Below are positions 1 to 64,000 of a stretch of 64,000 nucleotides of DNA, one piece after another. Origin of the DNA: Tigriopus japonicus (Eukaryota; Arthropoda; Copepoda; Harpacticoida; Harpacticidae); the NCBI GenBank assembly GCA_010645155.1, contig JAAGOF010000271.1, positions 529,047 through 593,046 of the forward strand. Direction: 5' to 3'. The position numbers were made by a program, and so were the translations under genes. The notes beneath the pieces are model-generated. The model saw only the letters and a list, made by a program, of their open reading frames with translations, made no database searches and had not been told where the DNA came from. Within the stretch, counting starts at the first letter, position 1. Each line of letters begins with the position of its first letter.

Positions 1-611
1 TCGATTCTCCCTGGAACACACGTGTTGTTGTTTGTGTTGATTATGCATTTAGTCGTTCAGGGTTCCTTTTAGTTCAATGAAGGATTAAGACTTCAACGAT
101 AATATTTAACAAAAACGGATCAAATTAAATCGGATCTTCAAAAGAGCCTCTTAATTTGAGGCGAATGAACAGAGATTAGTCAAAATAAGGGAAAAATATT
201 AACTACCCAAACCCACACATCTCCGTTGAAGTCGTTTTTAATTCAAATGAAGAGATAGTAAAAAGAGTCAAGAAAAGTAACGACCATTTTCTAGTATAAA
301 TCTTTTGTGAAATGACCGTAAACCTAATGATTTCGGACTTGTTAACTAGTTTTTAAGCACTTCATACTTGAAAGAATATGTTTCTATGATTCAAATTGGC
401 AGCCCTGTTCTTGCTGTCGTTCATCGTAAACATCACCTGCCCCATAAAAGTTAATCGGCCTAATAATCTTCTACTTTGTAAGATGTATACATGTATCTAA
501 GAAACCAGAAAAGCCGGAATTACGCGCCCTCCCTCATCTACGACCATTGTATGGTTCCTTCCATTACGTCAATCCACATTAAAGCTTCTTTCTCGAACGC
601 CACACGAGATC
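1..611. other. intergenic, no gene seen
   Basis: AT-rich sequence with only short chance ORFs. It contains the 5' flank of the RRM gene that begins at 612. No clear TATA box or repeat was recognised. Confidence 0.5.
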
Positions 612-2156
612 ATGGAACCTCAACATCCGGATCTGTACATTCCCCGATTGCCCGCTCACACCCAAGACGCGGATCTCAGAGGCTTGTTCCAACCTTTCGG
701 TTCCATTCACAGCCTCTCCATCCTCACCAATAAACGTAATCCCAGTGAGCCCATCTTCTACGGGTTCGTTCGATTAGCCTCCACGGCTCAATGTGAAGCG
801 GCCATGGCCAATTTAAATGGCCGAGTATTCCACGGAGTGCGGCTAAGAATCAAATGGAGTCAAACCATGGCTCCTAACCGTAGTTGGCGATGTCCTGATC
901 CGCATTGCGGTACTTCTAACTCATTAGAAGTCTCACGATGCGCCGGATGTCAACTTGAACGAAGTTTTGAGCCCGATTTCACGGGGTCAATGAGGCTGGC
1001 GGGTTCTCTACCGGAATTTCCAGGGGAAAGACCCGATATGTCGGGACCTCGGGGTCGAGGACGAAAAGCGCAAGAACGGCAAGCCATGATTATGGGTTCT
1101 CCTCGACCAGGAGGGGCGAAAAATCCGGGTGTCCGGATCATGGAAGAAACGGCGAAGGTGCGAGAGTTGGAAGAAGAGTGTCAAACCCTTAAGAGCCTGA
1201 ATTTGGATGTCGATCTCGGAGCTATCTTCGATTTGAGACTTGAATTGAACAAACAAGGAGCGTCCACTGAAGCCGAAACGGATCAGAATGAGTTAGAGCC
1301 GTATGCCGAGTTTTTGAAAAAGGTCTTAGACGTTGTGCGGGAATCGCATTTCAAGAAATATGCCGTACTCGAGACATCCAAGAAGTTTTATGAGACGTGT
1401 CTTAATCTGCCGAGTTCGGACGACGTGGCTGCGATGCAAGATGACCTCAAGAAAGGTGCAGTGGACACCTTGGCCAAGGTGATTGGCGATTATTTGCATG
1501 CGTTCCCGTCGTTCGATATTTTGGAGATTTACCCCGAATTAGAAACTCAAATATCTCAATTGAAAGAGCGTTGTCAAGTGTCTCGAGTCAATCCTCGACC
1601 GTTGGACATGACTAAGCTTCCCATTGAGATTCCGGTTTGGTTGGGTCAAAACCTGAATTCGCACAGGACAGAGGCCGCAACCCGATCGAAGCAATGCTTG
1701 GACGATTTTACCGATGCCTTGGAACAAGTGGTGGTTTCTCTCAAAGGGGGAAATCCTCCCGAAGATAAGCCAGAGTTATCGTTAAAGGCCAAGAAGCTCA
1801 GAGAAGCGTTGGACACTGAATTTGCTGGATTGTCCAAGCCCACAGCCAATCATTTGGAAGATAGTCTCAGAACCATCCTAGAACATTTTGTTTGGTTGAG
1901 AGAACGAATTTTCACACTATGGGAGCAATATTCGTCTACGTTTGCATTGGCTCAAGAATTGGAAACCAACCACCAGCAAGTCATCATCCACAAAAGTAAG
2001 CATCCTTTACCTGATAGTCTCCAACCGATCGAGGACAAGGTGGTATTGGGAACAGTTCATGAGGAGGAACGCATTGAGCACGAGGTCAAGTCTAATGTAA
2101 ATCTCAATCAATCCCACAGTGATGATAATTTGTCAGAGATCGAAGACGACGATTAA
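612..2156 (+). CDS. RRM and RanBP2-type zinc finger protein
   Basis: Single-exon ORF of 514 aa. Residues about 6-85 form an RNA recognition motif, with RNP2-like LYIPRL near the start and RNP1-like FYGFVRLA at about 49-56. Directly after it (about 92-117) is a RanBP2-type zinc finger with the pattern W-x-C-P-x3-C-G-x2-N-x6-C-x2-C. The remaining 390 residues are mostly helical and acidic, ending in a Ser/Asp/Glu-rich tail, with no domain I can name. RRM followed by this finger occurs in RNA-binding proteins such as the FUS/TAF15 family, but the RGG boxes are missing, so I do not assign it there. An RNA-binding role is inferred from the domains. It converges with polymerase eta. Confidence 0.85.
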   Translation: MEPQHPDLYIPRLPAHTQDADLRGLFQPFGSIHSLSILTNKRNPSEPIFYGFVRLASTAQCEAAMANLNGRVFHGVRLRIKWSQTMAPNRSWRCPDPHCGTSNSLEVSRCAGCQLERSFEPDFTGSMRLAGSLPEFPGERPDMSGPRGRGRKAQERQAMIMGSPRPGGAKNPGVRIMEETAKVRELEEECQTLKSLNLDVDLGAIFDLRLELNKQGASTEAETDQNELEPYAEFLKKVLDVVRESHFKKYAVLETSKKFYETCLNLPSSDDVAAMQDDLKKGAVDTLAKVIGDYLHAFPSFDILEIYPELETQISQLKERCQVSRVNPRPLDMTKLPIEIPVWLGQNLNSHRTEAATRSKQCLDDFTDALEQVVVSLKGGNPPEDKPELSLKAKKLREALDTEFAGLSKPTANHLEDSLRTILEHFVWLRERIFTLWEQYSSTFALAQELETNHQQVIIHKSKHPLPDSLQPIEDKVVLGTVHEEERIEHEVKSNVNLNQSHSDDNLSEIEDDD

Positions 2157-2206
2157 ATTTTTGTTGCCTTTCAATGTTGATTCTCGTTAGTGCTGAACTA
2201 TATATA

Positions 2207-2324
2207 TTTATTATTAAGATGTATGAGCAAGATCGGAAGAAAGGGTCCTTGTATTTGTTGTTTCATATCGACTATCGAATAAATCGAGTCATTACTGTAT
2301 ATTTCCAAGGCAACAATGAATAAA
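2207..2324. promoter_or_regulatory. poly(A) signals of two convergent genes
   Basis: AATAAA occurs on the plus strand at 2278-2283 and 2319-2324 and would serve the RRM gene. TTTATT at 2207-2212 is AATAAA on the minus strand and would serve polymerase eta, whose stop is at 2338. The 3' UTRs therefore probably overlap. Confidence 0.6.
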
Positions 2325-2337
2325 TATCGCAGTTCAG

Positions 2338-4074
2338 TCAATTGGGTCGAGTCTTTTGGAAGAAGCTCGCAATGTTCTTCTGCCTTTTGGTGTCGGGTTT
2401 CTCTATTGGTTCAGTAGGTTTCTTTCGCTTGCTTTTGAGGGCAGTGTTCACGTGGACCGTATGAACTTGTGGTTTGGGCTGATCCTTTCGCAGTTCCGCT
2501 TGGAGATCTAAAGCCATGTGGTAATCCAAATGTTCCGGAAGGTCAAACGGAGAGATCAATTTGTCACATTTGGGACACGGTTCCACAACCTTTTCTTTCT
2601 CTGGACTGATATTTTCGGCCTTGAGGGATTGAATTCGCTTCTCAACAGCGGAGCGTAGTCGGGGAGGTAGGAGATCCAGGATGGAGGGATCGTATTGTTC
2701 CAAATTCGGGACCAGCTCTGTGGCCTTCAACTCATCATTGGCAGCGAGGGAGGAAGTTGGTTCGTCGGTTGAAGACTCGGCGGAGGCTTTCGTGAAGAAG
2801 TTGTCAATGCTTTTCAAGGTACTAGACATTGTATCGTCCTCAAATTTGGAGGCCGATATGCTCAGGTTTTTGAGTTTGGGTCGCCACAAAGTCGGATCTT
2901 GAGTGGACTCGTTCAATTTGCCGACGAGACTCATGGCTTGTCGGGTCATTTTTTCGGGGTCATAACTACTCAAAGGCCCAGCTCTTGAAACGTGACCTTT
3001 GCCTTCAATGGTCATGGACACGGTCACGCCTCGAGCAATGCGACCATTGGCTTCTCGATCCCGTTCTAATCGTTCACACACTTCTTCAGCCAAGGATCCA
3101 AACCAGAACTCCACCTTTTCTCGCGTATCCAACATTTTCGGTCCCAAAAAGTTCTTGGAACAACCAATCGATTTGGGTAGATCGCGCTCTTTCACCGGTT
3201 CGTATTCAAGACCACGAGAGATATTGTACAACCATTGAGCGGTCTTTTCTTCAAAATGACTTTTCAGCTCACCCACGGAATGCTTAGCCAAATCTGCCAC
3301 CGTCTCACAACCCAATTGTTCACGAATGGTATCCCCCAATTTGCCACCCAAACCACGTAACTTGGTCAACTTGAGGTTGGCAAAGAGGATCTCAATCTTG
3401 TCATGGGGCAACACGGTTTGCTGGTTGGGCTTGTGTAAACCACACGAGAGCTTACTGAGCATTTTATTGTGCGCCACACCCGCCGAACACCGAAACTGGG
3501 TCTGTTCCCACACGGCTTGCCGCATGGCCTCGACAATCATCCCGCCTACCGCCAACCGAATATTATCACTGTGACCCCGATCATAACTTTCCTTCAACCA
3601 TTCCGTCAAACCCGGTTCTCGGTCCTCCCCACAACCCACGACAAATGTATTGGGCAGATCATGAGCTTCGACCCTGGTCAAAGTCTTCATTTTATCCTCG
3701 ACCAAGGCCGATATATCCAGATAGGCCTCATCAATCGAAGCTCGTTCGACCACGGCTCCAAATTGAAGCAGCACTTGAATGACCTCTTTCCCGGCATCGC
3801 GATACTTCGTCAAATCCGCCTTTTGCCTGACTTCCGGAACGGATACGAGCACAATCTCCGGACATTTGACCTTAGCCTCATCCCCACGCATATTTCGAGT
3901 CACGCCCTTTGCCCTCGCCTCATAATTCACGGCGATAATCCCACCCCCTTTCCAGGAGTTATACTGAACCACGGCTAACGGCTGACCCGCCAAGGTCGGA
4001 TCAGCCCGTGTTTCTACCTGACAGTAGAAACAATCCATGTCTATAAGCACCACCACCCGTTCCGTCATGTTCAC
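2338..4074 (-). CDS. POLH: DNA polymerase eta (Y-family translesion polymerase)
   Basis: Intronless 578-aa ORF. Y-family polymerases copy past UV photoproducts in the nucleus. The catalytic metal sites are visible: LIDMDCFYCQVE near residue 10 and ASIDEAYLDIS near 115. The fingers segment has the N-Y-E-A-R-A-K-G-V-T-R motif that marks the eta subgroup. Thumb and little-finger domains follow to about 400. A UBZ-type ubiquitin-binding finger sits near 500 (CPKC, then HLDYH), and the extreme C-terminus has a PCNA-interacting peptide, QKNIASFF. These are the parts expected for recruitment to ubiquitylated PCNA. It is shorter than human POLH (713 aa), mostly in the linker. Only 71 bp separate its ATG from the small ORF upstream on the same strand. 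Confidence 0.96.
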   Translation of the reverse strand: MNMTERVVVLIDMDCFYCQVETRADPTLAGQPLAVVQYNSWKGGGIIAVNYEARAKGVTRNMRGDEAKVKCPEIVLVSVPEVRQKADLTKYRDAGKEVIQVLLQFGAVVERASIDEAYLDISALVEDKMKTLTRVEAHDLPNTFVVGCGEDREPGLTEWLKESYDRGHSDNIRLAVGGMIVEAMRQAVWEQTQFRCSAGVAHNKMLSKLSCGLHKPNQQTVLPHDKIEILFANLKLTKLRGLGGKLGDTIREQLGCETVADLAKHSVGELKSHFEEKTAQWLYNISRGLEYEPVKERDLPKSIGCSKNFLGPKMLDTREKVEFWFGSLAEEVCERLERDREANGRIARGVTVSMTIEGKGHVSRAGPLSSYDPEKMTRQAMSLVGKLNESTQDPTLWRPKLKNLSISASKFEDDTMSSTLKSIDNFFTKASAESSTDEPTSSLAANDELKATELVPNLEQYDPSILDLLPPRLRSAVEKRIQSLKAENISPEKEKVVEPCPKCDKLISPFDLPEHLDYHMALDLQAELRKDQPKPQVHTVHVNTALKSKRKKPTEPIEKPDTKRQKNIASFFQKTRPN

Positions 4075-4145
4075 TGTTTCCCCAAATGAAAGCGTTTGAA
4101 AGTTGGATATCGATAATGGCGACTAAATATCTCTGTTTAAATAGA

Positions 4146-4409
4146 TCAGTTGTGGTTGTTCCGCAACATACGATTTTGATTCCGCCAAACGCGGAGATCG
4201 CTCTGTCGGAGGTTAAAATCGGGCACGAATTGCTCGCCCATAGTGTAGAAATAGTCCAGAATGGTGTGCCCGTAGTCGGAGCAATACATCTGATAACGGA
4301 ACTCCGGATCACGGTTCATTTTGGTGGCCCCGCCCATAAATGCGGCCAGGGAGGCGACTTCAAGGGCCACGGCCACGCCTACGCCTTTCTTGAACCACGA
4401 TAACACCAT
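4146..4409 (-). CDS. small single-pass membrane protein, CEBPZOS-like
   Basis: ORF of 87 aa. A short basic start (SWFKKG) is followed by one hydrophobic segment at about residues 10-27 and then a charged domain with M-x-R-D-P-E-F-R and D-Y-F-Y. The size, one N-terminal helix and this pattern resemble the mitochondrial protein CEBPZOS of vertebrates. I base the match on recalled family layout, not a search. It lies immediately upstream of polymerase eta on the same strand with no poly(A) signal visible in the 71 bp gap. Confidence 0.5.
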   Translation of the reverse strand: MVLSWFKKGVGVAVALEVASLAAFMGGATKMNRDPEFRYQMYCSDYGHTILDYFYTMGEQFVPDFNLRQSDLRVWRNQNRMLRNNHN

Positions 4410-5407
4410 TTTGAAGGAGCTAGAGCGTCACACACGTGTCGATGATTGTCTTTTGTTTCACTGCGTGGATGGAAATTACATCATTTTTTCAAGGACGGCA
4501 TGTCAATTATCTCAGGAAACGAGAAAAAGTGGCGACGTTGGCTTCAGGGTGGCCAAATTGTCTGTGGAAGACGTTTATTTTCAGCCAAAAAGGTCAGATT
4601 GACGGAGTTGTAAGTTTTGTTTTTTATGATTAAGCCACCAGTTTGCATCTATTTAACTCAAAAAACTAATTTGGCTACCATGTTGCAAGTTTTCCGTGCT
4701 GGATTTTGGCAATTTAAAGAGAAAGCCTGAAAGGTATAGAAGCTCATGTGAAAGAAGTGTCGTCGGAACACTAGCGACAATGGTTTTATCATGAGGCTTT
4801 GAAAATCAAACAAACTGGGAAGTGCAGGAGAAAAAATACAGGAAATAGGAGCCTTTGAGCGAAAAATATCCATGAATAATGGATAATAACCAATGACTGG
4901 ATCAATCTTTAGTGGCATGAACTATGTAAATTACTTGCAAAATTGGCTTTCATTATAACTAGAGCACTATAATGTTATTACAGTGCTCTAGTTATAACTT
5001 GAACTTCCTGATTGATGGTGGGGACAACAATGGCAAACAATTAAAGCTTCAAAAAGCCAAACAACTTGTCTGTGTCGACGCTTCTTTCCTATGGGCTTCT
5101 TTCCTGAAAGGTAGGGTTGCAGTCTTTTCCCGCGAGCGAAATATAATGTCCAAGTCTTCCCTGCTTGTCGACCAATCCATCAAATACCCTTGCCATAAAA
5201 TAGGGAGGATATCTGGTGCCTCCGCTCTCATATCAGCACTGGCATCAGTCGCTCGCTTTGATCAACGTCGCCAGCAACGGAACGGGTTTTGGACCGTGAA
5301 CTTGTAGCTTCCACCACACACCACTGAAACCAGAGTAATCTTGCTCTGCCTTTAGGGCATCTGCTTCCTCTTTTTCTTGCAAGTTGATAGTTTCTTTCTC
5401 TTAGCCC
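4410..5407. other. intergenic with one palindrome
   Basis: No gene seen apart from the divergent 5' flanks of the CEBPZOS-like gene (minus) and the PCBD gene (plus). It contains the 16-bp-arm palindrome listed at 4953. Confidence 0.5.
4953..4997. repeat. perfect palindrome, CTAGAGCACT core
   Basis: TTATAACTAGAGCACT at 4953-4968 is followed after 13 bp by its exact reverse complement at 4982-4997. The same CTAGAGC core recurs in two palindromes at 21594-21664, which suggests one small fold-back repeat family. Confidence 0.8.
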
Positions 5408-5803
5408 ATGCTTTGTGGTCCAGTGGTTCTGACCATTCTGAGTCAAACCCCACGTTGGTCTCGACCATTTAGTACTTCTCGAAGCATCGCTCGAAAAATG
5501 GCTGCTGTAAAATTGGACGACTCTGCTCGAGAATCCCAATTGAAGCCTTTATTGACCCCAGAGGGTGGTTGGAATCTGGTGGAAGGCCGAGATGCCATTC
5601 AGAAGACCATCATGTTTAAGGACTTTAATGAAGCCTTTGGATTTATGACGCGAGTGGCCATCAAGGCTGACAAAATGGATCATCATCCCGAGTGGTTCAA
5701 TGTGTACAACAAAGTGGACATAACCTTATCAACGCATGATTGCCAAGGATTAAGTGGACGCGACATTACTCTAGCTACCTTCATCAATGCTTTGACCAAG
5801 TGA
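5408..5803 (+). CDS. PCBD: pterin-4a-carbinolamine dehydratase
   Basis: ORF of 131 aa. The enzyme dehydrates 4a-hydroxytetrahydrobiopterin, recycling the cofactor of aromatic amino acid hydroxylases. The core is a full-length family domain: [25 protein letters not shown], and the active-site block [20 protein letters not shown] with its conserved histidines. There are two possible starts. The ATG at 5498 (MAAVKL) gives a cytosolic protein of about 101 aa, the usual family size. The ATG at 5408 adds 30 residues rich in Arg and Ser with no acids ([12 protein letters not shown]), which look like a mitochondrial presequence. AATAAA follows near 5850. Intronless. Confidence 0.94.
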
Positions 5804-6364
5804 TAACTATATGCACATACTCTGTCGACTTAGTATGTCTTTTTATTGAGAATAAATCATGGTTTTCTTGACAATGATGTTCTTTATAAATTTCGATTTT
5901 CCCGTGCTCTCTGCAAACTGACTTTTGTTACATTTCATGGAGCAACATTTTAGAGCAAATGGAATCGTCGGCAGTTCATGTTTATGTCAATTGACGATCG
6001 ATCCACCTGTACTTGATGCTTGGATTCTGCACATTTGCTTTCATTTGCGTGCCAAAGCCCTAATTCACTTCGAGCAAGCAGGTGTTGCATTTGCGTTCCT
6101 GATAATCTGATGAATACTGGATCGTCTGCAAATACACTAAAATAGGGGAGGAGTTCTCATGTTTACCAGAGAATGACTCAACGAAATGATCAACTCAAAT
6201 TTATTTTACTCATTTCCTCAGGGGAGGACGTTATATGTTTTTCAAATTTCCATCACGTTCAAGGCTTTTCTGCTTGCTTTACAAACGTCAGGACTCCATT
6301 TAAGTAAGGCGTAATTTTAGCACACTGAAGATTTTCGTAATACAAATTGGTGGGTTGTTCGAGC
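5804..6364. other. convergent 3' intergenic region
   Basis: Lies between the PCBD stop and the serpin stop. It holds AATAAA for PCBD near 5850 and a minus-strand AATAAA at 6200-6205 for the serpin. Nothing else is seen. Confidence 0.5.
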
Positions 6365-7759
6365 TCACTTGGAGGGATCCACGACACGCCCAGAGAATAG
6401 GGTCATTCCGGTCAAATTGTCCCGAATGGCGAATAAGAACGGGCGATCACAGACAAATCGAGGGGTCATGACCATGGCTCGAGTCATCATAATGGCTGAG
6501 GTCGCGGCAGCGGCCTCCGTGCCCTCTTCGTTGACCTCAATAAATGCCTTTTGCATGACCGCCGACACGTAGAGATCCTTGCGGGCGGATATCCCCGAGA
6601 AATCCGCCTTGCTCTCATCAAACATGTCCTTGATCCCCAAGGCCTTCAAAGGCGCGACCAGATCGTGGGTACTCTCAAATTTGAACTTGGGCAGAGCCAC
6701 ATCGAATTTGTTGGGTTGAGATAGGTTGAGTTTGGTTAAATCAATGGAGGGAAATTTCTCCTCCAAAGCCTGGAATCCTTCGGCCTTTCTGGGGAGGAAC
6801 AGAAGCATGGCCAATCGATCGCCCTTGTAGGGCATCTCTAAGATGGTGGCGTTCAAATCCTTGTCCATGATGGCCCGGTATTTTTCGGATATCTTCATCA
6901 TGGGCACCTTGACAGTCTCGCCGTTGAGGAGCTGAAAGTCTCCCTCACTGGTATGCTTGGCATCAAACTTATTGGCCCAGAGTCCTTTGAAGTAGACGGC
7001 ATTTACCAACACCAATCGGGTCAGATCACTGAGAACCCCGGCGGGAATGAGGTCCTTGATTTTGTCGTGGGTGCGCTCGGACACCCAATCATTGATGGTT
7101 TGACGGGTTTGGGCCTCTTGACCGAAATCGACATTCTCGCTCTCGGCCTTGAAATGAGCCATGGTGGCCTTAAGAAAATCTTCCAACAGCTCATAGTTCT
7201 TGTGAACGTACAATCGATTGGCCGCTTCCATGGTGAAATTCTCATTGGATTTCAACACCTCAAAGAGCTCTTCGAATCCAGCTCGAAGATGTTCTTGATC
7301 TTCCGGCAAGGCCAATCCCGACTGCATCTCGCTGGCAGTCTGACCCGTGGCTCCCATAAAGGCCATGGCCAGCACGGCTGAGGCACTGAAGCCGCTCATG
7401 ACCATATTCTTGTCCTGACCCGCAGCCTGGACCAATAACGGGTACAACTGGGCCTTAAAGGCATCATTGGCTTGAGCCAGAGAGTGAACAGCGGCTTCGT
7501 TCTTCAAAGACATGGCTTGCTTTTGACTTCCGGTTGATGGGGCCGAGATCTGAGGTGAATCTATAAGCAAAGGGATGAGGATCAAACAGAATCCTAAGAG
7601 CACGACAATGGTAAGAATGCAAAGTCCTAGTTTGGGTCGACACGAGCCTGAAGAGACGCACGAGAATCGAGTGGCGGGTATTTCCAACTGCTTCCACTTA
7701 TGAGCCTTCCTTCCCAGAAGAGTGCTAACCCCGGCTACCCCCACATGATTCATCCTCAC
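6365..7759 (-). CDS. serpin, probable trypsin-type protease inhibitor
   Basis: Intronless 464-aa ORF. The N-terminus has a basic stretch and then a strongly hydrophobic segment (about 46-68), so it is either an uncleaved signal anchor or a late signal peptide. A complete serpin fold follows from about 88, with NAVYFKGLWANKF, the shutter and breach segments, and the C-terminal signature F-V-C-D-R-P-F-L-F-A-I. The reactive-centre loop has an inhibitory hinge, E-E-G-T-E-A-A-A-A-T. Counting from hinge Gly as P15 puts Arg at P1 (MMTR|AMVM), which predicts inhibition of trypsin-like proteases. Arthropod serpins of this kind regulate clotting, melanisation and immune cascades. The target is inference. 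Confidence 0.95.
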   Translation of the reverse strand: MRMNHVGVAGVSTLLGRKAHKWKQLEIPATRFSCVSSGSCRPKLGLCILTIVVLLGFCLILIPLLIDSPQISAPSTGSQKQAMSLKNEAAVHSLAQANDAFKAQLYPLLVQAAGQDKNMVMSGFSASAVLAMAFMGATGQTASEMQSGLALPEDQEHLRAGFEELFEVLKSNENFTMEAANRLYVHKNYELLEDFLKATMAHFKAESENVDFGQEAQTRQTINDWVSERTHDKIKDLIPAGVLSDLTRLVLVNAVYFKGLWANKFDAKHTSEGDFQLLNGETVKVPMMKISEKYRAIMDKDLNATILEMPYKGDRLAMLLFLPRKAEGFQALEEKFPSIDLTKLNLSQPNKFDVALPKFKFESTHDLVAPLKALGIKDMFDESKADFSGISARKDLYVSAVMQKAFIEVNEEGTEAAAATSAIMMTRAMVMTPRFVCDRPFLFAIRDNLTGMTLFSGRVVDPSK

Positions 7760-9957
7760 ACTCGCACTGAGCCCTACTTCCTATCCTCCTACGAACGAGT
7801 CATGTACACATGGACACCCATCCACAGCCTCCAGCCAAAGCCAACAAGTCAGGGCTACACCAAGTGCAAGGAAGACTTCAAACATGCACCGTGGTGGTGG
7901 TGGTGGTGGAAGGGCCAAAAATCGATCACAGCGGCCTCAGCCACGAGGTCTGACTCAGGCGGGCGAGATACGGGGGAAGATACGAGAGAGAAAAAGAAGG
8001 CTTTGGAAAGACCAACTTTGTTGACACGAGGATGAATCAAGTCAGGTCTCTGACAGGCATGAATTCCGCCCAAACACTAAGATAGTTCGTTCTCGAAAGG
8101 ACGGAGCGAGGAAAGTCCGGGAAATATTTACAATGTGAGAGTTGGGGCAAAGAAACGAAGGCTCAATTCAATCAACACTGGACTTAAAAAGTCAGGATGC
8201 ACTTGTCACGTAATGGGCCTGGCCTTAACAGTGCTCTTGCGTTTTTACAGTGTGGTAGGCTTATAGTAAGTTTTACACGCACGACAACCTCTGCATGTAC
8301 AGGATGAATTGTCAGGTACGACAAGTGCCAGAAGGAATGAAATCCATGTGTCCGAGCCAACACACACGAACATATGATTGTGCTCGCATCATAGAGTATA
8401 TGCCAAGAGACCTCTTCATGACAAAGAGAACCAAAGACTATCAGACTATTTTACTAGAAAACATCATGATTGGCAACCTAGAAGAGAAAATGAAAAATCT
8501 GAGAGGCTCGAATTGAGATTTCATAAAAACTTGACAATATGGAAGGGGAGAATGAAAAGCTCAGAGCTTTGAATGGTTCGTGTGTATGAATTGATTGCAG
8601 CTGATTCATCGGGCGAGCATGAAGGACCTCACAGGTCCAGGGAGCAAAACATGAGTACTTTTTTCTCAAAGAGGTGGTCCTGCATTTATTAAGGCCGTGT
8701 TGGCCTTCTTGGCTTGCTGAAAACTTACAATGATTTGAGCGATTCAGTCCGATCAAAAATGACGTTGTTAACAGTCGCAACACTAGATTCGGATCAAAAT
8801 TAATCAACCTGACAATTCCAGGTAAGTTCTAATGACTGACCGTCCTCGGTTACTCAGAGAGCCCTAATCGTTTTATTGCTCAGGTAGTAAAACAAGATGT
8901 GCCATCAAACTTGCCTTGTTTGGCAATCGTTCATGAGAAAGCCTTCTTTAAAAATTTGAATCGTTGGGTATATTTCTTATCGGCGCATTTATTGTTACCC
9001 AGATGATCTTTCTTTCCATCGGTGAGGATGCGATGGAAATCCTTTTGAGCCAGGGCTTTGAATGGCATTTTTTAGGGTTCTAGTGGTTGTAGGGCTCATC
9101 AAATATTTTATGGAGTTTTTTGAGTGTTTTGAAAATTGATTCATCTAAGAAAGTCATTGACACCAACTATGAGGATTTTGTTTTTCGCTTTTCGAAATCT
9201 GGAACTCATTTCCTGTCCCAAGGAACCTTCCATTAGTCCAAAGAGGGGTAAGGATTCACAAATAATCACTATTTTAGATCCTTTTTTGAATACTCTATCT
9301 ATCAACTTTTAACATGTCCCAAATCCCATCGCTATTGAACATTTAAACCTATCAAACAATCACAATTTCTTCTCCAAGAAACTTTAGAAACACTTGGGAG
9401 TACTTCATAATTTGGAAACCACAATGTCAGATAGATTCATCAAGATGACAAGAACGAGCATTTGAACCGAGGCCCCCCCTTTCTAGAAAGATTCATTATT
9501 CCAAGGGGATTTTGGCATTCCTCAATGGATAATCCACAGTAGCTCTCTGACCAATTAAAATTGAAGTGTCAAACTGTGCCGACAACCCCTTGTAATGTGT
9601 CTTTACACTTGTTCAGATATCAGGTGAGTCCCAAAAAAGATAAAGTTACTTCAGAAACTTGGGGTTGAAGTCGATTGCAAGTATACCTTAAATACTAAAA
9701 CAAGCCCAAAATAGTTATGACGTGTCGTCAAATTCTTTGCATGTGCTCAAACACGTTAGAAATTTAATTTATGGCGAGTGCTGAAGCATGAATAATGGTG
9801 GTCAAATTCATTTCCCCCGGCATCAACTTACACCCACTCTCTAGAAGCCGTCAATAGTAGTTCAACCTGGATCACCCATGGACAGTTTAACATACAAGTA
9901 AGCACTCTTGACAGGATTAGAGGAGAGACTGGAAGGACCATTCTCACAGTACCAAGA
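7760..9957. other. intergenic, includes a GGT microsatellite
   Basis: Holds the serpin 5' flank and a (GGT)n run at 7891-7909. The remaining 2 kb has only short chance ORFs, and no repeat family or exon was recognised. Confidence 0.5.
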
Positions 9958-10388
9958 TTAGAGGGTCGGCTGCAAGCTGGTCAGCTTGGTCAAGCTAGAG
10001 CTATGGATAATTGTTGGAAAACCCTTTGGCGCGCGCCAAATCTTCAGATTGGAAGACACTCCGTTCAAGATTGGGATTTGAGAAGCCCGAAGAAATTGAT
10101 TGAAATATCCCTTCAAAGGTGTCATTGTGTCTAGTTTGAATCTTCCAGTCAGACGAGATTGAATCTCTGGACATTGACGATCCCGAGAGAAGATCATGAC
10201 TCTAGAGCGTACCGAGAGAACTCACCTTCTGACTTCTGAGTCTGGTGATGGTCATCTTCCAACTCAGTCATTTCAAAGAACTCCTCCAGAGTAAGTCCAT
10301 CCTCCTCAACTTCAGTAGCTTCGGCAGTCTTAGCAGATCTCGCTCTAACAAAGCTAACGGCCAAGATGAGTAGCAAACACGGCTTCAT
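9958..10388 (-). CDS. small secreted protein, two exons
   Basis: I propose exon 1 at 10388-10226 and exon 2 at 10166-9958, joined across a 59 bp GT-AG intron (donor GAAG|GTGAGT, acceptor TGTCCAG). The phases match, giving 123 aa. The first 18 residues are a clear signal peptide (MKPCLLLILAVSFVRARS). The mature part starts very acidic (TLEEFFEMTELEDD) and turns basic and hydrophobic in exon 2 (GYFNQFLRA, KIWRAPKGF). There are no cysteines after the signal peptide and no obvious amidation site. I do not recognise the family. Exon 1 is well supported; exon 2 is less sure because the acceptor tract is weak. Unspliced, the ORF would stop at 10194. Confidence 0.55.
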
Positions 10389-11424
10389 TTGGCTTAATTA
10401 CCACACTTCACGTCAATCCAATAAGCTCTGTTAAAAAGCCTCACTTGTTCACTTTTTATCATACAACGATACTTTAGTTGTTTCCTCCTTCGTCTTTTGA
10501 CAATGTTTTGGTGACTAATCTCGCTACGATTTCCATAAACGAGCTGACGCCTCGTGAACTGTTTTCAACCCGTTTTTAACTCGGGAAAATCCCGTCCAGA
10601 GTCTCTGAACCTGTTGGTAAATGCTTTGGATAAACCAGTCTTAAATGGCTTAAATAATTGAACTTTTGAAGGCATTCAAAGGTCGCAGTCTGTGCTCAAC
10701 TGTGTATCGATTTATTGGAAGAGTGTAGCGGGCTTAAACCCTCAGTTAAATGCTTGAATGTTTCGCTTCTTGTGCTCTCTACACTCCATGTGGGTAGGCC
10801 TTGATATGTGATAATCAGCCATACGTTGCACGAGAGATTATGGCCTTCTCCAATTACAGTAGGTCAGCCGGTCTTGGTTCATTTTCCGTCGTTGGCTTAG
10901 CTAGACAATAGATTATTTTGAACGGTATCCGAGTGCCTTTTCAGTTGTGAATCTATCTCGAGTTTCTTTTGATTATAATTCGTGCAGTAACATGTATCAT
11001 CAAAACCGAGCATTGCGGATTGCTCTCTCAAGGAGATGGGTGCCTTCAGGTAGGCTATATTTCTTCGGCGTGTGTCTAGAAAAGTTGCACGAGAGAAAGA
11101 GTAAGCTTGTTATATTATTAAGAGGACCTTTCGTCCAACGCCCTTTGCTATTTCGATCTATAAGCCTCACATTTAAGTGTGGAGGTCTGTCAAGGGTATC
11201 AGACTAACACCATCGACTTTATCTTCATTTCCGTCGCCTGTAATCTAGTAAATGACGGATGCGTTTTCAAGGTGCAAGATAAGAACTGAATTACGCACGT
11301 AAAGGAATGTGGTAATAGTGTGTGATCATGTGATTCGCTTTTGTTTTCCAGGCTCACTCGGCATTGGAATAGCTACTTGGTGAGTCCAAGCCCTCCTCGT
11401 TGGGATCGAGCTTCGTCCTTCACC
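10389..11424. other. 5' flank and likely 5' UTR intron of the first LPP gene
   Basis: No coding gene seen. At 11341-11351 a TTTGTTTTCCAG sequence looks like a splice acceptor 74 bp before the LPP start codon, so the gene probably has an upstream non-coding exon. About 11245-11330 resembles 15770-15860, upstream of the second LPP copy (see repeat entry). Confidence 0.5.
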
Positions 11425-12327
11425 ATGGCCTCAACCTACAAGTCTTGGTTATGGTTGATCAATGTTTTGGTAGTGATTGTGGTGGCTTTACCAGTTCTCA
11501 TCTTCAAATTGGTCGGAGTTCCCTACAAACGGGGATTCTTTTGTAACGACGAAACCATTAGCCACCCGTATTTGTCATCCACGATCGATAATCCCATTCT
11601 CTATGGGGTGGGATTCGGCGTTCCCTTCATCTCAATTGTATTTGTGGAGACCTTCATTCGCGGAATCTCGGGACCAAAGTCGGAGGTTGTTTTTGGGAAA
11701 GAGATACCAAGCTACTTAGTATCAATTGTCAAGCTCATCGTAGGTTACCTTTTTGGAACCGCATGCTCTCAGACACTGACCGATGTATGCAAATACTCCA
11801 TCGGACGACTCCGGCCCCATTTCTTCGACGTTTGCCGACCAGATTGGTCTTCCATTGATTGTGGCACGGAAATTCATCCCAACTTTATCACCAACTACAC
11901 GTGCTTGGGCAATCTGGAGCTATTTCCGGAGTATGATGAATCCCAACACAGGATCAAGGACTCTCATTTGAGCTTTTGCTCGGGACATGCGAGTTTTTCG
12001 TTTCAAGCAATGGTTTTTGTCATATTGTACCTGCAAGCTCGATTACTTCGACGGGACCGACCCAATCAGACCATTTTGATCCACGCCCTCCAATTTGCCG
12101 CTTTTCTGTACGCCTTCTTCACGGCACTCTCGAGGATCAGTGATTACAAACATCATCCGGGTGATGTTCTCTTTGGAAGCATTCTGGGAACCGCTGTCCA
12201 AATTGTGAATGTGAATTTCTTCATGAAACTTTTTACGAAAGAGCCAATGGAGCCAATCACGGATGAAGAGCAACAAAAACTGACGAAGGTTCACGGGACG
12301 AGCTACAACTCAAATTTAGGAATGTAG
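11425..12327 (+). CDS. lipid phosphate phosphatase (PAP2/wunen type), copy 1
   Basis: ORF of 300 aa from ATG 11425. The reading frame is open further upstream but has no ATG there and crosses a likely splice acceptor. Six hydrophobic segments fit the integral-membrane PAP2 fold. The three catalytic motifs are complete: C1 K(123)YSIGRLRP, C2 CSGH (186-188), C3 SRISDYKHHPGD (236-247). The conserved PYKRGFFCND start and an N-glycosylation site (NYTC) in the second outer loop are typical of LPP/wunen enzymes. These dephosphorylate phosphatidate, lysophosphatidate or sphingosine-1-phosphate at the cell surface. It is the first of three tandem copies, close to copy 2 and more distant from copy 3. 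Confidence 0.95.
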   Translation: MASTYKSWLWLINVLVVIVVALPVLIFKLVGVPYKRGFFCNDETISHPYLSSTIDNPILYGVGFGVPFISIVFVETFIRGISGPKSEVVFGKEIPSYLVSIVKLIVGYLFGTACSQTLTDVCKYSIGRLRPHFFDVCRPDWSSIDCGTEIHPNFITNYTCLGNLELFPEYDESQHRIKDSHLSFCSGHASFSFQAMVFVILYLQARLLRRDRPNQTILIHALQFAAFLYAFFTALSRISDYKHHPGDVLFGSILGTAVQIVNVNFFMKLFTKEPMEPITDEEQQKLTKVHGTSYNSNLGM

Positions 12328-12879
12328 AAACTGAACGATCACAGTGTTTATGAGACAAAGTAACAGATGTTCGAAATTACTTTCGAAATATGCACGATTT
12401 AAAAGGTAAAAAACTTTGCCATATAATAGAAATAATGTAAAAAATGCACGAATGTCCAAACAGCAACTTTTTTTAACAATTATAAAACCATAAAAGTTTT
12501 CTAAAATAAAAAGTTTTTATCTTTAAAAAACTATTTATGTAAAAATTCCCTTGATAATCATGCATTCATCCGAAATTGATGTATATTTTCAAAAATTTGC
12601 AATAAGTTGTGGGGAAATGTGCCAAGATAGTGCGATAAGACTTATCGCACTTCCAGAATCTGTCTCTTCTGACCACTAAATTTAATGGGAAAATAAACCT
12701 TTTGTGCTTTTGAGGTTGGACATCTTCATGAACAATTTAATCTTCTTCTAAGGGCTAATGAGCGAGAGATTGTATGTTTTTTTTTAATTATGAGATTTAA
12801 AAGAAGTTTGCCTCCCAATATGGGATCAGCATTGGCAGAAAATGGAAGTGAGATATCTGAATGTGAATAGCGAGAATTG

Positions 12880-13140
12880 ATGTTTTTAAACTGTTCCAAT
12901 CACTTTTTTTGAAAAATTTATTTCTATGACAAAGTATTTTGACCTTCTAGGTTGCCTCCCTATCATTGCCACCAAACTATTTTCAAAATTCTTTGGAATC
13001 ACATATCAGCCGGTGAAAAGGATTCAGATGTTGTCCCATATGACGTACTCCAATTTTATCACATGCAACACGACACTCTTATCAGAAATATACATTTTAA
13101 AAGTGCAATCTAGTTTTTGCCAATTTCAATAGCATTAAAG
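12880..13140 (+). repeat. 3' flank duplicated with LPP copies
   Basis: About 13030-13100 (CCAATTTTATCACATGCAAC and following) matches about 17260-17335, downstream of LPP copy 2 (TTTCATCACATGCAACAAGA). With the shared 5' flank, this shows that the LPP duplication unit was larger than the coding region. Confidence 0.55.
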
Positions 13141-13170
13141 GATTTTCGTTATCATTTAGATTTCGCTTTC

Positions 13171-13635
13171 GTTATAACAAGAACCACTGAATTTCTCTGG
13201 ACTTGGAGGCGAATGAAAAGAATGATGATTTCCAGCAGGAACGAATCAATTACGCTTCTCTTCAAATGAGACCTTGCCAATGTTGACTAGAATGCGTGTT
13301 TCAATTTTCAACTCAATCGAAAGTCTGATTCAAAAGTTATGCTCTCTCAAAGTTCAGTGCAAATCCTGCCGAGAATGAATGAACTAGCCCTTTTGTGGTA
13401 ATTGCTTTACCACAAAAGGGCGAGTTCATTCATTCTATGCTCTCTTCAGTACATAAGTTTGAGAAGGCATAACTTTTCACTCCCTCATTCGAATGAGCTT
13501 AAATTCAAATAGGTAGTGTAATGAATACAAAAGTAAGGTCTTGCTTGACGAACGTATTTGAATTAATCCTACTGGATATCATAATTCTCATGGTTAGCTT
13601 CTCACTCCAGAAATTCAGAGTTTCTTGGATGTAAC
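13171..13635. mobile_element. large fold-back MITE
   Basis: Nearly the whole segment is one imperfect palindrome. The left arm runs from AAGAACCACTGAATTTC near 13182 to about 13400. The right arm, about 13412-13625, is its reverse complement, ending in GAAATTCAGAG near 13620. The centre is a tight hairpin with arms carrying TAGCCCTTTTGTGGTAA and TTACCACAAAAGGGC. There is no ORF. A second, partial copy lies at 49225-49520 in the opposite arm order, so this is a dispersed element and not a chance palindrome. Confidence 0.8.
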
Positions 13636-14663
13636 AAACGATAACGACTGAAATAAGCTTTGTCAGAAATATCCAAAATTATTAGCTTTCTTTAAATCCA
13701 AGTACACAATTTTTGTATCTTTAAATTTTGTTTTTCTTTCAATGAAATATTGGTGACAAACACAGAAAAGCGATATAGTAAAAAAGTACTACAAACACAG
13801 CCATGTTGGTTGGGAACCAAAAATCAAACGAAAATCGACCGAAAATTCAAGAGATAGCATGTCAACCTCTCTATTCTAGCGATCACAAACCATGATCTCC
13901 TGGCCCTAAAGGACCCTTAACCCCAGTCTTGCGCAGTTTGACCTTCTTGGGCCTTTGGCGAGCAACTGGCTACTCGCGTTGAAATACTCACGACGTCAGT
14001 CCTTCTTGTGAACTAGTGTCGTATACACGCCATAGGCCCAAAGACTTCAATCATGTCCATTCAAATCCATGATTCAGGATTAAATGCCCCTATTTTTTTC
14101 TTGTTTGAAATCAAAGTGAAGTTGGTGACAGCTGATAACCTCGATGTGTGTCAAAAGGGAAGATTCCTTGCCTTCTAACATGGGATTTTTAAAACAAAAA
14201 CTTGCCAAATCTTCTTGTCAAAAATGGCTTTCAACTCTAAATCACTTCTTGTGGTTTTGTTTTCGGCTTCATTCTTTCGTTTTCCTATGGAGATGATTCC
14301 TGCATTGTTAAGGTATTGAAGAAGTGAAAGGAGAGGAACAATCAAGATACCATCAGAGATATTCGTACTTCTGTTGAGTATTGTTTCACCAAACTTGGGG
14401 TAATTGGTGAAACAATATTGTTTATTTATTGTTTATTGTTTGACCACCCAGAATATTTATGAAAATATATAGAGGGTATTGGTGAAGAGAAAAAACAGGA
14501 AAAAAGAAAAAAAAGAGACGGGAGAAGACATTCATCAGAATGTCTGAATTCAGAAGACATTCATAAACAAGATTTTATCTGCGTATTTCTTCATTGTCAT
14601 AAGGACCAAAATCCATTGGAGATCTAAATGTGAAATGTTCATGAGGCAAGTAACAAGGTGTTA
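13636..14663. other. intergenic, no gene seen
   Basis: AT-rich sequence with no supported exon or repeat family. Confidence 0.45.
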
Positions 14664-14850
14664 CAGGGGTTCTTAAACTTTTTTGAGCCAGGGCCCCCTT
14701 AGAGCTTCTTGAGAAGCCCAGGCCCCCCTTACCCCCACTGGAACGAGTGGCATCAATATTCAAAATTAATAAAAAACGTTAAATTGGAAAACTTTGACCG
14801 TTTTGGTGTTTTATAAAAATTCTTCAGGGCCCCCAGTTTAAGAACTGCTG
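14664..14850. mobile_element. hAT-like MITE, family A
   Basis: The left end is CAGGGGTTCTTAAACT and the right end, reversed, is CAGCAGTTCTTAAACT, an imperfect 16 bp terminal inverted repeat. Both arms continue into GGGCCCCC runs. CAG...CTG ends of this sort are typical of hAT/Charlie-type non-autonomous elements. TGTTA flanks both ends, but a full 8 bp target duplication is not clear. A diverged relative lies at 24015-24380. Confidence 0.65.
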
Positions 14851-15299
14851 TGTTAGGACCTCTTAAACCAGGATGGAGAGCATCCAGTCATATAAATATC
14901 AACCCAAGAAGGCTGAATTAATTCTTTCAAGGAGTATGTCCGTTAATAAAGTATATATCATGAGTCAAAATCTAACCCCGGCACCATACCATTTCCTCAG
15001 AAATCGGAGTTCGGGTCCACCCCATTCAATGGTCCTTGCTCCAAATGTTCTTAACAGTTGACCTTTAGTTCAGAAAAAGAACTTGTTTCTTCGATGGGTT
15101 ATCTTGATTTTTCCTCCGACTGTTTTAGCAAGTTAAGTCAATTATTATAAAAGCCAAAAATGTAATAGAATTTCATTTATACACCTAATGATTTTTTGAA
15201 ATGATAGGATATCTGCAAATGCAACTCTCAAATCTGTCCACGAGGTGGCTAGTTCATATTTGACTTTAACCTTCAATTCACTTCTACTCTCGGAGGACC

Positions 15300-15600
15300 T
15301 ATGGCCTAAATGCAATTGAAGACCCGAACTACTGCAAAGGCCTTCTTTGCGAAAGTTACGGTACGTACGGTAGAGACTAAACAATCCGTTGCTTTTGAGC
15401 TCTTGCCTGGAAATCCGCTTTTGGGTCAAGGCCCACCAAATTTGATTTTGTGTTGTCACGGGCTCACCAAACAGACGTTGGTAGCTTCATGGGCCCACAA
15501 AGTAACAATCAACGACCTTGAATAAAGCACTATTGATTGCTTGCGGGCTTACTTTTCTGGACTTTCCCCATAGTGCCGAGGCCCACCGAAACCACCCTTA
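15300..15600. repeat. GGGCCCACNAAA-type dispersed repeat
   Basis: Carries several GGCCCACCAAA or GGGCCCACAAA motifs. About 15415-15450 is the reverse complement of 21415-21450 (both contain AATTTGGTGGG then CTTGACCCAAAAG). The same GTGGGCCC motif repeats at 20455-20620. No coding capacity is seen. Confidence 0.6.
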
Positions 15601-15769
15601 GGCCATTGGTTGCCGACCCTGACCTAAGGTCTAAGGTTTAACCAGTTATATGCAAGGTTAGTCTCATTGGGATTGCTTCAAAAATTCATAGAAGTTGCAA
15701 AAACTGCTTACGGCAAAATTATAACTGACCAAACCTTGCAACAGGGAGAGCAAACTAGACTTCTTTGCG

Positions 15770-16001
15770 TCGTCTGCGCTCTAAAAGACGGATGCGCTTT
15801 TTGAGTGCGAGATAAACACAGAGTTACGCATCCAATGGAATGTGCAATAAAATGATAATTTTTTATTATTATTGGTCCTTGATCTTTATTGCTGTACAAT
15901 GCAATCAAGTATTTCAATTGTTTTCCTGCTTCACTCTACATTGGAACAGGCGTTTGGTGAGTCCAAGTTCTCTTCGTTCCAACTGAGCCTCATTCTTCGT
16001 C
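15770..16001 (+). repeat. 5' flank duplicated with LPP copy 1
   Basis: About 15785-15850 (GACGGATGCGCTTTT, GAGATAAACACAGAGTTACG, GGAATGTG) aligns with about 11255-11315 (GACGGATGCGTTTTC, GATAAGAACTGAATTACG, GGAATGTG). The promoter or first non-coding exon was therefore copied together with the gene. Confidence 0.65.
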
Positions 16002-16886
16002 ATGGCCTCAACCTACAAATCATGGTTGTGGTTGGTCAATATTGTGGTAATGATTGTAGTGGCTGTGCCAGTCCCAATCTTTAGATTGAACGGTGTTCCT
16101 TACAAACGAGGCTTCTTCTGTAACGACGCAACCATCAGTCACCCGTATGTGGGATCCACCATCAGCAGTCGCGTCCTAATCGGAGTGGGATTTGGTGTTC
16201 CCCTTTGCTTAATTGTGATTGTGGAAACGCTTATTCGCGGAATTTCAAGACCAAAGTCTTTTGGGAAAGAGATACCAAGCTATTTAGTGTCGATGATCAA
16301 GCTCATCGTCGGTTTTCTTTTCGGAGCTGGTTGTGCTCAGACGTTGACCGAAGTTTGCAAGTACACAATCGGTCGATTCCGACCGCATTTCTTTGACGTT
16401 TGCCGACCTGATTGGTCTTCGATTGATTGTGGCACAGATATGCATCCTAAATTCATCACCAACTACACGTGTTTGGGCAATGCAGAGCTCTTTCCCAATG
16501 AAGCCGAATCCGAGGCCAGAATTCGGGATGCTCAATTGAGTTTTTCTTCGGGGCATGCGTGTCTTTCATTTCAAGCCATGATATTTGTCATTTTGTACCT
16601 GCAAGCGCGATTTACACAAAGAGATCGGCCCAGTACGACCATTGTGGTGGCCCTCCTCCAATTTGCCGCATTTGTGTTCGCATTTTACACGTCACTCTCG
16701 AGGATCAGCGATTACAAACATCATCCGGGAGATGTTCTTTTTGGAGGCATCTTGGGAACCATTGTTCAAATAGTGAATGTGAATTTCTTAATGAAACTTT
16801 TCACGAAAGAGCCAATGGTACCAATCACAGATGAAGGACATCAGAAACCTACTAATTTACATGGATCGAGCTACAACTCAAATTAA
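16002..16886 (+). CDS. lipid phosphate phosphatase, copy 2
   Basis: ORF of 294 aa starting with the same MASTYKSWLWL as copy 1. The six membrane segments and all PAP2 motifs are kept: KYTIGRFRP, SSGH, and SRISDYKHHPGD. It is colinear with copy 1 apart from a 4-residue deletion before FGKEIPSYLVS and a short C-terminus. Residues around the C2 serine differ (SSGHACLSF here, CSGHASFSF in copy 1). AATAAA is at about 16925. It is probably an active ecto-phosphatase for lysolipid phosphates; divergence of substrate use is possible but not shown. Confidence 0.95.
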   Translation: MASTYKSWLWLVNIVVMIVVAVPVPIFRLNGVPYKRGFFCNDATISHPYVGSTISSRVLIGVGFGVPLCLIVIVETLIRGISRPKSFGKEIPSYLVSMIKLIVGFLFGAGCAQTLTEVCKYTIGRFRPHFFDVCRPDWSSIDCGTDMHPKFITNYTCLGNAELFPNEAESEARIRDAQLSFSSGHACLSFQAMIFVILYLQARFTQRDRPSTTIVVALLQFAAFVFAFYTSLSRISDYKHHPGDVLFGGILGTIVQIVNVNFLMKLFTKEPMVPITDEGHQKPTNLHGSSYNSN

Positions 16887-17497
16887 AGACTTAGAAGACT
16901 GAATAATAACTTCGTTTTATTTCAATAAATGTTCGATTTTTTTTTCGAAACATGTCTGGTAAATCAGTTACTATTCACAGCGTTCAAAGTCTGATTTGAT
17001 GAAGAGACATGGTTTTTAAGACCTTTGAAAACTTTCATGTTCACATTGCATTGAACCATAAATGGACAAAGATAACATATAACTCATAATGCTCTGCTAT
17101 TTTTTCATTTTTAAAGGTTTTGTGGAAGTTTGACGCGTTTTAGGTCAATTATTGATTTTTGAAAATGTAAACTTTCATTGCCCTCACATCGTACAATTTT
17201 CATATCTTAGAAACTCTTTGGAGCTCCGTTTCCAACTTATGAAGCAGCAATCAAATGTTATTGCATATCCAACATATAGAAATTTCATCACATGCAACAA
17301 GACACCTGAATCACAAATATACTTACATTGTTCCCCATTTTTATCACCTAACCACATGAAAAAGCTAGAGTAGAGTAGAGGCTTTAGTGTACAGTAGATC
17401 AACTTATTGTAGAATTTTCCAAGAGAGGTCAGTACCCGATTGTCCCTCGAGCATCTAGTCTGCCCATTTACTCTTTGATCAAGCACATAAAAGCATC
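16887..17497. other. short intergenic spacer between LPP copies 2 and 3
   Basis: Contains the copy-2 poly(A) signal and, at about 17240-17340, the stretch shared with the flank of copy 1. No extra gene. Confidence 0.5.
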
Positions 17498-18358
17498 ATG
17501 AACTTCCGAGATCCAAGTATCTTTGGTATATGTGGAAATATATTATTGGTCCTACTAGTCTACGGAATATACGAAAGAATCCACCACTCCCACTCAGTTC
17601 AACGCGGGTTCTTCTGCGATGACCAAAGCTTGAAATATCCCTATATCGAAGAATATGTCAGCTGGAGGGTGGTCGAATTATGGGGTTACATTGTTCCAGC
17701 AATCGTTGTCCTCATTGGCGATGCCTTTGTTCCCATCAATCCTCAGAGAACCTTCCTTCAACGTCTTTTAAACGCAGGCAATGTCTATCTAGTGTTTCTA
17801 TTCGGAATGTACTCGACCCAACTCATTTATGAGTGGATCAAGAAGAACGTGGCTCGTGCTCGACCTCATTTTTTTGCCGTTTGTCAACCAATTTACGACG
17901 AAAAGGCCTGTTTCCGAGGCCAATACATCATGGACTTCACTTGTGCTGGGAATCCCAAATTGTTCCCGGATATTGCCGACAGACTTGACAAAATCGAAGA
18001 AGTTCAAGAAAGTTTCGTGTCCGGTCATGCTACTTTCTCGTTTTCGATCGCGACTTTCTTGATCATTTACTTGAATTCGCGTCTCATGTGGAAACGCATC
18101 CCGAGCTCGAACTTGGTCCTCATGTTTGTGCAGATTGGGATCATTTGCACGACATTGTATTTCTCTATTACTCGATTGGTGGACCATCATCATCATGCCT
18201 CCGATATCATCTTTGGAGTTGTGATCGGTACATTGATACAGTTGTATGTGGCCTACATGAGTAACGCCTACTTGGCGCCCAATTATGACGAGCTCTTTGA
18301 AGAGGAACAGTTGCCTTTACTGAGACCACAGCCCCCATCCTATTCATCTCTGCCTTGA
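17498..18358 (+). CDS. lipid phosphate phosphatase, copy 3 (divergent)
   Basis: ORF of 286 aa. PAP2 motifs: KKNVARARP (C1), VSGH (C2), TRLVDHHHHASD (C3, with Thr replacing the usual first Ser). The start is divergent (MNFRDPSIFG), but QRGFFCDDQSLKYPY matches the family. Six hydrophobic segments are visible. The DHHHHASD form of motif 3 is common in wunen-type enzymes, so I expect activity. Its lower similarity says this paralogue is older than the split of copies 1 and 2. No AATAAA was noticed soon after the stop. Confidence 0.93.
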   Translation: MNFRDPSIFGICGNILLVLLVYGIYERIHHSHSVQRGFFCDDQSLKYPYIEEYVSWRVVELWGYIVPAIVVLIGDAFVPINPQRTFLQRLLNAGNVYLVFLFGMYSTQLIYEWIKKNVARARPHFFAVCQPIYDEKACFRGQYIMDFTCAGNPKLFPDIADRLDKIEEVQESFVSGHATFSFSIATFLIIYLNSRLMWKRIPSSNLVLMFVQIGIICTTLYFSITRLVDHHHHASDIIFGVVIGTLIQLYVAYMSNAYLAPNYDELFEEEQLPLLRPQPPSYSSLP

Positions 18359-18775
18359 TGATGATATGTTCGTATGACACAATGCATATTTGTACATAGT
18401 CTTTTTTATTACACGTGGGAACTTCCGAGGATGACTCCGATTTAAAAAAAGGATGCCATTTCATTCTCATTCATGAACGAATTCGCCAAAAACTATTTTT
18501 TTCCAAAAACTTGATTATTAGAGAAAGTAAAATGGAGTATCAGAAATGTAGTTAATTTGCGAATTGCGTATTTAAGGGGACAAAACTATACGATTTCTCA
18601 CTTCACAGAAAAATGCTTTTTGGCTTTTCTGATACTTTGCCCATGCATGGTCCATCTTTTATTAAGATATTAATCTAAGGTAAAGAATAGCATTGCAACC
18701 TAAAAGTAGTTACGAAAAGAATTGCACCAAACCCAGAACCCCCTTTTACTATCTACTTTTGTTCTACCTTAGATG

Positions 18776-19084
18776 TAGTGATGGACCGAAAGGGCTCATA
18801 ACCGAAACCGAAAGATTCGGCCGAAAGAGGGCTATCCCGAAACCGAAAGAAGCTGACTACAAAATTGCATAAATGCAAAATCCACCTTAAAAATTGAATT
18901 GATCATGTGTTTGTTTGAGGTTGGGTAGTCACAAATTTTGAAAAATTGGAAAACTTAAATTTTTGGACCAATAGTTTTTCGATTTTGTTGTCAAACTCCA
19001 TCTGTGATAGCGCATGTCTGCTTGCGGCTTCGGTAAACATAACCGAAACCGAAATTTCGGCCGAAAGCGACTTCGGTCCATCAC
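18776..19084. mobile_element. hAT-like MITE, family B (TAGTGATGG ends)
   Basis: Begins TAGTGATGGACCGAAAG and ends CTTCGGTCCATCAC, giving a 12-13 bp terminal inverted repeat. Internally, ACCGAAACCGAAA and TTCGGCCGAAA motifs occur at both ends. The same family is at 42922-43249, where an exact 8 bp target duplication supports hAT. It has no transposase and lies between LPP copy 3 and the F-box gene. Confidence 0.7.
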
Positions 19085-19186
19085 GCATCCATAGATGCCA
19101 GCATCCACGTTTTTGGAAGTCTCCTCGCACCTGATTATCAAACTCAAAACAAAAGATATCGCGATTCTGACAAAATAAAACCATTT

Positions 19187-20338
19187 TCAGTCTGCGCCAT
19201 AGTAGATCTCACAATTGGGTAGATGTTTTCGAAGCTCCTTGAAACCATCGAAGTCCACCTTTGTGCCGCGAAAATCTATGTGCTTGAGTGTCTGTCCATG
19301 AGCACCCACGAGTTCCATGTGACGATTGTCGAGATCACAATGAGTCATGACAAACTTCTCCAACTTTAAAGGTTGAATAAAAAGCGACAGCACCCCTCGA
19401 CTGCCCAATTGTCCATCCCCTTCCCCGAAACAACTGGCATTCATATCCGCACTCGTTCGACCCACCAGATACTCCTTCAAATGAGTCAATCGACCGTAAC
19501 AAGACACTTCCGAGTCCGTTATTGAGGTATTCCGCATATCAAGTTTGACCAACTTGGGGAATCCGAACTTAGTAGCCAAAGCCGAATACGCAAATGTCTC
19601 CCCGATCCGGACACATCCCAAGAGGATGAGTTCCTCAAGTTGTTGCAGTTTGCAAATGGCCATGACCGAGTGATTGCTCACCCATCGATTGTTCGTCAAA
19701 TCGAGAACGCGCAAAGATTTGAACATAGTGTCAATCCCTTTGAAGAACCCGTGCTCACGCGGCAAATTCACCACTTCACAATTGGGCATGGCCAATCGGG
19801 TCAAAGTTTTGGGCGCATCCGACAACGGCGTCTTTTTCGAATCCATCAGACACGCGTCTAATATCAACTCTGTCAGATTTGGAGCCTTCATGCCCATCAA
19901 TTTCAAGGCCGTCGAGGTCAGGTTCGTGCGTAAAGGTTCACCCTTGAGATTCCCAGCGATTTTGACACTTTGCGTGCGTTCCGTCAATTGTTTAATAACC
20001 GAGGTCATTTCCCGCACACCCACGGGTTGTCGGGGCTCTTCCGAGGATTGGATCACGACTCGGTCCCATAAAGAGGGGTCTTGGCAGATCCGATGAAGTC
20101 GTGCATTGGTTTGAGCTATGCGAATCAAGTCTAAAGCCCTTAAATGAGATAGGAGATAGAGCAGAATGTCATCCGAGATCAGATCGAAATAGTTGGACCA
20201 GGGACGGGTCAGGAAACCGCCGTTGCGAGGCCCCTTGGAATCACTGGAGGAGGCACACGAGACACGGGATAGGGTTTCAAGGCGGTTTTTGGGAGCTAGA
20301 CGGATTCGTTTGGCGGGTGTGGGTTCCTCGTCGCTCAT
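19187..20338 (-). CDS. F-box and leucine-rich repeat protein
   Basis: Intronless, 383 aa from the ATG at 20338 (MSDEEPTPAKRIRL). The frame is open another 198 nt upstream to an ATG at 20536, but that part runs into repeat-like GTGGGCCC sequence and looks unconserved. An F-box lies near residues 47-92 (FDLISDDILLYLLSHLRALD... LWDRVVI). Leucine-rich repeats follow to the end (LTELILDACLMD, LRVLDLTNNRWVS, LEELILLGCVRIGE, LVKLDMRNTSITD, LKHIDFRGTKVD). Such proteins are substrate receptors of SCF (SKP1-CUL1) ubiquitin ligases. The basic KRIRL stretch could be a nuclear signal. I cannot assign a specific FBXL orthologue. Confidence 0.85.
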   Translation of the reverse strand: MSDEEPTPAKRIRLAPKNRLETLSRVSCASSSDSKGPRNGGFLTRPWSNYFDLISDDILLYLLSHLRALDLIRIAQTNARLHRICQDPSLWDRVVIQSSEEPRQPVGVREMTSVIKQLTERTQSVKIAGNLKGEPLRTNLTSTALKLMGMKAPNLTELILDACLMDSKKTPLSDAPKTLTRLAMPNCEVVNLPREHGFFKGIDTMFKSLRVLDLTNNRWVSNHSVMAICKLQQLEELILLGCVRIGETFAYSALATKFGFPKLVKLDMRNTSITDSEVSCYGRLTHLKEYLVGRTSADMNASCFGEGDGQLGSRGVLSLFIQPLKLEKFVMTHCDLDNRHMELVGAHGQTLKHIDFRGTKVDFDGFKELRKHLPNCEIYYGAD

Positions 20339-20454
20339 GGTGGAGGGATTGGCCGGGATATTCCAGGGGAACACGGAACGAACAAACGAAGGAAACGTGA
20401 TGTTTGGTAAACAAAGCGAATCAGCGCTGCTAGATATTGTTGTATGGCAACCTG

Positions 20455-20620
20455 TGGGCCCAAGGATGGTTTTGGGTGGGCCCTGTAACTTATAGAAAGT
20501 CCAAAATGGTGGGCCTGAGGGCCATTCGAAGACCATACGCGTGGGCCCAGAGCTCTGTGATCAATAAATTGTGGGCCCACGAACCTTCCAGCATCTGTTT
20601 GGTGGGCCCAAGACCAGACC
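20455..20620. repeat. degenerate 31 bp tandem repeat with GTGGGCCC
   Basis: GTGGGCCC or a one-base variant appears near 20455, 20477, 20511, 20542, 20572 and 20603, with spacings of 22-34 bp and mostly about 31. The intervening sequence is not conserved. It borders the upstream end of the F-box ORF and the larger tandem block that follows. Confidence 0.6.
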
Positions 20621-20631
20621 TATTCAATTAT

Positions 20632-21402
20632 CTTATCTAGATTAAAGATAAAGATAAAAGATAATTTATCTTTTATCTTTATCTAGATACTTTTTTCGGG
20701 AAAGTATCTTAAACTATCTTTATCTAGATACTTTTTTCGGGAAGGTATCTTAAAGTATCTTTATCTAGATATTTTTTTCGGAAAACTATCTTGAAATATC
20801 TTCATCTAGATACTTTTTTTGGAAAACTATCTTGAACTATCTTTATCTAGATAATGTGTTCTCTCAATCTTTTGTGTTAAAGCATCCATTATGCATTGTT
20901 TAGTATGCATTATGCATTTTCCCAAAAAGTATCTAGATAAGATAATTCTAGATAATTTTCTTCATATTGCATAGTCAAATTACTTGTGCATTATGTACAT
21001 TGAAAGTGGATCCATTATGCATGTTGAGACTTGAGAGTGGACACATTATGCACATTAAATGAGGAATCTGAGGATGCATTCATTATCCACTTTGAGGAAG
21101 GATGCATTATGCATAATGAAGAAAAGTATCTAGAAGTATCTTATATAGATACGTTTTGTGAAAAGTATCTTGAAGTATCTTAATTAGATAGTTTTTCGGG
21201 AAAGTATCTTAAAGTATCTTTATCTAGATACTTTTTTCGAGAAAATATCTTAAAGTATCTTTATCTAGATACTTTTTTCGGGAAAGTATCTTAAAGTATC
21301 TTTATCTAGATACCTTTTCAGGAAAGTATCTTAAACTATCTTTATCTAGATACTTTGCGGAAAATACTATCTTATCTAGATACTTTTTCAAGGTATCTTG
21401 AA
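20632..21402. repeat. 41 bp tandem repeat block (minisatellite)
   Basis: Two arrays of a 41 bp unit, about 20632-20855 and 21120-21400. Each unit carries TATCTTTATCTAGATACTTT, then TTTCGGGAAAGTATCTTAAA. TATCTAGATA is itself palindromic and AGTATCTT/AAGATACT echo it, so each unit can fold. Between the arrays (about 20885-21115) is a different, looser repeat built on CATTATGCAT. Units differ by a few bases. Confidence 0.85.
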
Positions 21403-21404
21403 CA

Positions 21405-21535
21405 GGTCTGCCCAAGACAAATTTGGTGGGTCTTGACCCAAAAGAGGTTGCCGACCCTTGTTGTAGCCGACATGTTTTGGAAAAAAGTGGTCGACTTAGA
21501 TCAGGGACCACCAAAGTCATGCGTATTTGAGACAA
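21405..21535. repeat. flank of the tandem block, shared with 15.4 kb
   Basis: Contains AAATTTGGTGGGTCTTGACC and CAAAAGAGGTTGCCGACCC. The first part matches the reverse complement of about 15415-15450. This suggests the tandem block sits inside or next to a dispersed element that also exists at 15.3-15.6 kb. Confidence 0.55.
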
Positions 21536-21593
21536 GTGTTCAATGACATGAGACTGATTTGACACTATTCCACGGTTGCCATTAATGGTCCCA

Positions 21594-21664
21594 ACTAGAG
21601 CGCTTTTATTATAGCGCTCTAGTCCCAACTAGAGACGCTCTAGTGACAATAAAGCGTCTCTAGT
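21594..21664. repeat. two adjacent palindromes with CTAGAGC core
   Basis: ACTAGAGCGCT pairs with AGCGCTCTAGT (21594-21623), and ACTAGAGACGCT pairs with AGCGTCTCTAGT (21628-21664). Both resemble the palindrome at 4953. Confidence 0.75.
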
Positions 21665-22405
21665 CCCAACCTGCCATCGCATGATTTTTATGAATAAAAT
21701 GGCAGGGAAAGTCACAATTTCAGAACGCTGGACTGGCAGAGGTTTCGTTTCTAAGGAAACGCACGGAAAATTACCTCAGACGCAGAGAAAGAAAGGTCAG
21801 AAGAACAGAATACGGTTTCTGATAAAATGAAAGGCTAATATTAAGAAAAAGGACACAATTCTTTAATTGATTCGAGGGTTGTTGAATTTACGGAAATTTA
21901 TGGACACGTATTTGTTAGAGCCTGAAAGGTTTGATTTGAAATGACTCATCCAATCTTCTTCCAAAGGACCATAAACTTGAGGGTGTCCGATTGGCATAGA
22001 AAAGGTGCAAAGTGAGCCATTTTTTTAGAAAAAAAATAACTTGAATGGAAACGAGGTACTTGAGCCGTGTAGAGACTATACAATACGCAATCTCCTTTCA
22101 AAATAAACGTTGAAATCTGTCTAGTTAACCTTTTGTTCTCGTCGTCCTGTTTTTAAACGAAGTACTTGATGCTCCCAGTTTAAGAACTTTTATCAAAACC
22201 ATAGCAATTTCATTTTTCACTGACTCAAAAAAACGCAACCTTCAATAATCTCAAAGTAAATGTAAAATCTTCCCCAATATTTTGATCCAGGTTCTCGGTC
22301 ACCCAAAAATGTGTTTTGAGAGGTTGTTTGTTTGCCGTGCATGATTTTGATACTCCGGTCAATCCATTTAAAGACATTTTTCCCCCCAATCCCAGACCTT
22401 TCAAC
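21665..22405. other. 5' flank of ARMC6
   Basis: No gene seen. A short stretch at about 22168 (CCCAGTTTAAGAACTTTT) resembles the end of hAT family A and may be a scrap of it. In the ARMC6 frame an earlier ATG exists at 22316, but family start conservation favours 22406. Confidence 0.45.
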
Positions 22406-25400
22406 ATGGTACGCGTGATCTCCCAAGAGACTTTCGATGCCGTGGTCAAGGAGAACATGGACGACTTCGGAATGGATCGAACCGAGGCTGTTCAGGAGGC
22501 CAAAGAGCAATTCCAAACCCAGGTGCAAAACTATAATCCTCTTTCATTATAGGTTTCCCTAGAAAAATAGCTTGATTTTCTCTTAACCATCTAATATGAA
22601 ATGATTGCAGGGCGTTAATCTAGACAATATTGTGACGGATTCGGCTGAGAACGATCATCCCATGGTGCAAGCCCTTCATTTCTTAGAATCTCCGGGCGAT
22701 GCTTCACCCGAGGACATTTGTCAGCGTTGTGATATCATTAGCGAAGAGTGTGCCAAGGGATTGGCTGAGAGGGTTTTGGCCACCAAGCACAAGGCCTATG
22801 AGATCCTGGTGAAAACGAGTTTGCATGACGAGATCCTCGTTCAAACGCACGTCATGAAGGCTTTGAAGGAGCTTTTGGATGGCAATCCGGATCCGCTGGA
22901 ACCCGAGGGATTCAAGATGCTCCTCAAGGCCTTGAACGAAACGGATCGAGATTTGGTCCAACGAGCTTTGGGAACCACTTTGAATTGTTGCGTGAGACAC
23001 GAGGGCAATCGACAAAACTTCATCCGAAATGGATTACTGATCCATTTGAACCGTTTGTACGACAGCTATCCCATTGAAGTGGTGCAAATCTGGCAGGCCT
23101 TGGTCCAGGATGATGATGTACGAGTGCCTTTTGGTCAGGCTCACGAACATGCCCGTGAAATTGTCGAAGAACATTCGGCCTTGACCAAGCTCACCCGGAC
23201 CATCGGCGGTAAGTGGCTTCGGATATGTATAAGTTTGCTGTTTTAGGGGGCTGTGGTAAATAAGGCACAGAAAAAATGTTGCAGACCATTTTGTCACAGA
23301 AAAAAGTCACGACAAAATGGTCATTTTAAACAATTTCATCACATGACACCACCAATAGTTCAAAAAGGAAGTGAGCCCTGTACCAAGAAAATCTTAACAA
23401 TCTAATCTCTTAATGGACCTTTTCCCCGAGTGATCGTTTCATCCTAAACTATTTACCCCTGACCCTTTTATCTAAATTTAGGCCTCATTTTCCTTCCAGA
23501 GAATTCAAGTCCCAAGGAATTACCACTCATCTTGTCGTGTTTGAGTAGTCTGTGCGTGAGGAACGAGTATTGTCAAGCTGTGGCCGATGATGAAGGCTTG
23601 AAGGTTCTTTTGGAACTCCTCGTTGATCCGGATCAGACCAAGGAAGTGGTGGCTGAAGTCTTGAAACTCATTAAGACTCTCGCCGGTAACGATAACGTTA
23701 AGCGTGATATTCTCAAACTCGACGGGATTCGGGTCATCATTAATTCCATGAGCAAGTACACGGTAACGGAAATTGTTTTTTTCCCCTTTGACAATCTATA
23801 GATAATCACAACAATTCATATTTTAGTCTGTGAAATTGGTGGCCATGTTTGGGTCTGCCGCAATCACGGCCGTGTCTTTACGAAGCCCAGAAAATGCTAC
23901 GGCAATCATGACCTGTGGAGGTGGCCAACTGTTGACTCAAATCCTCAAAATACATATGAACACGCCCAAGATTCTGGTAAGAGGTCCTAGGAGTTGCTAA
24001 ACTTGTTTTTAGTTAGGGTGGCATAACCTCTTCTTGAGAAGCCCGGGACCCTGTCTTTAGAAAAGGAAACTTTTTATTGCAAATGGCTGATGATTATTGA
24101 AGAAATCTTATGAGTCAGAGAGGGAGTGAGAAGACATTAAACAATCTCCACTGCCAAGCTTAGGGCATTTAAATGCTAAAAAATTATCTTTTTAGTCGCT
24201 TGACACTTTCGGTGTAGGTTTCTTAATTGAAAAAGAATTGAATTGATTTGGAGCATCGTTAAGAAGGAATGAATGGGATCAAAATTCGAAGCTATTCATT
24301 GACATTAATTCTTACAACTTTGACCCTTTTTGGCGTTTTTTTCGAAACATCTTTGGGGTCCCACAGTTTAAGAACCGCCGACATAGAGCAATCGGAGGTA
24401 GAATTCCGAGGATGATTTAAGCACGATTCAGAGGCAAAATAAGGTTAAGGTTTCGTTTTATTTTGTGATCACATATTGGTAGATGGGCTCAGGTTAGGTA
24501 TTTCTATTTACAACATTTTGCTAGAGTTCTTTGGTTAAAAGAGTCACAGTTAGATCAATTAGTCAAGCTAGTCATCGTCCCGCCATTTTTCCGGATTGAA
24601 TATCCATTGTTGGTCGATATGTCCGCTACAGTCTTGAAGTGTAAGCACATCACTGGTGCCCGCAGTTGGATGGCTCAAGCATTTTCCACTTTTGGTATGG
24701 ACCAAAACTCGTCGAGTCCGATCGTAAGACCATTTTTGTCGTTCAATTTCAACACAAGCCTGGAATCGAACGGTGGCATCCACTTCGTGAGCCATTGGAG
24801 AGTCCAAGCAGACACTTTCGTCACCCATGATGAATCCTTTTTCGCTCATTACAATCATTTGGTTTAGTGCGAAATTGGCCGAGCAGTCGCCGAGAACTGC
24901 AGACCCACTGGGTTGGTTACTCCCACCGGATCCTTGGAATGGCTTTTGAAGACATTGACCAGAAGTGCGATGTTGGAAGTAGCCCAGTTCTCGACCCTTT
25001 GTCGGGAAGAAGTGCTGTGGCCAAATCTTTTCGAGATACCAAGAAAAACTTTTGCAGTGCAACTTGTCCCGTAGAGCTTTCCTCTCCGAGACATCTTGGT
25101 CTATGGATGCCTTGGCTGCGAATGGATTGATTTTGAAGAAGAAATCGGCCATCTCGTCCATCCATACTAATGCCACTCGAGCTAGGTTGGTATGAAGTAC
25201 TGCACCCACGCCCCCTTTACGAGGAAAATCGTAAGGACTGGCTTTGCGGAAAATGTGCCCCACATGAGAACAAGGAACGATCTCAACGGAACCGCCGCAC
25301 ATCCAAGTTCGGAACGAGAGCTCCAAGTTCTCTCCTCCCCAGATATCCATTTTGGGATCATACGAACCAAGCTCGTAAAAGTAATCTCGGTCAATGGCAA

Positions 25401-28245
25401 ACAACCCTCCAGCCATAACTGGGGTTTTATATGGTGCCGTTTGATCGATTTTGTAACTCTCGAGAGCGCTCTTACTCATGGTGAACCACCGAAAATGCAT
25501 CTCCCAATTGAAGGCACCCCAATGAAGGGAAAACGCTTTGACGTAACTGAAATTATCGTCACTGATAATGTCAATCACCGGGCAAACCACGGCCGTTCGG
25601 GATTCTTGAATCCTGGCCAAAAGTGGTTCCAACCAACCAGGGGTTGTCTCACAATGAGCATCCAGAAATAGAAGCACCTTGGCCTTGGCCACTTTGGCTC
25701 CCATGAGTCTGGCTTGTATGAGCCCAACTCTGGATCCTGTCCGTACCACTTTTACGGGTACTGATAGCTTTTGAACGTCTTCGTCCAAAGACTTTTGAAG
25801 AAATGTTCTATTGGAGGCATCATCTACGAGAATAATTTCCCGGAGATTCTCTCTGGGCGATCGATTGATGACACTATGAACAGTCCGCATCAAGGTGGAC
25901 CAAGCCTCGTTATGGAACACAATGACGACACTAGTATCCGGCAACCGATTTGTTTCGTATTTTTTCTCTACGCAAATCGACTTCCGAACATCGGGCACAG
26001 ATCTGTTCACGGATATCCGATCGGAGGCCATGATATTGAATTTGTTGATGTGCCAAAGTCTTTTGCTTTGGATATTCTCCGAATCCTTGAGGTAGACTGG
26101 CTCACCGTGCTCTCCAACGCCCTCCACAGGCTTGTACCTGTTGGCGTTGAGTTCATTTTGGGTGAACTTTTGATCCTTGTGCATGGATTCTCCCACATAT
26201 CGACCCACCACTACATGCATACCCTTTTTGTCAATGTATTCCGATTGCTTGGAATCCGATTTCAAGTGTCTGGCCACATCAGATTCGTCCACTAGGTCTT
26301 GGGACAACTTCAGACCTCGGTTGTCTTTGAATAAGAATATCGTTGACGAATCTGATTTGTGGTACTTGAAATATAACACTACGAAGATCGCAAGAATGGA
26401 AGCGATCCAAATGATCCGCTTCCTAGTGTGCCTCATTATCCTCATGTGTCAAGCGTTCTCAAAGTTCCACGGACACTGGAAAGTAGATCGTGCTCAGCCA
26501 TTGGAATCGTATGGTAATCGTCGGAATGGTGCCAGTGGTGAAATGTTGTCCACCACCGACGGCTCAAGCGCATCGCCTGGCTTTGATCACCCGAGTGTGA
26601 AATCCCATGCTTGACTCTAATCAAAACGTCCACCTGGTCTTTTGCTCGATTGTGCTTCACAAATCCCAGAGGGCCACTAATCAAAAAGTACAGCAGACGC
26701 GTTCATGATTCCGATTGTACCTCCACTTCAGTACATGTGCTCAATGTAAGGTCTTTCCAACAGCTGAGGATGTCTGAATCTGATGGAAACAGCTCAGGTT
26801 CATTGTTCATTCTTCCGCGATCATGTTTGTCTCCAGTCTCCCCAGAGGAGATCCCCTCTCATGACATCATTTTTCTCGCTAACACCCAGAGAGGCAATGG
26901 TAGTAAGGTGCTATTCCTGCCTAGCAAGAGCAATGCTCCCTTCCATCCATCCACTTCAGCCTGGCTATGAAACTTGGTTGATGATTGCTATGCTAGGGAG
27001 TGGAGCTTGGTTGTTGGATTGTAGGGCTGAGAATGGACTTGGATGAATCCTACATTGTGTGTGTATTTAGAGAGCATGCATACTTCCGGTTTTTTGAACT
27101 CGTAAGAACCAACTGCGAATGATCTTGAAATGATAAAATCTGCCTGGTATGAAAACACGCTGATCTCTCGTAAGTTGAGCATACAGAGGGTTAGTTAGTC
27201 TTAAATTTTGAGAAGAAATAAAACTGGTTTGTTCCTGACTGTGAACTCGAGAACAATGTGAAGTGTAACAACACCAAGCTTTTTGTCGGAGAGGGGTGGT
27301 TTAATTAGAAAGAAAAGCATATAAATGGAAAAAACTTGTGAATGTTTAAGAGCCATACCATAACGATGAAAAGCATGTATGCTTTGAACCGTTAGGAATG
27401 TTACAAACATATTGCCCAAAACCACGTTTGCCTCCAGGGAATGTTTAAATTTGCCGTTGCAATTATTTGCTTCACGAAGGAAAGACTATTATTTCGACAT
27501 GAAAAGATATTTACAACTTTATCTATCGAGAATTAGAAGCAGACGTATAGATTGTGGGTTGACTGGTGACATAATTTGACCAAAGAAAAAGGGGAACACA
27601 AATCGTCTTCACTTCATTATTACTTCATTATTAAAACGTCAGCGATGGACCAAAATAGTTTGGGATCTGTTTACTAGTGATGGGCCAAGAGTGGTAGCCC
27701 GATTCTACCTAATGATAGACCAACCTGGAGGCGTAGAACTAAACCAACCATGTTTAAAGCAATCATTCAATATTTTAATTTATTTAAAAAAATGACTTAT
27801 TTTGAATTTGAAAAAAATGCGTGATTATTTGCCTGTCAGGTGACCTTTGAACACTCCATCAGTTCTGAATTTACGATTTAACATGAACTCCGTTCATTCC
27901 ATCACTAATATCAAATGCCCAATCCAAACTCAATTGAAATAATGTAACATCATTCGAATATGTACTTTTCCAAAGAATGCTTATGCATTCTAATTTGTAA
28001 TTTCATTCTCAACGTAGAATGTGTCCTCGTTCTAGATCTCCTGTTGCAACGCCATTCGTAATATAGTAAGTCGCTCCCGAGAACTCACTGCAGAGTTTGT
28101 GGAACTGGACATTGAAGATCTGCTCAATGAGATTCGGAGACGTCATCCAACCGCTGAAGATGCCGTTAAAGCCGCACTTCGAGACCTCGATCTTAAAGTG
28201 GATTTGAAAGAAATCTGGACCGGTGGAGCCGTCAAAAATGAGTGA
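22406..28245 (+). CDS. ARMC6: armadillo repeat-containing protein 6, five exons
   Basis: Exons 22406-22522, 22611-23208, 23500-23762, 23827-23976 and 28036-28245, all with GT-AG borders. The phases match and the joined frame encodes 445 aa (human about 476-501). The start MVRVISQETFDAVVKEN and the end AALRDLDLKVDLKEIWTGG fit the ARMC6 family. Armadillo helices are visible throughout (VQRALGTTLNCCVRHEGNRQ, VKLVAMFGSAAITAVSLRS, CCNAIRNIVSRSREL). The molecular role of ARMC6 is poorly known; it is a helical scaffold. Introns 1-3 are 88, 291 and 64 bp, whereas intron 4 is 4059 bp and holds a complete minus-strand GalNAc-transferase gene and two hAT-like elements. Confidence 0.9.
24015..24380. mobile_element. 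diverged hAT-like MITE, family A, in ARMC6 intron 4
   Basis: Shares CTTCTTGAGAAGCCC with the left part of the element at 14664, and its right end CACAGTTTAAGAACCGCCG matches that element's right end. Its left terminus is eroded. Confidence 0.5.
24568..26445 (-). CDS. polypeptide N-acetylgalactosaminyltransferase
   Basis: Intronless 625-aa ORF encoding a Golgi type II membrane enzyme that starts mucin-type O-glycosylation on Ser/Thr. A short basic tail is followed by one membrane anchor (about 11-27) and a stem. The GT-A catalytic domain begins near 170 (TSVVIVFHNEAWSTLMRT). It has the metal-binding D-A-H motif (262-264, FLDAHCE), WGGENLELSFR at about 369 and the CSHVGHIFR segment. A C-terminal ricin-type lectin domain runs from about 485 with a QQWIF repeat near the end. 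All expected catalytic parts are present. The start may be 26445 or the second Met at 26433. A minus-strand AATAAA lies near 24453. The whole gene sits inside ARMC6 intron 4 on the opposite strand. Confidence 0.96.
   Translation of the reverse strand: MRIMRHTRKRIIWIASILAIFVVLYFKYHKSDSSTIFLFKDNRGLKLSQDLVDESDVARHLKSDSKQSEYIDKKGMHVVVGRYVGESMHKDQKFTQNELNANRYKPVEGVGEHGEPVYLKDSENIQSKRLWHINKFNIMASDRISVNRSVPDVRKSICVEKKYETNRLPDTSVVIVFHNEAWSTLMRTVHSVINRSPRENLREIILVDDASNRTFLQKSLDEDVQKLSVPVKVVRTGSRVGLIQARLMGAKVAKAKVLLFLDAHCETTPGWLEPLLARIQESRTAVVCPVIDIISDDNFSYVKAFSLHWGAFNWEMHFRWFTMSKSALESYKIDQTAPYKTPVMAGGLFAIDRDYFYELGSYDPKMDIWGGENLELSFRTWMCGGSVEIVPCSHVGHIFRKASPYDFPRKGGVGAVLHTNLARVALVWMDEMADFFFKINPFAAKASIDQDVSERKALRDKLHCKSFSWYLEKIWPQHFFPTKGRELGYFQHRTSGQCLQKPFQGSGGSNQPSGSAVLGDCSANFALNQMIVMSEKGFIMGDESVCLDSPMAHEVDATVRFQACVEIERQKWSYDRTRRVLVHTKSGKCLSHPTAGTSDVLTLQDCSGHIDQQWIFNPEKWRDDD
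26446..27674. other. ARMC6 intron 4, 5' flank of the GalNAc-transferase
   Basis: No exon for either gene was recognised here. ORFs are short and without domain features. Confidence 0.45.
27675..27907. mobile_element. hAT-like MITE, family B-like ends
   Basis: Starts TAGTGATGGG and ends CCATCACTA, so it has 8-9 bp inverted ends like the elements at 18776 and 42922. The interior is different and AT-rich, and no matching 8 bp flanks were found. It lies in ARMC6 intron 4. Confidence 0.45.
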
Positions 28246-29841
28246 AACCAACCGACAACACCGCGATGCTTTTAAGCTATGCACAATCATGCCTTAAACT
28301 CACATTTGCTTTTATTTACTTTTGAACTTTTACTCAGGAAAATGTTCTTTATGATAACAATAACAGTATGAAAATATAATAACCAGGTAATAATCGGAAT
28401 GACCTATGTACTGCCTATGAAATGGAGCGATTTGAATTGTTATTAGAGCAAGACTTTACTTCAAAGATCTGAAGGCCCTTACTATTTGTTGCACTTGCTG
28501 CGTAATGGAAATTAAGTCCTGACATGTGGGCTCGGGCAGATCAATTTTCCTTTCTGACCAAAAGCTCTGTGCCCTTGCTCAATTAAGTGCACAGAATAAC
28601 ACTGTTTTCCTCATAAACCAAAGAACAGTAAGGAGGAGCATAGTATATTTGATTAGCAGAAATTGCCATAACACAGCAGTGCCACATAAAAAATTGGAAG
28701 TTCTGCAATGTGAAACTATATTTTGTATGTCTTGCAGGTAAAGCTACCCAATTAACGATCTCAATTATTGCCAAAAACTCTTACTTCCAATGCTTTGTGA
28801 CCACACAATAATGCAATAACTTTTTGCAAGCATCGCAATGTTTGTATTCATCAGTCTGAACTAGATTGCAGGACAGCATGTGCTAAAGGAAATAAGCGAT
28901 GCAGATCATGCCTGAAGATTGATCTCTGGGATCAAGCAAGATTCCAGTTGATGAAGGTATTAAACACCAGAGGGTGGTTCACTTACTATATACATAGGTG
29001 CAATGGGTTTGGTAAATGCCGTACATTCAAGCTAAATTGAATGAAAGCATCTCAATGAGGTGTTATTCGATCTCGTGTGGTTGAGAAGGAACTCTTGATC
29101 AAATCAAGATTTATGACTTTCTTTCTCTTAAAATTTGCCACTCGAGAAAATCTGAACAAGAAATGTAAAAGTCAAAGCAACCTTAAACTAAGTCCAAGAA
29201 TTGTCCCAAAAAACCTGCGATGATTAATGGTGTTCAGGAGATTAGGAAAGAAAGTGAAAGGAAAAAAATACTACAGTACAAGATCCATCCTCTGTTATAT
29301 CTCAAGACACATGCATCACTAATGAAAAACGAAATACCTCTAAACTAGCCATAGGTCTTGATCACTTACGAATGAAACGCGTTCTGCGAAATGATTTGAT
29401 ATATTTCGGTTGCAATGGGCATGGAAAGTATGATTCAAGTAAGAATGGTACCAACAACTCTCAGTGTAGAACGACATCTTTCTCTGTAGATCCAGTGTAA
29501 TTGTTTTAGCGAAGCAACAGTAACTTATGTTCTTCAAATAGCATTTAGTGTTGGTTTCGTTGCAAATGAGTTGTCAGCCTCAGACAGGTGAAAAAGAATC
29601 TCCCCCCAAGAATAGCGTCAAAAGGGGCTAAAAAACACTACATAGTGATTGTAACGATACTCATGTGAAAAGCTCCTCCAGTTTGAACATGGTTATATAA
29701 AATGAAACGAATCAAATCACGAAAAATAGAATCAAAGGGTCCAAAACAACAGACTAAGTAGCAGATTGATTGATACGTAGATTTTCGGTGTGATTGATCA
29801 TGGTTCCAGTGAACGTTGGTTGTACCCAAAAATTCGTCTCT
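28246..29841. other. intergenic between ARMC6 and the neuropeptide gene
   Basis: Convergent 3' ends. No AATAAA was noticed just after ARMC6, only AATATA-like variants near 28375. Nothing else is supported. Confidence 0.45.
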
Positions 29842-32800
29842 TTACTCATATTCACTTTCCATTGCCTCCAAGTAATCCTCAAGGCTATCTCGCTTGCCAA
29901 ATCGAGAAGGGGCTCGCTTTCCGAATCTGCAAGGAGAATTTGATATGTTAGCAGCCCCAACTATTTTGCTCGTGTGTTGAAAAAAGGTTTAGTTTTATGT
30001 ACAATCGCTTTAGAAGATGATGTGGTCTCATTAACTAGCTTTCTATGTAGTGTCGAATTCGTGGGTTTATCTCGATCTAAAAATGAATTTGAAGTTAGAG
30101 GGCAGAATTTAAAGTTGGCGCTAGAGCTCTCAAAGAGTCGGCATGCCCAAAACTTGATGAAGCTAACTATAAGTGCCATTGTGAGGCCGTGCAATCGTTG
30201 TGGACACTCTCATTTGATACTCTACCTCATTGGACCTCGTTTTCGGCCGAAGCGAGAGGGTTTTCGTTTCCCAAATCTTAAATTGAAAACCTCTGGTTAG
30301 CATTTACCAAAGCAGGGGATCTCTTATCCTCAAAGATTTTCAATCATCAAAATTGGGCACTATTCAAAACATCAATAAGAATCCGTTTTTCAATTGGAAG
30401 TAACTACAGAATCTTGAAATTTTTGAACCTTGACAAATTTGGAACAACTGCATTCAAAGATTTTTGATATTCTTTGACAACCTAATGTACTTTGAATAAG
30501 ACTGTTAGTTCTTGTAACTTGTAAGGTTCAAATTTTCATGTCTGGACTTGTGGGGATGTCACAGAATTTTTACAGAAAGAGTGAAATAATTCCAACTATT
30601 GATTGTTGGGAATGTGATGATCAGAAATCCGGTTAAAAGGAAAGCAATAGGTCAGATGTTAATTGCATTCAAAACTATAAAAAGCCATATTCAAGCCGAG
30701 TCTCAGAACAGAAACTGGGGTTGAAAGACAGCTTATGTACTAAGGCCACACTTAAGCATAACTATTTTGTCTACACTTTGTTATACGTACTCTAGCTATT
30801 TGAATTAGTGCAGTTAATATCTCAATTTTCCTCCGAGACCATTGAAAAAAAAACGACATATTTGATGAAAAATAGAGGAAACAATTGAAAAAAGCCAAAG
30901 AAGTTCTTGAGTTGAAAATGGTCTGGAAATTTGTTTTCATTAAAATGGACAAAAGAGGCAAAAACAAAGTTTGTAACCTGTGCTTTTAATCCCAATTAAT
31001 CACCGCTCATAAATATTTGGTCAGCTGTTTTCGGTCCAAAAGTTTTCTGGATTTGTGGATATATTTATAAAAATCAGAAACGTTTACATTGTCTCTTGGG
31101 GCTTTTGGATGTTTTCAGCCTCTAAAATGGATACGTAATCCATTAAAACATGAAAAATTCGTTGAAATAATCAATAAATAGCTTTAGCTTAAAGTTTGAC
31201 AGAGAAATCGGAAATGAAAATAGTTCTACTGAAAATAGTTGAAAAACTTGCAAGCGTTAAACAAAAAAAAATATCCATAAGAAGTAAAACCAACTCCATC
31301 CATCCGTAGATTTTGTAAACTATCCCATCGATTTGGATATTGGCACAGCATCCCTGCTCCGTTGCTTTGCATCTACAGGGTGGCTGATAAGTCTGGGACC
31401 GCAGTTTTGGCATTGTAGATCATTAATTTCTAACAATTTAGCACTTACAATTAGCCACAGCAAACACAAAACTGTTGGTAAAGAGCTATGATAAACATAT
31501 TCACAATAGCAGTCCTTGGCAGATAAAAATGGGCACATTTGTGGAACCATCGACGGACGTGTAACATGCACAATACAACCCATCATTTCAAATGAAAAGA
31601 TCTTCATGAGTTTTTCAAATTTCTCTTCACAATTGTTCAGACAATGGCGTCTGATAATAGTAAACAAATCTGAGACAAAAGGTTTTTGCTTACATCATCA
31701 ACATGGAGTTTGTAAAATCCCTTAAACGACAGGAGTTGAGCTCCACAAAGAGGGAAAATCAGATGAGGAGATTTTGAAAACTACGCAAATGAGCAATTTG
31801 ATTAGAAAGTTTGTCAGAATTACAAGAAATCATTATAGAGATATTAGATACATCTCCAAAAGGGCAAGGAAAGATTGCATATCTTTCCATAAGTGTCAGA
31901 AGCCCAGATGCCACGAGCAGCAAAATATCCATGACATTAAGAGTAGGGTAGTGTAAGGAAATGCAGGTGCCTTCAAGCCCTGATCTTAATCCAATGGATT
32001 TCAATTTGTGATCCATGTCTGAGCCCAGAGCATATAAAAAATTCTCCAAGAATATTGGGGCTCTAAATAATACCCTTGAGATAGTATGGCCATTAATATC
32101 TGAATAGTTTGTGCATGTTACATGTGCATTGGTGGTTCCACAAATGTGTCCATTTTTTATGTGCCAAGTAAGACTATTTTGAAAATGTTTAACACGGCTC
32201 TTTTCCAACAGTTTTGCGTTTTTTGTGACAAATTATAAGTGCTAAATTGTTTGAAATGAACGATTTACATAGCAAAAACTGCGGTCCCAGACACATCAGC
32301 CACCCTGTACGCCATAATTTCACGTATTTTTGTTGCTCATTAAATTAAGAAACAGATTTCCTAAAAATAGGCAAAAACATGCTTTTGGCATTGTTCGAAA
32401 ATACCGTTACTAATTAACACATCCACATTATAAGTACTTAAAGGTAGGGTTCAAAAGTCTTGAAAGAAATAAAAGTGGTAAAAAAGCCAAGGATTTGGTC
32501 AAAGTAGAGTCTTCATTGCATAAACAAATTCTCCTCACTTCAAGAAACCTCACAAAATTTACAACCTTGTAAGAACTGTTATTTAAATGAACCCGATTTG
32601 GCCGAAGGATGACAAGTTTTGGATGTTACCTTGAAGGAGCGCGTTTTCCCCATCTGAGAGGAGCTCGCTTGTCCTCATCGTAGAAACGCTTGCCCCATCG
32701 CAACGGAGAGGCCTCACGTTGATACCTTACATAGTGGGGCTCATCCTCATCCACCACCAACATGTCCATGCCTGTTGATCGCTTACCCCACCTAAATCGG

Positions 32801-33665
32801 TCATGAAAAGGCAAACATAAGTCTAGAATATACTGAAGGCAAAAATGAAAGAACTCCATTCTTCTTTCCTTCCAAAATAATCCCATTGACAAGGAATTTC
32901 GGGTTCTTTGTCCTTTCCCCCTCAGTGTTTCTGTCTTTCAGATTTACTTATGGTCTCATTTCTCTGCATTGCTCCCCAATTTGTGAAGCATCTCTCGGAG
33001 CATCTTCATCTGATATGGATCCAAGGCGAAAGCGTTGAATGGGAAAAATGGTTCTCGTCGTTTTTGCCTGTTGGCAATGCCTTCGAGACATGAGAAGACA
33101 TGAGTTTATGACGGGACATATGAATTTAATGCATCCCCAAAGAACTGGCCAAATGGCGAACGACCTCGACATTTGCAATCGCCCTTGGCTTTTTATGCAC
33201 GAACTAACTATCCATTTATTTATTAACTTGTCCGTGCCCAATATTCTGCTTGTCACCCTGAGGGTGCTTGTAGTTAGATACATCTAATCCACTAACAAGC
33301 CTTGTCATCTCATCTTGGAATGTGGAGTACGTTCTATTTTCGGTAAAGACTTGTTCCAAATACCTTAAAGGTGCGTCCCTGACGGGTCTTTGATCAACCA
33401 GGTTATCAGTGGACCTCTTTCCCCATCGCAAGGGCTCCCTTTTCCCCCATCGCAAGACTTCGGATCCTCGTTTACCCCATCTTAGAGGGCTGGCTCGGGC
33501 AAACCGAGTTTGGGCTGCTTCGGCAGCTGCAGATGCCACAGCCTCTGAATCGGCGTTTTCGGCGTCATTCAAGGCCGCACCGGTGGTGGTTATAAAGATA
33601 CACGCGAACACTACTGTCAAAAGGAACGGACCGGAGTGAAAGGATCGGGGAAGAAGGTGTGGCAT
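29842..33665 (-). CDS. LRWamide/RFamide neuropeptide precursor, four exons
   Basis: Exons 33665-33364, 32791-32630, 30276-30226 and 29926-29842 (600 nt, 199 aa). A signal peptide comes first (PFLLTVVFACIFITTTGA). Cleavage at Lys-Arg and Arg-x-x-Arg sites would release ASPLRW, GSEVLRW, EPLRW, DAPLRW, EASPLRW and APLRW, then APSRF, KPSRF, GPMRF and APSRF, each followed by Gly and basic residues for C-terminal amidation. The last exon ends in an acidic tail (DSLEDYLEAMESEYE). All three introns are phase 2 and split an Arg codon AG|G or AG|A directly before W-G-K-R or F-G-K-R. The layout recalls insect short neuropeptide F precursors, which mix RLRF and RLRW ends, but the peptides lack the RLR core, so the family is uncertain. 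Intron 2 contains a mariner relic. A CTTTCAG just upstream of the ATG suggests a 5' UTR intron. Confidence 0.85.
31374..32312. mobile_element. mariner-like relic with long inverted ends
   Basis: The outer ends are TACAGGGTGGCTGAT... and its inverse, flanked by TA as in Tc1/mariner. On the plus strand near 31970 the transposase motif SSPDLNPMDF is readable, with stops further on. The terminal 230 bp on both sides are inverted copies of the transposase 3' end: the left arm read on the minus strand gives VPQMCPFLS and the right arm gives VPQMCPFFM. The transposase is therefore broken and its 5' part replaced or lost. The element lies in intron 2 of the neuropeptide gene. Confidence 0.8.
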
Positions 33666-36325
33666 GCTTTGGTGGTGGGAGGGGTTAAGGTGGGCTGAAA
33701 GAAAGAGAGAACATTCATAATATGACAACTCACAATTTGACTACACTTTTGGTTGCACTTGATTGGTTAGTATGGGGCTATGCCACACTAGAAGAAAATT
33801 GCTAATGAGCTGACGGGGGCCGTAAACAAGTTCCTGCTCAATTTTCATTTGTACGAGAGCTCTTTAACTGACTTCGTTAATTGTCTGTAATACACAATTG
33901 GAGAAGCCTCGGGCAACCTCATCACCACCTCTTAACCTGCAAGGTCAGGCCTGAATAGTGACCAAGTGCGATATCTGAAAAAAAATGTGGTGCACCCATT
34001 GATTCGTAATTTGTGCATCAGTTCTGCTCACTCTTTAAGATAGAAGGAATAAGCTCAGATCCTCAAGTACTTAAAAGCCTTTTGGCGGCTCAAAAACGAA
34101 ATCTTGATTTTCCTCTCCTTTGTCCACTTCTCATATATGTGTATAATACTTTTTATCTTTCTGATCCCGGATTCAGAAATCTGATGAGGAAACTTTCTTT
34201 TTTTCTTTTTTTTATTCACATTGAAATATTCGGAAAATATTGTCTACTTCGTCAAAGGCATTTACTTTATACTTAAACAAGATCCAGTGACTATTAACTT
34301 TGCCAAGCGTGGAGTTGAAGATACCCGTTTGCCTCACTAATGACTTTTCTAAGGTATTGTCATGGAACCCTCTTTATAGAACATTAAATGCGATGTGAGT
34401 GTCAAAGTGATAACCACAACGTAGTCATTACTAAATAAATAATAGAGGTTATTTCCTACCATTTTCTACAACTTCTTGATGGGAAAATATGAAACCCCAA
34501 GCATTTTCAAGGCATCAAAAGAAACGAACAGAAGAACTCTTTGAGAATGTGGTTCACTTTGAACCTATCCATATTCTAGAACATCATAAATCAACAATGG
34601 TAAGTATGCGCTTCTAAAGATATCAACAAATCTTAGTCCTATCATGGCGATAATAACAGGTCGTTATGACAATTAGAGGTCATTTAAGGAGAGGAAAGAC
34701 TTCAAGCCAGATTTTCCCCTCATGATGGACCCCTCCAACGATAATTTGCATGCCTGTTGACTGGTTATTACACAGATTGTTACTTCTGTCTAAATATGAC
34801 AGTAGTATTTTCAAATTTACTATAATTAAACGCGGATACTTGACAATTGCATGTTTAAATCATATGTCAGAGCACTTTGAAGTAATGTGAAGGCATCCGT
34901 TTAACATTGCTTACGTTCGTCTGACGATTCATCCAAGTGGTTCAATTCGGTTCCAAGATAACTCGGTACATGGGATAACTCAACACAGATTAACTGGCTA
35001 CCGCGGAAAACTCGGTTCAGTCCGGTGAAAATCCGGTGTACCGAGTTTTCCGCGGTACCCAGTTATCCTGTGTTGAGTTATCCCATGTACCAAGTTATCT
35101 TGGTGCCATTCAGTTCAAATCAATGTTTATGCTTAGTTTTAAAGCATGGCATACTTTTCCTCAATGATTGACTGGGAAAATACACTTAAGGTAAGAAAAA
35201 GATAAGGTTTAATTTGTTGGCTCACAAATACAGTGTGCATAGGTTACTAAATAATTTAAAATTTTCATTTTATTCAAAGCCATGTGTTATTAAGTTGTTC
35301 AGCCGTTACTGGAGCGCCCAAAATGTTGATTGCTGTTTAATTCAATGACAATTTACTTTTTTAGGAGACTTAATTGCGTTTTCTAAAAACTCATCATGAC
35401 TAGACAAATCTTCTTTTTTAGCTCTAACATCTTTATCATGAAAATTTTTTGACATATGAATCCCTGATGAAGGTCTAGTTGTTTTAATGAAGGTAATAAA
35501 CTGAAATGAGCATTTTAGTGGCAAAATGTCTTGGAACTAGTAAGCTTAAGGAAAAATTATTTATTGCCAAAAACTTACGACTAGTTAGACAAACCAGCCA
35601 ACACAAAAGTTCTTTAAAACCATCCAGCTGTAGCTTTTCAGTATCATTTCCTGCTTTGCAATCTCTCTAGCTTGATCAATCAAAAATCAATCAAGACGCT
35701 TGATCTGAGAATCTATCATACAGATCACACGTTTTATATTTGCATAAGGGCCACTCAAAAACACAATTTGTAAAACAGAGTATTGGCAAATGAGGAGGAT
35801 AAAAATGTACAATAAATAAAACACACAACAAAACCCGCAAAATCACACTTCCATAGTCCAGGTAAAAAGGAAGAAGTCAAAAATGGTTATATGGTGAAGT
35901 TAAAGGATAGAAATAGTAGTAAGATAATTTGATAAGTAGAGTGCACATTATTAAATAAAAGTTTTTCAAAAAACATCTTTGAATAAAGTAAAGTAACATC
36001 TTTTAGATTCAATTGTAAATTTTCAACCTAGATGTTAGACAACCGACTAGTAAGTTGCTAATCCATGGTCTGTAACAAAACCTTGCATTCCTTCACTTAC
36101 ACAGAAGCTGAGTTTCTGAAAATCGGGTTCATCAAAGACCACAAGATCGACCAATAAGGGCAACCTTGCCATTCCAGATGGAAGGAACTACCGAAGACAA
36201 TGCTTCATTCCAAAAGCCATCAGGTTGTGGACAGACTTCCAGAGGAAACCAAATGGAAGAAAAACTATTCAAGAGAACGACCAAGCAATTGATTTCAAGT
36301 CCATCTCTAAAGTTCATCGATCTAA
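33666..36325. other. intergenic upstream of the neuropeptide gene
   Basis: The likely promoter side of the neuropeptide gene. It is AT-rich with no coding exon recognised and contains the fold-back element at 34949. Confidence 0.45.
34949..35107. mobile_element. short fold-back MITE
   Basis: Arms of about 68 bp with a 20 bp loop. The left arm includes GATAACTCGGTACATGGGAT and TACCGCGGAAAACTCGGT. The right arm, reversed, has GATAACTTGGTACATGGGAT and TACCGCGGAAAACTCGGT. Only a few mismatches. No ORF. Confidence 0.8.
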
Positions 36326-36504
36326 TACAGTCAACTTCGGATATAAGGGACCCGAATATAAGAGATTTTCGCTTATAAGGGACTGTTTTGGAAGGTCCGG
36401 ATGATCGATTTCCATGCAATTTCGATCGGATATAAGGGACAGTCGGATATAAGGGACGAATTTCGGTGGTCCCGCCGGGTCCCTTATATCCGCAGTTGAC
36501 TGTA
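36326..36504. mobile_element. pogo/Tigger-like MITE
   Basis: The left end TACAGTCAACTTCGGATATA and the right end, reversed, TACAGTCAACTGCGGATATA match over about 28 bp. The ends are TA plus CAGT...ACTG as in pogo-type Tc1/mariner elements, so TA is the target duplication. The element is about 175 bp, holds several internal ATATAAGGGAC copies and has no transposase. It interrupts a minus-strand reading frame of unknown meaning (36132-36692). Confidence 0.8.
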
Positions 36505-38703
36505 CCTACTTTCTTAAAAAGTGTTTTCATCAATACTTGATCCTGAATACATACATACGGATACAACACCGGAACAACAAACTGGTTTGTAACCAATTCC
36601 CAGGTGACCATTCGTTTTAACGTTTTGGTGATGTTGTTGTTGGCCATCCAACATCCAGTAGTATGAAAATCTATGGTTCGCTCAAACTTCATTCAACCTA
36701 GTGATTTCAGGAATCATTTGGTAATCTAAATCCTTACGGGGAATACTGCATGATTACGGATATAATCATAAGAATATGTTATTTGTCTAAAGAACATATT
36801 GTAGACATCCCTCTGTCTATCTGTTCCTTATACCCAACTTTTACTCTAATAAGTGCAGACATTCAATAATTGGCAAAGAACTACTTCGCTAAGATTAGGA
36901 CCTAAAACGTGTTTGTCAAATTTTGAAACTGGAATCGCCATACTCTATTGCAATTTGCAAAGGTGTTAAATATTAGGTCCTTCTTGGGTTCAGAACTGAA
37001 TTGGCTTAAAAAGTCTTCCAAGTCAGTAAAATCGCTGCTTATACAAGATTTTGCAGATCTTTAGAACCTTCAATTTTCAATTGATTACCTTTTGGTTTTC
37101 CCGTTCCGTTGCCTAAAATTGCTTGATTCTGAAGATAGGTCGTCTTCAAGATTTCCGGTAAGTTACACTAGGAGGCGTGAATACGGAACTAACCGTATGT
37201 CTGGGAGATCATGGTCCTTTTATGAGGTTCCAAGATCGTCCCTCAGACCTTACCTAGTTTGTCACGGGCACATGGTTAGGTCCTGGTTTTCGTCCGTGGG
37301 CAGGCCAAAGGTTTCGTCCGTCTTTGTCACCGCCAACATCCGCCTTGGTTCCTCGAAGAAAGAACGGCAGAAAGAAAGAAAGAAAGAAAGAAAGAAGGCT
37401 TCTTGGTAAATTTGTGCGGTCCGTCCCCTCAATCTCATGATAGGACGGACACAAGTCAAAAGCTTGGGAAGATGCATTGCGCGAGCGACCTTTGCGCCAA
37501 AGAAAGGCCAGCTTCCTTCTTACCTCAGCGCATGCACGAGTTCAACAAGAAGGGGCTGGATATCATGATAGATAGGGAGGCATTTTTTGAAACCTTCGTT
37601 GTGGTGCTGGATAATGCATGAGATCCAATTAGAGTTCAAATGTCGCGGACCCTACGAATTGAGTTGAGCCCCGAAAACAAACAAGTGTCAGTCAAACTCT
37701 CTGCTACTTCAAGACATGATTAAGTCAAATTATTCGAAATGCTTACCACTCCCATTGTGAATACTCAGAAAGCAGACCCTATTTCGTCATGGTTGCTCGT
37801 TGTTTCTCGACGAGGAACAATCTTGGACTGTCTGATCTGTTCGACCTTCATAATTTATTTGTTTTACTCTGGGTCAGTTTGATTGATTTTGGAACACGGG
37901 ATCTTTACTTAACCATGGTGCAGATTCAACAGCTTCTGAGAGGCAAAGAGGGTTTAAACTCTAAAATAGAAGTATTGAAAAACGTGATGGTCGAAGACCA
38001 AGGTTAAAGGGTTTTTAAACTAACATGTTTCTTGTTGGTGAAGACTTCCAGAAGTTAACTGAAAATCAACACAAAGGTGCTAATAGGCATCACAATCCAA
38101 TCAGTTTCAAAAACACAAAATGCGTTCTATTTTTTTACAGGTATTTCAATACTAGAGCATTGTATAGTTTTTGAAAATATATGCTAAGTTTTCACTAAAA
38201 AAACAATGCAAGGTCGTGGTATATTTACAAAAGAATAAATGATTGATTTTTCAAGAAGTGTAACTATGGGTTTTCCTTAGTCTTACCATTAACATTGACG
38301 CTTTCAGGAATAAGCATTGCAAAAATGTAATATGTAACAAAAAATCAGTGATTTTTGAGTTGAAAGGTTTGGCTACATTTTCAATGATCAGGGACATCAA
38401 AGCCCGTGAAGGAGATTCAGCCAGTAAATCGCCAAATCCACGTGAATGAACTTTTGTCAATCGCCAAAGTCCTCGGCAGGTAAATTAAAATGCCTTTGAA
38501 GGAAATTCATCATGAAATCTGAATACATCAAGAGTCTAAAGTCCCTTTTTGTGCAATGCGATTGAAATTCAATCGGTCAGATGATCGAGAAGGCAGATTC
38601 AAAGTAAATGGCACCTGGAACGCAGATTTCAAATTGCCTCTCCTGGACGTAGGATTAGGCAAATGTGGACTTGAATGCCGAAGGGTGAAAGGGCTACTCG
38701 AAC
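36505..38703. other. intergenic with an AAAG microsatellite
   Basis: An (AAAG)n run is at 37370-37397, within a locally more GC-rich stretch (about 37090-37560) that I could not identify. No supported gene. Confidence 0.45.
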
Positions 38704-38967
38704 TAGGGGTGGGCGAGAAGCCGGTGTCGGTGTCGAGGTGTCGACACCGACCTTTTTTGTGTCGACGCCTACAAGGTGTTACTTTTAGAGCTGGTGTCGG
38801 TGTCGAGGTCGGGGTCCACACCGGTGTCGGTTTCAGTGTCGACTTTGACAATTGGCCGATGTCGGTGTCGATGTCGGGGTCCACACCAGTGTCGCTTTCA
38901 GTGTCGACTTTGACAATTTGGCCGGTGTCAGTGTCGGTGTCAAAAATGCCGGTGTCACCCATCCCTA
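38704..38967. mobile_element. hAT-like MITE filled with GGTGTCGGTGTCG repeats
   Basis: The ends are TAGGGGTGGGCGA and, reversed, TAGGGATGGGTGACACC. The flanking 8 bp are ACTCGAAC on the left and ACTGGAAC on the right, a 7/8 target duplication, which supports hAT. The interior is almost all GGTGTCGGTGTCGA-type simple repeat, long enough to give open ORFs on both strands that are not genes. Confidence 0.75.
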
Positions 38968-38989
38968 ACTGGAACAAGGTGACAACTGA

Positions 38990-39115
38990 ATTCAATGGAT
39001 AACTGGATTGAATGGATAACTGGATTCAGTGGATAATTGGATTCAATGGATAACTGGATTCAATGGATAACTGGATTCAATGGATAACTCAATTCAAGGG
39101 ACTACTCTATTCAAG
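38990..39115. repeat. 17 bp tandem repeat (ATTCAATGGATAACTGG)
   Basis: About six near-identical 17 bp units run head to tail directly after the hAT-like element, decaying into ATTCAAGGGACTAC-type units. Confidence 0.85.
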
Positions 39116-39983
39116 GGACTGAGTGCAATATGAAAAAAATATTACGATAAAAGCACTTCATTTTTATTTGAATTTTTATCTTGTACTTTGATAAACTGAA
39201 ACGATGGTTTTAAAAATCAAAGCTAGTTTTGAAGAAAATCAATTGTTTCTACGTTTTTTGTTGCTTGAAAGTTGGTTCTGCGGTTTTGAACAGGATCAAA
39301 AACGCCAATTTTGTTAGTTAGTAAAGAAGACAACTTTCACTGCGTAAGTTGGAGTGTCCGGTTTGTTAAGTTGTCCTAAAACCATACCAAAGTGACAACT
39401 GACTGTTTAATGCCCAACAAAAACCTGCAAAAAAACTGCTCTAAGTTTTATTGCTTACTAATCTCTTAACAGAAAAGCTGTTTTGTATGATGGTTAAGTA
39501 GTCAGCATATTACATCCTGATAATGGGTGTTTCATGAAGGAATATTTCCGAATCTTGCCACATTTTGGTTGCTAACACAATTACAACCATAGTCAAATAA
39601 CCATACTTGAGCCTTGAGGTCAGGCTCAGGTATGGTTGCCAGATAGGAATTTTTGATGCCACTTTTGACACTATTTTACTAGATGATAATACGTGTCTTG
39701 TCAGTGGCAATGTTTCACTAAATGTCTCCAGTGTTGGTTGAATGATGTCATTTAAGAAAATTTCGGATTTGGATAAGATGTACTGTAAAAAATTACGATC
39801 TGGCAATCCTGCTTAAACAAGACCGCAAGAGGCGCTGGCGGCGTAGGGTTTATGCTGACACTTTGCGGTACAATACTATGGACGATTTTAAAGAAAACCA
39901 GCTTTCTTGTCACTTAGATGGCTGTCACATTATTCAGCACGTCCTGAACACACTCTGTTCCGGTGCCCTCTCTTTTTCTCAAC

Positions 39984-40480
39984 ATGAATAACACGACGTC
40001 AGATAAATTTATAACCTCTAGTGCTACGATGCTAACTCTGTACAAGTCGATTGTTCAGCCTCATCTTGAATATGCCTCACCCATTTGGGTTTCAAAGAGT
40101 TCGGCAGGTTTGCAAAAGTTCGACGAGGTCCAATGATGTTTTTTCACTTGAAACATAACAGAAATTAGAGATCTCTTGTACTGGGAGAGACTCCAGAAGT
40201 TAGGACTGTACAGTACTCAGAAAAGGTATGAAAGGTATCCGATACTGTGTGCCTTCAAGAGCATTCATGGGGCTCTGTCTTAGTCCAGGGTTTGAGGTCA
40301 GTTGTAGTGACCGTAGAGGTTTTATTTGTGCTCTGAGAACACCTCCAAATCCTAAGGAATCCAGGCTAGTTCGAACAATCAAGTCCTCCTCTCTTCTTTA
40401 TCCGCTCCTCCATTGTTCAATCTTTTGCCCATTAGTCTTCATCGGGAATGGAATATGTAGGAGCTGATACTCTTATAACA
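39984..40480 (+). pseudogene. LINE reverse transcriptase 3' end, relic
   Basis: Broken frames read LYKSIVQPHLEYASPIWVS, then ERLQKLGLYSTQKRYERYP and ICALRTPPNPKESRLVRTIK. These are the standard post-RT C-terminal segments of CR1/Jockey-type LINE ORF2 proteins. Stops and frameshifts interrupt it. Confidence 0.7.
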
Positions 40481-42172
40481 TAAAAGGCAGGATTAGACAA
40501 ATTTCTAAATGCTATAACTGATCAACCCACTATTCGAGGTTGTCCAGATTTGACAACAATAACTCGTTGGTAGACCAAATTTCGTATAAATGTTAATTGT
40601 TTAAATCAATATCTTTACATTTTATTTGTTTGCACAGAATCGCATTGCTTGTAGCGGTGGTAAAAAATCTACAACCACCACAAACTACCCCCAGACTTCT
40701 CAATTCTAGCTAAGCAGGCAGACCGCCGTGACAGTGCGGAGATCCGTGACCTCTAGATGACGTAGGCTGTATTTTCTGAATTGACTCTGAGAATCGAACT
40801 TCAAAAAGGATATTTGCGTTACAAACACGGTGGCGCACTCTATGACGTTCCTTATGAAACAATCATTTTTACCAATGTTGTTAGGTAATCCCTCATAGAG
40901 GGCGGTTTTGTCGACGTCAAAATTGAGATATCTCTATTTTATTTATCTATGACAACCACCCAAAAAAATGATACATGCGTACCATGGAAAGTGCTACCTA
41001 TTGGCACATAAAATGCACTAGATGGCGCACTTCATGACCGTACACTTTTAAGTTAGTGCACTACCCTTACATTTTATTCCATTTTCAATATTCTTTGATT
41101 TCCATTTGCAAGCTGGCGATTTGAAAACCTGAGATCGAATTAGGCCACTCAAATTGTTGCAAATAGGTCAATGCTATCAATCATCTTTTGCGCCAACCGG
41201 TTTACGCGTTCTGCCACCAGATGTCCTGAACTGTGAGAGATTTCTTTCCGACTTGACCTTTGAAATGCCCGACATGCAAAGTTTTTATAAGTTACAATTG
41301 ACGTTATGTAACACGATGCCAAAGTTTAGCCATGTGAGCAAAGAGTAAAACTCCCAAGAATTCGAAAATATCTCCGAACACCCAGGATCTGGAAAACCGG
41401 GAATTTCCAGAAGGATCTGTCTCTACCACAATCAAGAAATGTAGACAAAGTCGGTGCAGTTAAGGCCAATTCAACACCATATTTATTTCGTTTTCCAGAT
41501 TGCAAAAATCGTCACATCAAATAAAATGTTGTGCGAGAAAAACATTTCTCCAAATTTGAAATTTTGAACATGTTTTTGGGTGGAGGCTCGTGGGGGTAAA
41601 GTAAAAGATATGGAAATAAATTGCCTTGCCAAGTGCATGACACAAGTTCATTTCCGTGAAAATATTCTTTTAATTAACTGAAATTCGGTTCGAAGAGAGG
41701 TGGGTAGAAAGTTCTCTACAACATCGATTGAGTTAAATATCGGTTCCTGTAAACATAGATATAAATCTGTTTTCGTCACTTAAATATTTTTGTTTTGTTT
41801 TATATCTTTTGTTTTTTCGTCTCACTTCTTTCTCTTAAGTACGATATGTCCATTTATTTTCAAGTAACTATTACTTTTCCCTAATTCTCATGGCAAGTCG
41901 AGGGGGAGGGTTCCAATGAGAACGAACTTAAGTCAAAGTTAAAGAAAATACACATCTGCTTGGATATTATTTTCATCGGTGCCTGAATCATTCTTGAAAA
42001 TAGTTGCTCTTGTTTCTCGTGAATGGGAAATTGAGGGGAGGAGGAATAAACTCTGATATCGAATGCACTGTTTCATTTTTTTGGGGGGGGAGAGGTCCTG
42101 ACAAATTGTTGATAATTCTTGTTGATTTGAATAGAAACTATGGGGTTTGATAGTCGGATGTGACACTTTCGT
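40481..42172. other. intergenic, no gene seen
   Basis: Contains a minus-strand AATAAA near 41853-41858 that may serve NPDC1, and scattered ATGGCGCAC motifs. No coding exon found. Confidence 0.45.
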
Positions 42173-45100
42173 CTATTTCGAGGCTTTGGGTGTGGAATCC
42201 TCATCTTGGAACAACGGGTTGTGAACTTCCATTTCACCAGCCTGGAAAAAAGAAAGCAATCGGAAAATCGAGTACAGCACAGGAGGATTGCATCAGCAGG
42301 ATCGGTAATGGCACGGCCAAAGGCCAAGCAGAATCTCATGAAAAAGTGCATTCTGGCCTGATAAATGATTCTAGCCCCCTCCTATTCGCATCTTAAGAGT
42401 GATGCCTGATAACACGAGGGATTGTAAATAAATTCCACGCACAAGCTGTTGGGTACAGAAGAAAGGCGTGAAGTGCATTCGGATTGGGGCTTTTGCCCAT
42501 TATCGCGTAAATGGCTCTCATCACTTATCAGGTTTTCGTTCGTTAAGATAAATTTCTACCTCCCTGAATTGAAGAGATGCCGTAGTTTGTTTGAAACTAT
42601 AATTCAGCCATTTATAATTCAAATTCAGGTCATGTGCTGATAAGGCAAAATATGCCAAAGACGGAAACATGAACAGACCAATTTCATCATAATGGATTCA
42701 GTTTCATGACGTTGTTGCTTATTGCCCTGAGAATGGCTGGATCCAGATAAGGACAAAATGAAAATGAAACCCGGTGAAAAATGTTGAGAGTTAATGAAAA
42801 AGTACTTTGGACAACTCAAAATATTTTTGGTCCGTGAAATGTGTTTATCCATAATGGATGGAACAAAAAAAATGGTGTCTAATTGCTAATTTCATATCAT
42901 TAGTCTGTTAAAGGAAATAAGTAGTGATGGACTGAAAAGACTCTTCACCAAAACCGAAAGCTTTGGTGGAAAGAGGAATTAACCGCAATCGCAACCGAAT
43001 GCAACTGGCTAAAAAAGTACGTACGTGCAACATTCATTTTGAAATTTAAATTGACTATGGGCACGACGTTAGTTGACTCTAAATTTTGAAAAAAAAATCC
43101 GATAACTTGAATATATCGGAGGTTTTTGGATCAAAACATATTATATATATTTTTTAAACTCTATTCTTTATAATGCATGTCAACTTTCGGTTTAGTTAGG
43201 CATAACCGAAACCAAAATTTCGGCCGAAAACTCTTTCGGGCCATCACCAGAAATAAGATATGGGAAGTAATTGATGATTGGAAATTTGGCTCAGATATGG
43301 AATTAGTTACAATTACTTCACGTCTTTGGAAACATTCCATGCTTTCTAAGTAATCAAAATTGGGCATATTGCTATATTGGTTCTTGTTTAGGCCTTTAGC
43401 CAAAAAGTTCAATACAACCTGCCTTTTTAAATACCAATTAAACTTCGAGTCAAAAAAAAATGGCAACATTCCCAACTCGAAACCCATCACTAAAGAATCT
43501 GATGGACTGTCTATCCCGGTCTAGTAGGGATGTTAGGTCTGAAACTTTACTCTGGAACTACCTGCATGAAAAAAGTGTTAAGATGTACAAAATACAAAAT
43601 TTGAAGAACACTGCTTGGAATGATATTTCGTGAAATTTTGTAACTTCCTAAAAAGGCGATTATTTTTCAGCATGATCTAAGCTGATATCATAGTTTCTAA
43701 GCAATGTATATTTTGTAGGCTTTCCTAACGTATATTATTTCTACTGATCCAAATTTCGTTCCAGGTAATGTCCATTGGAAGTGTCAGGTAACAAATAAAA
43801 ATCCTTTACCCTCTTCACTTCTCAAAGGCCTTTAACGTCGGGAAGGTGACGTGAAAGCATAATGGTCTATATAAATACAATCAAAGCTAAATTTCAACGG
43901 TAAAAGTCATTGCATTGTGTCTTCATATCTGAGTTCGGTTCGATTTTTGTTCTCAAAATCAAACATGAAAATTACTAGTCAACTAGTTTCTAGGCTCGTA
44001 AAAGCTGCATTTTTCTTTTGAGAGTACTTGCATGCTCTTTAGGATGCCACAAATATAGCAATGCTAGTGGTGTGTGGATTTTCTAGTTTAATCCCGACGT
44101 TATTGTAAAAAAATAATCTTTTTTATTTTTCATCTGTTTCTACTTACAGGTGCCAATCCAGGGCATTCATACACGGTGTAGTCACCCTCTTCGCCTTCAT
44201 CTGACTCGCAATCGGAAGCGTTGCCGTTTCTTTTTTCGGATGCCAAACCGTTCGCGCTAAAAGCAATAGAATCCATTTCAGTAACTTCCCCATGTTCCAA
44301 TTAGAATCATTCTCAAGCTCAAATTACCTATCAAAAGCGATCATTTGTTGTTTCTGATGCTGATAATGGTACATTTGGGCATTTTGGGCCAGTTTTCGGT
44401 CGGTTCCTGAAGTTGGTGAGGTCTCCTTTCCTCCTGGACCAGTAACTCCATAAGCGGGATATTCCACGTCCTCGCTGGCCTTGGAATTGCGTCGAACCCT
44501 GCGAAGAAGGACAATATCCCAGAGATGTTTAACGCACGCAAATAAACAGCCACACGACATCCTTTTAAAATTCTCATATCAATACAGCAACAAGTGTTCT
44601 GTTCGGGATTTCAAGTAGTGAGAGAACTGGAAAACAGACTCAAGTGTCTGAATTTTCTAAAACTTGATTCGATTAGGGGATAGCCAATTTGGACACGAAA
44701 ATGAGTCATTTACCTATGGTAACAGAATCCAGCCCCAACAATGGCAAACACGGCTAATCCTGAGGAAACTCCGACGATGGCTGCAGAAAAAAGCCACGAA
44801 TTATGTTGACCTTCAATTTATTTATTATCCCGTAGCAAGTACTCACTGGTGAAGTAGAGGTCGTCCATTCGATCTTGATCCATTTCTTTTCTGGAAACAC
44901 CGCTGCGGGAAAACGCTTGTTGAGAAGCTTTCTTGGCGCTTTGGCGACGACGATCGTCATCCTCGACCAAAGTCAGGATATCGTCGACAACTTCATCGGT
45001 TGGTGATGAGATTTTTTGCTTGGGAGCTAGCCAAAATAAAGGCCAAAGAAAATCAGTCAAGGTTGAATTGATACCGAAGTATGTTATGCGGGCGAGTTGT

Positions 45101-45924
45101 CCTTCAATGGTTTGATCAATGGAGTCAAGAATTGGAGACGTGTCAATCACGTTCACGTGAAATGAACAATCTGATTTGAAGGGCAACAACAGGCCTAATG
45201 AAAGCTGTTAGGCCTAAATAGACCTCAAGTTCACATGTGTTTTCATTTGTTCAAATTTAACACCGTTAGAAGTTTCTTGGATACTCTATCAGGCCATTTT
45301 ACTGGGAGGACCAATTAATAATTGTTCAAATCATAAATTTCTTTAAAATTATGCATTTTTTCCTCAAAACAAGTGCCAAAGAACAAGCGATATGATTGGA
45401 GGTTTTTACTAACTTGAGGGCCAATTCATGCCACTCAAAAGCAGATTTTTAGCACTAATTGAGAGCTTCAAATGCGTTTTGTCCAAATAGAGTCGTAGGA
45501 TCGAGGTTATGCCAATATGAGCCTTGTCAGAATGTTCTAAATTCAAATATAACTTAACAAACTGCATAAACGGAAGGAACTTTAGCAACTTACCCAGAAC
45601 ATCTTTGGCTACACCTTCAACTTGACGGAAGCTAGGATCGTAGAAAGATTGGTACGAAGGGTTCACGCCAAATTTCCGTTGGACCTCGTTGAGTTTGGGG
45701 AAGACGGGCTCAAATGCTTGACCTTCGGGGAATTCATTCACATCCCTAGCGAAGCCTCTGCCAAACTGCCCTTGGTTCTCCAAGAAGAACTTGAGCTCCG
45801 CATCCGAAAGTAAGGGAAGGTCAGCCGAATCAATCCAATTGTTTAGGATTTCAGCGTTGTTGTAGTAGAGATCTGAGACAAGAAGCCACACCAAAATTAC
45901 AAACAGATTCAGTGCAGATGGCAT
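42173..45924 (-). CDS. NPDC1: NPDC1/CAB-1 homologue, single-pass membrane protein, six exons
   Basis: Exons 45924-45594, 45026-44847, 44780-44714, 44498-44328, 44256-44148 and 42241-42173, all GT-AG with matching phases, giving 308 aa (human NPDC1 325). A signal peptide leads (LNLFVILVWLLVS). The ectodomain is acidic, one membrane span is encoded by exon 3 (IVGVSSGLAVFAIVGAGF), and the cytoplasmic tail carries the family hallmarks: YPAYGVTGPG, AQMYHYQHQKQQM, DYTVYECPGLAP and the last-exon GEMEVHNPLF. NPDC1 is a neural protein of vesicles and membrane, and its C. elegans relative CAB-1 affects synaptic function. The 69 nt last exon lies 1.9 kb away, past a hAT-like element. Confidence 0.92.
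42922..43249. mobile_element. hAT-like MITE, family B, in NPDC1 intron 5
   Basis: The ends are TAGTGATGG and, reversed, TGGTGATGG. An exact 8 bp target duplication, GAAATAAG, flanks it (42914-42921 and 43250-43257). ACCGAAA and TTCGGCCGAAA motifs are shared with 18776-19084. Confidence 0.85.
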
Positions 45925-48900
45925 TATTTCATAGTAACATGATTGAAATCCACATTTTCGGCTGGGACTGGCCTCTTATTGATCCAAAGGAGGTGCCATA
46001 AGGACTGATCTCAGCTCGCGTAGCTATTGAAGAAATTCCCTTGGGTCAACAAGGCTTAAGACGCTATTTTTGTGGATTGTCGGAGTACACATTCACAACT
46101 TCACTCAAGCCTGCAACTTCAAGCTATCTCAGATGTCATTTTTGCTTTGTGGAAAGAGACAAAATGTGTAACATATGTTAGCGCAGCTGAAAATTCCACG
46201 GTCTCTTATTCATACTCTACTTAGAACGTTGAAAGGGCGGAAAGAAAGAAGAGAGCGCCATCAAGGCACAACAAGCTTGGATTGAAATTCAGTGAAATGA
46301 TCGCATTTTTCTTATCACTCACTCACCATTGTACGCAGAAGTCTGTAGGGCAGATATTGATAAACACCCCAAAACGGCCAAAATCATATTCAGATCGGTT
46401 CAGGGTACGTAATCAGGAATTTTGGGCTACCCAATGTTCCTGTCTAGAGATGGGAAACGGCCATTTTCCTCTTCTCACTCTGAGACCACTGCCACAGGGC
46501 TCCTCTCAAATCCTCGTCCAGCGGGACCAGGAGGGTCCTTGGTCTCTGTGTCCTCCTCCTTCTCCTCTCCACCGTCCTCGCCAGCCTCACTCATTTCCTT
46601 GCCAACTGTGCCTGTACTACAGTATTACGCTGGAAATAGAAATGGAGACGGTGGTTTGTTCGCTCTGGTTGTACCGACCGACCAACAGGCCCCGTGTCCT
46701 CATCAGTGGCTTCATTCACAATTTGGTTCCATCCAGGACACACGTTGGCCTTTCTCTTACTAAATGACGTCATCAGGCAGAGGAGTATACTTGGGTACTT
46801 TTTAGATATAAGGCCCAATGAAAAGATGGCCATTTCGTACATATCAAAAAGAAATACTACGTTTGGGATTTATCTTATGAATAGAGCCATTAAAATATGA
46901 ACAGAGATGATCCTTTTGAGGCCAATTTAATGGCGTGGCATGCCAGAGTATTGTAACTGAAAGAGGCCACCAGAAGAATGGGATGAAGACGAAGAGCAAC
47001 CTTTGGAGGCTAGGTCTGTCAAGAATAACATATGGTGGGTAAATTGGTGTCGTAGTACGGCAACTTTTCACCCACGCATTCGCTCTCTCTCTCTATCTTT
47101 CTCTCTCTCTCGAAAACGTCTTGAAGAGGAAACAACTACTTGCTAAGCCTGAATGTGGAACAGAGTTCCAATTTGTGGAGAATCACCTTGATTATCGTTC
47201 GTCATTGAGTTAATGCCACCAAATGCACGATTTGGCATTGCACCCACACCGTGTTGCTAATCTTTGCCGTCATCTTTAGCGTTATTAAGCAAAGTTGACA
47301 TTTGCTCAATATAGTAACATCTGTAGCAACAGGTTATGGGTGATAAACAGGGCCACCAAATTTTGGTAAAAAATAATGCCAAAAATGTAGTATTTTTGTA
47401 ATTATTTTGAGAAAAAATGAAACGAAATCGGATTTGCTGGTAATTTTACTAGCCCTTCTCATTGATTGTAAGAGAAACTGACTTTTTCCTGAACTCCCAT
47501 CCATCATCTGTAAGTCTTGCTTTAGAGCTTGGAATAGCTGAAAAACTAAATACATATGGTTAAAATTTTGATAAATCCTATCTTCTTCACTTCTTCATTT
47601 GATTTTGTCATCCTATTTCTAATTCATTTTAAAGGGAACAAGGAATTTCCAAAGATTTTTTTTTGAAATTTTTCCACTTTTGTAATTTTGGACTTTTGTA
47701 GTTACATCGTGAATTATAATTCACAAGTATGTGGTTGTCCCGAAGAATACCCCAAAAAATGTTTTTATTGCCATTGTAATATATAATGTCGGCTTGTTCT
47801 CTAACTTTAAATTTGACTCATAAACCAAACTTTTTCCAGAAAATTTTCAACGGAACAAGCAATTTTCCCACATTCCTGTAAATTTCCCCAACTTTTGTAA
47901 TTTTGGACAAAAAATGAAGATTTTGTTAATTACGATGTAAAATGTAATTAATAAATATCTGGTGGCCTTCGTGATAAAGGTTAGTCAAGAGAAGCTATTT
48001 CCATTGAGCAACTTGCTTTGTAGTAGAAGCAAAAGCAATTGATCTAAATTACTTTGGGCAACTACGACTTCGTTTTTAGATAAGTTGTTGAGGGGATTTA
48101 GTCGAAGCATAATGATACGCAGCAGAAAGAACCATGCTTTCGTTTATGTCTCAGTCCATAAGTTGCGTTTTGCGTTTGAAAAACGCGGTTTATGTATTTA
48201 GAATGTACCAAAACCATAAAATTACCCATTATTCTACTTCCACTATACTTCTATTTTACGGTACTTCCAAATGCCCTCAACAACTGACCTCACACATTAT
48301 TATGAAAGAATCCATTTGAATTTGAAAAGAGAATAAACTAACATGATTTTAAATAACGATTTTCATTTCAAATAGTGACAAGTTTCTACATGATTCTCTG
48401 AATTGTCATCCGTCTTTATGGTCGGTATTTTTTCCGCAAGTTCATTCATCAATTCCAACAACCGTGTTTGCGTTTACTATAATCATCAATCATGACTGAG
48501 TAATCTTAATGCTAATCTTGGAATTTTTGCCAATGACATGACGTAATGAGATCTCTGACAGGGTGTGTAACCATTTTTCCTGTTAATGTATGTAGAAGTT
48601 AAGTGTATAACATTCAGAGAGGAAAGGGCATCCCAACGATTTTTTACATACTCATCAGATTCAGAGTTCAAATAAGCCAAAGATTGGGAAATTGCTTTGG
48701 GTGCAATGAGAAAAGTTCTAAAGTTCCAAAAACCCGTCGGAAAGTAGTAAGTAAAGTAAGGTTTCTATTTTTTTAGCTTTTGAAATCCAAATATGTTATT
48801 ATGTTATTTGCTTTCAAGCGAATAAATTTCACGTACTGGTTTTTGCCTCATAATGGTTGAGCTTTAAGTTGCGCAGTTTGAAATATCAAAGCTACTAACA

Positions 48901-49224
48901 AAGAATGCTCAAAGGCTTTTCTTATTGATAAATGAGCTGAAGTCTGAAATACCACGTTCATACGGCCAAAACAACACCAAAACTTTAAAGTAAGACCTGA
49001 AGGCAGGGTTGGCAGTTAATTTTTGGACATTATGTGTCCCTGTACATTATGTACCCTGTCCAAAAGGTGTCCAAAAATAAGGGTGTCCAATTGTATCCAA
49101 AATTAATAATTTGGAAAATAATGGTTAAAACACTCTTAAAATTACATTTTTTAAACTTTCATTACACAATACAGTCATTTGACAAAATGTGATCTAGAAT
49201 GGGACAATTTAGAATAAATAAACT
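45925..49224. other. intergenic upstream of NPDC1
   Basis: A CT-rich microsatellite is at about 47081-47112. On the minus strand 46594-46475 encodes a 39-aa acidic ORF (MSEAGEDGGEEKEEDTE) in a locally GC-rich stretch. It could be an exon or a short upstream ORF but has no support. The rest is AT-rich with nothing recognised. Confidence 0.4.
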
Positions 49225-49520
49225 CATTAAACCAAGAAGCACTGAATTTCTGGAGTGGGAGGCAAACAATGAGAATTATGATTTCCTGTAGGATTAATTC
49301 AATTGCGTTCTTCTGCAAACGAGATCTGGCTTGTATTCAGGAGACTACGTATTTCAAATATCAGCCCATTCGAATGCCGGAGTGAAAAGTTATGCCTTCT
49401 CTATTTTATGTACCAAAGAGAGCATATAATGAATTTGCCCTTTTGTGGCAAAGCAATTGCCAGAAAAGGGCTAATTCATTCATTCTCGGTAGGATTTGCA
49501 CTGAACCTTAAAAGAGCCTA
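49225..49520. mobile_element. partial copy of the large fold-back MITE
   Basis: CACTGAATTTCTGGAGTGGG through GTGAAAAGTTATGCCTTCTC is the reverse complement of the right arm at 13412-13625. The central hairpin (TTGCCCTTTTGTGGCAA) and the start of the other arm follow, after which the copy ends at about 49515. Confidence 0.75.
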
Positions 49521-50133
49521 GGAGGACGGTATTACATGAAGTGGGATTGAGCAAGGGCGCGTGGAGGGCCCGTTACCACGTACGTGTTAATTTTCCTGCG
49601 TGACAGCGCAGGAATTTGAATTTCACACTGAAGTGCCGAGCTGATGATTAAATGGAATATAATTGGGATTAATGTCATTTTATTTACATAACCTATAAAA
49701 CAAAAGTTTCAATGAGCAATCATTTGATGCCCAATTGATGTCTCTTAAAGAATTGAAATTGTGTTATTTGATTGTTTTGAATCAAATATTGGCAAACGCA
49801 AAACAGCTTACAAAATTTTAAGGTTCATCAGCTGTTAGCTGTGAAAATCTTTCTTGTTTTGATTTCCATAGGGTGGCCGCACATCATGCGATGAAATCTG
49901 CTTCCTGTTTATCGTAGTTGAAGACGAGCTGGATGAAACAAGTTTTTTGAAGAGCCAAAAAACTCGAACTCCTATTTCTTGCAAGCTGCTTGAACAGTTT
50001 TTCTCTTTGTTTTGATACTGTCGCTTGATCAGCTAATGCAAAGTCAATCCACGAATACGCAACCTCTTGATCAACTGACTTGCTTTATAATGATAATTGA
50101 CCATCTTCAGTTGAAGACAACATGATTTTTATC
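49521..50133. other. intergenic, no gene seen
   Basis: AT-rich with no supported feature. Confidence 0.4.
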
Positions 50134-50305
50134 ATTTGGCATTCTTCATTGCATAGAATGATGTAAATTTTCTTCTTTGTCTCTATTTTCAGTACTTGAA
50201 AGGGTTCTTAAGACAAAAGAAGACTGTTAATTGTTGAAAAAAGATACAGAGAAGAAAATTTATATCATTCTACGAAGTGAAGAATGCCCTTGAAGAATGC
50301 CAATG
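50134..50305. repeat. inverted repeat, about 65 bp arms
   Basis: The left arm has GGCATTCTTCATTGCATAGA and ATGTAAATTTTCTTCT. The right arm, reversed, has GGCATTCTTCACTTCGTAGA after a small duplication and ATATAAATTTTCTTCT. Probably another fold-back element. Confidence 0.6.
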
Positions 50306-50323
50306 AAAAAAAGCATGTTGCAC

Positions 50324-50443
50324 CAAATCGTATCCTTTGAATGAATTTTCTGCTTTCAGAAAGTGTAAAAGAATGATAATTTACCAAATCGTATCCTTTG
50401 AATGAATTTTCTGCTTTCAGAAAGTGTAAAAGAATGATAATTT
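50324..50443. repeat. 59 bp exact tandem duplication
   Basis: ACCAAATCGTATCCTTTGAA through GAATGATAATTT occurs twice back to back, essentially identical. A recent slippage or assembly duplication is possible. Confidence 0.8.
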
Positions 50444-51295
50444 AACTTTTGAGTGATCTTTAGACTTGCATTGAATGGCCTAACTTTTGGCAGGACCAAA
50501 TATTCTGTGCCTTTTCCTTGCTCTAGGGTCCTTGACGTCAGGGAGGTGTTCACTAGCATACTTGATCAGCTACTAAGTGTTGATGTACAAGAAACAAATG
50601 GATATGAGATTGATCATCAAAGATCACACAGTTTCATCATATATATTTCACTTTCAACCTAATAAAGGGTTCATTCTGTTTATGCAACATACTTTGTCCA
50701 AGAGGATGCAACCAATTCCCTTCACTTTTTTTGACCTTTAATTTCAATTTCAAAAATATGATTCAAAATATGATCTAGTTCAAGAGTTGAGTGGAGTGAT
50801 GGTTTCCAAATATTTAACAAATGACTTGTGTTTTCCACATAGATCAAAGCAAATTTAACTAAAAAAATGAACCAATTTCTGGCATGGCTGTTTGGTCAGT
50901 ATTCCTTTTAAGACACTTAAGGGTGATCCTGCCAAACTCTAGACTAGTGAAGGGGGTATATGTAAACTGAATGCAAGTACTGATAAAATTCAAACATTTT
51001 TTGCCAAGTGATGCCATAGTGAACTATGTTTAAATTTCATGCTCAAAACATTTCACACAGATTGCCTTCAAGAGAACATAGACACAAACTGTATTTAAAA
51101 ACAACACTTGTTGCTTGATCACATCACCAAATGCAAGTGGCTGGCTGGGAGTGACATTTGTGTCCTTAGAACTCTAGTTCAGTGGATAACCGATAATTAA
51201 GAAAATAGTATTATATTTTCCTTGGGATTTACCCAAATAAATCATGATAGCATTTGGGAATTTGGAAATAAAGTTGGGATTTTTCAAATCTAAAT
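50444..51295. other. intergenic, no gene seen
   Basis: AT-rich with no supported coding sequence. Confidence 0.4.
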
Positions 51296-52420
51296 TGGGA
51301 TTTTTTGGGGATTTGGCCCATTTGACATATTGGGTCCGCTTTTATTTTTGATTTACATTAACGTCTTTTAAAATTACCATGTTTGCCGACAATACGACGC
51401 TGCAACATTTTGGTGATGATCGCAAGACAATGGAGGAGGATTGCAATCGTCGGTTTGAAGAATTGAATGACTGGTTTAGGGGTCACAATCTTTCGATAAA
51501 TTTGAGTAAAAACTAAACTCTGTTTACTAAACATTTAGGCAGGTTTAGGTAGGCAGAAGGTCGGTAAAAGGGATACAAAAGCTTAACTAAAGTCGTATTT
51601 AAAAATGAATTCAATTCTGGAGTATTATTAGAGCATTATTAGAAGGGAACGAGTGACATAAATATTAAAATTTGCGAATTCAACTTGGTAAGTGATGGCC
51701 ATAAAAATGAAAACGTTGAATATGGTTGAAAGGAGACTTCCGTTCGATTTTTGGGACTGCACATTGATGAAAAATTATCGTGTAAAATGCATATATCGGA
51801 GCTGAGTTATCATGTGCGACAAATCCTTTTCTCTTTATTTATGGCTAAGAATGCCCTGCCCCAAAAGCTGAGATTAATATTAAACAATGCTCTGATGATT
51901 AAAAGTAAGATCAAGTATGGCATTGAATTTTTTCGGCCTTAAAAGGAGTCCAAATTCTCCAAAAGAAGGCGATAAGATGGGTTGTAATGGCAAAGAGAAG
52001 AGCTCATTCTAATGCATATTTTCAAAAGCTTGGTATTCTGCGAGTGGCAGATCTAGGGGTAATAAAGCAATTAATCTTTTTGAATAGTTGCCTTAATCGC
52101 AGAAATAAAATAATTAAAAAAATGCGCAAATGAATTTTCGCACAAAGTCCGTAAGGGTGGAGACACGATTTTTTCGCTACCTTTTGTACGGAAAAAGTTC
52201 TTACAGAAATTCCCGGATTATTTGTTCGCCCAAACTTGGAACAAGTTTTATTCTTCTCGTAAGATGAGATACGACCCCCAATTTACTCTGAAACGATGGT
52301 TTGGAAGTGTTAGGGATCAAATCATTAGTGCTTACACAACCTCATGCGGTGTCCACAATGGACCGTGTAGAGCTTGTTTACTTTTCTTCGTTCGCTCAAT
52401 GAGTTCAATTGCCTAACGTT
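51296..52420 (+). pseudogene. 5'-truncated LINE reverse transcriptase relic
   Basis: Reads ILGPLLFLIYIN, then TMFADNTTLQHFGDD (the RT active-site FADD changed to FADN) and RFLGLHIDEKLSCKMHISEL. NALPQKLRLILNNALM and KMRYDPQFTLKRWF follow. Several stops and frameshifts show it is dead. The segment is similar to the LINE at 60.5-62.7 kb and starts just where that copy is about to end. Confidence 0.8.
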
Positions 52421-52983
52421 AGATGGCGCAGCACCTTGAGAGGTCGAAAGTCGAATTGGACTGTGAAATTCTACCAAGTTTTGGCGTCTATAACTTTGAA
52501 AATGTATATGTTTTTGCGTGAAAACCGAATGCTACTTGTACTTTGAAATATACGCTGTCATTTCAACTCTTCTCCTGTTAAGTGTATTGTTCCAAATTTG
52601 AATAAATTCACGTCAAGTTTTTTGCACTCCGACATTGTGCTACGCATTCCTGGACATTTTATGTTCATTGAGTTAGGACGTTTTGGTCTGCCAGATACAA
52701 ACAAGTTTTGTTTCCCAGACAACTCATAACCAGTGTTGAAATAAGTTCCAAATCCAAAGTACCATCGGCATGATTGAAATAATGAAAAAGAAAACCCAAC
52801 ACAGCGTTTAAAGGCAACGATGGCTTCAAAGTAATTCTTTGGAATTTGATTACTCCCCTTGTTTTCGCAATCTTTTTTGCGAGATAAAGTTCTCATTTCA
52901 ACGAAAACCGAGCACTACTTATATCTAAATCTAGCAGCACTGATTTTTATAACGTATGTTTATGTGAAACGCAAACACCCAAG
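52421..52983. other. intergenic, no gene seen
   Basis: A 112-codon minus-strand ORF (52558-52896) shows no recognisable motif. Nothing else. Confidence 0.4.
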
Positions 52984-53080
52984 TGTAGCGGTCACACTGG
53001 CTCGGTCTGAGCGAGCCATGTTCAACTGATTGAATAAACACAGTTCTGTTCTGACTTTAATTCCGAGCACATCCACTTCA
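52984..53080 (+). mobile_element. short LTR and primer binding site, gypsy type
   Basis: A possible 97 bp LTR from TGTAGCGGTC to CCACTTCA, with AATAAA at about 53034. TGGTGACCCCGAC follows directly at 53082, the form of a tRNA primer binding site in many gypsy-class elements. Very short LTRs are known in the Mag lineage. No second LTR was found in the window, so the boundaries are inferred. Confidence 0.5.
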
Positions 53081-53134
53081 CTGGTGACCCCGACATTCTC
53101 ACCCCGCTGGGCGAGAGAATCTCATCAAAAGACC

Positions 53135-53584
53135 ATGGCCACCGAACACAAGCCAGACCTTCCAATGATTTACGCCGTGGCCCCCAAACTTCCTAGTTTT
53201 GACAGAGAAGAGGCAGATTTGTGGTTTGCCACCATTGAAATCGAGTTTAGCATCAAAGGTGTCACAGTTTCCTCCACAAAGTTTTCCCACGCAGTGGCGG
53301 CCCTCGATGCGGACACCAGGCAATTGGTGAGCGACATCCTCCTGGCCCCTAGCTCGGGGGGCGTGGACAAGTACGCGCAGCTCAGGGAGCGATTGACTGA
53401 CGCTTTTGGTTTGTCTGACGACCAGAGGAGGGAGCGTTTGTGGAGCTACCCACACCTCGATCCATTGGAAAGGCCGTCCCTCTGGTACGCCAAGATCAGG
53501 GCAATCGCCGGCTCCGTCATCAGTGTCGACGACCCGTGGTTCTCGTTTTTGGTGAGGAGGAAATCCACGTGTTCACTTCAATAA
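53135..53584 (+). pseudogene. gypsy-type gag N-terminal fragment
   Basis: From the ATG at 53135 it reads MATEHKPDLP, then KLPSFDREEADLWFATIEIE, KFSHAVAALDADTRQLVSD and YAQLRERLTDAFGLSDDQRR. This is the usual gag N-terminal domain of Mag/Tor-type gypsy elements in arthropods. It breaks off near 53555 into unrelated sequence, so nucleocapsid and pol are absent. Confidence 0.75.
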
Positions 53585-54640
53585 ACTCTGGGACTGGGGC
53601 TATGATTTGAACGTTGACCCTGGCATTGCCATTCCAAATTCCCACCATCCTTGGGTTTTCTCTTTCACTGAATCTTTCGGGTTCCACGGTAGAGTAAGGT
53701 ATTGCAAAAGAGCTAATTGCACTTTTTAGCTCCTCCTTTTGTACATCCGTAGGAATGTCTAGAAACCTTAGGACTGAGTTTTTCAGACCACCTTGAATGG
53801 AACACTTCCATTGGACGTCTCCATATACCTTCACATGGTCGAGATTGGCACCAAATCTTTGGTTGATCACTATTGGGTCGCGAGTAAGCACCCGAATCGA
53901 GTTCTGCCTTTTCCCGATACCACATATTCCAAAGATGTTTTCCTTTTGAATCCCAAGTTGATCAAAGATGAAGTCCGAGACTACATCATGGTTTACAATG
54001 AGATCCCCCCAACTCGATTGGAAGTTCAGAACTAAAGGTGGAAACTTGCGTTTTTCCTTTTGAAGATTCGACCTACAACTCGCTTGAACAGCCTCCACGT
54101 AAGAAGACACTTCAGGTTCTTCTCGTGGTACTGTCAATGGTGTTGAAGCCTCCTGCATCTTAGCTGGAGATGAGACGCTTTTAGGTCGAGGCATTAACAG
54201 ATAATCCAATAGACTTATCTTTTTCATGTTTCTTGAAAGTTCGCAGAAAACTGCTCACTGCATTATTTGCCAGGTAGAATGTCTCAATTGAAGAATGTGC
54301 CAAGTTCAGTAATCAATCAAGAGATCAGATTCGCACGTCCGATTCCTCCAACAACTCGATCACTCCTGTTGACACCTTCGGGTTTACATAACTCTTTTTT
54401 TATTTCTTCGCGAAATGAGCTTAATTCAGATTTAAATTCTGATCTTAAATCTTGTGTTGAAGCCAATACGTCTGTCTTGAAATCTGTTAATAGTTTGATC
54501 ATTTATTTTCTCTCTGATTTTCTCTTCTCTGAATCCCCACTGCTCGAGTCTTCTCGAACCCTCCTGTAGGAATCCATTTTCGCTATCTATCGTCGAGTAC
54601 ACACGGTTAAAGTAATGTAAGAAAACCAACAGATATTCCA
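53520..54640 (-). pseudogene. probable LINE ORF1 relic
   Basis: The main minus-strand ORF, 54227-53520, has 235 codons and carries a nucleic-acid-binding type segment (GLKNSVLRFLDIPTDVQKEE) after IGKRQNSIRVLTRDPIV. Upstream, in other frames, is a coiled-coil-like stretch (LLTDFKTDVLASTQDLRSEF) at about 54500-54400. Coiled coil followed by an RRM-like domain is the pattern of LINE ORF1 proteins. The frame changes show decay. The identity is inference. Confidence 0.5.
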
Positions 54641-55264
54641 AGCAGGGGTAGCCAAGAGTTGATCAAAATTTTGAAGTGAGACAAAGAAAATTGCGTAAGC
54701 GTATTACTTTTACAAAAAAATGCTTTATTTTGCAAGCTCAAAGGAGCAAAAAAGAAAGCTACAGGCAAGTGCGCAAATTGGGGTCAGCTCTTGGTTGACT
54801 CGCAACTTCCTGTATTTTCAAATGGCACAAAAATTGCAGTCCAAATATGGTCAGAAATCTCCAACAATAACCGGTTTACTCGACTACGCCAAAATGTTTC
54901 CGAAACCCCTACTCTAAGATCTAGGAACTATCAAGTGAGAGGATCGATTCTAAATGATTTCTTGAGAGCGAATATGTTGGATTGATCTGACCTTCGAATA
55001 GATGTTAATAGGGTTGGATCTGGTCCTCCAGCTGTATGGTCCAGATCCGGATTGATTGGATTCTCCAGATGTATGAATACCAATCGGTGGGTGTGAACTT
55101 AATCAGCAAAGCCCGGGTGATTGAGTCACAATGTACACTCTAATCAATTTATACACCAAACATACGTGTTAGAATTTCACAAATAAGAAGACTTTTTTAA
55201 CGTTTCACGATAACTTTATTCCACGAATTACAAAGTACGACTCCTTTTTTTCTCAATTTCTTAC
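54641..55264. other. intergenic between relics
   Basis: No supported feature. Confidence 0.4.
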
Positions 55265-55760
55265 TTCATCGAGAGGACTGAAATCGCTCGCGAACAATCT
55301 TCAATTAGACTTTTTCCTCTGATGGCTTTCGTAACACTTTCATACTGGGATATATTGAAAACGCTTGGAATCTATAGCATTCAAGGAAGATATGAACGAT
55401 ATCTTATTTTATATGTTTTCAAATGTATTCATGGTATATGTCCAAATCCTGGAATAAACACTACATATAGTGAGAGACGAGGCATAACATGTAACTTGAA
55501 AGACGACAACAGTGCAAAAACCTCAAAGGTGGTAAAAACTCTCCAAAAGAACTTTGTCCTTAATCGTGCTCCACAGTTGTACAATCTTTTTTACCTTCAG
55601 AACTAAGAAGAATGTTTTCATCTAATGACCCAGTTTTATCATTCAAAACCCATTGGGATAGATATCTATCCAACATTCCCGACCAACCCTACGTACAGGG
55701 ACTATCTAGATCTGCCAATTCTAATTCATTGATAGATCAGATATTTTATCACTCTTGACC
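55265..55760 (+). pseudogene. LINE ORF2 C-terminal relic
   Basis: Reads LKTLGIYSIQGRYERYLILY, VFKCIHGICPNPGI, NFVLNRAPQLYNL, then, after a short frame break, LPSELRRMF, FKTHWDRYLSNIPDQP and GLSRSANSNSLIDQI. This order is the C-terminal tail of CR1/Jockey-type LINE ORF2. Confidence 0.75.
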
Positions 55761-55985
55761 TTAATACATCAGTACACTCTTTTAAGACATAACATGACCC
55801 TTTATTTCATCCGAATGACATTCTTTGTATCGGTTATAAATCCGAAACCTCTTTAGCTACAAAAAATGAATCTTTCATCGCCTGCCCAACTCAAGTAATA
55901 AAGATCAACTTCCCTTGAAATGCACGCCCCAAGTTCACCGTACCCCATGCCTCTGGGATGAGTCAGCGGATGATCCCATAGCATT

Positions 55986-55993
55986 TATATAAA
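55986..55993 (+). promoter_or_regulatory. TATA box
   Basis: TATATAAA lies 51 bp before the ATG at 56044, the right distance for a short leader. Confidence 0.5.
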
Positions 55994-56043
55994 GAGGTTT
56001 TGAATTAGAAACGAATGTATCAGTAACATTACATTGTCCAAAC

Positions 56044-56535
56044 ATGTCTGCAAATGAAATCCCGATCATCACAATCAGCGATGATGAAGAAGAGGAACTA
56101 ATCCACAACAACATCAATGACAACAACACCAACAACAACAACAGGAATGGTAACATGCCTGCAAATGAAATCCCAATCATCCCAATCAGTGATGATGAAG
56201 AAGAGGAACCAGACCACAATAACATCAATGTCAACAACGCCAACAACAACATCGCCAACATCAAAGAAGAAAACAATGGGAATGACGAGGAAAAGTTTAA
56301 TCCCAAAATGATGAGCAAGGAAGAGCGGAGGGAGTTCAATAGGATATGGTATTTTTACCAGTGGCCGGTTCCAACACAACCTGAAGAACGGGAGGTCGTA
56401 GAAGTGGAACGAGAAGTTGCTTGCTGGTTCTGTGCATTCAGGTTCCATGTTAACACTGAGTGCAAGTGTCGGCACCTAAATGAATGTTGGGATTGTGACA
56501 ACATACATGACACAAGGGATGAATGTATAAATTGA
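56044..56535 (+). CDS. acidic protein with twin SUMO-interaction-like motifs
   Basis: Intact 163-aa ORF with a TATA box before it and AATAAA about 5 bp after its stop. The N-terminus holds two copies of a motif, EIPIITISDDEEEE and EIPIIPISDDEEEE, each a hydrophobic core followed by an acidic run, the form of a SUMO-interaction motif. They are separated by Asn-rich linkers. The C-terminal 40 residues carry eight cysteines (CWFC, ECKCRH, CWDC, DEC) that could bind zinc. I do not recognise a family. It sits at the edge of the Maverick and may be one of its accessory genes or a host gene. Confidence 0.6.
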   Translation: MSANEIPIITISDDEEEELIHNNINDNNTNNNNRNGNMPANEIPIIPISDDEEEEPDHNNINVNNANNNIANIKEENNGNDEEKFNPKMMSKEERREFNRIWYFYQWPVPTQPEEREVVEVEREVACWFCAFRFHVNTECKCRHLNECWDCDNIHDTRDECIN

Positions 56536-56638
56536 GAAAATAAAAGTCATGTAAAGAAGAGAAAAATAAGATCATTTTATTTAGGACTGTGTTCCAAACA
56601 ACTGACAATTGTGTTAATACAGATGTCATCATTTTTCT

Positions 56639-57025
56639 TTAGTTCACTAACAAAATGAAGATTCTTCCAACAGTTATTACTATTAGCCAAAAAAATAGGA
56701 TACAATAGAACCCGCAATGGAACAATTCCAAATCTTGAATGGGCGTGACATTGAAGAAGATGGGCTTGCCTAGATTTTCCATGAAACGTGTTATTTCGGG
56801 AACAAAGGAGGGAATGCCGACGGAATCAATGTAAAGAGTACAATCCGATCGTAGTAGAATAGTTATGAAATGGGTTCCCGGACTGGCAGCGTTTGAAAGG
56901 TTGCAAATAATGGAACCCGTGCGCAGGGACAAGGAGATAGTATCACACGAAAACACGCCATGAAAGTAGGGACATATTCCAGTGAGAACCCGTTCAATTT
57001 CCACGTTGGTTAAAGCGTTATCCAT
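56639..57025 (-). CDS. Maverick adenain-like cysteine protease
   Basis: ORF of 128 aa. In Mavericks this protease is thought to mature the capsid proteins. Catalytic residues are in the expected order: H52 (GTHFITI), D67 (YIDSVGIP), Q97 (PIQD) and C104 (HCGFYC). The C-terminus after the cysteine is hydrophobic and short, so the protein is smaller than typical homologues (about 170-200 aa) and may be 3'-truncated or altered. It lies next to the capsid gene on the same strand. Confidence 0.8.
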   Translation of the reverse strand: MDNALTNVEIERVLTGICPYFHGVFSCDTISLSLRTGSIICNLSNAASPGTHFITILLRSDCTLYIDSVGIPSFVPEITRFMENLGKPIFFNVTPIQDLELFHCGFYCILFFWLIVITVGRIFILLVN

Positions 57026-57079
57026 GGTGAGGTGTTTTTATAACACAAAACTTAGTCAAACACAACTTTGACCGTTCGA

Positions 57080-57820
57080 TCATGACAGACTTTTCGTGGC
57101 TAGGGCAATGGCAATAACCTCCTCAGGGAGGGGTTTCTTAAAGACCAGAGGTAAATCAATGGTACCCTCAAGGCTCGTGTGATGATGGAGCATATTACAT
57201 TGGTGACCAGTAAGGTCAAACGCCAAGAAGAAACAACCACCCGCAAATAATTCATGCGTGACCGCATTCCCATGATCTTCACTCATGTCGACACCAATGT
57301 TCCGATAGAATTGCATATATCAACGAGTGTAGAGGTTATTTTCAAAATCCGGTTTGAATGGGTCAGCCGGAACCATCTCACCGTTTACTTTGAGGCTTTA
57401 TTCTTGAATGTCATAGTGTCGAAAGTTGAAAGGATTCAACTTTTGATGGCCGTGAAAAGCCTTGGCAGAAACAAGGCCAATCATCAAACTCTTTGGCAAC
57501 TTTCCAGTAAATAATTGTGATATATATTTTGAGGTTGATCCCGAAGGCAAATTAAATTCACGAAGAACCGTTCTCGTTATGGGATAAATGGCCGGTTCAC
57601 GCAGCAATGCGGCATTATGTTTTTTTACCATTCCTTCATGAAGTTCCACATAGTGCGCGTGCAGTCGAAGGTTCGATAAATTGACTTTGAATATTGGATC
57701 AGAATCACTTAGAATAGAGAAAGCATCATTGCTACGAAGGATCCTGACCTTTAGCACGGCCGAGGGATGCAACAACCGGTCGGATTGTAGTATATCTGAG
57801 GCTAATTGTACGACGTTCAT
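57080..57820 (-). pseudogene. Maverick major capsid protein (PY, F54H12.2-like), broken
   Basis: Two ORFs in one frame (57820-57398 and 57316-57080) are separated by stops TAA at 57398-57400 and TGA at 57320-57322. The segments match the double-jelly-roll capsid family: LHAHYVELHEG, REFNLPSGS, LPKSLMIGLVSAKAF, NPFNFRHYDI, then MQFYRNIGVDM and FFLAFDLTG. The N-terminal third is missing upstream of 57820, so the gene is truncated as well as stopped. It is not functional unless the stops are read through. Confidence 0.82.
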
Positions 57821-57903
57821 ACAATCGTTATACCATCGTATTCATAGGCTTGCGGAACCCGAGCCGTGGCCTGAACCTTAATGGATCTGGATGTGACCCG
57901 AAA

Positions 57904-59001
57904 ATGTTTGCCAAAGCGAATATTCATTTGAGGCCATTGACCGGTTCTACCGGTACGACTCCAATGGCGGTCTCAGGATTGCCTAGGGATTTTTCCCCAC
58001 CCCGGGAAGATGAAAGAGATTAGTCGATTGATTCATCTTTCCCAGAACCATCTTTCCCGGATCGCGCTTCTTCACCTCTTTCTACATCTGTAGAGGATGC
58101 TGGCATACAAGCCACCCCTCTTGGACAAGAGGTCGGAGTGCAAGCCACTCCAACTGTCCAAGAGACGGGGGTTCAAGCCCTACCCGCAATACGAGAAGCT
58201 GGATTACAAGTCACCCCGTCCGTACGAGAGACTGGAGTACAAGCCATTCCCACTAGGCAATCAAAATCAAGTCAGACCTTGAATCCAAGACCACAGCAAT
58301 ATGATCAGTCAAGTCAAACCAAAGCACCTGCTTCCCCCATTTCCAATACCAATTCCCTCGGAGCAATACTCCCCTCGACAAAGACGAGAATGAGCCCTGA
58401 AACGCACATCCGCATAAATAAAAATACCCGAGCGTTTCGGGACAATAGAGCGAGAAATATGATGCAGCGTCGTAACTTGGATCAAATAGATAATGATGGT
58501 GACACTATCATGGCCGGAGCGAGGATTAGTGAATCAAGTGAGGATGATTTATCGGGTTCACCGGTTCAATGGTTGGATGGGCATCAAAGCAATGGTAGAG
58601 ACGATCTTTTTTCTAATCAGAGCGCCAGACTTCCTCGAGAACGGAAGCTGATGCCTATCAATCAACGACGTCACACCCGACGATTACAATCAGGCATGAG
58701 ACCTCTGGCGTTAGACTTTCAACCGACATCGCAGGCCACTCGTGTGACAGTGCCTGAGAGTGTAAAAGAGATGATTGACTTAATTGCTCGAAAGGGGACC
58801 AAGCCACCTCTACCTTCACCGCGTTCATCCATGATTCAAACAAGAAGAAAGAAGGGAATTACAGCGAACCAGGACATTGTCACAAAGGCAGGAGACTCTG
58901 ATCAATGGATCACGCTCGGCAAGTGCAAGTCGGACAGAATCAAACTGAATCCCAAAATAGAACCACCTGTCAAGTATGTTTTGCACAACGATGATCAATA
59001 A
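57904..59001 (+). pseudogene. Maverick-associated ORF with internal stop
   Basis: The frame opens at ATG 57904 and runs to 59001, apart from one TAG at 58021-58023. Downstream of the stop there are 326 codons without an early in-frame ATG. The N-terminal part has imperfect repeats of a 9-10 residue unit (VQATPTVQE, VQALPAIRE, LQVTPSVRE, VQAIPTRQS). The rest is basic and low in predicted structure. It converges on the minor capsid gene with a 1 bp gap. I do not recognise the family. It may be a structural or tape-like accessory protein; this is a guess. Confidence 0.55.
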
Positions 59002-59002
59002 A

Positions 59003-60040
59003 TCACTTTATTTGTCTCAAAAGCAATGTTACTTTTACATCATTATTCTTGGGACTGAACTCAATAGGATTCTTCTTCTCATTGATTATCCTAAACTTGA
59101 GATTTTGAAGAGTGGAGGTCGTCACATCATGATACTCCATATACTGAAAATCGTATTGGACTCGTTTGCCTTCATGGCTAAAGTCTATGGGTAAGACCTT
59201 GAGGATGGGTTGAAATCGATTATCATGAATACTGGGCTCAATGATGTCACATTCTAAATAGGCCCTAAGGGGAGGGGTTCGCTGGAGATTAATTTGTCTG
59301 GAGCATTGAAACAAGGTATATGCTTCAATCTCAATGTTGATGATCTCGCTATCATCTCCGGTCTTTAGCAATCCTAGGACAAAAGCCAGATTCCTGGTAA
59401 ATGAAATTGTAGCCTTCTCCTGAGTCACAATCCTCAGTCTTTGGTCACTGTCCATAGAAAATGCGAGGGTGGGATTGCTAAAGTTTTTGTCTCGAAGATA
59501 TGTAGACACCACAAACTGCATATCACTTAAACAGTGATCGATATGCTCATCCTTACAATTCGATGGTAGTGTATAAAAAACGGCGACACTCTCCTTATTA
59601 TCGCCTAACATCACATCTATTTGATATTCCCTTTCCTCGTCGAACTGAATTAGCATATTGGGCATGACAATTGAATGGAGGCATATCTGCCATGCTCCTC
59701 GCTGTTCCAAATGAACTGAATGAGGTAGTTGCCAAATAATTTCATTTCCATCCTCAGGGGCTTGCACGGATAGGAAGAGACTTCTTTCACGTGCTTCGGG
59801 TTTCATGTTTTCTAAGCACAATGTGATAAAGCTGGTCTTCTTAGGGGTGGTTGGTAGGCCGTTTTCGGTCATAAATCGAATGTTCAGATCATTTAAAGTT
59901 GTTTCATTAAGTTGATGGGTCAAGATATGTCTAAGATCAATGACAATTTTTTCTGGTTGATTAGAATGAATAATGGCTAGGGTTTTCCTTGACTCTGAGT
60001 ATTGATCAAGGCCACTTAGTTCATCCAACTCAACCACCAC
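59003..60040 (-). CDS. Maverick minor capsid/penton-like protein
   Basis: 345 codons shown from a GTG. The open frame actually extends further upstream to about 60180, almost to the integrase stop, with no ATG there, so the true start may be lost. The C-terminal half fits the Maverick minor capsid (single-jelly-roll, penton-like) family by layout. It ends YMEYHDVTTSTLQNLKFRII... NPIEFSPKNNDVKVTLLLRQ, a pattern of beta strands closing on an I/V-x-V-T-L sequence. It probably forms capsid vertices. It is otherwise uninterrupted. Confidence 0.65.
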   Translation of the reverse strand: MVVELDELSGLDQYSESRKTLAIIHSNQPEKIVIDLRHILTHQLNETTLNDLNIRFMTENGLPTTPKKTSFITLCLENMKPEARERSLFLSVQAPEDGNEIIWQLPHSVHLEQRGAWQICLHSIVMPNMLIQFDEEREYQIDVMLGDNKESVAVFYTLPSNCKDEHIDHCLSDMQFVVSTYLRDKNFSNPTLAFSMDSDQRLRIVTQEKATISFTRNLAFVLGLLKTGDDSEIINIEIEAYTLFQCSRQINLQRTPPLRAYLECDIIEPSIHDNRFQPILKVLPIDFSHEGKRVQYDFQYMEYHDVTTSTLQNLKFRIINEKKNPIEFSPKNNDVKVTLLLRQIK

Positions 60041-60188
60041 AATGCCAGATGGAATGCTTTCATACGGATATATGACCCCATGAACGACTGAGATGATCCA
60101 TGAGTCTTCGGGTTGAGCGTGCCACTGGTGAGGAAGGCTTAACCGATTGTTCGCTCTCTCCTCCTCAATGGAAAATCTGATTTACTTT

Positions 60189-60542
60189 TTAAGATGCTTT
60201 GGACCTTTTGACCATCTTGGCCTGATAAATCATCTTAGGTATCCAGGAATTTTGACTGGGAGGCAAATCCTTCCACTTCACAAGAAATAGGTCATTTTTT
60301 TCGCGAATGGTTCTTTTAATTTCCAAGGAATCGAAATCTACCATAGTAATTTCGCTGTCGTAAAACCCGCCTTCTACGACATTGTTCTCGTCCCATGCGT
60401 GCAAGATATACATTGGGATGGGCATATTTCGAATGTCAACAATTTGGAACAGGGTAGGATTGCTCTGCGTTTGATAGGTCCTGTGAAAAACGCCTCGTTT
60501 TTTGGCTATTCTAACAACATCCCCCACTTTAAACTTGTGCAT
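60189..60542 (-). pseudogene. Maverick integrase C-terminal fragment with chromodomain
   Basis: 117 codons. FKVGDVVRIAKKRGVFHRTY is the small barrel that follows the catalytic core of retroviral-type integrases. LFLVKWKDLPPSQNSWIPK is a chromodomain core, as in Maverick and chromovirus integrases. The catalytic core should lie upstream, but the sequence there is a LINE, so this is the remnant of a disrupted gene. Confidence 0.8.
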
Positions 60543-62662
60543 TCGTGCTCTAAAAGATTCAAGTCATTGCCAAAATTCTGCAAGGTGGTATCATCAGCGA
60601 ACATGGTCATACGGAGGTTAGTCACTTTGGGGAGATCGTTAATATAAATGAGAAAAAGCAAGGGGCCTAGGATATTACCTTGGGGTACACCACAGGTTAT
60701 GACCCTGGCATCTGATATCACGTTATTTATGTCTACCCTTTGATATCGATCACTTAGACAATTAGCAACCCAATTTTGGATATTTTCACCGAAACCATAT
60801 CGCCTCAGCTTAGAGATTAGGATTCTATGGTCCACTGTATCGAACGCCTTTTTAAGGTCAATAAAAATGCCGACTGAAAACTTTTGATCGTTGTGGTTTA
60901 AAATATTTTGTAAAAAATTGTGAACAGCATGCATCGTTGAGTGACTTGGTCTAAAACCAAACTGCTCAGAAGACATGTGGTCAGGGCAAAACAAAGAAAA
61001 AATCTGCTCATACACAACCTTTTCCAGGACTTTTGACAACGACGGCAAAATACTAATAGGCCGATAGTTACAAATTTCAAGCTGGTTTCCTCCCTTAAAT
61101 AAAGGTAACAATTTTGCAATTTTCCAATCAGGGGGTATAAATCCACTTATCAAAGAGATGTTTACTAACTCACACAACGGCGCAGATATTTCTGTTTTAA
61201 TAGCTTTTAACACCAAATTAGAAATCCCGTCAAGGCCATGGCTAGATTTGCATGACAATTTGTCAATAGCCTTTAAAATATCTAAACGAGAAACTACTTT
61301 GAAGTAATACTTCCGTTGATTAGGAATAATAGAAATATGATCAAGATGATGCTTGTTGTTAATATCATGTAATACCTCGTCGTTGATAGGTTTTCCGCAG
61401 GACGAGAAATACTCATTAAAAGTAGAAGCAAGAACATACGGATCTGTAATCAAATTTGGGCCTACTTTTATTTTTGAAGGAGCGTTGCTTTGTAAATTAT
61501 CGTATCCCAAAAGGCGTTTTGCGCTCTTCCAAGTTTGACGAGGATTTCCTTCAAAATTTTTGAAATGATTTCTCCAATAATGTTCTTTTGCTCTCTTGAT
61601 TAGTTTGTAATAATGGTTGGAAAAGTGTGAATGTTCTAAACGATTAGACGTTGTAGGGTCTTTGTGGAATTTCCTAAGCAATTTTTGTTTTTTATTTCTC
61701 GCTTGAAGTATCTCCCCAAACATCCATGGATTTTGAGCTACTTTTTTGCTTTTTTGTTTACCTTTTTTAAAGGGACAAGCGTCATTGAAAGCATCCTCTA
61801 ATTTATGCTTAAAGTTTTGGAAAGAAAGTACAGGGTTAGTCAAGGAAATGTCCCAAATTACATTTTGCAATTTACGACGCAACTTTTCAAGATTCTTTGG
61901 TCCAGTGCATCTACGGCAAATAGATTCGTACGGATATTGAGTAATTGGGATGGCGTCGAGGGATACAAAGACACCAAAATGATCGCTAATGTCGCAAATT
62001 AGAACGCCACATTTCATATTCCTCTTGCTATTAGTAAAAATATTATCAATTTGCGTCCTGCTTTTGGGAGTAACTCTTGTTGGATGATTTATAAGAGCAA
62101 CTAGTTTTCTGTTTAGTATAAAATCATTAAAAGTTGAACATCTAGCCGTGTCTCGCAAAAAGTCAATATTAAAATCACCACATAGATATAGTGGCTTTGA
62201 GCGTATTAAATCAAGTGCATTACTCAGCTTACCAATAGCCGTACTTATATTGGCATTAGGCGGGAGATAAACAGACAGAACAAAATAGTCACTAGTCTTT
62301 ATTCCTATGGCCTCGTAGTCGCAAGACAAGTCTGAGAGATCATTTCTTTTGCGATATGGTAAGGACGCATGAATAAGAAAACCCACGCCTCCTCCTCTTT
62401 TTCCTGTTCGAATTTCGAATTCTAGATTATAGTTATAGAATGCTAGGTTACATTTTTCAGCTTGCCAAACTTCTTGTAAGGCCATTATTTTAGGGTTTTG
62501 CTTAGAAAGTATTTCCTCAACTTTGCATCTGTTTGCAACAAGGGACCTCACATTTACCGAAACTAACCAGCTCTCACCTTTTGTCAAATCATCAACACAC
62601 CCTAAGTCATCAATAGGGGTTTCATAGTAGTCTTGAGCCATATCTCCGTTCAAGTCGCCCAC
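60506..62662 (-). mobile_element. LINE ORF2: endonuclease and reverse transcriptase, 3'-truncated
   Basis: Uninterrupted 718 codons. An apurinic-type endonuclease occupies about 30-235 with QEVW (E64), GDFN (162-165), QIDNIF and SDH (226-228). The reverse transcriptase follows with NYRPISILPSLSKVLEK, FIDLKKAFDTVDH, GVPQGNILGPLLFLIYIND and FADDTT near 697. The match is to CR1/Jockey-type LINEs. The frame ends 20 codons after FADD by running into integrase sequence at about 60545, so the thumb and C-terminal tail are missing. With all catalytic motifs kept and no stops, the insertion appears fairly young. Confidence 0.9.
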
Positions 62663-62962
62663 CCAACCATAGGTCTCAGGTCAACCAGGAAATTCCACTC
62701 ATACCAAGCCTAGGTCTCTGTTAGAGCCACCACGGGCACAACTGTGAAAATTAATGATGGAAAAAATGTCAGTGGATGCCCAAAAAGTACAAATCAATAT
62801 AAGATTGGAAATGATAAAAATACAAAATAAAATAGTAGTGGTTAGTAAGGATAAATATGCAAAGACATAACTACTAAAGCACATAAAAATACAAAAGGAC
62901 AAGAGAAAAGGTCCGATGAGTTGAACAATATGTGGAATGTTGTTTATAGATTTTCAGGTGAA
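62663..62962. other. upstream of LINE ORF2, no gene seen
   Basis: AT-rich linker, probably LINE inter-ORF sequence. Confidence 0.35.
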
Positions 62963-63379
62963 TTAAGTTTCCCCCTTATCCTCGTTCACACTCCCTTCTG
63001 GGGGATCATCACGAATCGAAGGAGACCGGCCACGCGTTGACATCTGGTGAGTTGGTTTGTCCACTAAAGACACTTTCTTCTTTGTTGGCAATGTGGTCTT
63101 CTTCCCAAGACCTTCACGAGATGGTAGTGTTGTCTCAGATGGCCTTTGTTCATCCCTCACGGAACACGTTAGGGCATTAGCCGTTGCAATTTTCTTCTTT
63201 CCTACAGCTTGAGACTTCTCTGTCTCAAGAACAGGAAACTCTTGGTTGTAAGACTTGTCATTGGTCAGACTTCCATTTAAGTTGATTTGGTCAGAAATCG
63301 TTTTATCCTCTTTATTCTTTGCGTCGGCCTTTGAGGGGTATTCCACATCACCGAATTTCTTGTTTTCATCATTCATCAC
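62963..63379 (-). CDS. basic low-complexity ORF upstream of LINE ORF2
   Basis: 138 codons rich in Lys, Ser, Thr and Glu (KKKIATANALTCSV, KKTTLPTKKKVSLVDKP, RGRSPSIRDD). No folded domain is apparent. Its place before ORF2 on the same strand suggests a degraded or partial LINE ORF1. This is inference from position only. Confidence 0.35.
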   Translation of the reverse strand: MMNDENKKFGDVEYPSKADAKNKEDKTISDQINLNGSLTNDKSYNQEFPVLETEKSQAVGKKKIATANALTCSVRDEQRPSETTLPSREGLGKKTTLPTKKKVSLVDKPTHQMSTRGRSPSIRDDPPEGSVNEDKGET

Positions 63380-63540
63380 ACATTCATCACCAGTTCTTGT
63401 TCTTGCCTATCATTGTTCAATCAATCACAAGCCTTTTGTGACGGTTATCTTTTTTCCAGAACTTTACATTTTATACACAGACACATTATCGATTTATTAT
63501 AGAACATACTATAGACCAGGGACCACTGTACGTCAGGACG

Positions 63541-63655
63541 AATTTCAAAAATACACACTGGGTCCGATCATTGTACTAAAATGTGAGGTTTTTGCAACAA
63601 ATATATTGTTCCGTTTAATTTTCATAGGACTAATCGGACCCAGTGTGTATTTTGA
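63541..63655. repeat. inverted repeat with 25 bp arms
   Basis: CAAAAATACACACTGGGTCC near 63548 pairs with GGACCCAGTGTGTATTTTG near 63635, with about 55 bp between. It lies between the minus-strand LINE and the plus-strand ORF at the window end. Confidence 0.7.
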
Positions 63656-63788
63656 AAGTAATCCTGGCTTGAGCCATCCTTGTATAGACACAAACATATT
63701 GTCATTGAATTCTCCCCCTTCTGTAGGAGCAGGTACTCTACTACAAAAGGAGTCGCTTAACCTCGCTTGTTAAGTCTGCAATTCCGAA

Positions 63789-64000
63789 ATGGATGAAATT
63801 TTGAATTCCTTGAGCGAGGAGGCCAAGCGTTGTCTTGAGCTTGTTTTGCAAGGAAAAGACTGTAGCACAATAAACAAACCGTATGTGATCGAAGCCCTCA
63901 AAGCTTGGGTAAGGGGCACAAAATCCTTGATCCAAAATGTGTGCGATGAAGAACTCGAAAACGACGACTTGACAAATGAACCCCTAGACACTAAACTATG
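63789..64000 (+). CDS. partial ORF leaving the window
   Basis: Opens at ATG 63789 and is still open at the last base (70 codons). It begins MDEILNSLSEEAKRCLELVL and continues LKAWVRGTKSLIQNV, so it is helical and charged. I do not recognise it. It may be the first ORF of a second LINE in the opposite orientation; this cannot be tested here. Confidence 0.4.
   Translation, partial: MDEILNSLSEEAKRCLELVLQGKDCSTINKPYVIEALKAWVRGTKSLIQNVCDEELENDDLTNEPLDTKL

Follow-up and report, generated by a model that had tools for sequence, protein, structure and literature searches.

A phase-2 intron that splits the codon of the C-terminal Arg is a hallmark of NPY/NPF genes, as set out in PMC6585902 and PMC8536682 (also PMC7314547). 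In termite, Bombyx and Daphnia, NPF1 carries an optional exon between two others, an arrangement that PMC4237046 describes as generally present in insects. Elevenin, which belongs to another family, has a similar intron (PMC6585902), and the Arg-splitting phase-2 intron is thus not unique to NPF. Judged by titles, LRWamide peptides appear in the literature from cnidarians, a brachiopod, and among insect and crab peptides, including those of sNPF (PMC5577450).

Here we describe a gene from Tigriopus japonicus that lies in a window of 64,000 nucleotides (contig JAAGOF010000271.1) and encodes RWamide and RFamide peptides. The names APLRWamide, PLRWamide, APMRFamide and APSRFamide were absent from the open-licence literature searched, a search with most subscription papers outside its reach. 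We therefore claim no novelty for the RW/RFamide peptide family itself, of which we found no description in that literature. Christie 2014 is said to be a study of the Tigriopus peptidome, and the precursor may be described there.

Structure of the precursor gene

The PLRWamide/RFamide precursor gene was assembled by exon joining and translation into four exons on the minus strand (Table 1). The resulting 600-nt coding sequence is open throughout and encodes 199 amino acids plus a stop. Its N-terminus is hydrophobic by eye and forms a putative signal peptide. Ten amidation sites follow, each with Gly and basic residues: six RWamide copies (ASPLRW, GSEVLRW, EPLRW, ...DAPLRW, ...EASPLRW and APLRW, in that order) and, after them, four RFamide copies (APSRF, KPSRF, GPMRF and APSRF). 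This is the arrangement of xPLRW copies followed by RF copies, separated by KR, that is found in T. californicus TCAL_10997 and its relatives, and a Pfam search of the precursor gave no match. By its motifs, the gene would encode a precursor that is secreted, cleaved at KR and amidated to give short neuropeptides of the PLRWamide and PSRF/PMRFamide types.

Table 1. Features of the precursor gene, of the rest of the window, and of two NPF-like genes elsewhere in the genome. A slash marks an intron position; contig C11 coordinates are on that contig, all others are window positions.
Feature	Position	Strand	Length (nt)	Description
Exon 1	33364-33665	-	302	ATG; three RWamide copies and start of the fourth (DAPLR/); translation, ortholog P0001
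Intron 1	32792-33363	-	572	phase 2, AG/G of Arg101 (DAPLR-WGKR); cut after nt 302
Exon 2	32630-32791	-	162	symmetric 2-2: WGKR ... EASPLRWGKR, APLRWGKR, APSR/
Intron 2	30277-32629	-	2353	phase 2, AG/A of Arg155 (APSR-FGKR); cut after nt 464
Exon 3	30226-30276	-	51	symmetric 2-2: FGKR-KPSRFGRKR-GPMR/
Intron 3	29927-30225	-	299	phase 2, AG/A of Arg172 (GPMR-FGKR); cut after nt 515
Exon 4	29842-29926	-	85	FGKR-APSRFGKR-DSLEDYLEAMESEYE-stop; TAA
Inverted-repeat element	31374-32309			within intron 2
Y-family DNA polymerase (eta/Rev1-type HhH)	2338-4122	-		single frame
Serpin	6365-7780	-		single frame
PAP2-superfamily frame	11326-12327	+		open frame; neighbour of the next two
PAP2-superfamily frame	15987-16886	+		open frame
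PAP2-superfamily frame	17459-18358	+		open frame
GT2 plus ricin-lectin glycosyltransferase	24568-26448	-		single frame
LINE-type reverse transcriptase-like	60506-62680	-		long open frame; by eye
NPF-like gene (L028)	C11, ~1269396-1271678			T. japonicus genome
NPF-like gene (L029)	C11, ~1901983-1903744			T. japonicus genome

All three introns have GT...AG ends, and each cuts an Arg codon after AG, directly ahead of W/F-G-K-R. This is the position known from NPF genes, where the Arg codon that precedes the aromatic residue is interrupted after its second base. The upstream exon would give the body of the peptide and the downstream exon its terminal Trp or Phe, the amidation Gly and the cleavage site, and therefore any two exons join into an intact amidation motif, as translation showed. 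The original prediction, made from the window sequence, had placed three phase-2 introns inside the Arg codon of the amidation motif and had called exons 2 and 3 symmetric; retranslation reproduced its coordinates, phases, exon lengths and skip products. Dropping exon 2, exon 3 or both preserves the frame and the amidation sites: without exon 2 the join reads DAPLRFGKR, and without exon 3 APSRFGKR is retained. A scan of the minus strand of the window for hidden extra cassettes (acceptor plus motif) picked up the three genuine acceptors plus two look-alikes, which lie within exons 1 and 2; the plus strand gave one unrelated site, at 18815.

Among the other features of the window, the three PAP2-superfamily frames are probably a tandem array. 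The element in intron 2, about 40% of that intron, carries long inverted repeats that match imperfectly (156 nt at 83% and 49 nt at 88% complementarity) and CAGGGTGGCTGA-like ends, and is probably a non-autonomous DNA transposon.

Conservation of the precursor and its introns

Homologs were collected by a protein search (70 proteins, E up to 1) and by an alignment search (107 rows, E up to 0.1) that scored the 7996 candidates sharing most words; the union was 120. The best were T. californicus TCAL_10997 (81% by BLASTP) and Tk09504 (59%; T. kingsejongensis by its label, a name of the MAKER/SNAP type), the genome of the latter species having been annotated with MAKER, SNAP and RNA-seq (PMC5467011). 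Weak relatives in the protein search (E 0.09 and 0.15) were two proteins of Artemia franciscana that contain VKPLRW and APLRW copies; because one of these was included in the query alignment, its rank in the alignment search is not independent. The remaining homologs are, we infer, largely from copepods. An RWG[KR] site is present in 110 of the 120. The others, among them the APMRF precursors P0017 and P0028, are perhaps not orthologous. RF copies lie downstream of RW copies in 12 of 13 inspected precursors, the thirteenth, from Artemia, being without RF copies. The number of RW copies, read by eye, varies inside exons (one to three in exon-1-type fragments) rather than through exon count.

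Many of the homologs resemble genomic open frames that continue into an intron, and proteins ending in Arg are more frequent (39 of 120) than the approximately 13 expected from composition. We drew up a boundary list of 54 fragments using an xP-x-R pattern with P0057 and P0065 written in, adding P0025 and P0059 by hand and excluding P0044, P0047, P0060, P0108 and P0120, whose ends are unclear. Thirty-four of the fragments terminate with the Arg and so could not fail to fit, which places them outside the test; four of these end at FPIR sites that are not amidation sites. For the 20 frames that run past the Arg, 18 fit an AG/GT junction within its codon, the next residue being Y in 12, S in 2, W in 2, C in 1 and L in 1, and only P0068 (Q) and P0025 (R) do not. 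Residues that a codon starting with T can encode, together with stops, account for 38% of codons when every frame of the window is counted; at that expected rate per row, the probability of 18 of 20 is ~2e-6. With 80%-identity clusters merged, 15 of 17 fit (P ~3e-5), both values being rough because the rows are related. P0002, which is among the 20, shares 99% identity with the precursor gene. In P0025 an in-frame stretch of 14 residues separates ASPMR from RFGKR and may represent a short intron that was retained and has GC as its donor.

On the acceptor side, an intron-like stretch precedes R-WGKR in 16 of 19 rows read by eye, the exceptions being P0058, P0064 and P0079. Transcript-like and genomic-like proteins were also set against each other in 17 pairs chosen by eye. 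The clearest part company at the boundary: P0009 and P0106 after 100% identity over 84 amino acids, P0013 and P0104 after 99% over 98, and P0012 and P0112, at the expected boundary, after 98% over 88; the other pairs were less alike or uninformative. P0053 and P0110 resemble exons 1 and 2 of a single gene, and for each the longest contig is given as 1619 nt. The homologs differ in how many introns they have and where, yet the Arg position recurs: by eye, intron 1 is missing from P0016 and P0084 and intron 2 from P0041, P0059 starts at R/WGKR but at a different copy, and in the P0049 and P0080 group the Gly codon of the amidation site, instead of the Arg codon, appears to be split. Since 18 of the 20 run-past frames fit and 34 fragments stop at the Arg, introns 1 and 2 look old and common to many homologs that are probably from copepods.

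NPF-like genes and the origin of the repeated intron

The genome (194,852,151 bases in 158 contigs) was scanned for YAG/R-[WF]GKR. There were 13 W-type and 70 F-type sites, with 10 and 60 for the backwards-pattern controls. Of the 83 sites, 82 were read, the last being exon 4 of the precursor gene itself, and the convincing Arg-split introns were confined to the precursor and two NPF-like genes. The scan demands YAG, AGR and K-R codons and so misses sites such as the precursor's own exon 3.

Both NPF-like genes split the C-terminal Arg codon (AG/gtaagg and CG/gtaagt) and have plausible R/FGKR 3' exons; their PF00159 matches, at 17.4 and 24.9 bits, are below the curated cut-off of 28.7. Of five candidates, the one that lies within the annotated protein P0121 (Tk01815, PF00159) is a phase-2 NPF1 cassette of 87 nt, which encodes RQRRVGQNMASALEKLSQIKNYYNEAGRP-R. 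NPF2 has a candidate optional exon of the same phase, with an uncertain length (75-171 nt).

One rival is that the three introns were inserted independently at proto-splice AG/R sites and share no origin with the NPF intron. Of the 599 internal cut sites, 10 are phase-2 sites in an amidation Arg, and if cuts fell uniformly, three of three would occur by chance with a probability of about 4.7e-6. If cuts are limited to AG/R, there are just 22 sites, five of them in an amidation Arg, and the coincidence, at 0.0065, is not negligible; a stricter [AC]AG/R set has 11 sites and accommodates just two of the three introns. Every one of these figures is post hoc. The motif was picked after being seen, and the real test is therefore the comparison with relatives. 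There, the sharing of introns 1 and 2 by many homologs and the use of the same codon and phase by both NPF-like genes speak against independent insertion. So do three uninterrupted HVFLRFG-coding stretches (C23:22448, C23:23154 and C3:4410256), presumably myosuppressin-like to judge by the motif, which mean that not every RFamide gene in this genome carries the Arg split. A D-FLRFG pattern intended to find a FaLP control gene gave one match, which was unconvincing. The elevenin intron and the confinement of NPF similarity to the C-terminus favor independent insertion; an NPF query matched nothing beyond the two NPF-like genes, which the precursor query missed. The comparison of introns with one another, given below, also leans that way. 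We regard independent insertion as a serious competitor, at somewhat less than even odds. The two HVFLRFG stretches on C23, approximately 700 bases apart, are possibly alternative myosuppressin exons.

Growth by exon duplication had also been proposed for the gene. Nucleotide comparison did not bear this out: intron-intron similarity does not exceed chance and exon-exon similarity is at the level of the motif, and a recent duplication was rejected as an established fact. Any exon duplication would therefore be old. The repeated position may still be explained most simply by a unit with an Arg-split intron on either side that was duplicated in tandem. A bolder scheme, in which the PLRWamide gene arose from an NPF-type gene or a common ancestor, the Arg-splitting intron multiplied as the multicopy precursor grew, and copepods switch Trp and Phe endings and copy number by splicing, is speculative and, in our estimate, improbable.

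Exon 3 and possible alternative splicing

The Tigriopus orthologs P0001 and P0003 read DAPLR/EAPLR-WGKR and then APSR-FGKR without exon 3. The exon is absent from the annotated proteins of both congeners, TCAL_10997 and Tk09504, which have the same RW-then-RF order as this gene and two RF copies against its four, and which equal the predicted exon-3-skipped form. It is coding by content, because it encodes two further RFamide copies. Its acceptor is AAG, and its donor, GAGgtagag, is the weakest of the three: on a rough generic matrix, 18 of the 179 GT sites in the gene region score at least as high (itself included), whereas the corresponding counts for the other two donors are 8 and 3. On this evidence exon 3 would be a small lineage-specific or optional cassette that adds KPSRFamide and GPMRFamide and is included or skipped as in NPF1a/NPF1b.

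Alternatively, exon 3 is constitutive or never used, splicing is not regulated, and the phases are symmetric simply because the introns were inherited that way. No exon-2-skipped join occurs in an RW precursor among the 120 homologs, which agrees with this alternative, although most homologs are fragments that could not show one; PLRFG[KR] occurs in two of the 120, both APMRF precursors without RW copies. The annotated congener form, the weak donor and AAG acceptor, and the presence of an extra exon of the same type in NPF within the genus all weigh against it. We consider it quite possible, if somewhat short of probable. The exon may also just be missing from the genomes of the congeners. The idea of the gene as a modular peptide generator thus gains from the exon-3-skipped form, which is the one annotated in the congeners, and finds no counterpart for the exon-2-skipped join; alternative splicing of the precursor is plausible. 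One homolog, P0026, was considered as an exon-skip isoform and rejected: the points on either side of its gap do not coincide with exon ends, which makes assembly collapse over a repeat the likelier cause.

Comparison with known peptide genes

Taken together, we put the probability at about 80% that the gene is an RW/RFamide precursor with introns at the NPF-type position, of which introns 1 and 2 are old, and with exon 3 as a lineage-specific or optional cassette. The hallmark intron of NPY/NPF genes would then extend to a multicopy family of RW/RFamides, of which we found no description in the open-licence literature, and the gene would offer a testable route from a one-peptide gene to a modular multicopy gene. 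A further caution is that an Arg-splitting intron alone may not identify NPF orthologs.

An unlikely reading is that short neuropeptide F has its copepod ortholog in this gene, the motif having been shortened from xPxLRLRF/W to xPLRW. The two share an SP...LR motif, and RF and RW forms likewise occur together in Drosophila sNPF. A pattern search of the genome gave no convincing RLRFG[KR]R precursor in contiguous form (30 matches against 52 for the backwards control, six loci inspected), but a search of this kind misses intron-split motifs. An sNPF protein query, run without a positive control, had no match in the genome. LRWamide does occur in PMC2569041. However, none of the ten copies has the xPxRLRFamide C-terminus, and all lack the crustacean RLRFamide ending (PMC4655400, PMC3749230), and PMC7314547 reports phase-one introns for PrRP and limited similarity of gene structure to protostome sNPF genes. 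Like this gene, sNPF genes encode short amidated peptides, and a paracopy exon has been added in Anoplophora and Leptinotarsa, alternatively spliced in Anoplophora (PMC6585902).

Other families were also compared. The copies lack the F[LIV]RFamide ending and the PF01581 domain of copepod FMRFamide-like (FaLP) precursors, and the T. californicus FaLPs listed in PMC12035899 are other peptides. Arthropod Luqin/RYamide members end in RYamide (PMC4062910), whereas the copies here end in RW or RF. Beetle periviscerokinin (Capa) genes place peptide exons between introns of the same phase, with duplication and alternative splicing, but the phase is 1, the peptides are different, and the introns are not said to sit in an amidation Arg codon (PMC6585902).

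The closest parallel is NPF. Its genes carry the same intron and an optional exon, found between two others in NPF1, and so the exon-skipping logic of the precursor gene is NPF logic; the R-aromatic-GKR ending is also shared. The combination of Arg-splitting intron and optional exon is therefore not new as a principle. NPF genes encode one longer peptide with a PF00159 domain and an RxRF/Yamide ending, whereas this gene encodes ten short copies of the PLRW, PSRF and PMRF kind, ending in both Trp and Phe, and has the phase-2 intron in the Arg codon three times. What sets it apart from NPF is the repetition of that intron inside a multicopy RW/RFamide precursor, together with a possible link to NPF itself.
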